A stretch of DNA of 38,549 nt, from positions 13,985-52,533 of the forward strand of contig PLXX01000126.1 in the NCBI GenBank assembly GCA_003153275.1, in the 5' to 3' direction. Below the pieces are notes generated by a model that did no database searches, had not been told where the DNA came from, and worked only from the letters and a program-made list of their open reading frames with translations. The DNA is from Nitrospiraceae bacterium (GTDB lineage Bacteria > Nitrospirota > Thermodesulfovibrionia > Thermodesulfovibrionales > UBA6898). The translations under genes were made by a program, and so were the position numbers. Positions 1 to 38,549 of this stretch are shown here, one piece after another (the stretch's first letter is position 1; every line of letters starts with the position of its first letter).

Positions 1-25
1 CCGTGGAACCCTGCGGCCGATTGGA
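1..25. repeat. 25-bp exact direct repeat, copy 1
   Basis: The first 25 bases of the window recur exactly at 290-314; the copies diverge from the next base on. The unit begins with ccgtggaaccctgcgg. In copy 1 the GTG at position 3 opens the first ORF with residues VEPCGRL. Either two related small genes share this start, or the copy is a short duplication or an assembly edge effect. The match is seen directly; the cause is unknown. Confidence 0.85.
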
Positions 26-203
26 TGATGTAGTGGATGAGATACTGATTCAGCACCTCTGCCAACACTGTCCGTTCTATAAAGATGATTGCGACTATGC
101 GGCAAGACACGAAAAATCGTATCCCTGCGGCGGATACATCCTGATGCAGCAACTGCTCGACCAGGGGACGATCTCTATTGACGATATAAGAATTATGAAC
201 TAA
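3..203 (+). CDS. Small cysteine-rich protein, possibly partial at 5' end
   Basis: This 66-residue ORF opens at a GTG two bases into the window, so the true start could lie upstream. Its centre has a metal-site-like cluster, CQHCPFYKDDCDY, followed by a PCGGY motif about 15 residues later. Four or more cysteines in so short a protein suggest a zinc or iron-sulphur site. I do not recognise the family. The codon pattern and the ordered motif make it more convincing than the two ORFs that follow. No ribosome binding site can be checked because the upstream sequence is missing. Confidence 0.5.
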   Translation: MEPCGRLDDVVDEILIQHLCQHCPFYKDDCDYAARHEKSYPCGGYILMQQLLDQGTISIDDIRIMN

Positions 204-205
204 AC

Positions 206-391
206 TTGAGAATGACCATGCAAATTTATGATGTTGCAGAAAAAGCGCACGAAAAAGATGAATATATCCGTAGATACTCACGGGTAACCCCGTGGAACCC
301 TGCGGCCGATTGGAACAGCAGAGCTGCACAGCCACGCCTGCTACATGGTACTTGGTATTCTGAGGCCGTGGGAGAACAACCGCGAGATTAA
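206..391 (+). CDS. Small ORF, doubtful, crosses the 25-bp repeat
   Basis: A 61-residue ORF starting two bases after the previous stop. Residues 1 to about 27 look protein-like and charged (IYDVAEKAHEKDEYIRRYSR). From the repeat onward the sequence reads PWNPAADW and then becomes arginine-rich and unconvincing, while a better-looking reading continues in another frame. The reading probably breaks near position 300. No function can be assigned. Confidence 0.25.
   Translation: MRMTMQIYDVAEKAHEKDEYIRRYSRVTPWNPAADWNSRAAQPRLLHGTWYSEAVGEQPRD
290..314. repeat. 25-bp exact direct repeat, copy 2
   Basis: Second copy of the 25-bp unit that also occupies positions 1-25. It sits at the point where the reading frame of the small ORFs changes. 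In the frame equivalent to copy 1 it would again encode VEPCGRL, but that frame stops after about 24 codons. Confidence 0.85.
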
Positions 392-527
392 ACCCGGTAG
401 TGGACACGAAGACATATGCTGCATGGTAAACGGCATAGTCAGCATATGTCGCGGGGACGACTGTTTTGGGATTCAGCGGGATGAGACCTGCGTGATGCAT
501 AACGAAGGCCCTACTGATGCAATATAG
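290..527 (+). pseudogene. Probable frameshifted small gene downstream of repeat copy 2
   Basis: From about 312 an open frame reads GTAELHSHACYMVLGILRPW and continues through NREIKPGSGHED and CCMVNGIVSICRG to a TAG at 525-527. No ATG or GTG lies in a suitable place at its head; the first ATG is at 345, inside the well-ordered part. The natural start appears to be the GTG inside the repeat at 292, one frameshift away. The GHED and following beta-like stretch recalls a cupin strand pattern, but this is only an impression. A sequencing error is as likely as real decay. Confidence 0.35.
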
Positions 528-586
528 ATCATGAGCGGCTGGCATAGCACACCTCATGAACATTATTAAAAGCAGTCTAAGATACT

Positions 587-615
587 TTGAAAAGATTACC
601 GTGTAGTCTTAATAT
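587..615 (+). promoter_or_regulatory. Candidate sigma70 promoter for the ferritin-like gene
   Basis: A TTGAAA at 587-592 and a TAATAT at 610-615 are separated by 17 bases. The predicted transcription start near 622 would leave a leader of only about nine bases ahead of the ATG at 631, starting right at the GGGGGAAG ribosome binding site. That tight fit lowers confidence. Confidence 0.35.
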
Positions 616-630
616 TAAAAAGGGGGAAGT

Positions 631-1098
631 ATGGAAAAATATTCAGTAAGGGAAGTTGTTGAACAGGCGGTCAGAACTGAAAAGCTCGGCTATGAATTCT
701 ACACCTCGATGATGCAGAGGTTTTCGAAAAACGCGCCGTTGCAGGAGTTCTTCGGAGGTCTGGCTGCAAAGGAAAAAGAACATGAGCAGATATTCCTTGC
801 GCTTGAGAATACAATAACGGATGATGAACCGGTTGACTGGGAGGAAGTTTCATTATATCTTAGGGCCATTGTCGAGTCAGAGTTTTTTCTGGGAAAGAAC
901 AAGTCTCTGCCGGCACTTGAACAGGTCAAAACCGTAAAGGATGCACTTACGTTTGCTATCGGCTTTGAAAAAGAGACGCTGCTCTATTTCTATTCAGTAA
1001 AAGACGCCGTCAGGGAGAAAAATGTTGTTGATAAAATTATCGCAGAGGAGAGAAGCCATATTGTGGCATTAGTTAAGTTCGAACGGAAACTGACGTAA
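631..1098 (+). CDS. Ferritin-like / rubrerythrin-type diiron protein
   Basis: The 155-residue protein has the four-helix ferritin-like pattern with carboxylate and histidine ligands in four places: an early helix EKLGYEFY (about 17-24), EKEHEQ (about 48-53), GFEKETLLYFY (about 110-120) and EERSHI near the end. There is no rubredoxin domain, so it belongs with the short rubrerythrin-like proteins rather than classical rubrerythrin. Such proteins act in peroxide reduction or iron handling in the cytoplasm of anaerobes. The ATG follows a strong GGGGGAAG site. It lies 14 bases before the korA start, so the two are probably co-transcribed and it may protect the oxygen-sensitive oxidoreductase. The exact reaction is not shown by the sequence. 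Confidence 0.8.
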   Translation: MEKYSVREVVEQAVRTEKLGYEFYTSMMQRFSKNAPLQEFFGGLAAKEKEHEQIFLALENTITDDEPVDWEEVSLYLRAIVESEFFLGKNKSLPALEQVKTVKDALTFAIGFEKETLLYFYSVKDAVREKNVVDKIIAEERSHIVALVKFERKLT

Positions 1099-1112
1099 GA
1101 CAGGTTTACTCT

Positions 1113-2912
1113 TTGAACTATACAATCAAAATAGGCGGGGAGGCAGGGCAAGGAATCCAGACGGTCGGAGACACGTTGTCAAAGGTCTTCGCCAGAACAG
1201 GGTATCATGTCTTCACTCATCAGGATTACGAATCCCGCGCCAGGGGCGGTCATAACTTCTATCAGATCCGTTTCTCGGACCAGCCGGTCACCGCATCACT
1301 TGATGCTGTTGACATCCTCATCGCTTTTGACCGCGAGAGCATTCTTCTGCACGAAAAGGAAATGTCAGCCAACGGTCTGATCATATATGATTCCACTGCG
1401 TTAAAAGAGTCTTTTGCAAAACCCCTTTTTCTCGATATTCCTTTTGCCCTGCTCGCGACTGAGCATGCCGGAAACAAGATCATGGCAAATTCCGTTGCAA
1501 TAGGTGTGGTCATCGGGATGATCTCACGCACCTCAGCCAGTTCTGCTAATTCTCGTTCTTCCAATGTTACGGCTTCCAAGATTCTGGCTCCTGATGCTCT
1601 GGCCAACATGCTTCTTGATAAGACAAGCGGTATTATTCATGAAACCTTTCTGTCAAAAGGGGCGGCGGTCATTGCGGCGAATATCACTGCAGTCGCTGCC
1701 GGTCGTCTTTTTGCCCTGGAACACTACGGTGAGCACGCATTTTCTCCTGTGCCGCAGTCTCAGGGAAAGATGCTCATCTCAGGAACTGAAGCCATCGGGA
1801 TTGGCGCACTTGCCTCCGTTTGCAGGTTCTATGCAGCGTACCCGATGACTCCTTCAACCGGCATCATGAACTATCTGGCCGGCAAGGAAGAGGAACAGGG
1901 GATTATCGTTGAGCAGGCAGAGGACGAGATCTCTGCTATCAATATGGCCATTGGGGCCTCCTTTGCCGGAGTGCGGGCCATGACCGGAACATCAGGTGGC
2001 GGGTTTGCCCTTATGGTTGAGGGGCTGTCTCTCGCCGGCATGACCGAGACGCCGGTTGTGATAGCCCTCGGACAACGTCCAGGGCCGGCAACCGGACTGC
2101 CAACCCACACTGAGCAGGGGGACCTCCTGTTTGCACTTTATGCCGGACATGGTGAATTTCCAAGGATACTATTTGCTCCGGGCGATCCTGAGCAAGCCGT
2201 TCACCTGACAATCAAGGCGTTCGACCTTGCAGAAAAATACCAAATCCCTGCGATCATCCTCTTCGATCAGTACCTTGCAGACACCTGCTGGACCTATGAC
2301 AGCATTGATCTGGAGAAGCGCAGCTATACCGACTACAGGCTCAGAGGGGATGCGTTTAAATCGCTCTCGGAATACAAAAGACACCTGCTTACTGATAACG
2401 GCATCTCGCCTCTGGGCATACCCGGCGAAACGAGCCATCTGGTCGTAACAGACAGTGATGAGCATGATGAGGACGGTCATATGATCGAGGATGCCGCAGG
2501 GCGAATAGCAATGGTTGAGAAAAGACTTCTCAGAAAAATGCCGCTTATCAGGAAGGAAATGGCCCCTCCTGCTCTTTTCGGACCTTCTGATGCAGATATT
2601 GTTATCGCTGGCTGGGGGTCTACGTATGGAATCATGAGAGACGCTGTTGCAACGCTCCTTGCTGACAGGAAAATCGCCATACTGCATTTCAGTGAACTGT
2701 ATCCGTTCCCGTCAACAGAACTATTTGACTATCTGGCTCTGTTGAATAATGCAAAGCAGACCATCTGCGTTGAGCAGAATGCAACCGGTCAATTCGCCCG
2801 CCTGCTGCGGGCTGAAACCGGTCACAAATTCTCCGACAGCATCCACCGGTACGACGGACGACCATTCACGAGCGAGTCATTGACAGGAGAACTAATTGCC
2901 AAAATTAGATGA
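1113..2912 (+). CDS. korA: 2-oxoacid:ferredoxin oxidoreductase, fused gamma-alpha subunit
   Basis: This 599-residue subunit combines the gamma domain (about 1-190, opening with GGEAGQGIQTVGD and ESRARGGHNF) with the alpha pyrimidine-binding domain (about 205-400, with YPMTPST and GTSGGGFAL) and a C-terminal transketolase-like domain. With the beta subunit it would oxidatively decarboxylate a 2-oxoacid to acyl-CoA and reduce ferredoxin, or run in reverse. The two-subunit gamma-alpha/beta form is typical of 2-oxoglutarate-type and broad 2-oxoacid enzymes. The substrate cannot be fixed here. It starts at TTG, supported by the conserved NYTIKIGG N-terminus. A serine-rich stretch (about 134-150) in the gamma domain looks like an insertion. 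It overlaps korB by 17 bases. Confidence 0.9.
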   Translation: MNYTIKIGGEAGQGIQTVGDTLSKVFARTGYHVFTHQDYESRARGGHNFYQIRFSDQPVTASLDAVDILIAFDRESILLHEKEMSANGLIIYDSTALKESFAKPLFLDIPFALLATEHAGNKIMANSVAIGVVIGMISRTSASSANSRSSNVTASKILAPDALANMLLDKTSGIIHETFLSKGAAVIAANITAVAAGRLFALEHYGEHAFSPVPQSQGKMLISGTEAIGIGALASVCRFYAAYPMTPSTGIMNYLAGKEEEQGIIVEQAEDEISAINMAIGASFAGVRAMTGTSGGGFALMVEGLSLAGMTETPVVIALGQRPGPATGLPTHTEQGDLLFALYAGHGEFPRILFAPGDPEQAVHLTIKAFDLAEKYQIPAIILFDQYLADTCWTYDSIDLEKRSYTDYRLRGDAFKSLSEYKRHLLTDNGISPLGIPGETSHLVVTDSDEHDEDGHMIEDAAGRIAMVEKRLLRKMPLIRKEMAPPALFGPSDADIVIAGWGSTYGIMRDAVATLLADRKIAILHFSELYPFPSTELFDYLALLNNAKQTICVEQNATGQFARLLRAETGHKFSDSIHRYDGRPFTSESLTGELIAKIR

Positions 2913-3747
2913 TTATAAAGGCCTGACACCCGCATGGTGCCCGGGATGCGGCAACTTCGCTATCCTCAGTGCTTTCAAGACTGCGGTGGTCGAACTCGGA
3001 ATGGATCCCTACCAGTTTACGATCGTCTCAGGTATTGGTCAGGCGGCAAAATTTCCTCATTACCTCAGATGCAATACGTTCAACGGTCTGCATGGCAGGT
3101 CACTCCCCGTCGCCACGGGCATCAAGCTGGCAAACCATACCATGCCGGTGATAGCAGTTGCCGGTGATGGCGATTGTTATGGCGAAGGCGGCAACCATAT
3201 CATGCATGCCATGCGGCGGAACATCAATGTAACACTTTTCGTGCACGACAACCAGATATACGGGCTGACAAAAGGTCAAGCCTCCCCTACGAGCATGGAA
3301 GGGATGAAGACGAAAACCCAACCCTTCGGCGTCTTTTCAGAGCAGCTGAATCCGATGGTCCTAGGGATCGCCATGGACTGCAGCTTCGCTGCCAGGGCCT
3401 TCGCCGGAGAGCCGGACCACCTGAAGGAACTGATGAAACAGGCGTTGATCCACAAGGGCTTTTCGCTCGTCGATATTCTTCAGCCTTGCGTGACGTTTAA
3501 CAAGGTGAACACCTACGAATGGTACCGGAAGCGGGTCTATCATCTGGAATCGACATATACGCCTTTTGACCGGGTCACCGCATTCAGCCGGGCCCTCGAA
3601 TGGGGGGACCGCATCCCGCTCGGTATCATCTACCGACATGACCGGCCGTTGTATGAAAATCAGAACCCGGTCATAAAAGACCTGCCTCTGGTAAACATCC
3701 TTTTCGACCGTTCAAAAATAGAGCAGGCGCTTAAAGAATTTTATTGA
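2896..3747 (+). CDS. korB: 2-oxoacid:ferredoxin oxidoreductase, beta subunit
   Basis: The 283-residue beta subunit carries the thiamine-diphosphate site, GDGDCYGEGGNH from residue 90, and the cysteines that hold the single 4Fe-4S cluster in this family: C15 and C18 (WCPGCGN), C59 (LRCNTFNGLHGR) and the later cysteine in LQPCVTFN. It therefore looks catalytically complete. The start is TTG at 2896, preceded by an AGGAGA site, and it overlaps korA by 17 bases, so translation is probably coupled. It acts with KorA in cytoplasmic 2-oxoacid oxidation or reductive carboxylation. No separate delta ferredoxin subunit is encoded nearby, as usual for the two-subunit form. Confidence 0.92.
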   Translation: MPKLDDYKGLTPAWCPGCGNFAILSAFKTAVVELGMDPYQFTIVSGIGQAAKFPHYLRCNTFNGLHGRSLPVATGIKLANHTMPVIAVAGDGDCYGEGGNHIMHAMRRNINVTLFVHDNQIYGLTKGQASPTSMEGMKTKTQPFGVFSEQLNPMVLGIAMDCSFAARAFAGEPDHLKELMKQALIHKGFSLVDILQPCVTFNKVNTYEWYRKRVYHLESTYTPFDRVTAFSRALEWGDRIPLGIIYRHDRPLYENQNPVIKDLPLVNILFDRSKIEQALKEFY

Positions 3748-3904
3748 AGCAAACCCAATAGCACAAGCTATTTATGACTATCGCCCGCATCGATGAGGTT
3801 CTTCCGGCGGGCCGCACTGGAGCAGTTCAGTCGGTCTCTTTGGATTGACATACCTCCCTTTGTGGCGTCCCTTGAATTCAGCGGTGTGGACCATTCTGGT
3901 TTCC

Positions 3905-4828
3905 CTACGTACGTGACGGCTTTTGATGCTTTATAAATGTCCCCTTTTGATACTCATCAAAGGCTGTCTGCAGTTCCTCTTCAGTGTTCATCACGATGGG
4001 GCCGTACCAAGCCACCGGCTCTCCAATTGGCTTGCCCGATATCAGCAGAAAGCGCACAGGTTCGGTCTGTGCTGCTGCCGTCACCTGATCGCCGTCATCA
4101 AAGAGCACCGCTGTCCCATTATGAATGAGATAATCGCGCTCCATGTCGAAATAGTTCACACCTGCAGCGTCATAGGCAAACGGATTCTTCTCATTGCAGA
4201 AGATGCCTTTGCCCCCGATCACATAGGCAAAGACTGTATGGCCAGGCTTGGTCTTATGCACAAACTCGGAAAGGGCAGGAACTGTGATGTCAAGATATTC
4301 CGGGTCAATGATAACGTCCCTGACAGGACCCCGCTTTCCTTCCACTGTCCCGCAGATAACTTTGATTTTGACTCCGTTTTTCGTCACGATCTCCGGCACC
4401 TGCGAGCTTTTAATGTCCCGGTACCGGGGATCCATCATCTTGTGTGATTTCGGCAGATTTGCCCAGAGTTGAAATCCCTCCATCGCACCATTATCTTCTC
4501 CTTTGGGCATTTCCTGATGGATGATGCCGTTCCCTGCGGTCATCCACTGAGTATCACCAGAGGAGATGACGCCCTTATTCCCCATGCTGTCTCCATGCTC
4601 CACATCTCCCTTCAGCACATACGTAATCGTCTCAATTCCGCGATGGGGATGCCAGGGAAAGCCTTTGATATACTGAGATGGATCGGTATTGCGAAAATCA
4701 TCGAGCAGCAGAAACGGATCGAAGAGCGGAACCTCAGCGTTTCCGAAAACGCGCCTCAGATGCACCCCCGCCCCTTCCATGGTGGGCTTGTTTTTGAATA
4801 CTTTTCGGATTTTTCTGTTTCGTGCCAT
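3905..4828 (-). CDS. Pirin family protein, paralogue 1
   Basis: The 307-residue protein is a full-length bicupin pirin. The metal-binding set of the N-terminal cupin is present: H60 and H62 (FPWHPHRGIET), H104 and E106 (IIHQEMP). Pirins bind Fe and several have quercetin 2,3-dioxygenase activity or act as redox-sensitive regulators; the role here is unknown. I chose the ATG at 4828 (MARNRK), not the longer frame from 4867, because an AAAGGAGG site lies six bases before it and the paralogue at 33482 begins the same way. It is about 83 percent identical to that paralogue by hand alignment. It is convergent with korB and apparently monocistronic. Confidence 0.88.
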   Translation of the reverse strand: MARNRKIRKVFKNKPTMEGAGVHLRRVFGNAEVPLFDPFLLLDDFRNTDPSQYIKGFPWHPHRGIETITYVLKGDVEHGDSMGNKGVISSGDTQWMTAGNGIIHQEMPKGEDNGAMEGFQLWANLPKSHKMMDPRYRDIKSSQVPEIVTKNGVKIKVICGTVEGKRGPVRDVIIDPEYLDITVPALSEFVHKTKPGHTVFAYVIGGKGIFCNEKNPFAYDAAGVNYFDMERDYLIHNGTAVLFDDGDQVTAAAQTEPVRFLLISGKPIGEPVAWYGPIVMNTEEELQTAFDEYQKGTFIKHQKPSRT

Positions 4829-4834
4829 CTGAAG

Positions 4835-4842
4835 CCTCCTTT
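4835..4842 (-). promoter_or_regulatory. Ribosome binding site fixing the pirin 1 start
   Basis: On the minus strand this reads AAAGGAGG, six bases before the ATG at 4828. It argues against the upstream in-frame start at 4867. Confidence 0.75.
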
Positions 4843-4885
4843 CCGGAAACAAAATTCTCAACTTCATACTACGTCTTTTGTTACT

Positions 4886-5017
4886 TCATATTACCCCGGG
4901 TTTCAGCCAATGTAAAGAACTGCGCGGGAAACCGCCGGTAAAGGCTATCGCACCGTCAACCACAAGGACTTTATGGTAATCACGATGGGCAAGATGCCAT
5001 TGTTCATCGTCACACGC
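4886..5017 (-). pseudogene. Orphan phospholipase D / cardiolipin synthase-like HKD fragment
   Basis: Directly after the stop of the next gene upstream, and in the same frame, the minus strand encodes about 43 residues containing HRDYHKVLVVDGAIAFTGGF before a TGA. This matches the N-terminal HKD motif region of PLD-superfamily proteins (H-x-K-x4-D followed by G-x-I-A-F-T-G-G). The expected catalytic histidine is replaced: the aligned segment reads Y-H-K-V-L-V-V-D. No start codon and no flanking PLD domain are present. It is most likely a relic left by deletion of a larger gene. Confidence 0.65.
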
Positions 5018-5761
5018 CTAACCTTTAATGACCGGGGTTGAGTTCGTATCCAGTGGGTTCATCCTCACTGCCAGCGAAAAAAGATACGGATAGTCCTTCT
5101 GCAGATGCTGCATATAGGAAAGCCATTCAGCAAGCAACCGCGTAAATGCCCGCATCAAATCTCCCGAGAGATGATCATAATCGGCCTGAGGCAGATCGCT
5201 GAATTCGTCACGCGCGGTCAACTCCTCCAGAAGATGAAAGACCGCCCACAAGAGGTCAGTAAAGGTATCATGCTCAAGCAGATTCGGGTTCGCCAAAAGA
5301 CTGAGGAGAAACTCCCTCTTCCCTGCAAGGAACTCCCTGAGTTGAGGGAGGTCAGCGCTCCGTGAGTCGAGATGCGGGTGGGCATGCATGACTAGGAACT
5401 TCGCCTTCGAAAAGTCATCTGCGGACCACTGCTGTGTCACTATGAGATGCTGCGACAGTTCCGTCAGGTCAGTACTGAACCCGGAACAGGACTTGATAAG
5501 GTTAGAGCCTACCTCACTGTAGAACGCGCCTATCAGCATATTCATCTTCTTCAGGAGGGCTGTTTTTTCGCGTTCGTTCAGCAACCGCTCGATGATAAGC
5601 GAGACTATCAATACCTGGATCGGGACAAAGGCGATGTCCTGCATCATATAGAAGAAGGTGTCACCGGTCCTGCGAAAAATCATGATCTGTATGCCGTACA
5701 TAACCGACGAAAGAAGAACAAGAGACAGGGCAAGCAGAAGATACCAGTTTATACGCTTCAC
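5018..5761 (-). CDS. Two-TM membrane protein of unknown function
   Basis: The protein has 247 residues from the GTG at 5761. Two hydrophobic segments lie near the N-terminus (about 6-24, LLLALSLVLLSSVMYGI, and about 42-58, FVPIQVLIVSLII). A soluble, helical C-terminal domain of about 185 residues follows, beginning LNEREKTALLKKMNMLIGAF. I know of no named function for such proteins. The start is chosen because GGAGGTGA precedes it; the frame stays open to an ATG at 5821, but the extra residues are cysteine- and serine-rich and unlike a membrane-protein leader. The gene is divergent from the sensor kinase at 5901. Its stop abuts the PLD fragment. Confidence 0.7.
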   Translation of the reverse strand: MKRINWYLLLALSLVLLSSVMYGIQIMIFRRTGDTFFYMMQDIAFVPIQVLIVSLIIERLLNEREKTALLKKMNMLIGAFYSEVGSNLIKSCSGFSTDLTELSQHLIVTQQWSADDFSKAKFLVMHAHPHLDSRSADLPQLREFLAGKREFLLSLLANPNLLEHDTFTDLLWAVFHLLEELTARDEFSDLPQADYDHLSGDLMRAFTRLLAEWLSYMQHLQKDYPYLFSLAVRMNPLDTNSTPVIKG

Positions 5762-5762
5762 G

Positions 5763-5770
5763 TCACCTCC
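5763..5770 (-). promoter_or_regulatory. Ribosome binding site for the two-TM protein
   Basis: The minus strand reads GGAGGTGA, with four bases between GGAGG and the GTG at 5761. The spacing is short, but the match to the 16S tail is strong and decides for the shorter protein. Confidence 0.55.
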
Positions 5771-5900
5771 GTAAGAATCAGGAACAAATGAGGAGCAGTC
5801 GCTCGAGAAACAGTCGATCAATGTGCCGATCTGTATATAGTCTACAATTTTTCACAGTGTGTTTTCCTGCCGCGGCACTGTTTGTCTGGTATAATACTGA

Positions 5901-7523
5901 ATGGAGGATACAAGCGACAGAAAGAAGCTCGCGATCTTCAATCTGATCAGCGAACTGAGCGGCATTATCAGTTCGAGCCTCAGTATCGGCACCGTCTTCC
6001 TCCTCATGGTTTCTGAAATCAGGAAACTAATCGGATACAGTCGGGCAAGCCTGCTGCTCTTCAACGAGAAGGAAAATAATCTGCTCATCTTCGCCCTGGA
6101 TACGGAGATGAATACGATCATGAAAAAAGGGGTGAAGGCCCCGGTCGAAGGCACAAGCGCGGGATGGGCGATCACCAATAACACACCGTGGATTAACAGA
6201 GACCTTGCTGAGCTTGCGTTCCCTCTTGACAAAAAACTGCGCGATGAAGGAATCCGCTCAACGATCAGCATCCCGCTAGTCCATGACAAGATTCTCGGGG
6301 TCTTCAATCTCGACAGCACCGAGCCGGAACAGTACTCTGAAAAAGACCTCCAAATCCTGCTGCCGGTCGCCAAGCATATATCCATTGCGCTCGAAAACGC
6401 CCTCCTCTTCCAGGCAATATCCCGGGAAAAGAAAGAGTGGGAACGCACCTTTGATTCCATCACGGACATGGTCTGGATCGAAGACAGGAAACAGAAGGTG
6501 ATCCGGGCCAACCATACCCTGCTGAAAAAAGTCGGACTTTCGGCCATCGATATTGTCGGTAGGAGCTGTGACGAGATTTTTTCCCGCATCGGCATTGCGG
6601 TCAGGGAGTCTGCCTGCGCCGGGACGATTGCGAGCAACAGGCAGTCGTTCTGCGAGTTGAAGGGCACGGGAGGCAGTATATTCAATTTTTGGGCATATCC
6701 CCTTACAGATGAAGAAGGCAGGCTGTACGCCGTCGTACACTATCTTAAAGACGTCTCCTCACAGAAGGGACTTGAGCAGCAACTGATCAGGTCAGACCGG
6801 CTTGCGTCCCTGGGAACGCTGGTCGCTGGTATTGCTCATGAGATCAACAATCCTCTCGGGATTATCGCAGGGTATTCAGAGGCCCTTATCGAGCGCGCAG
6901 GAGACAAACGTCTCCGTGATATAGCGGAATTTGAGGACTTCCCGGAATATCTTGAGACGATCCATAACGAAATATTCAGGTGCAAGGATATCCTGAGCAG
7001 TCTTCTTGATTTTGCCCGTCCCTCGAGCGGCATCTATCGTGAGATCAACATTAATGAGCTGATCAAGGAAGTTATTCTTCTGGTCAACCACCGCGCAAAA
7101 CGCCTGAACCATTATATCGAACTCAAATTGAATGATGACCTTCCACGGATCCACGCAGACCCCGGCAGTCTGCGTCAACTGTTCATGAATATCATCATGA
7201 ATTCAATGTACTTCACGCCGGAGCGGGGCAGCATCATCATAATGACTGAAATGAGCACAGGGATCCGCGGCAAGAAATTTCTCGGAGACATCCCAACCGT
7301 TACTGTTTCGATCTCGGACACCGGCGCCGGCATACCGGCAGAACTGGTTGGAAAGGTCTTCGACCCCTTCTTTACGACCAAGCCCGTCGGCGAAGGTACC
7401 GGTCTTGGACTTTCGATATGCCATAAAATCGTCGAAGACCATAGTGGCAGCATTAATCTCGTCAGCGAAGAAGGGAAAGGGACCACGTTCAGCATACGGC
7501 TCCCGGCGCAACTGCGGTTATGA
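5901..7523 (+). CDS. GAF-PAS sensor histidine kinase (NtrB-like)
   Basis: The 540-residue cytoplasmic kinase has a GAF domain (about 15-175), a PAS domain (about 180-295), a HisKA dimerisation domain with the phosphoaccepting H313 in GIAHEINNPLG, and an HATPase domain with N box (about 425-440), DTGAGIP, FDPFFTTKP and GTGLGLSI motifs. No membrane segment is visible, so the signal is probably cytoplasmic. It overlaps the following NtrC-type regulator by four bases (ATGA) and the two form a pair. A TATAAT lies only five bases before the ATG and there is no clear ribosome binding site, so the message may be leaderless or the true start slightly downstream. Confidence 0.9.
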   Translation: MEDTSDRKKLAIFNLISELSGIISSSLSIGTVFLLMVSEIRKLIGYSRASLLLFNEKENNLLIFALDTEMNTIMKKGVKAPVEGTSAGWAITNNTPWINRDLAELAFPLDKKLRDEGIRSTISIPLVHDKILGVFNLDSTEPEQYSEKDLQILLPVAKHISIALENALLFQAISREKKEWERTFDSITDMVWIEDRKQKVIRANHTLLKKVGLSAIDIVGRSCDEIFSRIGIAVRESACAGTIASNRQSFCELKGTGGSIFNFWAYPLTDEEGRLYAVVHYLKDVSSQKGLEQQLIRSDRLASLGTLVAGIAHEINNPLGIIAGYSEALIERAGDKRLRDIAEFEDFPEYLETIHNEIFRCKDILSSLLDFARPSSGIYREININELIKEVILLVNHRAKRLNHYIELKLNDDLPRIHADPGSLRQLFMNIIMNSMYFTPERGSIIIMTEMSTGIRGKKFLGDIPTVTVSISDTGAGIPAELVGKVFDPFFTTKPVGEGTGLGLSICHKIVEDHSGSINLVSEEGKGTTFSIRLPAQLRL

Positions 7524-8854
7524 TTAATGTTCTTGTAGTTGACGACGAAGAACCGATACGACGGCTTCTGAAAAAAGAGTTGTCGCGCAAGGGGTTTGTC
7601 GTTGAGACAGCTGCGGATGGACATGAAGCGCTCGATCGGCTGAAGGAACAGGTATTTGATGTCATCCTTCTTGACATCATGATGCCGGGCATGGACGGCA
7701 TTGCCCTGATGAAGAAGCTGCACCGGGACCCTGCATCTCCAGTAATCATCGTATTGACGGGAAAGGCAACGGTCGAAACCGCAGTCGATGCCATGAAGCA
7801 TGGCGCTTACGATTATTTAGCAAAACCCTATAAGCTTGACGAGCTGGTGATCATCATCGACCGCGCCTACGAATACGGGAGATTGAGCATGAAGAGTCAA
7901 CTCCTCCAGCAGGAGCTGGTCAGAAAAGAGTCGCCCTTCGAGTTTGTCTGCAAAAGCGCGCAGATGAGCGAGATTCTCGCGTTGATAAAGAAGATTGCGC
8001 CGACCGACTCCCCGGTGCTGATACAGGGCGAAAGCGGCACCGGCAAGGAGTTGATCGCCAACACCATATGGCATCATAGCAGGCGGGAAGCGGCACCGTT
8101 CATAGCCCTGAATTGCGCTACTCTTTCCGAAAACCTTATCGAATCAGAGATATTCGGTCACGAGAAAGGGTCTTTCACCAGCGCCTATCAGACCAAGCAC
8201 GGCATCGTTGAGGTGGCAGATAAAGGGACGCTCTTTCTCGATGAGATCGGAGAGATGCCGATAGGACTCCAGGCGAAACTTCTGAGATTTCTTGATTCAG
8301 GAGAATTCAGAAGGATCGGCAGTAACAGGACCTTGAAGGTCGATGTCAGGGTCCTGGCTGCAACAAACAAAGATCTTGCAGAAATGGCAAGGACCGGAGC
8401 GTTCCGCGAGGACCTTTTCTACCGGCTGAATGTCATTACCATCACCATCCCGCCGTTGAGAGACCGGGTTGATGATATTCCTGACTTGGCCGACTGTTTT
8501 CTGAAGAAATACAGCCAGAAGCTGTCGAAAGAAATTAAAGGCCTGGGGCCTGACGCGCTCGACACTCTAAAGAAATACCTCTGGCCGGGCAATGTGCGGG
8601 AACTCGAGAATGTCATTGAACGGGCGGTGATACTCTGCGATACCGGAAGAATAGCTGCCGCAGACCTGGCAGTACCGGCCCGGCATGCAGATGCAGGCAC
8701 GAAAGAACACGCTTCCCTCGAAAATATGGAGAAGGAACACATTCTGAAGGTCCTCAGAGACGTGAACAGCAACCAGTCAAAGGCGAGTCAGATCCTCGGC
8801 ATCGACCGGAAAACGCTTTACCACAAGCTCAGGAAGTACGGGATAACTTCATGA
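7520..8854 (+). CDS. NtrC-family sigma54-dependent response regulator
   Basis: The 444-residue protein has a receiver domain with acidic pocket D8/D9, phosphorylation site D52 and the conserved lysine in AKPYK; an AAA+ domain with Walker A GESGTGKE (170-177), Walker B LFLDEIGEMP and the R-finger region; and a C-terminal Fis-type helix-turn-helix (NQSKASQILGIDRKTLYHKL). It should activate sigma54 promoters when phosphorylated by the kinase immediately upstream. The sigma54-contact loop reads GSFTSA (217-222) rather than GAFTGA. The Fis HTH and the rest look complete. Its targets are not indicated here. It converges with coaE, overlapping by 26 bases. Confidence 0.92.
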   Translation: MINVLVVDDEEPIRRLLKKELSRKGFVVETAADGHEALDRLKEQVFDVILLDIMMPGMDGIALMKKLHRDPASPVIIVLTGKATVETAVDAMKHGAYDYLAKPYKLDELVIIIDRAYEYGRLSMKSQLLQQELVRKESPFEFVCKSAQMSEILALIKKIAPTDSPVLIQGESGTGKELIANTIWHHSRREAAPFIALNCATLSENLIESEIFGHEKGSFTSAYQTKHGIVEVADKGTLFLDEIGEMPIGLQAKLLRFLDSGEFRRIGSNRTLKVDVRVLAATNKDLAEMARTGAFREDLFYRLNVITITIPPLRDRVDDIPDLADCFLKKYSQKLSKEIKGLGPDALDTLKKYLWPGNVRELENVIERAVILCDTGRIAAADLAVPARHADAGTKEHASLENMEKEHILKVLRDVNSNQSKASQILGIDRKTLYHKLRKYGITS

Positions 8855-9428
8855 GTTCTTTATAGATTTCCCCGGCCTGTTTTTTTGTCTCATCGATGTT
8901 GCCGCTGTTGTCAATGGTAAAGTCCGAACGGCTGATTTTTTCCTCTATCGGCATCTGCGCCTTAAGACGGGCAAGGGCCTTCCCGCGGGAAACCCCTTTC
9001 TGCTTCAGCCGCCTGACAGCCTCTTTGTCCGTCGCATGGACCGTGATAGTTTTTTGGAACCTTCTCTCAGTTGAACTTTCAAAAAGAAGCGGAACTTCCA
9101 CGACGACCACGCGGGAAGCATAGGCACGGTTGTCAACAGCAGCGTCAATCTCTGCGAAAACCATAGGATGCAGAAACCCTTCGAGCCTCTTCCTCTGCTC
9201 CGGGTCGGAAAAAACCCTGCAGGCAACAGTTTTTCTATCCAGGCCCCCATCGGCGGCAACCACCTCATCGCCGCAAATTTCTCTGATCCTCCGGATCACG
9301 TCTTTATCTTCCAGCAGCCGGCTGACAATAGCGTCACAACTGATCGTAACAGCTCCTGACTCCTCAAAAAAACCGAGGACAGAACTTTTTCCCATGCCGT
9401 AATTACCGGTCAGACCAACAAGGACCAT
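8829..9428 (-). CDS. coaE: Dephospho-CoA kinase
   Basis: The 199-residue enzyme would phosphorylate the 3'-hydroxyl of dephospho-CoA with ATP, the last step of CoA synthesis. It begins MVLVGLTGNYGMGKSS, a P-loop typical of CoaE, and contains SCDAIVSRLL where the family has its DAD-x3-R element, plus RRLEGFLHP-like and VVEVPLLFES segments. The length is normal. I chose the ATG at 9428, since the upstream extension to 9551 runs back across the divergent fmdB-like gene's leader and has no family match. The 3' end overlaps the NtrC-type gene by 26 bases. Confidence 0.92.
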   Translation of the reverse strand: MVLVGLTGNYGMGKSSVLGFFEESGAVTISCDAIVSRLLEDKDVIRRIREICGDEVVAADGGLDRKTVACRVFSDPEQRKRLEGFLHPMVFAEIDAAVDNRAYASRVVVVEVPLLFESSTERRFQKTITVHATDKEAVRRLKQKGVSRGKALARLKAQMPIEEKISRSDFTIDNSGNIDETKKQAGEIYKELMKLSRTS

Positions 9429-9451
9429 AACGGCTTTATTATAGCCCAAAA

Positions 9452-9481
9452 TTGACGCGTTTTCAGGATCTGCGTTATCAT
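9452..9481 (+). promoter_or_regulatory. Candidate sigma70 promoter for the FmdB-like gene
   Basis: TTGACG at 9452-9457 and TATCAT at 9476-9481 are separated by 18 bases in the gap between divergent coaE and the zinc-ribbon gene. Transcription would begin near 9488, just ahead of the GGAGG at about 9492. Confidence 0.5.
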
Positions 9482-9506
9482 AATAGATATTGGAGGTTTT
9501 TAAAAT

Positions 9507-9950
9507 ATGCCTATATATGAGTATGGATGCACAAAATGCGGAAAACAGCACGAGGTGATGCAGAAGATCACTTCAAAACCCTTAACCAAATGTCCTGACT
9601 GCGGCGGGACCCTGAAAAAGAAGATTTCAAATACCTCATTTGTCCTTAAAGGAACAGGCTGGTATGTGACCGACTATGCTTCGGACAAAAAAAAATCAGA
9701 GCGGAAACAGGGCGACGAGAAAAAAGCCGTCGGAGCCCGGTTTGAAAGCGCCGGACCCGAGGGGAAGAAAGAGGGAAAAGATGAGGGACGAAAGTCCGAG
9801 GAAAAAAACAGAGAAACCGCGACCGAAGCAGCGTCTGAGAAGAAATCTGATATAACAAAAGACCGGAAATCTGATCAAAAGTCAGACATGAAGTCAGACC
9901 CTACGTCAGACCCAAAATCGGCCTCGGGGAAATCTGAAGCCTCTTCATAG
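9507..9950 (+). CDS. FmdB-family zinc ribbon protein with repetitive charged tail
   Basis: The first 60 residues are a standard FmdB/putative regulatory zinc ribbon: [13 protein letters not shown], then CPDCGG and the [13 protein letters not shown] segment. The four cysteines (CxxC twice) should bind one zinc. The family is widespread but its biochemical role is not settled. After residue 63 the protein becomes a highly charged, low-complexity tail of about 85 residues rich in Lys, Glu, Ser and Asp, with repeats of the KSD type ([16 protein letters not shown]). The tail is probably disordered. A GGAGG site precedes the ATG by ten bases. The stop overlaps the next gene's GTG by one base. Confidence 0.85.
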
Positions 9951-10738
9951 TGAGGGGTCCGCATATCCATATCCCGTATCCCCGGCTGTCCGAGCATCTC
10001 CCTTTCATCAGAAAGAACAGGCTCAATATTGAACTCTACTTTGGGGGCACCGCCCTCGACTCCCTGTCATTAAAGGCCGCTGGAGACCTTAGAGGCCTGT
10101 TGGACTACGGGCCATCGCTCTCCATCCATGCGCCATTTATGGACCTCTCTCCCGGCGCAGTGGACAGCAGGGTCCGTCAGGCGACAATGGACCGGTTTCT
10201 GTATACATTTGAGATAGCCGGCATCCTTCAGCCCAAGGCGATTGTCTTTCATTCCGGCTATGAAAAATGGAGGTATGGCCTCAATATGGACCTCTGGCTT
10301 GAAAAGAGCCTGCTGACCTGGCAGCCTCTGAACAGGATTGCAGCCGATATAGGAACAAAAATCGCGATCGAAAATATCTTTGAGGAGGACCCATCAAATC
10401 TTCAGCAACTGGCGGAGAGCATGAATTCGGAGAGTTTCGGCATCTGCTTTGATGCCGGTCATTTCAATCTTTTTTCGAAGAGCTCGCTGGAAGCATGGAT
10501 GGATGCACTCAGGCCGTACATCGTGGAACTCCATCTGCATGACAATGACGGGGCCTCGGATCAGCACCTTCCAATGGGAGAAGGCCAGTTTAATTTCGGA
10601 CGGTTGTTTGACCTCCTGAAAGACCGTGACTGCATCCATACTCTTGAGGCACATACGCAGGAACACGTTTTGCGGAGCATGCAGTATTACTCAAGGCTTA
10701 CAGATGCCTCATCTGATTTCTCAACGAGAACCCTTTGA
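9950..10738 (+). CDS. Sugar phosphate isomerase/epimerase-like TIM-barrel protein
   Basis: The 262-residue protein fits the xylose-isomerase-like / AP endonuclease 2 superfamily. The usual strand-end metal and base residues are visible in order: SIHAPF, VFHSG, IENIFEE, CFDAGHFN, ELHLHDNDG, HLPMGEGQ and LEAH. These would bind a divalent metal. Activity could be isomerase, epimerase or endonuclease; the short length and motifs favour the sugar-acting group but do not prove it. The GTG start at 9950 overlaps the preceding stop (TAGTG), implying coupling to the zinc-ribbon gene. The 3' end overlaps the convergent methyltransferase by 41 bases. Confidence 0.8.
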   Translation: MRGPHIHIPYPRLSEHLPFIRKNRLNIELYFGGTALDSLSLKAAGDLRGLLDYGPSLSIHAPFMDLSPGAVDSRVRQATMDRFLYTFEIAGILQPKAIVFHSGYEKWRYGLNMDLWLEKSLLTWQPLNRIAADIGTKIAIENIFEEDPSNLQQLAESMNSESFGICFDAGHFNLFSKSSLEAWMDALRPYIVELHLHDNDGASDQHLPMGEGQFNFGRLFDLLKDRDCIHTLEAHTQEHVLRSMQYYSRLTDASSDFSTRTL

Positions 10739-11831
10739 GATTGGGAGTTCCTGACTTATCCGCACCCTTGTACTGAATCATTACCATGTGTGAATCCCCC
10801 ATTCCCTGCGGTATGATCAGCTTTTTTATCCTGGCGAGCTCGAACAGATAATCTTCAGACTGTGCCGCGAGTTTTTGAATTTCCTCATCAATACCGAGAG
10901 AAACAAGAAACGCACCCTGACTGCTCCAACCGACGGTCCTGAGACCTACCTCCTCACCCCATTTCCTGACTGCAGAAAAATTAACGTGGCACGTTATGTC
11001 CTGGAGGCCTATATGCTGAAGGGGATCTTCTATTATCCGGTGCTGGTGATAACAGATCAGCGTTCCCCGGTTGCGGTCTTCGCTGTAATAGTCACGGGCA
11101 TGATAGCCATAATCGATCGTCAGGACGAACCCTTTCTCTAAAACCTTGTCGATATCCTTCAGCCAGTCCCTGATCCCGAAGTTTACCTCTGTGCGATATC
11201 CCCGGTCGAGGAGGATCTTTGCATCGTCAAAGTATGCTGCAATCTCGGGAGAACTCACCGGTCCTGCCTCTTCAATAAGGGTGTCTCCCTGCACACTGAT
11301 ATAGATTTCCCTGAGTTCTTCCTCCATCGTGACAAGATGAACCGGAAAAGCGTCGAGAAGTTCGTTTGAAAATATGCAGCCGCAGCCGACAGGCTCCACG
11401 TCTGCAAGCGATGGTGCCCACCGGACCTTATTGCAGAAGCTGCCGAGCAGTTTCTGCTGCTTCCCCTGCATCGCAGGGTTTATCTCGACGATAACGTACC
11501 TGAGGGCATTGAAAAAAGGGCTGTCCTGGAGATACGTGAGCATGTCCCGACAGATATGTCCCTCTCCCCCCCCGACCTCGACGATCGCAAACTGATCAGG
11601 CCTGTCGGCATATTCCCACATCTCCCTGATCTGCTTTCCTATCACGCTGCCAAAAACAGAGTGAAGATGCGCACTGGTATAGAAGTCTCCCCATTTGCCT
11701 ATGACAAGCTTCGGAGACCGGTAATAGCCGAATTCAGGGTCGTACAGTGACATTGCCATGAACTGCTTAAAGGTCATACGCTCCCCAGCCGTTATTCGTC
11801 TGATTATTTTTTTTTCAAGAGGGGTTTTCAT
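10698..11831 (-). CDS. MidA/NDUFAF7-family SAM-dependent methyltransferase
   Basis: The 377-residue protein matches the family once called DUF185. It has the N-terminal SLYDPEFGYY and GDFYTSAHLHSVFG segments, a SAM-binding motif VEVGGGEGHICRDML, and the SNELLDAFPVH element. The eukaryotic relative NDUFAF7 dimethylates an arginine of a complex I subunit. Bacterial members are presumed protein arginine methyltransferases, but substrates are mostly unknown. The ATG at 11831 gives the expected N-terminus, although no ribosome binding site is apparent. It lies 46 bases downstream of the rRNA methyltransferase gene and probably ends that transcript. The 3' end overlaps the convergent TIM-barrel gene by 41 bases. 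Confidence 0.87.
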   Translation of the reverse strand: MKTPLEKKIIRRITAGERMTFKQFMAMSLYDPEFGYYRSPKLVIGKWGDFYTSAHLHSVFGSVIGKQIREMWEYADRPDQFAIVEVGGGEGHICRDMLTYLQDSPFFNALRYVIVEINPAMQGKQQKLLGSFCNKVRWAPSLADVEPVGCGCIFSNELLDAFPVHLVTMEEELREIYISVQGDTLIEEAGPVSSPEIAAYFDDAKILLDRGYRTEVNFGIRDWLKDIDKVLEKGFVLTIDYGYHARDYYSEDRNRGTLICYHQHRIIEDPLQHIGLQDITCHVNFSAVRKWGEEVGLRTVGWSSQGAFLVSLGIDEEIQKLAAQSEDYLFELARIKKLIIPQGMGDSHMVMIQYKGADKSGTPNLKGFSLRNQMRHL

Positions 11832-11877
11832 ATCAGTGATTCGTGATTATTGTTGTAAAGCGCACGGATAACAGGTG

Positions 11878-13116
11878 CTACCTGAGCCGCAGGAATGCGA
11901 TAGATTCCATATGGAAGGTGTTCGGAAAGAAATCGATCTGCCTGACAGACAGAATCTCATATTTGTCTTTCAGCTTCTTCAGATCGCGGGAAAACGTTGC
12001 CGGATTGCATGAGATATAGACAATACGATCCGGCGGCATCTCAAGGATCTTCTTCACGACCTCTGTCGTTAATCCGGGACGCGGAGGGTCCAGGATAATG
12101 ACGTCAAACTTTTTGCCTGTCTTATATTTCTCTGCAGATGACTTCACCATCCTGCAGTTCCTGATGGCATTCGTCTGTATATTCCGCATGCCGTCGTTGA
12201 CAGCAGAGGGGTTCTCCTCAACAGCGATAACTTCAGCCGCCTGCCCGGCCAGCGGAAGAGCAAAATTGCCGGCCCCGGCATAGAGGTCAAGGACCCGCTT
12301 CCCTTCGAGGGGGCCCAGCTCAGAGACGATCAAAGCCACAACCTTTTTGTTAAGGCTCCAGTGAGCCTGGAAAAATGTCCAGGGAGAAACCGAGTAGATG
12401 AGACCGTTGAGATCGAAACAGGTACTGTCGGCACCGACAACAATCTGCGTGTTATAAGCCACACCGGCAGCGCCTGCTGCAGTATACTTTCCGAAGTGAG
12501 AACCATCATATTCCCTGCCGAGCAGTAGCAGCACCGGCTGAGGAATTGCCGAGGAAACAGATCCAGAAATTGACTGATCCCCTCCGGCTATGTGGATTTC
12601 CTGAAGACCGGCCAGGTCAATATTCTCCCGTATCCTCGTGATCAGCGCGTTGATGCCTTCATCCAAAAGCGGACAGGAATCAAACGTCACCACCTCACGC
12701 GTCGATTCCCTGAAAAAACCCATCTCCCCGTTCCTGCCGATCTTCAGTTGGGCCCTTTTGCGATAATGCCATTGGGTATCTGTCAGTGCAGGACTGAGCC
12801 CGATCTCTATCCCGCCGATCCTGGCGAGAGAATCGAGAAGGACCTCGTCTTTCATCATCACCTGTTTCCCGTAGTCGATAAACTGCAGCTGACAACCGCC
12901 GCATAATCCGAAGACCGGACAGGGAGGCTCGACCCGGTGTTCTGAGGGCTCGACTACATTAATCACGCGGGCAGTGGCATAATCCCGTTTCTTCAAGACT
13001 ATCTCAACCTCAACCACCTCGCCCGGCACCGCACCCTTGATAAGAATCACCTTCTCATCCCGAGCGATAGAATATCCGCCATAGGCCGGCGACAGGGAAG
13101 TAAGTACCTGGCTCAT
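11878..13116 (-). CDS. rlmD: RlmD-like 23S rRNA (uracil-C5) methyltransferase
   Basis: The 412-residue TrmA/RlmCD-family enzyme transfers a methyl group from SAM to C5 of a uridine in RNA. An N-terminal TRAM domain (about 1-56) is followed by a cysteine set for a 4Fe-4S cluster (C66, C72, C75, C148). The C-terminal Rossmann domain has LDLYAGAGNFALPLA for SAM binding, ILDPPRPG, and the nucleophile motif YISCNPATFSRD. The precise uridine (1939 or 747 in E. coli numbering) cannot be told from the sequence, so the symbol is tentative. Its ATG overlaps the receiver gene's stop (TAATG). It belongs to the galT-glgA-kinase run without an obvious functional link. Confidence 0.87.
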   Translation of the reverse strand: MSQVLTSLSPAYGGYSIARDEKVILIKGAVPGEVVEVEIVLKKRDYATARVINVVEPSEHRVEPPCPVFGLCGGCQLQFIDYGKQVMMKDEVLLDSLARIGGIEIGLSPALTDTQWHYRKRAQLKIGRNGEMGFFRESTREVVTFDSCPLLDEGINALITRIRENIDLAGLQEIHIAGGDQSISGSVSSAIPQPVLLLLGREYDGSHFGKYTAAGAAGVAYNTQIVVGADSTCFDLNGLIYSVSPWTFFQAHWSLNKKVVALIVSELGPLEGKRVLDLYAGAGNFALPLAGQAAEVIAVEENPSAVNDGMRNIQTNAIRNCRMVKSSAEKYKTGKKFDVIILDPPRPGLTTEVVKKILEMPPDRIVYISCNPATFSRDLKKLKDKYEILSVRQIDFFPNTFHMESIAFLRLR

Positions 13117-13466
13117 TATCCTTTATCGAGCAGGCGCTTGATGGTTGCCTTGAACTCTGCCAAATCAGAAGATTTGACGACGTAGGCCTCAGACGCCCAA
13201 ACCGAAAAATCATCGCGGTAGTCATACGCCGTCGACATAATGACCGGCAGCCTCGGCCGCTTTTCTTTCATCTGACGCAGGAGTTTGATGCCGTCGACAT
13301 CAGGCAGCTGTATATCCAGCGTCACGAGGTCCGGTTCCTCCTTTTTAAACTGCTCAAGCGCCTCCGCCCCGGTAGAGGCGGTCACCACCACATACCCCTC
13401 CTCTTCGAGTTCCTCCTTATACAGTCTCAGAATGCTTAGATCGTCGTCCACAACAAGAATTTTCAT
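13116..13466 (-). CDS. Single-domain response regulator (receiver only)
   Basis: This 116-residue protein is only a CheY-like receiver. The acidic pocket D7-D9, phosphorylation site D51 and conserved lysine K98 are all present, with S78/T79 in the switch position. There is no output domain. Such proteins relay phosphate to another partner or act by protein contact. It overlaps the 1397-residue kinase by four bases (ATGA) and has a strong GGAGG ahead of its start, so it is almost certainly the kinase's cognate partner. The stop TAA shares its last base with the next gene's ATG. Confidence 0.92.
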   Translation of the reverse strand: MKILVVDDDLSILRLYKEELEEEGYVVVTASTGAEALEQFKKEEPDLVTLDIQLPDVDGIKLLRQMKEKRPRLPVIMSTAYDYRDDFSVWASEAYVVKSSDLAEFKATIKRLLDKG

Positions 13467-16400
13467 TGCCCAACCTCCTTCATAGGAATAAACACACGAA
13501 ATACACTACCCCTGCCAACCTCGCTCTCAACCTCGATGTTGCCACTATGCTCCTGGATAATCCGGTGCGTAATCGCCAGGCCGAGCCCGGTCCCCGAAGC
13601 CTTGGTCGTAAAAAATGGATTAAAGATCGATGACAGGTCAGCTGCTGATATGCCCTTGCCGGTGTCCCTGATCTCAAGAACGGCAAAGGCACCGCGGACA
13701 AATGTTTTGAATCGCATCTCTCCGGCCCCGGACAACGACTGGATCGCATTCGTAACAATATTCATGATCGCCTCCTTCACCCTGTTGAAATCGACGAAGA
13801 CCTCGAGCCCCGGGGTGTAGTCCCTGACGATACTGATTCCTCTGTCCTCTGTGTCGGATGCCATGACCTTTATGATATCATCTACAATCGAATTTAGGGA
13901 CACAGACTCCCGCACCAGCCGCACCTCTTTCACAAAACCCAGAATCTCCCTAAGTATCTGCTCAAGCCGGGCAACCTCCTTAACGATAATAGTGGCGTAC
14001 TCCTTGAGGTTGCCGTCAAGCTTCTTTTCAAGGCGCTTCGCAAACCCGCCGACAGAGACAAGGGGGTTTCGTATCTCATGGGCGACCTTTGCCGCCACCT
14101 CGCCGAGCGCAGCCATCTTCTGGGACATGACAAGCTTGGCCTGGAGACTCTTCAGCTCAGTTACATCTCTGACCACATGGACCGAACCGATAAACTCATT
14201 GTTCAGGTCGAAGATGGGGGAACTTGACGTTAAGAATGTCCCGCCGAGATGGGGGTCTTCCAGTTCTTCGATATAGGCCTTTTTCGTGGTCACGGTTTTA
14301 TGGTGCGGACATTTGTTGTACGGCTCATTGGTCCCGTGGAATATCTCGTAGCATTTCCTTCCGACAATCTCCGAGGCCGGAAGACCGATCTTATTACAGA
14401 CCGCCTTATTGACGCTCTTGATGACATAATCGCTGCTATTGAAATAGACCATGTCAGACATCGACTCAAAAATGTTTTCGAGCTGCTGTTCAGCCAGTTT
14501 CACCTGTTCAAAGAGGCGCGCGTTCTCGATGGCCGCCGCTACATGGTTCGAGAAGCTTGCGAGAAACCGCATGTCCTCTTCCGTAATCTCCTTGCGGTTG
14601 AAATAATTGTCGACCCAGATGATGCCGATCACCTTGTCCCGGGAGATTAAAGGCACAATGGCATAGGCCTGTGTTCCGAGTTGCTGGATCAGGATCGTAT
14701 CCGAGAGAGGTTCTTCCCTCACGTCTTTCACATTATAATATTTCTTCTCACGGACCGCTCTTGTAATAATGGTATCTTCGCCAAGCGGAATTTCAATACC
14801 GATCGTCAGCCTGTCGAGAAACGAGTTCTTTTCAAGGGGATTTGACATCACCTCAAGCATGATCTCTTCCATAGACTTGCGCTGGTGCGAGAGTTCATCC
14901 CAGATTCTCCCGGCCTCCTCAGGATTTGCAGGACCCACGCCCATCTCACCCTTGAGCAGGTTAGCTTTTTCATCAACAAAGAGGAGGATGGCCCGGTTAA
15001 AGCCCATCCCGTCGCTCATGGTCACCCCGATCAGGACCATCCGGAGAAGCTTGTCGAGCTCAAGGGTGCCCCGCATGGCTGAACTGATGAAAAAGAGTCT
15101 CGACAACTCCTGACTCCTGCGGATCAACTCTTTCTCAACCAGCTTTTTCGCTGAAATGTCACGGGATATGCCGCTCACGCCGATCACCGTACCGGCAGCG
15201 TCCTTGATCGGAGAAAGCGAAAGGCTGACCTCTATGATCATGGAATCCTTCTTTTTCCTGAACGTCTCGATATCCCTCAGCACCTCGCCCTTTTTTATCT
15301 TTTCCGTATTCTCGCGCTCCTGGGCGAGAAGGAATTCAGGGACATAGGGCATGAAGCTCCCGATCGCCTCGATCTCGGTGAACCCGAATATCTTTTCTGC
15401 TCCCTGGTTCCAGGACGTGATCTTGCCATCAAGATCGGTCGTCACGATAGCGTCTGCAGAGTTATCGATAATGCTCTCAAGGTATTCTTTTGTCTGTATG
15501 ACCTCCCGGTAGAGGCTGAGCGTCTCCTCCTGATACAGCACTCGTTCAGTTGTATCCTGGACAAAAACAACAGATTCGATCACCTCTCCGTCGCTGTTCT
15601 TGACGGGATACGATGAAAGCTCTGCATAGTTCATGCCCCGAGACTGCGTGATCGTGTTGATCTCACCCGTTTCAAAGGTGGGTTTTGCTGCGCAGTGAGG
15701 ACAGATACCGATTTTTTCATGAAATATGTCGATGCTGTTACGCCCGATGAGGTCAATGCCCGGCATACTGGTCCAGTCTTGAATGTACCTGTTCGCGGAA
15801 ATAATCGTATAGTCTTTGTCCAGCGATATGATGCCCCCCTGCACACTGTCAAACAGGATATCCAGTCTCTTCTTCTCCTCGCTCGCCAGCCGCTCGCGAT
15901 GGACCTCGGTCTCATAGAGTTTCGACTTGTCGATTGCTATTGCCGTAATCCCCGCAAATCCTTCTGCCGTATTCAGATCATCATTATCAAAGGGTACCGG
16001 TCCACCCGACACATCGATCTTGTCGTACAGACCCAGCGTACCGATGACCACGTCGCCAAGTTTAAGCGGGACGCAGATGGCCGTCCTGACATTGAGCTTT
16101 GGCACTCTCATGTCATCGGGCAGTCTGGATATATCCTCTACCAGGAGCGGCATTCCTTTTTGAGCAACCCATCCGGCGATGCCGTCGCCCAGCAGCAATT
16201 CCATCTCATCCTCAATCCCCCGGGGAAGACCGTAACTCGACTTTATCCTAAGCCGTTCTCCCTCGACCAGGCGTATAATGCAACCACGTGAGGAAAGCAT
16301 CCGTGATATGTCCTCGGCCGTTCTCCTGAGAAGTTCTTCGAGGTCGAGAATCGAGGTGACCGCCCTGGTAAGCTCATAAAGGATCGTCAGCTTCTGCAAC

Positions 16401-17656
16401 TGTTTCCTGGTCGCAGCGTAGAGTTCGGCATTCCGTGCCACCGAGCCTATGGTATGCGAGAGGATAGTCAGGGTGTTAATTTCATCCTTGTTATAGGTGC
16501 CGGCAGGTATGCTCGCAATCACAAGCATACCTGAACAGGCGTTGTCCCTGACTATAGGGACTGCCGCAACTGACTTGAATTCCCTGCTGAGCTTCATCTC
16601 GGTCTCAGGATATCCGCTGATGTCAGGTAAGATTACCGGACTGAGCGTCTGAAGCAGTTCCTCCACCAGACGATCTCCGGCCGGCAGATTGGCATATTCA
16701 GGCGACTCATCTTTCCTGCTGGACGCCTCGAGGAAAAACAGTTTTTGTTCTGCCCGGTATGTGAAGATCAGGCACCGGTCATGCTTCATTTTCGCCGCAA
16801 TCGTCTCAGCCATAAGGGAAAAGACATCCCTCAGGTCGAGAGTCGCCCCTGCTATCCGGGAGACATCAAGCAGCAGTTCAGTCTCACGCAGCTTCTGACT
16901 GACCTTGTAGTTTGATTCCTCCAACTCAGTCGCCATACTGTTAAACCCTGCAGCGACCCGGCCAAACTCATCGGTCCTTTTCATGTCGATTCTGTACGAA
17001 AAGTTTCCTCCGCCCAGTTTTTCAGTCGCCTCGATCAGTCTATTAAAAGGCGCTGTTATCTGCCTCCTGATCCTCACGATCAGGAATACCGAGACAAGGG
17101 CGCTGAATACTATCAGGGATACGTGATAAACGATCAGATCCTTTTCCGTACTTTCACTCTGCTGGACAACCTCCAGAACCTTGTCTACCGCGCGCTCCTG
17201 CAGAGCATCGATCTTCGTACTCACCGCAAGTCCATCGGTCTCCATTTTACGGATAGAGCCGATGACCGCATCCGAGCCGACCGGATCCGGATTCAGGATG
17301 ATATTCCTGGTGGAATCCATAAATAATCTATAATCCTTTTCGAGCGACTCAACATCTGCACTGCCTTTAAACACCCGGTAGAGCCTGGCAAACCCGTTGC
17401 TGGCGTCCTCGGTCCTCCTGGCATATTCCTTCTTGAACCGTACATCGCCAGTCAGCGCCCAGCTTCTGGTCGCATCCAGAATGTCGGCTACGTCCCTGTC
17501 AAGCATATTAAAAATCTTGTTCTGCTCGCTGACCGTTCGTAGCGATGCCATATTACTCCTCATCTCCTCAAAAATCATGATCGTCCCCGTTGCAAGGATC
17601 GCGATTGCAATCAGAAAAAAGGAGAGCATAAAAGTCAGTTTTGCCCGGAGGTTCAT
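13463..17656 (-). CDS. Giant membrane-anchored multi-sensor histidine kinase
   Basis: The 1397-residue kinase has TM1 (about 7-28), a helical periplasmic sensor (about 30-170), TM2 (about 175-195), a HAMP segment (about 195-250), then approximately GAF (265-410), GAF (425-585), PAS (600-720), PAS (735-855), GAF (870-1040), PAS (1050-1165), HisKA with H1193 in VAHEIRNPL, and HATPase with DTGKGI, NPFFTTKASGTGLGLAI. Three PAS and three GAF domains imply that several cytoplasmic signals are combined with one periplasmic input. Two PAS domains carry a CPHC or CPHH element. The ATG overlaps the glgA stop by four bases and its own stop overlaps the receiver gene. Boundaries are estimates. Confidence 0.92.
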   Translation of the reverse strand: MNLRAKLTFMLSFFLIAIAILATGTIMIFEEMRSNMASLRTVSEQNKIFNMLDRDVADILDATRSWALTGDVRFKKEYARRTEDASNGFARLYRVFKGSADVESLEKDYRLFMDSTRNIILNPDPVGSDAVIGSIRKMETDGLAVSTKIDALQERAVDKVLEVVQQSESTEKDLIVYHVSLIVFSALVSVFLIVRIRRQITAPFNRLIEATEKLGGGNFSYRIDMKRTDEFGRVAAGFNSMATELEESNYKVSQKLRETELLLDVSRIAGATLDLRDVFSLMAETIAAKMKHDRCLIFTYRAEQKLFFLEASSRKDESPEYANLPAGDRLVEELLQTLSPVILPDISGYPETEMKLSREFKSVAAVPIVRDNACSGMLVIASIPAGTYNKDEINTLTILSHTIGSVARNAELYAATRKQLQKLTILYELTRAVTSILDLEELLRRTAEDISRMLSSRGCIIRLVEGERLRIKSSYGLPRGIEDEMELLLGDGIAGWVAQKGMPLLVEDISRLPDDMRVPKLNVRTAICVPLKLGDVVIGTLGLYDKIDVSGGPVPFDNDDLNTAEGFAGITAIAIDKSKLYETEVHRERLASEEKKRLDILFDSVQGGIISLDKDYTIISANRYIQDWTSMPGIDLIGRNSIDIFHEKIGICPHCAAKPTFETGEINTITQSRGMNYAELSSYPVKNSDGEVIESVVFVQDTTERVLYQEETLSLYREVIQTKEYLESIIDNSADAIVTTDLDGKITSWNQGAEKIFGFTEIEAIGSFMPYVPEFLLAQERENTEKIKKGEVLRDIETFRKKKDSMIIEVSLSLSPIKDAAGTVIGVSGISRDISAKKLVEKELIRRSQELSRLFFISSAMRGTLELDKLLRMVLIGVTMSDGMGFNRAILLFVDEKANLLKGEMGVGPANPEEAGRIWDELSHQRKSMEEIMLEVMSNPLEKNSFLDRLTIGIEIPLGEDTIITRAVREKKYYNVKDVREEPLSDTILIQQLGTQAYAIVPLISRDKVIGIIWVDNYFNRKEITEEDMRFLASFSNHVAAAIENARLFEQVKLAEQQLENIFESMSDMVYFNSSDYVIKSVNKAVCNKIGLPASEIVGRKCYEIFHGTNEPYNKCPHHKTVTTKKAYIEELEDPHLGGTFLTSSSPIFDLNNEFIGSVHVVRDVTELKSLQAKLVMSQKMAALGEVAAKVAHEIRNPLVSVGGFAKRLEKKLDGNLKEYATIIVKEVARLEQILREILGFVKEVRLVRESVSLNSIVDDIIKVMASDTEDRGISIVRDYTPGLEVFVDFNRVKEAIMNIVTNAIQSLSGAGEMRFKTFVRGAFAVLEIRDTGKGISAADLSSIFNPFFTTKASGTGLGLAITHRIIQEHSGNIEVESEVGRGSVFRVFIPMKEVGQ

Positions 17657-19104
17657 CGGGACACCTTCATGACAGCCTTGCGATACAGCATGAGATAATA
17701 GCTCGCAGAGCGCTCACAGGAAAAATCGTCGGCCATAGCCTCCCGGATAAGGCTTCGGAACCTGTCGGGGTGTCGATAGACGGACAGCGCCCGCCTAACA
17801 GCTCCGAGCAGTGCCGCCACCGAATACTCTGCAAAAAGAAACCCGGTGCCCTTCCCTGCTTTGGAATCATAATCTCGGATGGTATCCGCAAGACCTCCTG
17901 TACGCCGGGCTATGGGGATTGCTCCATACCGTAGTGCAATAAGCTGCCCCAAGCCACAGGGTTCATACCGCGAGGGCATCAGAAAAAAATCTGCACCTGC
18001 ATAAATCAATCGGGCAGCCTGCTCACTGAACCCGATCGTCAGGGAAACTCTGCCGGGATATTGTCCGGCAAGCCCGGCCAAAAGGGTATGATAGTGCTCT
18101 TCGCCCTTGCCCAGGATGACCAGGTCCACTCCCAAATCAACCAGTCCTTCGATCGCACCGGCAACCAGATCAAGCCCCTTCTGAGATGAAAATCTGCCCA
18201 CAACACCTATAATCGGTCTTTCGTTTTGTTCCAGCCCCGCCTGTTCCCGGAGGGCCTGTCTGCTCGCGGCCCGTGCATCGAGGCTGTCCCTGCTATACAC
18301 TACCGGCAAAAGCGTGTCAAGGGACGGGTCAAACTCTCCGTAATCAATGCCGTTGATGATCCCATAAAGATCAGCCTTCCGGGCCCGTAAGAGACTGTCA
18401 AGTCCGAAGCCGTTCTCCGGCATCAGGATCTCCCGGGCATAGGTCTGACTTACGGTGTTGATGAGGTCGGCATATATCAGCCCTGCCTTCAGATAGTTAA
18501 GCATATCGTGGAACTCAACTTTATCTATGGTGAAATACTCCCAGCCGAGCCCGGTATATCTGATATCGCCCTTGTTAAAGAGCCCTTGATATCCAAGATT
18601 ATGGATTGTCATGACCGTAGCGGTCTCTCTGAAATGAGGCCGGTCACAGTAGTAGTCTTTCAGGTAGAGAGGAATAAGACCTGTCTGCCAGTCGTTGCAA
18701 TGGATGACATCAGGCCTGATATTGAAAATCTGACATGTCTCGAGTATGGCCTTCGAAAAAAAAGCAAACCGCAACGCATTATCATGGTAATCTCCGTAGG
18801 CAGTACCATAGAGTTCCGGCCGGTTAAAAAGCTCCTCGCACTCAATAAAATAGGCAGAGGGAACAGCTGATGTATCAGAAGTCCAGACCGCTCCATGAAG
18901 CGCAAACACTCCAAGGTCAAGCGTGAACGATCTGCCGGTCTCATGAAGAACAAAGCACTCCCGTATTCCGGCATAGAGTGGCAGAATAAGGGAGACCTGT
19001 TCCCCCCGTTCTCTTAATTCTTTGAGCAATGCACCGGCAACATCGGCAAGTCCCCCCGTCTTTACATACGGGACTGCCTCAGAAGAAGCTATGATTATCC
19101 GCAT
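17653..19104 (-). CDS. glgA: Glycogen synthase (ADP-glucose type, GT5)
   Basis: The 483-residue enzyme extends alpha-1,4-glucan from a nucleotide sugar. The N-terminal domain has the donor-binding KTGGLADV motif (residues 15-22) and the usual HNLGYQG and NTVSQTYA segments. The C-terminal GT-B half shows VGRFSSQKGLDL and PSRYEPCGLGQL with the catalytic glutamate, then RRTGGLADT. Length and motifs are normal. It starts 13 bases after galT with a GGAG site and overlaps the sensor kinase by four bases. The context suggests that glycogen synthesis or use is linked to the signals sensed by that kinase, which is an inference from layout. Confidence 0.93.
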   Translation of the reverse strand: MRIIIASSEAVPYVKTGGLADVAGALLKELRERGEQVSLILPLYAGIRECFVLHETGRSFTLDLGVFALHGAVWTSDTSAVPSAYFIECEELFNRPELYGTAYGDYHDNALRFAFFSKAILETCQIFNIRPDVIHCNDWQTGLIPLYLKDYYCDRPHFRETATVMTIHNLGYQGLFNKGDIRYTGLGWEYFTIDKVEFHDMLNYLKAGLIYADLINTVSQTYAREILMPENGFGLDSLLRARKADLYGIINGIDYGEFDPSLDTLLPVVYSRDSLDARAASRQALREQAGLEQNERPIIGVVGRFSSQKGLDLVAGAIEGLVDLGVDLVILGKGEEHYHTLLAGLAGQYPGRVSLTIGFSEQAARLIYAGADFFLMPSRYEPCGLGQLIALRYGAIPIARRTGGLADTIRDYDSKAGKGTGFLFAEYSVAALLGAVRRALSVYRHPDRFRSLIREAMADDFSCERSASYYLMLYRKAVMKVSR

Positions 19105-19117
19105 AAAGGCTCCAGTC

Positions 19118-20113
19118 CTAAATCTTTGCTGCCCTCATAAACTGCGCAGACTCCTCCGGGGGAGTCGGGTTGATATAAAAGCCTGATCCCCATTCAAAAC
19201 CCGCGATCTTGGTAAGTTTCGGTACAAGCTCTATATGCCAGTGATAATACTCGTTCACCTCATCATAAAAAGGCGAGGTGTGTAGGACAAAATTATACGG
19301 CGGCGTATCGAGGATACGATCCATCTGCCTCAGGATCTTCTGGAGCATCTCCGCCAGATCGGTAAAGTTTCTATCCGGCGGCATAAACATGGACTCATGT
19401 CTTTTCGGGAGTATCCAAGTCTCAAAAGGTGCACGCGGTGCAAAGGGGGCCATGGCCACATAACGGGCATTCTCATAGATAATCCGTTTCCCGTCCCCAA
19501 GCTCCTGGTTAATGACATCGCAGAATATGCACCGCTCCTTGAACTCATAATGCCGGCGGGCAGAATCCAGCTCCTCTTTCACGAGCTTCGGGACGATCGG
19601 CAGAGCAATCAGCTGCGTATGGCTGTGTTCAAGTGAGGCCCCGGCAACCTCCCCTTCATTCTTAAAAACCAGGACATACTTAAGCCGGGTATCTTTCTTC
19701 AGGTCCGTCAGGCGGAGATATGCAGCCCAGAGCAGGTCCTCGACTGCCTTCTGGCTCATCGTCGACAAGGTAAGGTTATGGTCAGGGCTTTCGATAATAA
19801 CTTCATGGGCGCCAATCCCGTTCATCTTGTCAAAGATACCCTCCCCGGCCTTTTTGAGTTCACCATCTATTTGAAGCACAGGGAACTTATTGGGCATGAC
19901 CCGTAAAGTCCAGTCCGGCGTGTTTGGGGGCGATCCCACCGGCCTGAAGGCCATAATCTCAGGTGGCGTTGTATATTCGTTGCCCGGACAGAACGGGCAG
20001 AATCCCCCTTTTTTTCGCCGCGAATCTGAAATAAAATCAACAGGTCTTTTTCCGCGTTCAATCGATATAATGACCCATCTGCCGACTATGGGATCTTTTC
20101 TCAGTTCAGGCAT
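19118..20113 (-). CDS. galT: Galactose-1-phosphate uridylyltransferase family
   Basis: The 331-residue HIT-superfamily protein begins MPELRKDPIVGRWVIIS and has zinc ligands in CPFCPGNE (C39, C42). The active-site nucleophile region reads EHSHTQLIALP, and YYHWHIELVP lies near the C-terminus. It swaps UMP between UDP-glucose and galactose-1-phosphate in the Leloir pathway. Some close bacterial and thermophile relatives act on other nucleotides, for example ADP-glucose phosphorylases, and its position directly before glgA makes an ADP-glucose-related role worth testing. The ATG at 20113 is preceded by TGGAGG. It is the first gene of a long minus-strand run. Confidence 0.87.
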   Translation of the reverse strand: MPELRKDPIVGRWVIISIERGKRPVDFISDSRRKKGGFCPFCPGNEYTTPPEIMAFRPVGSPPNTPDWTLRVMPNKFPVLQIDGELKKAGEGIFDKMNGIGAHEVIIESPDHNLTLSTMSQKAVEDLLWAAYLRLTDLKKDTRLKYVLVFKNEGEVAGASLEHSHTQLIALPIVPKLVKEELDSARRHYEFKERCIFCDVINQELGDGKRIIYENARYVAMAPFAPRAPFETWILPKRHESMFMPPDRNFTDLAEMLQKILRQMDRILDTPPYNFVLHTSPFYDEVNEYYHWHIELVPKLTKIAGFEWGSGFYINPTPPEESAQFMRAAKI

Positions 20114-20184
20114 GTATCCTCCAGCAACTCAATGGTTTTGGTCGAAATTTTCAGGCTATTGAAATAATGCAATATTTCGGAATT

Positions 20185-20190
20185 ATTATA
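20185..20190 (-). promoter_or_regulatory. Possible -10 element upstream of galT
   Basis: The minus strand reads TATAAT about 72 bases before the galT ATG in an AT-rich stretch. No good -35 hexamer sits at 16-18 bases, so this is only a weak candidate for the promoter of the galT-glgA-kinase run. Confidence 0.3.
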
Positions 20191-20265
20191 TCACAACGAG
20201 ATGGCAGCAACCGGTATTCCACAGTACTATACATATCTCAGTCTATCGGGAAATGCAAGTGACAT

Positions 20266-21597
20266 TTATGCTGAGTGACTGATCTTGCCGGCGACCTTCC
20301 CTGCCCAGACCCGGGCTTTTTCCAAGATCGCATCTTCGTCCAGCGTCGTGGGCCGACCGTTCTCAATAAGCACCCTGCCCCGGACCATCACCCCAGTGAC
20401 GTCGGACGATTTCATAGAATAGACGATATGAGAATAGATGTCATACAGTGGGACAAGATGTGGTCTGTTCGTATCCGCTAGGACCATGTCCGCAGATTTG
20501 CCGCACTCAATACTCCCTGAAATGCTGCCGAGACCCAGTGCCTCAGCACCGGCCCGAGTGGCCATGAGCATCACCTGCCGGGCGTTAAGGGCGGTGGGAT
20601 CTTCAGACGTGACCTTGTGGACCTTTGCCGCGGTCGCCATCTCGCTGAGTATATCAAGATCGTTATTGCTCGCAGCGCCGTCAGTCCCGAACGTGACCCT
20701 GACTCCCGCGCCGAGCATCTTCACCACCGGGGCGATACCCGACGCCATCTTCAGATTGCTTTCGATGCAATGGGCAACATGGACCCCGCTTTCCGCGAGC
20801 ATATCGATTTCTTCGTCCGAGGGCCAGACGCAGTGGGCTGCGATGACATGCTCATCCAGGATACCATGATCAAAAAGAAGCTCTATCGGCCTCCGCCCGT
20901 ATCTGTTTATGATCTCCTGCACCTCCCACCGAGTCTCTGACAGATGCAGGTGCAACGGAACCTGATGCCGACGGGAGAGCTCCTTGGCCTTCCTCATTGT
21001 TTCAGGGGAGCAGGTATATGGTGCATGCGGGGCAACTGCGGGAACGACCAGATCATCGCCGATCCAGTCTCTGATAAAACGGTCCGCATTCACAAGGTAC
21101 TCATCAGCCGTCCGTGCTGTAACGCTCGGAAAATCAAGGATCCCGGCTCCGATGATCGCCCGCATACCCGATTTATTCACCGACTCAGCAATCGCATCCC
21201 CGTAAAAGTACATGTCGCTGAAGACCGTAATCCCGGCCCGGAGCATCTCAAGACAGGCCAGTTCAGCCGCATCGCGAACAAAAGCATGGCTGAGCCACTT
21301 ATTCTCTGCAGGCCAAATATGCTCTTCGAGCCAGACCTTCAGCGGCAGGTCGTCTCCAAGTCCTCTGAAATAGACCATCGGCGAATGCGTATGCGTGTTG
21401 ACCAGCCCGGGGAAGAGAACCGTATGAGGGCCGCCGAGCATCTTCTCTGCACAATATTCTGCGCAAATATGATCCGCTGTGCCAACAGCAACAATCCTCC
21501 CTCCGTTGACCGCAACAGCACCGCTCTCGATGGTGTCCAGATCAGCGTTCATCGTAAGGACATGCCCAGCTGTAATGATGAGATCTGCCTTCTTCAT
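20266..21597 (-). CDS. mtaD: 5-methylthioadenosine / S-adenosylhomocysteine deaminase
   Basis: The 443-residue amidohydrolase matches the MtaD/SsnA/chlorohydrolase group. It has the metal ligands in NTHTHSPMVYFRG, the WLEEHIWPAE segment, HLHLSET, AHCVW and the final aspartate in GTDGAASNNDLD. The enzymes deaminate methylthioadenosine and S-adenosylhomocysteine to the inosine forms, clearing SAM by-products. Guanine or chlorinated-triazine hydrolases are close relatives, but the GAASNN segment and length favour MtaD. It follows asd on the same strand after an 82-base gap containing an inverted repeat. Its neighbours include two SAM-dependent methyltransferases further along the same strand. 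Confidence 0.87.
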   Translation of the reverse strand: MKKADLIITAGHVLTMNADLDTIESGAVAVNGGRIVAVGTADHICAEYCAEKMLGGPHTVLFPGLVNTHTHSPMVYFRGLGDDLPLKVWLEEHIWPAENKWLSHAFVRDAAELACLEMLRAGITVFSDMYFYGDAIAESVNKSGMRAIIGAGILDFPSVTARTADEYLVNADRFIRDWIGDDLVVPAVAPHAPYTCSPETMRKAKELSRRHQVPLHLHLSETRWEVQEIINRYGRRPIELLFDHGILDEHVIAAHCVWPSDEEIDMLAESGVHVAHCIESNLKMASGIAPVVKMLGAGVRVTFGTDGAASNNDLDILSEMATAAKVHKVTSEDPTALNARQVMLMATRAGAEALGLGSISGSIECGKSADMVLADTNRPHLVPLYDIYSHIVYSMKSSDVTGVMVRGRVLIENGRPTTLDEDAILEKARVWAGKVAGKISHSA

Positions 21598-21649
21598 GTC
21601 AACGGATAACTCCCCTGTATCCTAGCCTCTGCATGTTGACCTTTGTGCC

Positions 21650-21683
21650 CTAACCCCGAAGGGGAGGTGTGCGGAGGGGTTAG
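21650..21683. other. Inverted repeat spanning the asd stop codon
   Basis: CTAACCCC (21650-21657) pairs perfectly with GGGGTTAG (21676-21683). Inside it, CCCC-GAA-GGGG offers an alternative smaller hairpin. The outer arm includes the asd stop codon. There is no T-run, so it does not look like a simple intrinsic terminator. It could be an RNA-stability hairpin between asd and mtaD or a dispersed palindromic repeat. Confidence 0.6.
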
Positions 21684-22792
21684 TGCTCAACCACGATGCG
21701 CAGCATCCGCCTCAACGGTTCCGCAGCGCCCCAAAGAAGCTGGTCTCCGCAGGTGAATGCGTTCAGATATGCCGGTCCCATGTTCATCTTGCGCAGGCGT
21801 CCGACAGGTACCGTGAGCGTTCCGGTGATGGCAGCAGGAGTCAGCTCTCGGACAGTAATCTCCCGCTGGTTCGGTACAACCTTCACCCACGAATTGTGTC
21901 GGGCTATCATGTCCGTGATCTCATCCAGAGGTACATCCTTCGTCATCTTGATCATGAGTGCCTGACTGTGGCAGCGCATGGCGCCTACCCGCACACAGGT
22001 ACCGTCGATCGGGACGGGATTTCTCTCGCGGCCGAGGATCTTGTTCGTCTCAGCCTGCCCCTTCCACTCCTCCCTGGTCTGGCCGTTCTCAAGCTGTTTA
22101 TCAATCCAAGGGATCACTGATCCGGCAAGAGGCACTCCGAAAAAGTCTCTGGGATAGCCGTCGGAGCGAATATGGTCTGCTACCGCGCGGTCGATTTCCA
22201 GAATCGCCCCTGCCGGGTCCTCAAGAAGACCTTTGACACTGCAGTGGATGGAACCCATCTGTTCCAGCAGTTCGCGCATATTGTTGGCACCGGCACCGGA
22301 GGCGGCCTGATAGGTCATGGCGCTCATCCATTCGACCAGCCCAGTCTCGTATAGCCCACCTAGGGCCATAAGCATAAGTGAAACCGTGCAGTTGCCGCCG
22401 ATATAGTTTTTAATCCCCTTTGCAAGGCCGTCCCTGATAACGTTCAGGTTGACCGGGTCAAGGATGATAATCGAATCTTTCTCCATGCGCAGGGCAGAGG
22501 CAGCGTCGATCCAGTAGCCGTTCCAACCGGCAGCGCGTAGTCTTGGATACACGTCATGTGTATAGTCGCCGCCCTGGCAGGATACAATCATATCCATCGT
22601 TTTCAGAGCACTAATGTCCTTTGCATCCATCAGCGCCGGAACTGCCTTCCCGATATTCGGTGCCCTCCCCCCCACGTTCGAGGTGGTAAAAAACACCGGT
22701 TCAACAAGATCAAAATCCTTTTCTTCGCACATCCGGCCCATAAGCACCGAACCAACCATTCCACGCCACCCGACGAAACCTGCTCGCTTCAT
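21680..22792 (-). CDS. asd: Aspartate-semialdehyde dehydrogenase
   Basis: The 370-residue enzyme reduces aspartyl phosphate to aspartate semialdehyde with NADPH, the branch point to lysine, methionine and threonine. It has the nucleotide-binding [10 protein letters not shown], the catalytic C135 in [16 protein letters not shown] (the same number as in E. coli), and [13 protein letters not shown]. It is the enterobacterial-type Asd rather than the shorter Gram-positive form. The ATG at 22792 is preferred over 22819 because GGGAG lies six bases before it and the family N-terminus begins MKxxGFVGWRG. It is followed by mtaD. Confidence 0.93.
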
Positions 22793-22975
22793 TTTCTGCT
22801 CCCTTACGCTGAAATTCATACTGTCCGCTTAATGCTGTCTGTTGCCTGCTCAATAAACAAGAAAAAACCGGGCGGCGGACAGGCAACCCTTATAAGAAAA
22901 TATTATACGTCATGCATGGAGAGAAAGTCTTGCCTCAGGAAGTGAGACCATCCCTGTGAAAACACTGCTGTTTTG

Positions 22976-25687
22976 TCATTCGAATGCCTGGGCGGAAAAT
23001 AATATACGCGCATCAACAACGGCACACCCGTTTCCTTTGTCGAAGACCATGAGCGGATTTATTTCCATCTCCGAAATCTCGGGAAAATCTTCTATCATTG
23101 CCGAAAATCTGAGTAGAATTTCCCTGAGGGCATCCAGATCCTTTGGTGTGCTCCCACGCCAGCCAGTAAGGAGGGGAAGGCTCTTAAGCTGAGCGAGCAT
23201 TACATCCGGATCCTTATCAGTCAGGGGGTGCAGGGCAAAGGCAACATCCTTGTTCAGCTCGACGTACACACCTCCCATGCCGACCATGACAAGCGGTCCG
23301 AATACAGGGTCATGGGACATGCCGACAATGGCCTCCTGCCCGCTCTTAAGCATAGGCTGTACAACAACCCCTTCGAAAGCAGCGCTGTGGCCGGCCTCTT
23401 CAAGAAGGTGGGCCCTGATAGCGGCAAACGCCTCTTCAGCCTCTGCCTTATTCTGAATGTTAAGGACAATTCCTCCTACGTCAGTCTTATGGATAATGGT
23501 TGACGAGCGGAGCTTCATGACAACAGGAAAGCCAATATTGCCGGCAGCTTCTGCTGCTTCCGATGCACTATCGGCATGTCGTATATCCACGACCGGAATG
23601 CCATATTCCTTCAGCAGTCCGGCGGCAACCTCCTGCTGCAGCCAGCCTCCGTTCTTCATGTCGGCATTCCGACTTATGAGATAACGCCGAGCCCTCTCCT
23701 CACTGATATCCGCAAACACAACAGATTTGCCCATATCAAGTTTTCTGTACTGGGCATGAGGCCACGCGCGTGAAAGAGCCTTTACCGCATCCTCAGGGAA
23801 GACATACAAGGGGATGATCCTGCCATCGTCAAGCGTTAATCTGACGGCGGAGGTCTCTGACATCATGAAACACGCGAGCACCGGCTTATCTCCCCGGTAG
23901 TCCTCCAGAGCCCTTCTTATGCCTGCGGCCACCTCCTCGGGTGCCCTCAGCGGTATATTGATAACAATGATGCTGTCTATCTCCTCTGCATCAAGGAGCA
24001 CGTTCAGCGCCTTTTCAAAGTGTTCGCCCGGTGCGGAGGCGATCATGTCGACGGGGTTGGCGACGGCTGCCTCTTTCGGAAGAAAGGCAGAAAGCTTCTG
24101 CTGCGTCCTGGCAGAAAGCGGCGGAACAGCGAGCCCCCACCCGATGGCAGCATCGGCCGCAATGACACCGGGTCCACCCGCATTGGTGAGAATTGCTACG
24201 TTCGGGCCCAGGGGAAGTGGCTGATGGGCCAGGCCCTTTGCGACATTGAACATTTCTTCTATGGTATCGACCCGTATGATGCCTGCTTTTCTGAATAGAA
24301 CATCTACTGCAACATCCGACGCAGCCAGGGCGCCTGTATGAGAACTGGCCGCTCTGCTTCCCGCCTCACTTCGCCCGGATTTTACGGCAATGATCGGTTT
24401 TTTGCGTGAAATGCGTCGCGATATACGGCTGAATCTTCTCGTATTGCCAAAGGTTTCAAGGTAAAGGAGTATGACCCTGGTGTTTTCATCGTCCTCCCAG
24501 AACTCCAGCAGGTCATTCGACGATATGTCAACGCGGTTGCCGATGCTTGCAAAATGGGCTATGCCGAGGTTGTTGTTCTTTGCATAGTCCAGCAGCGCCA
24601 GGCCCAGTGCTCCGCTGTGGGTCCCGATGCTCAGGGTCCCACGGGGCGGGTATGCAGGAGCAAAGGTTGCATTTAAATTCACGTGGGGATCTGTATTCAT
24701 AATGCCGAGGCAATTGGGACCTATGCAACGCATGCCGTATGAAAATACTTTCTCCCTGAGAAGCCGCTGCCGCTCGCTTCCCTCATCCCCAGCCTCTGAA
24801 AAACCGGCAGATATGACCAGCACCCCCCAGACCCCCCTTTTGCCGCACTGATCAACAACATCGAGCACCATTTTTGCGGGGACAACGATGACAACGAGAT
24901 CAACGTTTCCCGGGACTTCGGCAATCGTCGGATAACAGAGTACGCCGTTTATCGACGCTGCGTTAGGGTTGACCGGAAAAACTGTCCCACTGAAGTTGCT
25001 GTAAAGAAGATTGCGAAAGACCTTGCCTCCGACGCTATCAGTGTCGCGGGATGCACCGACGACCACAACGCTCTTGGGGTATACAATCCTCCGCATGCCG
25101 GCAGAACGGGCTATATGTTCACGACGCTCCTGCCGTTTTGAAAACTCTTCCTGTTCCTCAAGGTCAAAGATAATCTCATACCTGCCTTCGTTGACCCTCT
25201 TCGTCAGCTTGAACCCGCTCTCCTCAAACGCGTTGAGCATACGGGTGTTTTCAGGAAGCACGTGGGCCACAAATTTTCTGATCTTATATTTGCCTGCGGT
25301 CTGCGCGAGTCTTTCGAGCAGCGCGGTGCCGATGCCCTGGGCCTGGATGTTGTCTTCTACAGCAAAGGCTATTTCCGCAGATCTTTTGTCGGTTTCAAGA
25401 AACCACCTGCCAACCGCACGGATATTTTCATCATCCCCCTCACCGCTGAGCCCGACATACGCATACATATCGGGGGGATTTATCTCCGTAAAATAATCCA
25501 GTTCCTGGTCGGTGATATGGGCCTTTGTATAACCAAACCGAAAATACCGGGTCTGAGGGCTCATCCGGTAGAAGAAATCTCTCAGTTTTTCCTTGTCGTC
25601 AGCTACGATCGGCCTGACTTTAAACGTATGTCCATCTTTCAGTATGACCCTTATGACTTCAGGAATATCTGTTGCTTTTATCTGCAT
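22976..25687 (-). CDS. GNAT acetyltransferase / ADP-forming acyl-CoA synthetase fusion
   Basis: The 903-residue protein has, in order, a GNAT domain (about 17-170, with QAQGIGTALLERLAQ for acyl-CoA binding), a CoA-binding Rossmann domain (about 205-300, VVVGASRDTDSVG), the ligase domains with the phospho-histidine motif SSHTGALAASD (H450), and an ATP-grasp domain (about 660-900). Relatives include the protein lysine acetyltransferase Pat and true ADP-forming acyl-CoA synthetases. The GNAT-first order is the reverse of Salmonella Pat. H450 is retained, so the ligase part could be catalytic. The ATG at 25687 has an AAAGGTGG site. It lies 13 bases after the adjacent CBS gene, so the three minus-strand genes form an operon. 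Confidence 0.9.
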   Translation of the reverse strand: MQIKATDIPEVIRVILKDGHTFKVRPIVADDKEKLRDFFYRMSPQTRYFRFGYTKAHITDQELDYFTEINPPDMYAYVGLSGEGDDENIRAVGRWFLETDKRSAEIAFAVEDNIQAQGIGTALLERLAQTAGKYKIRKFVAHVLPENTRMLNAFEESGFKLTKRVNEGRYEIIFDLEEQEEFSKRQERREHIARSAGMRRIVYPKSVVVVGASRDTDSVGGKVFRNLLYSNFSGTVFPVNPNAASINGVLCYPTIAEVPGNVDLVVIVVPAKMVLDVVDQCGKRGVWGVLVISAGFSEAGDEGSERQRLLREKVFSYGMRCIGPNCLGIMNTDPHVNLNATFAPAYPPRGTLSIGTHSGALGLALLDYAKNNNLGIAHFASIGNRVDISSNDLLEFWEDDENTRVILLYLETFGNTRRFSRISRRISRKKPIIAVKSGRSEAGSRAASSHTGALAASDVAVDVLFRKAGIIRVDTIEEMFNVAKGLAHQPLPLGPNVAILTNAGGPGVIAADAAIGWGLAVPPLSARTQQKLSAFLPKEAAVANPVDMIASAPGEHFEKALNVLLDAEEIDSIIVINIPLRAPEEVAAGIRRALEDYRGDKPVLACFMMSETSAVRLTLDDGRIIPLYVFPEDAVKALSRAWPHAQYRKLDMGKSVVFADISEERARRYLISRNADMKNGGWLQQEVAAGLLKEYGIPVVDIRHADSASEAAEAAGNIGFPVVMKLRSSTIIHKTDVGGIVLNIQNKAEAEEAFAAIRAHLLEEAGHSAAFEGVVVQPMLKSGQEAIVGMSHDPVFGPLVMVGMGGVYVELNKDVAFALHPLTDKDPDVMLAQLKSLPLLTGWRGSTPKDLDALREILLRFSAMIEDFPEISEMEINPLMVFDKGNGCAVVDARILFSAQAFE

Positions 25688-25700
25688 AATCCGCCACCTT

Positions 25701-26129
25701 TCATAGTACTTCTCCACCTAATCTGAGCAGTTGCTCGAAATGTCCTGCTTCAAGCCCTGCCATATACTGTACGATGTCAAAGCTCGTCAGTATACCGACA
25801 GGCCACTTTGTTCCCACATGCGGGTCCACAATAATGAGATGATAGTATTTCGATCGAATCATAAACTCTATCGCCTTCTCAACCGGCCACTGGGGATCGA
25901 CTTCAATCCGATACGGCCGCATGATATCCTGGGCCTTCTTATTGCTGAGATTCTCACCGTAGTGAAAAAGCAGTTCCCGATACGTTATGATCCCCCATAC
26001 CTCTCCCCCTTCGTTGACCACAACGACCGAACGAAAATGATTATCGTCCATCATCCTGGCTACATCATAGACACTGTCATCGGCCAGGCAGGAAATGACC
26101 CCTTTATGCATAAGGTCGCAAACTCTCAT
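25701..26129 (-). CDS. CBS-pair protein 1
   Basis: The 142-residue protein is a stand-alone tandem of two CBS motifs: DLMHKGVISCLADDSVYDV to VWGIITYRELL (about 5-56) and DIMRPYRIEVDPQWPV to VGILTSFDIVQYM (about 68-124). CBS pairs bind adenine nucleotides or SAM and transmit energy or methyl status. No enzyme domain is attached. It overlaps CBS protein 2 by four bases and precedes the GNAT fusion by 13 bases, so it probably regulates or senses for that enzyme. AcuB of Bacillus is also a CBS protein encoded beside an acetyltransferase; that comparison is by architecture only. Confidence 0.88.
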   Translation of the reverse strand: MRVCDLMHKGVISCLADDSVYDVARMMDDNHFRSVVVVNEGGEVWGIITYRELLFHYGENLSNKKAQDIMRPYRIEVDPQWPVEKAIEFMIRSKYYHLIIVDPHVGTKWPVGILTSFDIVQYMAGLEAGHFEQLLRLGGEVL

Positions 26130-26539
26130 GATACCGCCCCCTGTTCCTGCTCCTCTGCCATATACGCGATAATATCACTGGCGAATAACATGCCAATCAC
26201 CGCCCTGCTCCCTGCTTTGTCGGAAACAACAATCAGATGTTCAACCCCTTCCCGTGACATCAGCGTCACCGCATCCCTGAGCGGCGTGCTCAGGGTAACC
26301 GTTGTAATACTATCCCGGGTGATGATGTCCTTTGCCTTTGCCGTTCCGAAATCTTTCCCGAAGGCATTGATCATGGTGTCGGATGAAATGAAACCCACGA
26401 CCTCACGGTTGTTGTTCAGGACCACACAATATCTGATCCTGTTCACAACCATGATCTGGGCGACAAAATGAAGGGTGGTCTCCTCATTGCAGGTAATGGC
26501 TCCACGGCGGATGCACTGCGCAACTCGTTCCCTGTTCAC
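26126..26539 (-). CDS. CBS-pair protein 2
   Basis: The 137-residue protein has two CBS motifs: ITCNEETTLHFVAQIM to VGFISSDTMINAFG and DIITRDSITTVTLSTPLRDA to IGMLFASDIIAYMAEE. It is related to but clearly different from the adjacent CBS protein, suggesting an old duplication or a heteromeric pair. I chose the GTG at 26539 because AAAGGAGA sits six bases before it; the ATG at 26563 has none. It is the first gene of the CBS-CBS-GNAT run and lies divergent from the radical SAM gene. Confidence 0.85.
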   Translation of the reverse strand: MNRERVAQCIRRGAITCNEETTLHFVAQIMVVNRIRYCVVLNNNREVVGFISSDTMINAFGKDFGTAKAKDIITRDSITTVTLSTPLRDAVTLMSREGVEHLIVVSDKAGSRAVIGMLFASDIIAYMAEEQEQGAVS

Positions 26540-26545
26540 GTAAGC

Positions 26546-26553
26546 TCTCCTTT
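26546..26553 (-). promoter_or_regulatory. Ribosome binding site fixing the CBS protein 2 start
   Basis: The minus strand reads AAAGGAGA with six bases to the GTG at 26539. It lies inside the frame of the alternative longer start at 26563, which it argues against. Confidence 0.65.
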
Positions 26554-26715
26554 GCAGACTCATACAGCATCGCGACAGTCCTGCATGCTCTTCCCTGTCT
26601 CATTGTAGCATACACCGATACGCGTGTAACGTCTCCGGTATCCAAAATATCCGCTATGTCGAACACATGAGATCTGTATAACAGTTGTTTGGTTATGCAA
26701 AACACTACCTAAAGA

Positions 26716-26739
26716 TGTATACAGTGATGTATACTGTGA
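26716..26739 (+). promoter_or_regulatory. Tandem 12-bp repeat / operator-like site before the radical SAM gene
   Basis: Two adjacent 12-mers, TGTATACAGTGA and TGTATACTGTGA, differ at one base. They also contain the inverted pair ACAGT and ACTGT around a seven-base centre, and each contains the palindrome GTATAC. The second copy includes TATACT, a possible -10. The site lies in the 246-base gap between the divergent CBS protein 2 and radical SAM genes and could control either or both. No regulator is identified. Confidence 0.5.
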
Positions 26740-26785
26740 CTATGAAACCCGGCGATGCAAAGAAAATTCGCTGCGCAGGCATTTG

Positions 26786-28321
26786 ATGAAAGTTCTTCTT
26801 GTATATCCGGAGTACCCGGATACCTTCTGGAGTTTTTCTTACGCCCTGAAGTTTATTTCAAAAAAAGCGGCCTATCCCCCACTTGGGCTGCTGACCATCG
26901 CTGCAATGCTTCCTGGGAAATGGGACAAGAAGCTCGTGGATATGAATGTCCGGGAACTGAAAGATAAGGACCTCCTGTGGGCCGACTATGTCTTTATAAG
27001 CGCCATGTCCATTCAAAAAGAATCGGTGAACAATGTGCTCAAAAGGTGTTCTGACATCGGCGTCAGGGTTGTGGCCGGAGGCCCTCTTTTTACCAATGAT
27101 CCCGAGGAATTCAGTGATGTGGATCATTTGGTGCTCAATGAGGCGGAGATTACTCTTCTACCTTTTCTCAGAGATCTGGAGGCGGGCAGTCCCCGTCGTA
27201 TTTACGCTTCCCTTGAGAAGGCGGACCTGACAACAACGCCTATCCCTCTGTGGGAACTCATAGACATGAATCAGTATTCCTGCATGAACATCCAGTACTC
27301 CAGAGGGTGCCCTTTTGACTGCGAATTCTGCAACATCACATCTCTCTTCGGCCGGATTCCCAGGACAAAGTCCGCTGGACAGGTAATTGCAGAACTGGAG
27401 AAGATATACTCCCTTGGCTGGAGAGAAGGGGTCTTCTTTGTGGACGATAATTTCATCGGCAACAAGGGCAAACTGAAAAAGGAGATACTGCCTGCGCTCA
27501 TTCAATGGATGGAGCTTAGAAATAATCCCTTTTATTTTTCGACCGAGGCCTCAATCAATCTGTCGGACGACGAGGAACTCATGGGAATGATGACGCAGGC
27601 CGAATTCATTGCGGTCTTTGTCGGAATAGAGACTCCGCACGAGGAAAGCCTTATTGAATGCACGAAGACACAGAACAGGAACCGTGACCTCATTGCCAGC
27701 GTTAAGAAGATACAAGACTTCGGACTTGAGGTGCAGGCCGGGTTTATTGTAGGCTTTGACCAGGACCCTGCCTCCATCTTCGATAAGATGATAGCGTTCA
27801 TTCAGGAAAGCGGGATTGTGACAGCCATGGTGGGGCTCTTGAATGCGCCTCGCGGCACGAAGTTGTATGAACGACTGGTAAGGGAGAACAGACTGCTGAA
27901 GACGTCCACCGGTGACAACACGGACCTTTCTGTGAATTTCATTCCGAAAATGAGTTATGAAAAGCTGCTCAGCGGTTACCGGGAAATTATCGAGACCATT
28001 TATTCTCCGAAACATTATTATCTAAGAGTCAAAAGATTTATGAAGGATTTCAGACCTATGCAGAAAAAGGTGATCCAGATGCGATACAGCTATTGGAAGG
28101 CCGGATTAAAAGCTATGTTTCTCCTTGGGATCATCGGAAAAGAGCGCTTCTATTACTGGAAGCTCGTCTTCTGGTCTCTCTTCAGGAGACCCAAACTCTT
28201 ACCGATGGCTATAACCTTTTCGATTTACGGCTATCATTTCAGAAAGATATTCGAACAGCATTTCAGGATGGCTGACGAACAAGGCAGAGACCCGCTAAAT
28301 CCGGCGTCAGAACTTCGGTAA
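26786..28321 (+). CDS. B12-binding radical SAM protein, DUF4070 type
   Basis: The protein has about 511 residues: an N-terminal cobalamin-binding-like domain (about 1-150, VLLVYPEYPDTFWSF, KKLVDMNVREL), a radical SAM barrel with CPFDCEFCNI supplying the three cluster cysteines, and a C-terminal DUF4070-type helical extension beginning near RGTKLYERL. Hopanoid C2-methylase HpnP has this architecture, but many family members have other unknown substrates, so methylation of a lipid or other carbon centre is only a possibility. The frame opens at a TTG (26783) directly followed by ATG (26786). I prefer the ATG. No strong ribosome binding site is seen. The basic, aromatic tail (about 410-490) might associate with membranes. 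Confidence 0.85.
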   Translation: MKVLLVYPEYPDTFWSFSYALKFISKKAAYPPLGLLTIAAMLPGKWDKKLVDMNVRELKDKDLLWADYVFISAMSIQKESVNNVLKRCSDIGVRVVAGGPLFTNDPEEFSDVDHLVLNEAEITLLPFLRDLEAGSPRRIYASLEKADLTTTPIPLWELIDMNQYSCMNIQYSRGCPFDCEFCNITSLFGRIPRTKSAGQVIAELEKIYSLGWREGVFFVDDNFIGNKGKLKKEILPALIQWMELRNNPFYFSTEASINLSDDEELMGMMTQAEFIAVFVGIETPHEESLIECTKTQNRNRDLIASVKKIQDFGLEVQAGFIVGFDQDPASIFDKMIAFIQESGIVTAMVGLLNAPRGTKLYERLVRENRLLKTSTGDNTDLSVNFIPKMSYEKLLSGYREIIETIYSPKHYYLRVKRFMKDFRPMQKKVIQMRYSYWKAGLKAMFLLGIIGKERFYYWKLVFWSLFRRPKLLPMAITFSIYGYHFRKIFEQHFRMADEQGRDPLNPASELR

Positions 28322-28440
28322 CTATGTTTCTGTCGCCGCAATAATCAAAAACCCATTCTCAACTGCAGACAAAGAGATGCGAGTCTGGCCAGATGGATAA
28401 CTATATTCCCCAATTTAACACCTTTTTAACTTCAGACCCC

Positions 28441-28902
28441 TCACCGCCCCCTGAATATTTCCTCCAGCGTCTCCAACATGCCGTCCCTGTGAGTCGCGGG
28501 CCAGTAAATTTTTTTGCATCCCGAACATGTCCGGAAGGAACCCTGGGTCTTATAGACATATTCTGGCACGGCATCCATGATTTGTTCCTTGTCGACCTCT
28601 GTCAGTGGAATGTTGCATTCGATGCAGCGTGTCAGGAGATTTTGATACGGGTCTATGAAAAACTGCCTTGTCACCTGTTTCAGCTGGTCCTTGTAGCTGT
28701 TCCCCTCTACCAGAAAGAAGTTCCCTTTTGCCTTTCTCCTTTTTATGAGTAGGGTATCTCTAGTAAGGATTAATCTGCCCTCTCTCAATGCACGATTAAC
28801 CAGTTCCCCGTCTTCAATCTTGTGAGAATAGGCAACATCGCATCCTATGGCCCTCATCCATTTGGCGAGCCGTCCAAGCATGGCGTCCGCAATGAACTTC
28901 AT
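28441..28902 (-). CDS. Mut7-C RNase-domain protein with zinc ribbon
   Basis: The 153-residue protein starts KFIADAMLGRLAKWMRAIGC, the acidic first motif of the Mut7-C PIN-like nuclease domain, followed by LILTRDTLLIKRR. Its C-terminal half carries CIECN and CSGCKK pairs, a zinc ribbon typical of the family. It is presumed to be an RNase, but bacterial members are uncharacterised as far as I know. It begins 16 bases after the deacetylase gene and is probably co-transcribed with it. It converges with the radical SAM gene across a 119-base gap that shows no clear terminator. Confidence 0.83.
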   Translation of the reverse strand: MKFIADAMLGRLAKWMRAIGCDVAYSHKIEDGELVNRALREGRLILTRDTLLIKRRKAKGNFFLVEGNSYKDQLKQVTRQFFIDPYQNLLTRCIECNIPLTEVDKEQIMDAVPEYVYKTQGSFRTCSGCKKIYWPATHRDGMLETLEEIFRGR

Positions 28903-28918
28903 TTGGTTGGGGTGGCTT

Positions 28919-30061
28919 TCATGTCTGCAGCATTTGCGGCTTAATCAGCGGAAACACTTTTTCCCTGATCCTGGCTACGACCCTTCCGACTTCGTCCCTC
29001 ATCATCTTCTTCCTCGACCCCTGTTCCCGGTACTCCTCGTCCCTGAGCTTCCGGCTCCGGAACCCATCGAGTGGATACTGTTCGAGAAACGTATCTGGCA
29101 GCTCATCCGGCAGACTGACGTTATTCATGATCGCCCAGGCAAGTGTCCAGGCCCTGGCCACGTTTGTTATCTCATACCCTCCTCCTCCGAGTGCTATCCA
29201 CCTGGGTGAGAGCGCTTTCATCTTTCCGACCACTTCGCAAAAACCGTTCGTCGTGTAGTTCAGGTGTGTGAGCGGGTCAGTGCGGAATGAATCAACACCG
29301 AGCTGTCCCACAACGATGTCCGGCCTGAACCTTTCAATCAGCGGTGGACCGACCTCGTTGAAGGCATAAACAAAAAGCTCGTCGTCGGCATCAGGAGGCA
29401 TAGGGATGTTCACAGAATAGCCCCTCCCCTCTCCTTCGCCAAGGTCGTCTTCAAAGCCTGTCCCGGGGAAGAGGTATTTGCCGGATTCGTGGAGCGATAT
29501 CGTCAGCGCCCTGTCGTCACGGTAGAACGCATCCTGCACGCCGTCTCCGTGATGCGCATCGATATCGATATAGGCCACCCTTCTGCCCTTTCCGAGAAGA
29601 GTGGAGATGACGATAACCGGGTCGTTGATATAGCAGAACCCGGAGGCCCGGGAGGCTAGGGCATGGTGGAGGCCCCCCGCAATATTGAAAGCGATCGGTA
29701 CCTCGCCGCTGTCGACGAGCATGGCAGCCTGAAGCGACGCGCCGGCCACGAGCTTCGCCCCTTCGAAGACCCCTTTAAAGACGGGGTTGTCTCCGGAGCC
29801 GAGACCATAGCGCTCTTCCCCTGGTATCATGAGCCCGCTGTCAGCGGCCTTCAGTACGTCGATATAATCCCGTGTGTGATAGAGGAGCAGGTCGTCTTCT
29901 GACCCCGGTTTTGCCTCGACTACATGGACATCCTCGAGCGAAAGGAGTCCGTAAGCCTTTATCAGCTCATACGTGAGCTTGAGTCTTAAAGGATTAAGCG
30001 GATGCTCAGGCCCGTAGTCAAACTTCTCGAAGTCGTCGGAGTAAATAAAAGCGTTCTTCAT
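28919..30061 (-). CDS. acuC: Histone deacetylase-family protein, AcuC type
   Basis: The 380-residue enzyme would remove acetyl groups from lysines in proteins such as acetyl-CoA synthetase. The class I HDAC residues are visible: GPEHPLNPLR near the start, the catalytic histidines in AGGLHHA, zinc ligands in DIDAHHGDG and GVDSFRTDPL, and the tyrosine in GGGGYEI. The length is close to Bacillus AcuC. A C-terminal charged extension of about 60 residues is present. I start it at the ATG at 30061, not the TTG at 30070. No strong ribosome binding site is seen. It lies about 3.2 kb from the GNAT fusion and CBS genes on the same strand. Confidence 0.88.
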   Translation of the reverse strand: MKNAFIYSDDFEKFDYGPEHPLNPLRLKLTYELIKAYGLLSLEDVHVVEAKPGSEDDLLLYHTRDYIDVLKAADSGLMIPGEERYGLGSGDNPVFKGVFEGAKLVAGASLQAAMLVDSGEVPIAFNIAGGLHHALASRASGFCYINDPVIVISTLLGKGRRVAYIDIDAHHGDGVQDAFYRDDRALTISLHESGKYLFPGTGFEDDLGEGEGRGYSVNIPMPPDADDELFVYAFNEVGPPLIERFRPDIVVGQLGVDSFRTDPLTHLNYTTNGFCEVVGKMKALSPRWIALGGGGYEITNVARAWTLAWAIMNNVSLPDELPDTFLEQYPLDGFRSRKLRDEEYREQGSRKKMMRDEVGRVVARIREKVFPLIKPQMLQT

Positions 30062-30130
30062 ATTTTTCAAAGTATATGAGGAAACAGCGGGAAATGGAAG
30101 GAGCTCAGTCTCTTAAGACGTGAGCCGTCC

Positions 30131-32056
30131 TCACCCCTGCAAAGATAAAAAAATCTTCAGGACATCAGGGTCGAAGGCTTTGCCCCCAAGCTTGCTGATA
30201 TAATCGAGGGCGTATTCCCTCGTATATGCGGGCCGATAGGGTCGGATGGAACAGAGGGCGTCCCACACGTCCGCAATGGTAAAAATACGGGCTGCCAAGG
30301 GAATCTCCTCTCCCTTCAATCCACGCGGGTATCCACTGCCGTCCCACTTTTCGTGGTGACAATAAGGGATATCCAGAGCCGGCCTGAGATAATTGATTGG
30401 GAAAAGCATTTCGTAGGCATAGACAGGATGCATTTTCATTATCTCCCATTCCTGCTCATTAAGAGGGGTCTCCTTCAGCAGAATGTTGTCCGGCACACCC
30501 AATTTCCCGATGTCGTGCAACAAAGCGCCGCGCCTCATATGAACAACTTCAGATGCACTTACGCCCATGGCGCTGGTCATGCTCACAGCAAGCTCGGTCA
30601 CGCGCCTTGAATGTCCCTCGGTTTGCTTGTCCCTGAGATCCAGGGCGCGGGACCAGCCGGCTAGAGTCATGTCATAGGCCAAGACAAGCTCGATGTTTGT
30701 GCGATGAAGATCATTAAACATGCCTGCATTATCTATAGCGATCGCCGCCTGGGCTGCGAGTGCTTCAACAAAGTCCAGCCATTCTGGTTCAGGTTCTTTA
30801 TGCGGTCGGTGAAAAATCTCAAGGGTGCCTTTTATTTGCCCTTTCGAAATAAGAGGCAGACCAAAATATGATGTAAATTTTTCTTCCTCGAAATAGAGAA
30901 GCCTGTTGCTTTCCTCCTGCACGGCCTTCAGGTCAGGGAGTATGACAGGACTACGCTCAAGGGCAATCCGTCCGGCAAGGCCTTCTCCAATTTTCATCCT
31001 GATATCCCTTATTGCGCCGGAAATGAAACCCCTGCTTCCCGCGTATTCCAGGGTCAACGTAAGGGGGTGAAGGGTCATAATCAGGGCCGCATGAACATCC
31101 AAATAAGCCATGAGATAATTCAGCAAAACATTCAGCGTAACCTTCGAATCAAGGCTGGAGAGGATCACAGAATCGATATCCCTCAGGATCTTGAGCCGTT
31201 CCAATTGCCGCCTTATCTGCTCCTCTGACCGCTTGCGTTCTGTAATATCCTCACAGGTGGTCACCACTCCGATAGGTTCTCCGGTCTGGCTCTTCACCAC
31301 ATCGGACATAAGCTGCACCGGCAAGACCGTGCCGTCTTTACGGAGGTTGACACATTCCCGTCTCCAGCTTTTGATTTCTGCAAGGCTCTCCGGGGTCCCG
31401 GTTTTCCAGAGTTCACGGGGAGCAAGCATCCTCACCTCACTGTTAAGCAATTCTTCCACCGAATAGCCGTGCATATTCGCCTCTGCCGGATTTGTATAGA
31501 GGATTCTGCCTTCAGTGTCACTAATGGTCACGCCAAGCTGCATAGTTTCCACAGCCTTTTTCAGAGAAAGGAGTTCTTTCTCCGCTTTTTTCTCTGCAGT
31601 TATGTCACGAGAAACCACAACAACATGGGTGACAGCGTCGCCTGTATGATAGGGGTAATAGGTTACATCCATATTTCTCACGCCTATTCCGGCGAATTTG
31701 AAACTTGCCTGGTAATTGACCTCGGCCCCTAGAAGGCACCTGTCCAGGTGACCTTTTATGATCTTTTGAAAGATCGTATCCCCCCATATCTCAGCTACCG
31801 ACCCGCCGATAATCTCTTCCTTCTTTTTGTTGTGGGCTGCGCAGTATATATTATTTACGGCAACATGCCTGTAGTCTGAATCTATCACACTCACGAATTC
31901 CCTTGACGCATTGACAATGAACTCGAAGCCTTCCCCTTTTTCACCCTGTGTTTTGAGTTCACCGAGGCTCTTTTCCAGGTCGGCGATTCGCGATCGAAGG
32001 ATATGCGCCTTTTCAAGAAGTTGTTCTTTGGTTTCTGTCGTATTATGGTCTTTCAT
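30131..32056 (-). CDS. PAS-PAS-GAF-HD-GYP phosphodiesterase
   Basis: The 641-residue protein has an N-terminal coiled-coil (about 8-38), PAS (about 45-160), a second PAS (about 165-280), GAF (about 290-450) and a C-terminal HD-GYP domain. The catalytic HD pair is H514-D515 in LLHDIGKLGVPD, and the signature HHEKWDGSGYPRGLKGEEIP follows. HD-GYP enzymes degrade cyclic di-GMP. No membrane segments are seen, so the signal is cytoplasmic. It lies 69 bases upstream of the deacetylase gene on the same strand but with no overlap; co-transcription is possible. The ATG has no clear ribosome binding site. Confidence 0.9.
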   Translation of the reverse strand: MKDHNTTETKEQLLEKAHILRSRIADLEKSLGELKTQGEKGEGFEFIVNASREFVSVIDSDYRHVAVNNIYCAAHNKKKEEIIGGSVAEIWGDTIFQKIIKGHLDRCLLGAEVNYQASFKFAGIGVRNMDVTYYPYHTGDAVTHVVVVSRDITAEKKAEKELLSLKKAVETMQLGVTISDTEGRILYTNPAEANMHGYSVEELLNSEVRMLAPRELWKTGTPESLAEIKSWRRECVNLRKDGTVLPVQLMSDVVKSQTGEPIGVVTTCEDITERKRSEEQIRRQLERLKILRDIDSVILSSLDSKVTLNVLLNYLMAYLDVHAALIMTLHPLTLTLEYAGSRGFISGAIRDIRMKIGEGLAGRIALERSPVILPDLKAVQEESNRLLYFEEEKFTSYFGLPLISKGQIKGTLEIFHRPHKEPEPEWLDFVEALAAQAAIAIDNAGMFNDLHRTNIELVLAYDMTLAGWSRALDLRDKQTEGHSRRVTELAVSMTSAMGVSASEVVHMRRGALLHDIGKLGVPDNILLKETPLNEQEWEIMKMHPVYAYEMLFPINYLRPALDIPYCHHEKWDGSGYPRGLKGEEIPLAARIFTIADVWDALCSIRPYRPAYTREYALDYISKLGGKAFDPDVLKIFLSLQG

Positions 32057-32241
32057 GGCACTACGTCACAAATAAGTATATCATCTTAGTCCCGGAAATT
32101 TATCAACATCAGCAATAACGAACCAAAAAGTCTAATTTGGAAGATATTTAGTAGGTTATAGGCATTTGCTCTGCTACAATGAGAATTATGATAGACATAA
32201 ACCCTTTGTGCTGAATAAAATCGGAGCTTAGGAGGAGCAAA

Positions 32242-32838
32242 ATGAAGAACATTGCCGTTGGTTTATGCGTAATTGCTGTCCTTTTGTGTGGTTTCACGGC
32301 CCAGGCATTTTTTGCAGGCGGTTTGAATGAGGGCGGTTACTCGCCTGAAATGCAGGCGAAGATCGAGGAGACGAAAAAGGAACTGAAGAAGTTCACTGAT
32401 GAAAAAGCGACGGCGGACAAGAACCTGAAGACCTTTGATGAGCTGGATTTCGTTGTATTCAGCAATCAGGAATGGACACGGCTGCATGAAAGCCATTCAA
32501 AAGACGTTAAGGTCAACTGGCCTGATGGTCATTACACGATCGGCATCGATAAGCATATCGAAGACCTCAAGGCGATGTTCGTGTATTCGCCCGATACGAG
32601 CATAAAGGTCCATCCGGTGAAAATCGGATCAGGGGAATGGACCTCCGTAATAGGGGTTATGACCGGAACATTCACCACGCCCATGCCGATCGGGGACGGG
32701 AAATTCATTCAGCCCACGGGCAAGGAATTTTCCATCAATATGTGCACTGTGGGACATTGGAAAGATGGTGTTATGATCGAAGAGTGGCTGTTCTGGGACA
32801 ATGCGACATACATGAAACAGATCGGCATAGGAAATTAG
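32242..32838 (+). CDS. Exported SnoaL/NTF2-like protein
   Basis: The 198-residue protein has a signal peptide (about 1-23, VGLCVIAVLLCGFTAQA followed by F) and a domain resembling SnoaL-like polyketide cyclase or ester cyclase folds, with NQEWTRLHESH, WPDGHYTIG and the closing GHWKDGVMIEEWLFWDN. Such domains bind small hydrophobic ligands, and many act as hydrolases or cyclases. The role here is unknown. A GGAGGAG site precedes the ATG. It is followed 21 bases later by an FMN reductase and then a pirin, suggesting one plus-strand transcript for redox or aromatic-compound stress. Confidence 0.78.
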   Translation: MKNIAVGLCVIAVLLCGFTAQAFFAGGLNEGGYSPEMQAKIEETKKELKKFTDEKATADKNLKTFDELDFVVFSNQEWTRLHESHSKDVKVNWPDGHYTIGIDKHIEDLKAMFVYSPDTSIKVHPVKIGSGEWTSVIGVMTGTFTTPMPIGDGKFIQPTGKEFSINMCTVGHWKDGVMIEEWLFWDNATYMKQIGIGN

Positions 32839-32859
32839 AAAGACAATGAGAAAGAAAAG

Positions 32860-33429
32860 ATGATGACACAGCATAAGATCGCGGTTCTTGTTGGGAGCCT
32901 TCGCAAGGAATCATTCAACCGTAAAATGGCAAAGGCTTTAATAAAGCTTTCGCCTGATTCTTTAACTCTAGAAATTGTCGAGATCGGAGGACTTCCGCTA
33001 TACAACCAGGATCTCGATGACAATCCACCTGTTGCTTGGGTCGAGTTTCGAGAACGCATAAAGAAGTTCGACGGCGTATTGTTTGTCACACCGGAGTACA
33101 ACCGCTCAGTTCCGGGGGTGCTCAAGAACGCTATCGACGTGGGGTCCCGTCCCTACGGGCAAAGCGCGTGGGACGGCAAACCGGGCGCTGTGATGAGTGT
33201 CTCTCCCGGCGCCATGGGAGGATTCGGAGCAAACCATCACCTGAGACAATCAATGGTTTTCCTTAATATCCCCGTTATGCAGCAACCTGAAGCTTACATC
33301 GGCAATGCCGAGAATCACTTCGATGAGGAAGGTAATCTCATCAGTGATTCAACCCGGGAACATGCCGCGAAATTCATGCGCGCGTTTACGGCATGGGTTG
33401 CGACGATCACACCCGAAGGGAGGCAGTGA
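32860..33429 (+). CDS. NADPH-dependent FMN reductase / quinone reductase
   Basis: The 189-residue flavodoxin-fold protein begins IAVLVGSLRKESFNRKMA, the FMN phosphate loop, and has TPEYNRSVPGVLKNAID, the signature of the NADPH-dependent FMN reductase family that includes ChrR, YieF and azoreductases. It would reduce quinones, chromate, azo dyes or free FMN with NAD(P)H. The length is typical. It lies 52 bases before the second pirin gene. An upstream GAGAAAGAAAAG could serve as ribosome binding site. Substrate is undetermined. Confidence 0.88.
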   Translation: MMTQHKIAVLVGSLRKESFNRKMAKALIKLSPDSLTLEIVEIGGLPLYNQDLDDNPPVAWVEFRERIKKFDGVLFVTPEYNRSVPGVLKNAIDVGSRPYGQSAWDGKPGAVMSVSPGAMGGFGANHHLRQSMVFLNIPVMQQPEAYIGNAENHFDEEGNLISDSTREHAAKFMRAFTAWVATITPEGRQ

Positions 33430-33467
33430 CCAAGGGTGCTGTATAGGCCCGGATGCAGTTTCCGTTA

Positions 33468-33475
33468 AAAGGAGG
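33468..33475 (+). promoter_or_regulatory. Ribosome binding site fixing the pirin 2 start
   Basis: AAAGGAGG lies six bases before the ATG at 33482. The same frame is open upstream to 33305 inside the FMN reductase gene; this site and the paralogue's N-terminus rule out that longer reading. Confidence 0.8.
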
Positions 33476-33481
33476 AGTACC

Positions 33482-34384
33482 ATGGTGGAAAACCGAAAGA
33501 TCAGGAAAGTATTCAAAAGCAGGCCCACACTGGAAGGCGCGGGAGTCCATCTTAGGCGGGTTTTTGGCAACAGTGAGGTTCCGCTCTTCGACCCCTTTCT
33601 AATGCTCGACGATTTCCGCAACACCGACCCCTATCAGTATATCAAGGGGTTCCCCTGGCACCCGCATCGCGGCATCGAGACTATTACGTATGTGCTCAAG
33701 GGCGATGTGGAGCATGGAGACAGCATGGGCAATAAGGGCGTTATCACGTCTGGAGACATGCAGTGGATGACTGCGGGAAGCGGCATCATCCATCAGGAGA
33801 TGCCGCAGGGAGACAATGACGGGGTTATGGAGGGATTTCAGCTCTGGGCCAACCTCCCCAGATCGAGCAAGATGATGACACCCCGGTACCGTGATATCAA
33901 GAGTTCGCAGGTGCCGGAGGTCGTCACCAAGAGTGGCGCCAAGATAAAGGTCATCTGTGGAACTGTGGAGGGCAGGCAGGGTCCGGTTAGGGACATCGTA
34001 ATCGAGCCTGAATATCTCGATATTTCGCTTCCGGCCCTTTCCGAGTTCATCCACCAGACCCCGCGCGGCCACACGGTCTTTGCCTATGTCATCGGGGGCA
34101 AGGGCGTCTTCTGCAATGAGAAGAACCCCTTTGCCTATGATGCCCTGGGTGAGAACTATTTTGACATGAAGCGTGATCCCTACATCCACAACGGCACTGC
34201 GGTGCTCTTTGACGACGGCGATCAGGTGACCGTCTCGGCCGAAGGCGAACCCGTACGCTTCCTGCTCATATCCGGTAAGCCCATTAAGGAGCCCGTGGTC
34301 TGGTACGGCCCGATTGTGATGAATACAGAGGAGGAACTGGAAGTTGCATTTGAAGAATACCGAAATGGCACGTTTATCAAATAA
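33482..34384 (+). CDS. Pirin family protein, paralogue 2
   Basis: The 300-residue bicupin pirin carries the metal-site motifs HPHRGIET and IIHQEMP intact. It differs from the pirin at 3905-4828 at about 50 positions by hand alignment, so the two are about 83 percent identical and lack only the first protein's seven-residue C-terminal tail. Possible functions are iron-dependent quercetinase-like dioxygenation or redox signalling. It sits between an FMN reductase gene and a broken dioxygenase gene, a context that fits detoxification of quinones or flavonoid-like compounds. The start is fixed by AAAGGAGG. Confidence 0.88.
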   Translation: MVENRKIRKVFKSRPTLEGAGVHLRRVFGNSEVPLFDPFLMLDDFRNTDPYQYIKGFPWHPHRGIETITYVLKGDVEHGDSMGNKGVITSGDMQWMTAGSGIIHQEMPQGDNDGVMEGFQLWANLPRSSKMMTPRYRDIKSSQVPEVVTKSGAKIKVICGTVEGRQGPVRDIVIEPEYLDISLPALSEFIHQTPRGHTVFAYVIGGKGVFCNEKNPFAYDALGENYFDMKRDPYIHNGTAVLFDDGDQVTVSAEGEPVRFLLISGKPIKEPVVWYGPIVMNTEEELEVAFEEYRNGTFIK

Positions 34385-34412
34385 GATGGCGGAAAATTAA
34401 GGAGAAGTTTTC

Positions 34413-35080
34413 ATGGCTGATTTAATGCCGGTTATATTCCTTGGACATGGCAATCCGATGAATGCGTTAGCAAAGAATGATTACACCGACGGGTGGGCTT
34501 CTATCGGCAGAGCGATTCCGCGTCCCAAAGCCGTGATTGCCGTGTCTGCCCACTGGTATGTACCGGCCTGCGCGGTGACGGCGAACCTCATGCCTCGAAC
34601 AATCCATGATTTTGGTGGTTTCCCACGATAACTTTATCAGGCACAGTATCCGGCGCCCGGCAATCCCGAACTTGCCCATCGAGTCAAGGATCTGCTTTCC
34701 CCTGTGGCAGTAGTACTAGATGAAACTTGGGGAATTGACCATGGAACGTGGACTGTGCTGACTCACATCTTTCCAAAGGCAGATATCCCCGTTGTTCAAC
34801 TCAGCATTGATGAGAGGCAGCCCCCCCCCGATTCCATTATGAAATAGGCAAACGGCTCGCGGCCCTTAGAGAGGAAGGCGTTTTGGTCATCGGTAGCGGC
34901 AATATTGTTCACAATCTGCACACCTATGCCTGGGGTGACCATGGGGTTCAGGTTTTTGATTGGGCGGTGCGATTCGAGAAACAGGTGCAGGAGTTTATTC
35001 TCAAAGGCCATAAATCTAAACTGTTGCGGATTTCAGGAAGACACCGAAATATTTGTCTGACTCCTACATCTGCCTTTTTT
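34413..35080 (+). pseudogene. Decayed DODA-type extradiol dioxygenase (YgiD family)
   Basis: The first ORF (34413-34631) encodes a good N-terminus: PVIFLGHGNPMNAL, SAHWYVP, TIHDFGGFP. A TAA at 34629 ends it, but the same frame continues at once with LYQAQYPAPGNPELA, DHGTWTVLTH and DIPVVQLSID. At a run of nine C (34821-34829) the frame shifts and continues as HYEIGKRLAALREEG, IGSGNIVHNL and HTYAWGDHGVQVFDWAVRF. The family C-terminus (PTPDHYLPL region) is not recognisable. It would have cleaved catechol-type rings. A nonsense mutation, a homopolymer frameshift and a degraded end make it non-functional unless the first two are sequencing errors. It starts 28 bases after pirin 2. Confidence 0.85.
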
Positions 35081-35372
35081 AAGCATGTACGAGGCGAAAC
35101 TTGTCAGGTAGCTCAGTTAATATTAATGACTCTCAGTCCTCCCAATGTCTTCTCCTCTCTGCCCGTTCAATCATGTTATAATTGTCCAAAGAACAACAGA
35201 AAAGGCTCTTCCATACTACCAACGGTTAATGATTTCGGATTGAAAGATAATAACTCAGGAAACTCCAGACAATGGGGTGTCCAATGGACATCTCGAAAGC
35301 AGGAAATTGCTTCCAAGCATGCACTGTGGGGTCAGATTCTCAATCCCGCTACGGCTCCATTATGTCTGCTAA
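35081..35372. other. Non-coding or decayed stretch
   Basis: An open frame persists from the dioxygenase remnant to 35380, but its sequence (for example LTPTSAFFKHVRGETC, MTLSPPNVFSS) resembles no family I know. I see no RNA gene or terminator here. It lies between two pseudogenes and is probably decayed sequence. Confidence 0.4.
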
Positions 35373-35676
35373 CTATTTGAAACTCTTTTTTAGGTCTTTA
35401 TTGACGTCCTTTGCCCTTTCTTCTGGTTCAGTGTAAACCGTCCCGATTCCGAACATATTCAGGAACTTTCCATCTTGAGAGAACATTTGGACTTTGTGAT
35501 TTCCAAAATCCATCACAACGAGCCTCTTCTTTTCTGACTCATATACCCTTAGGCTTATGGAATTCACCTTCTCCAGTTCCATGATGCTCCCATTCTAATA
35601 GAAACTTGCCGTTAGCTGAGAACTTCTGAATCATCTGACCTCCTGCATCGCTCACGTATACGACAGTCAATCTACC
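35373..35676 (-). pseudogene. NHL-repeat beta-propeller fragment with frameshift
   Basis: The minus strand first reads VYVSDAGGQMIQKFSANGKF then GEFHKPKGI, a classic NHL blade, and hits TGA. One frame over it continues YESEKKRLVVMDFGNHKVQM and FSQDGKFLNMFGIGT, a second blade, to a stop at 35373. The break lies in the short sequence ggtatatgag. A full NHL propeller has about six blades, so this is the C-terminal two of a truncated gene. Its 5' edge coincides with a perfect hairpin at 35675-35693. Confidence 0.75.
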
Positions 35677-35693
35677 ACCGACCTTGTCGGTGG
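35675..35693. repeat. Perfect hairpin, ACCGAC-type copy 1
   Basis: CCACCGAC and GTCGGTGG form an eight-base stem around a three-base loop CTT. The core ACCGACCTNGTCGGT recurs at 35766-35780. It lies exactly where the NHL fragment begins. Confidence 0.75.
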
Positions 35694-35699
35694 CTTGTG

Positions 35700-35738
35700 A
35701 CGGCAAGACTACGGACAAGGTCCTTTGTGCCTTGCCGT
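35700..35738. repeat. Inverted repeat between the two ACCGAC hairpins
   Basis: ACGGCAAG (35700-35707) pairs with CTTGCCGT (35731-35738), with further imperfect pairing of ACAAGG and CCTTTGT inside. With the flanking hairpins it gives three stem-loops in about 106 bases. Confidence 0.55.
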
Positions 35739-35765
35739 GACGGTGTTATTTGATTCGGATGGCTC

Positions 35766-35780
35766 ACCGACCTCGTCGGT
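35766..35780. repeat. Hairpin, ACCGAC-type copy 2
   Basis: ACCGAC and GTCGGT form a six-base stem around CTC. It matches the core of the hairpin at 35675-35693 except for one loop base. Confidence 0.7.
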
Positions 35781-35877
35781 TCGCTTAGACCGATTAATGA
35801 AATATAATGGAATCCATAATCTCTTCCCTGGTAACAGGGACAGGAATATAACCGTCCTCTTCTATCCTCTCTCCGGA

Positions 35878-36624
35878 TTACTCATTATAGTTCCTGATCA
35901 ATCGCGACCCGTACCAGAAAAAGGCTGCTGCATAACCCAGCAGTATCAGAAAAGAGACGAATCCTTCCACATCCATTTGGGTTTTCCGTATGAGGATGTT
36001 TGCATGGGTCAGAGGCAAAACGTTGATCACCACCCGCAACAACTCAGGCATCCTATTTACGGGGAAGAAGGTACCGCTGAAAAACGCCATCGGCAAAATA
36101 AAGAAATTGTTGTATGTTGATGTGTCCTCGTGTGATTTAGCGGTCATGCCTATGATCACGCCGAGACTCGCAAACAAAAAACAGTTCAGAAACAGCGTTC
36201 CAACAAAAATAGCGTTAATCGCAGGCGATGATGGCATAAGAAAGCTGGTCACGATGAGTAGCAGCGACGCAAAAAGCCCCTTGACCATGCCTGCAAGCAC
36301 CTCGCCGATCATGATCGATGACGGACTAATCGGGGCTTGCACAAAGACCTGAAATGTCTTGAAGTAGAGGCGGTTCAGGCTGAGCGCACTGGCGACCCAT
36401 GTGTAAGAGTTGTTCATCGAACTCATTACGACCAGACCAGGAATGAGATAACTCAGATAATCGGTCCCATGCAACTGCACAGTGCGGCCTAGCCCGAGTC
36501 CGAAGGTGACAAGATATATAATCGGGACTATCATTGCGGAAAAAAGGTAACTCAACTTCAACAGTTTACGACGGAAAAGAAGCATCTCACGGAGAAAAAC
36601 CGGATACCAGCCTTCAGTCATCAT
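35878..36624 (-). CDS. ABC-2 type transporter permease
   Basis: The 248-residue membrane protein has about six hydrophobic segments: about 25-45 (YLFSAMIVPIIYLVTFGLGLG), 60-80, 105-128, 138-160, 168-190 and 222-242. It fits the ABC-2 permease family (NodJ/DrrB type) that exports polysaccharides, lipids or drugs. The conserved FSGTFFPVNRMPELLRV segment is present. The start overlaps the ATPase gene by four bases, so the pair forms one exporter. The cargo is not indicated. Confidence 0.88.
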   Translation of the reverse strand: MMTEGWYPVFLREMLLFRRKLLKLSYLFSAMIVPIIYLVTFGLGLGRTVQLHGTDYLSYLIPGLVVMSSMNNSYTWVASALSLNRLYFKTFQVFVQAPISPSSIMIGEVLAGMVKGLFASLLLIVTSFLMPSSPAINAIFVGTLFLNCFLFASLGVIIGMTAKSHEDTSTYNNFFILPMAFFSGTFFPVNRMPELLRVVINVLPLTHANILIRKTQMDVEGFVSFLILLGYAAAFFWYGSRLIRNYNE

Positions 36625-37454
36625 TCTATGCGCTCCCCGGTCAGCTTGATGAAGACATCCTCCAGATTGGTTTTCCTTATAGTCACACCATTGTCCCGCC
36701 CCCGGGCAATGACATGGGCTTCTTCACGGTTCCTGCAAATATGCTGAATAAGCTTCCCCTCAGCGTTAATATGCTCGACGACATATTCGCCGACGCTTGC
36801 TTTTAGGGCCTGGGGAGAATCAAGCACGATCAGCTTACCCTTAGAGAGGATACCTACGCGGTCGCATAATGTTTCAGCTTCCTCTATATAGTGTGTTGTG
36901 ATTACTACAGTCCTGCCCTCAATCTTTGTTTTTCGTATGACATCCCACATCTGCCTTCGTATCAGCGGGTCGAGACCTATCGACGGCTCATCAAGGAACA
37001 GCACCGACGGCTCATGGAGCAGGGCCCTCGCCAGAAGAAGCCGCCGCTGCATACCGCCGGAGAACCCGGAAGCGACCGAATCCTTCCTGTCGGAAAGGCC
37101 AACCATCAGAAGGGATACGGCAATTTTCTGTTCCAGGTCGGCGACCTGATGGAGCATAGCGTAAATCAGGAGGTTCTCATAAGCCGTCAACTCGCGGTCG
37201 AGGTTGTTCTCCTGGGGCACAATGCCAATACGTTTTTTGATCTCATACGAGTTTTTGACAACATCGAACCCGTCTATTCGGCACGTGCCACGGTCAGGCT
37301 TGCTGAGCGTGGTAAGCATTTTTATGGTGGTTGTCTTTCCGGCGCCGTTGGGGCCGAGAAGACCGAAAACTTCGCCCCTATTGATCTCTAGAGAAAGGTT
37401 ATTCACGGCAGTAATGGCCCCATAGCTTTTCGTAAGACCTACAATCTCTATCAT
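36621..37454 (-). CDS. ABC transporter ATP-binding protein
   Basis: The 277-residue ATPase has Walker A GLLGPNGAGKTTTIKML, Q-loop IVPQENNL, signature FSGGMQRRLLLARAL, Walker B VLFLDEPSIGLDP and switch histidine TTHYIEEAE. It groups with the DrrA/NodI/NatA type, which pair with ABC-2 permeases. A C-terminal regulatory extension of about 60 residues ends with IRKTNLEDVFIKLTGE, as in that group. It is the first gene of the exporter pair, with a GAGG site eight bases before the ATG. Confidence 0.92.
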   Translation of the reverse strand: MIEIVGLTKSYGAITAVNNLSLEINRGEVFGLLGPNGAGKTTTIKMLTTLSKPDRGTCRIDGFDVVKNSYEIKKRIGIVPQENNLDRELTAYENLLIYAMLHQVADLEQKIAVSLLMVGLSDRKDSVASGFSGGMQRRLLLARALLHEPSVLFLDEPSIGLDPLIRRQMWDVIRKTKIEGRTVVITTHYIEEAETLCDRVGILSKGKLIVLDSPQALKASVGEYVVEHINAEGKLIQHICRNREEAHVIARGRDNGVTIRKTNLEDVFIKLTGERIE

Positions 37455-37666
37455 GCCTGTATCCTCGAAGATATCACTAAGCTATGTGGAGTTTTATTAT
37501 AAGAGCAGCGATCTGCCTGAGAAGCCCGCGGTAACGAAGTGGGTGATCCGCGCCACCACAAAGAATCGCAAATCATGACGAGGCTAATCGAGTCAGGCCT
37601 GACCACTTTTACTAAAATGGAATAGCTCAACTCGACCAAGAAAACCAAAAGCTGGACATGCAGGGC

Positions 37667-37882
37667 CTATTTTCTCATCTCTATCGGCTTCTTGAGCTTC
37701 ATCGGAGTCTCGCAACATATCAAAGGGGTCTCTTCCAGACAGCCGCCGATATGGTCCACAGTAACAGCAAACCCGCAAACTTGGCAAGCGAGCTTGCTGC
37801 CCTTCTTTACTGCCGGGTTCTTATCAGCTGCTTTTTTTGTTACCGCTTTTTTTGCAACTGCCGCCTTCTTTAGACTTACCAT
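37667..37882 (-). CDS. Small desulforedoxin-like protein with Lys/Ala-rich N-terminus
   Basis: This 71-residue protein has two parts. Residues 1-30 are Lys/Ala-rich (KKAAVAKKAVTKKAADK), like histone H1-type tails. Residues 31-66 contain CQVCG and, about 20 residues later, ICCETPMKL. The CxxC plus CC-x2-PM arrangement matches desulforedoxin and the N-terminal domain of desulfoferrodoxin, which bind one iron through four cysteines. It may be an electron carrier or a nucleic-acid-binding metal protein. A GGAGAA site lies about nine bases before the ATG. It is a separate transcript upstream of the ABC genes on the same strand. Confidence 0.7.
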   Translation of the reverse strand: MVSLKKAAVAKKAVTKKAADKNPAVKKGSKLACQVCGFAVTVDHIGGCLEETPLICCETPMKLKKPIEMRK

Positions 37883-38395
37883 ATCTTTCTTTTCTCCTTT
37901 TTCATTCCGCCCGATCTCAGCGATTAATGCATACAGTATATCAAAATCTCCAATATCATTTCGCTCTCAGTAATTCTGTCCAAACTTTACAAATCTGCCA
38001 TACTCCGCGATAAACGCTTGCATTGAGTGAGGATTAGGATCAGATTTCCCTCCGCACCGGCGCTGAGCAAAAGAGGGCTTGGGTCTACCATTGCACATAT
38101 TCTGAGTAATAGTTCGTGGGGCTGTGGATGCAACGTGCTACAGCCAACCTGCTTCTTTCTGGTTGAAACCTGCCATTTCAAGAGAGGTCCCGGCGGCATT
38201 GACTGCAGGGAAAAGGTTAGACGATGGAGGCAATGTTTATTTTGCGGACTTGGGGGCGTACATCGCATTCGACATGTGCCCGAAGAACATTTGATTCCGA
38301 GAGAAACATTGCGTCTGTGCAAAAAGCCACAAATGTTGACTATAGGAAGTACATCTTCGTGAGTAGTTCGGGGCGAAAGAGACTCACCACGATCT
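37883..38395. other. Region with no confident gene
   Basis: Overlapping ORFs of 144 codons on the minus strand and 111 codons on the plus strand cover 37987-38421, but neither has a ribosome binding site or recognisable motif. The plus-strand ORF has scattered cysteines (CLFCG) without a clear pattern. Given the repeats just downstream, this may be degraded mobile DNA. AT-rich sequence at 37921-37975 probably holds the promoter of the desulforedoxin-like gene. Confidence 0.4.
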
Positions 38396-38403
38396 CCGTT
38401 CAG

Positions 38404-38485
38404 TGGCCGAACCCGGAACACGTGGCCGGAATGCAGCGGAATTGCTTGCCGGAATCAATAGGAATCATTGGCCGAGTGGTCCGAA
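38404..38485. repeat. Quasi-periodic TGGCCGAA / TGGCCGGAAT repeats
   Basis: Related units begin at about 38404 (TGGCCGAA), 38423 (TGGCCGGAAT), 38446 (TTGCCGGAAT) and 38469 (TGGCCGAGTGG), with extra CGGAAT and GGAAT elements between. Spacing is 19-23 bases. Degenerate multiple repeats of this sort are known inside the ends of IS21-family elements, where the transposase binds. No transposase ORF is seen before the window ends. Confidence 0.5.
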
Positions 38486-38549
38486 ACATGCAAAAACCCC
38501 GGATTGATATCTATCCAGCAGTTAGTGAACTACCCGCGACTGAGGTGAG

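Follow-up and report, generated by a model that had tools for sequence, protein, structure and literature searches.

In Bacillus, the acuABC genes encode a GNAT (AcuA), a Bateman-ACT protein (AcuB) and an HDAC-like deacetylase (AcuC), and genes of the GNAT, Bateman and AcuC types lie within about 7 kb of one another in a stretch of 38,549 nucleotides (the whole DNA analysed, hereafter the window) from the genome of a Nitrospirota bacterium. Do these genes form an acuABC-like module, as a sequence-only reading of the window had proposed, or do the CBS proteins of the locus belong with another partner?

Organization of the locus

ORF calls and curated domain profile matches were obtained for all named genes. 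The genes are as the sequence-only reading had described them; every one is a genuine long ORF with a curated domain match (Table 1). The two stand-alone CBS proteins (CBS1 and CBS2) and the fusion of a GNAT with an ADP-forming acyl-CoA synthetase (ACD) are predicted from the sequence to form a tight three-gene operon: the CBS1 and CBS2 ORFs overlap by 4 nt (ATGA), a gap of 13 nt separates the CBS2 stop from the ATG of the fusion at 25687, and Shine-Dalgarno sites are present. CBS1 probably starts at GTG 26539, with AAGGAG upstream, its ORF opening at ATG 26563; for the fusion, ATG 25687, behind AAGGTGG, is the probable start, its ORF opening at GTG 25717. Ten promoter-like sites were found across the region, against 7.0 expected. 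The B12 radical SAM and Mut7-C genes are placed between the halves of the locus, as had been described; the radical SAM gene, however, is encoded on the plus strand, and AcuC and Mut7-C are therefore on a separate transcript from the CBS-fusion genes.

Table 1. Features of the locus, with positions in the window.
Feature	Position (nt)	Strand	Evidence
Promoter-like site of the CBS1-CBS2-fusion operon	26584..26630	-	GTTACA-N17-TACAAT, TG before -10; consensus match
CBS1, stand-alone Bateman (two-CBS) protein	26126..26539 (ORF 26126-26563)	-	CBS domains 1.4e-18
CBS2, stand-alone Bateman protein	25701..26129	-	CBS domains 2.9e-22
GNAT-ADP-forming acyl-CoA synthetase fusion	22976..25687 (ORF 22976-25717)	-	Type II GNAT layout
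GNAT domain of the fusion	25148..25657	-	Residues 21-190 of the 913-aa ORF; PF00583 2e-8
ADP-forming acyl-CoA synthetase part of the fusion	23003..25102	-	Alpha-type 206-650, ATP-grasp 688-905
B12-binding radical SAM / DUF4070 protein	26783..28321	+	Curated domain matches
Mut7-C RNase-domain protein	28441..28902	-	Domain match; 16 nt after AcuC
AcuC-type (class I HDAC-like) deacetylase	28919..30070	-	Hist_deacetyl PF00850 5e-83

The fusion retains both phosphorelay histidines

Besides the GNAT domain, the fusion matched CoA_binding_2, Succ_CoA_lig (1e-52) and ATP-grasp_5 (2e-74), and CoA_binding, Succ_CoA_lig, Ligase_CoA and ATP-grasp_5 were all present over the Pfam cut-offs. The GNAT half resembles mycobacterial Pat (NF058543, 8e-21) and is similar to the GNAT of Salmonella Pat (4u5y, 2e-20), with a putative base at E115 and a putative acetyl-CoA loop, Q125-x-x-G-x-G. 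The synthetase part can be aligned along its whole length to ADP-forming acyl-CoA synthetases, namely the Nitrosopumilus 4-hydroxybutyryl-CoA synthetase (8WZU) and ACD1 of Ca. Korarchaeum (4XYL); the match to 8WZU (489 bits) shows identical subdomain order and both phosphorelay histidines. Compared with these enzymes, the fusion has an additional N-terminal GNAT domain, and its operon contains a putative two-gene CBS sensor. The two histidines, H460 (codon 24338-24340) and H743 (codon 23489-23491), align to H256 and H535 of 8WZU, the swinging-loop and ATP-grasp histidines of the phosphorelay (PMC11494057). A SHTGA or SHTAA motif is retained in nearly all aligned fusion orthologues; when aligned, Salmonella Pat (9it0) has no counterpart of the first histidine.

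In domain order and size the fusion is identical to type II GNATs (SlPatA-like), and the GNAT motifs are retained. The synthetase domains of type I and II GNATs have been described as inactive, with no catalytic histidine (PMC8556138); in contrast, both that histidine and its partner in the ATP-grasp domain are retained in the fusion and across its clade, and the literature that we examined does not mention a CBS pair in the operons of type I/II GNATs. Since both H460 and H743 are retained, the local supply of acyl-CoA suggested by the sequence-only reading is plausible, and the fusion enzyme is probably able both to make acyl-CoA and to acylate proteins.

Two diverged Bateman proteins

CBS proteins of this kind often sense adenine nucleotides. 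CBS1 and CBS2 (about 140 aa each, about 31% identical to one another) consist only of a Bateman module by domain search, and their predicted folds are plain Bateman modules, i.e., two CBS domains forming one module; no ACT domain was found in either protein by domain search or in the predicted folds. They share fold, size and tandem CBS domains with known stand-alone Bateman proteins (ST2348, 2ef7; MJ0100, 3kpb; PAE2072, 2rif; and the Bateman half of AcuB), with a TM-score of about 0.6-0.8, but here there are two diverged tandem genes, one with degenerate ligand motifs, which are paired in four genera. Their predicted folds are close to those of AMP-, ATP- and Ap4A-binding proteins, and their closest neighbours by fold and sequence bind varied ligands (SAM/MTA, AMP, c-di-AMP). 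The second site of CBS2 is canonical for the ribose/phosphate motif G-h-h-[ST]-x-x-D (GILTSFD, with T-S-F-D), and in its first site E replaces D (GIITYRE); the invariant block of this protein is VDPHVGTKWPVG. In CBS1 the ligand motifs are degenerate, site 1 reading S-x-D-[ST] and site 2 having F or C at the [ST] position.

Distribution of the CBS pair and of the fusion

Of the 230 genomes of the class, only 4 carry the orthologous CBS1-CBS2 pair. Two of these, G354 and G438, encode a stand-alone ACD alpha subunit immediately upstream of the pair and in the same orientation, at distances of 89 and 465 nt respectively, within an E2-ACDalpha operon type that is recurrent in the order. This alpha subunit is a different enzyme from the fusion, which argues that the common partner of the pair is a synthetase, rather than AcuC or a GNAT, and the complete alpha gene of G438 has no GNAT part. 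By our rough estimate, the probability that an ACD gene adjoins the pair on its strand by chance is about 1e-3 per genome. The two genomes come from a single family, their arrangements may represent one event, and both assemblies are drafts, that of G438 with 6% contamination. In G438 the pair is followed by a universal stress protein gene, and in G407 the pair has no ACD within about 9 kb. CBS matches in G281 and G334 (about 30%) were discarded as non-orthologous, being single CBS genes in another context. The tandem pair was not found in the other fusion-bearing deltaproteobacteria and actinomycetes.

The CBS pair was not near any other fusion orthologue examined (>25), and the further fusion loci that we inspected, including an 89%-identical locus in the same genus, had neither the pair nor AcuC nor Mut7-C in their vicinity. 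The fusion thus evidently works without the CBS pair, which we rejected as a general feature of the fusion, as it is absent or a relic at all other loci examined. The relic was found in only one (G002) of 47 fusion upstream regions. In this sister species, the same -10 region leads straight into a disrupted CBS2 C-terminus (RSPAGILTGFDIVQYGTGVEAG*F), with the fusion next in line, an arrangement that reads as a deletion of about 750 bp. Positions 26584-26613 of the window are retained (26 of 30) directly upstream of the relic, which strengthens a promoter-like site otherwise identified by consensus only. Since the CBS2 relic and the -10 region both persist ahead of the fusion in G002, the linkage of CBS genes and fusion is older than the window genome. 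Between G000 and G002, the dS of the fusion is 0.6, whereas asd, galT, glgA and an amidohydrolase give much higher values (1.5-1.7), and the fusion locus has therefore probably moved. We found no functional partner gene, acs for example, that recurs next to the fusion: the recurring neighbours reflect local synteny of one clade, and none of about 25 clustered fusion loci has a gene for an AMP-forming Acs nearby.

AcuC is most likely an unrelated neighbour

The AcuC protein, aligned to HDAC2 (7kbh), has the HH pair, the zinc ligands and the Tyr. As in the acuABC setting, the genome encodes an AMP-forming Acs with an acetylatable motif (PKTRSGK), located elsewhere than the locus. Unlike in Bacillus acuABC, however, CBS1 and CBS2 have no ACT domain, AcuC belongs to another transcription unit, the GNAT is part of a large fusion, and the gene set is not co-conserved, the recurrent partner of the pair being an ADP-forming acyl-CoA synthetase. 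None of 11 AcuC orthologue regions contained the fusion, the CBS pair or Mut7-C. Across 396 genomes, the co-occurrence of fusion and AcuC was not above chance (3 shared vs 1.4 expected, p=0.16), so that the conserved co-occurrence of gene types for which the sequence-only reading had called was not borne out. AcuC pairs with Mut7-C, not with the CBS-fusion operon.

On strand, synteny and co-occurrence, we rejected AcuC as a member of the system. CBS1 and CBS2 were likewise rejected as AcuB members for want of an ACT domain, Mut7-C because it recurs at neither the AcuC nor the fusion loci, and the radical SAM protein, since the sole such gene beside a fusion (in G003) is a much weaker match (116 bits). 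The nearby AcuC is most likely an unrelated neighbour, and the locus most likely not a rebuilt Bacillus acuABC operon. The proposed link between the parts thus survives in part for the CBS pair with the fusion (by operon, G002 relic and ACD neighbours in two genomes) and fails for AcuC.

Discussion

We tentatively favour a model in which an adenine-nucleotide-sensing CBS1-CBS2 pair acts in trans to tune the fusion, an ADP-forming acyl-CoA synthetase joined to a putative lysine acetyltransferase of the GNAT type, with AcuC outside the system. The two diverged single-module proteins would most likely assemble together, CBS2 providing the better-kept nucleotide site and CBS1 acting as a degenerate partner. 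The pair may sense an adenine nucleotide and, possibly by contact, adjust the reaction acyl-CoA + ADP + Pi <-> acid + CoA + ATP. The regulatory step that we infer runs from the CBS pair to the synthetase; the sensor would also set the acyl-CoA supply to the GNAT, or its occupancy, if this domain is a lysine acetyltransferase. Consistent with this model are the operon layout, the ACD alpha partner in two of the four genomes with the pair, the CBS2 relic in G002, the retention of H460 and H743, and the plain Bateman folds. Against it stand the fusion orthologues with no pair nearby and the single relic, the G407 pair with no ACD neighbour, the possible common origin of the G354 and G438 arrangements, and the degenerate ligand site of CBS1.

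The same pair could instead gate lysine acetylation by adenylate, regulating the GNAT half much as the built-in sensors of type III GNATs do, but in trans and from two chains, with the ACD half serving mainly as an acyl-CoA sensor, as in Salmonella Pat. Sensor domains are common on GNATs, those of type III bearing cAMP, NADP or ACT domains, and mycobacterial Pat, which the GNAT half resembles, is controlled by a cAMP domain (PMC8556138); the PKTRSGK-bearing Acs of the genome also fits. We nevertheless consider this unlikely, given that the G354/G438 pair adjoins a synthetase alpha subunit, in G438 a complete gene free of any GNAT, and that AMP-forming Acs genes are missing around the clustered fusion loci. 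To a similarly low degree we credit a loose cassette that moves between operons and senses general stress or a different adenosyl ligand (CoA, acyl-CoA, SAM, c-di-AMP), its placement beside ACDs being partly opportunistic. The pair is indeed rare, absent from most fusion loci and deleted in G002; the G407 context, the universal stress protein gene in G438, the varied ligands of the closest neighbours and the low fusion dS point the same way. Yet two different ACD enzymes are its immediate same-strand partners, at a small chance per genome, and its translational coupling to the fusion is tight. Far less probable is a reversible, acuABC-like switch in which the fusion adds acetyl groups and the AcuC deacetylase, under the control of the CBS proteins, removes them. 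The genes share one neighbourhood, AcuB, an adenylate-binding CBS protein, inhibits AcuC in Bacillus (PMC13039410, PMC13121692), and each of the two CBS proteins has AcuB structures among its fold matches. These matches, however, are common to many unrelated Bateman proteins, and the ACT domain absent here is the C-terminal, AcuC-binding part of AcuB (PMC13039410); the plus-strand gene that sets the AcuC unit apart, the other AcuC loci examined, the co-occurrence test and the recurrent ACD neighbour all speak against this switch.

ADP-forming acyl-CoA synthetases conserve energy as ATP from acyl-CoA, and we found no regulators of them in the open-access literature searched. The CBS pair, recurring at two different ACD members, is a concrete candidate regulator under the synthetase-tuning model that we prefer. 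A wider generalization, that a dedicated two-protein Bateman sensor travels with ACDs and sets them by energy charge, and that the GNAT-fused enzyme, controlled by adenylates, both produces acyl-CoA for itself and acylates proteins with it, seems doubtful to us at present. In Nitrospirota and related lineages, the GNAT-synthetase fusions retain the full phosphorelay, and the common statement that the synthetase domain is dead therefore fails for this clade. Should the synthetase domain prove active, such a fusion could supply its lysine acetyltransferase with acyl-CoA of its own making.

Locus organization

All of the genes named in the sequence-only reading were found, with strong domain support. 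Their contig, C34, belongs to a 2.5-Mb Nitrospirota draft assembly that is 82.5% complete; judged by the fusion, the nearest relative with a name is a Thermodesulfovibrio sp. MAG from the class Thermodesulfovibrionia. The genomes compared were draft assemblies, mostly MAGs. Two stand-alone Bateman proteins are followed by a fusion of a GNAT with an ADP-forming acyl-CoA synthetase (ACD), in the order CBS1, CBS2, fusion; CBS1 and CBS2 overlap by 4 nt (ATGA), and the preferred fusion start, which has a Shine-Dalgarno site, lies 13 nt past the CBS2 stop. Upstream of CBS1 lies a predicted promoter-like site whose -10 is of the extended type. The AcuC-type deacetylase and Mut7-C genes form a close pair of their own. 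The B12/radical-SAM gene, encoded on the plus strand, separates them from the CBS-fusion genes and so rules out a common transcript. A 1397-aa sensor histidine kinase (HAMP, several GAF and PAS domains) adjoins the glgA cluster.

Features of the CBS-fusion region (window coordinates)
Feature	Position	Strand	Remark
Sensor histidine kinase	13463-17656		
glgA-galT-amidohydrolase-asd	17653-22819		
GNAT-ACD fusion	22976-25687	-	preferred start ATG 25687
CBS2	25701-26129	-	
CBS1	26126-26539	-	
-10/leader region	26584-26613		
B12/radical-SAM gene	26783-28321	+	
Mut7-C	28441-28902	-	
AcuC	28919-30070	-	

The deacetylase: probably only a neighbour

The two CBS proteins, the fusion and AcuC had been proposed to form a rearranged acuABC-like module. 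AcuB uses its ACT domain to inhibit AcuC and binds adenylates in its Bateman half (PMC13039410, PMC13121692), whereas the window CBS proteins are Bateman modules only. Neither the other fusion loci (flanks of up to 8-10 kb per side; no CBS-pair gene, AcuC or Mut7-C) nor the 11 regions inspected around AcuC orthologues (no fusion, CBS pair or Mut7-C) hold the set together. Fusion orthologues are patchy, occurring among relatives in G002 (the sister species, same genus, 89% identical), G003, G042, G052 and G029, and a public-genome scan added about two dozen, 55-67% identical, from MAGs of Nitrospirota and "Deltaproteobacteria"; AcuC orthologues (60-78% identical) are present in other genomes. 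In a set of 396 genomes from the phylum, the full-length fusion type is present in 14, AcuC in 40 and both in three (1.4 expected; one-sided Fisher p = 0.16); with 49 Nitrospira-type fusions added, AcuC accompanies 3 of 63 (6.4 expected). We therefore reject the acuABC-like module and consider the deacetylase best treated as a neighbour; the CBS-fusion locus is a modest variant, not an acuABC module rebuilt.

Partner and history of the CBS pair

Only 4 of the 230 genomes of the class, namely that of the window, G354, G438 and G407, encode a CBS2 orthologue (66-74% identity) next to a CBS1 (51-53%). The G438 genes run on one strand as 2-oxoacid dehydrogenase E2, ACD alpha subunit (446 aa), CBS1, CBS2 and a universal stress protein, the last a tandem gene directly 3' of the pair (L252, G438:C208). 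In G354 the orthologous ACD alpha gene ends 89 nt upstream of CBS1, and in the window the pair precedes the fusion; G407 has the pair with no ACD within ~9 kb. ADP-forming acyl-CoA synthetase is thus the common partner of the CBS pair, whether or not it carries a GNAT. By a rough estimate, the probability of finding an ACD gene next door on the same strand by chance is about 1e-3 for each genome; the second CBS-ACD example rests on G354 and G438, which are one family and perhaps one event. Across the order, E2 and ACD alpha are repeatedly found paired, in most cases with no CBS genes; in Thermodesulfovibrionia (L260-L289) ACD alpha recurs right after E2, often with the beta subunit next, an arrangement that suggests substrate-level phosphorylation from 2-oxoacids.

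The window-G002 DNA match at the fusion runs upstream past the gene into CBS2, whose C-terminus remains in G002 just before the fusion (RSPAGILTGFDIVQYGTGVEAG*F); some 30 nt upstream of this relic is a 26/30 match to the window -10/leader region. The simplest reading is that G002 lost ~750 bp by deletion, taking away CBS1 together with roughly the initial hundred codons of CBS2. Such a relic was seen only in G002 among 47 upstream regions compared. The linkage therefore predates the window genome, and a fusion can be retained once the pair is gone. The proposed CBS-fusion link stands in part: the tight operon, the relic and the pair beside ACD elsewhere favour it, but the pair is absent near the other fusion loci examined. 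Fusion dS between the two genomes is ~0.6 (1.5-1.7 for four neighbouring genes) and the genomic place of the fusion differs, which suggests that the locus has moved between lineages. The glgA-galT-amidohydrolase-asd order is common to the window and G002 (L258, G002:C2), where another gene replaces the fusion upstream of asd.

The fusion enzyme

The GNAT is N-terminal and the synthetase C-terminal, as in type II GNATs; the synthetase domain of that class has been called inactive because it lacks the catalytic histidine (PMC8556138), which the fusion, in contrast, keeps. H460 and H743 (913-aa ORF numbering) align with H256 and H535, the phosphorelay histidines of the Nitrosopumilus 4-hydroxybutyryl-CoA synthetase, whereas in the alignment Salmonella Pat (9it0) lacks the first and keeps the second. 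Nearly all aligned fusion orthologues, Nitrospira group included, retain the SHTGA/SHTAA motif and the HK pair, apart from a MAG sequence gapped there and an actinomycete. Since both histidines and the GNAT motifs are kept, the fusion is likely a functional ADP-forming synthetase with an acetyltransferase attached. An AMP-forming Acs with an acetylatable PKTRSGK motif is encoded on another contig of the window genome; acs is not a recurring neighbour of the fusion. Reverse-layout fusions (synthetase first, GNAT last, ~900 aa, histidine kept as THSG) of some relatives, in L042 (G036:C17), G048:C33 and G057:C33, directly adjoin AMP-forming acetyl-CoA synthetase, which fits a Pat role. The window genome also has a second GNAT fusion, a 645-aa acetyl-CoA hydrolase/transferase with a C-terminal GNAT (C14 19617-20129; L038:6202-8139); GNAT matches in ~630-660-aa open frames, common in relatives, are likely the same fusion.

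A putative nucleotide sensor

Of the two ribose/phosphate motifs in CBS2, one is canonical and the other has Glu for Asp; in CBS1 both are degenerate, which suggests an asymmetric heteromer. Predicted models (pLDDT ~80, moderate confidence, four sequences each) match AMP-, ATP-, Ap4A-, SAM- and c-di-AMP-binding Bateman proteins, so the fold leaves several candidate ligands. The G438 pair, beside an ACD without a GNAT, argues for the synthetase as the primary target. Given the tight coupling, the recurrence beside ACD and the fold, the CBS pair is most likely an adenine-nucleotide sensor that would, on sensing, tune the ADP-forming synthetase.
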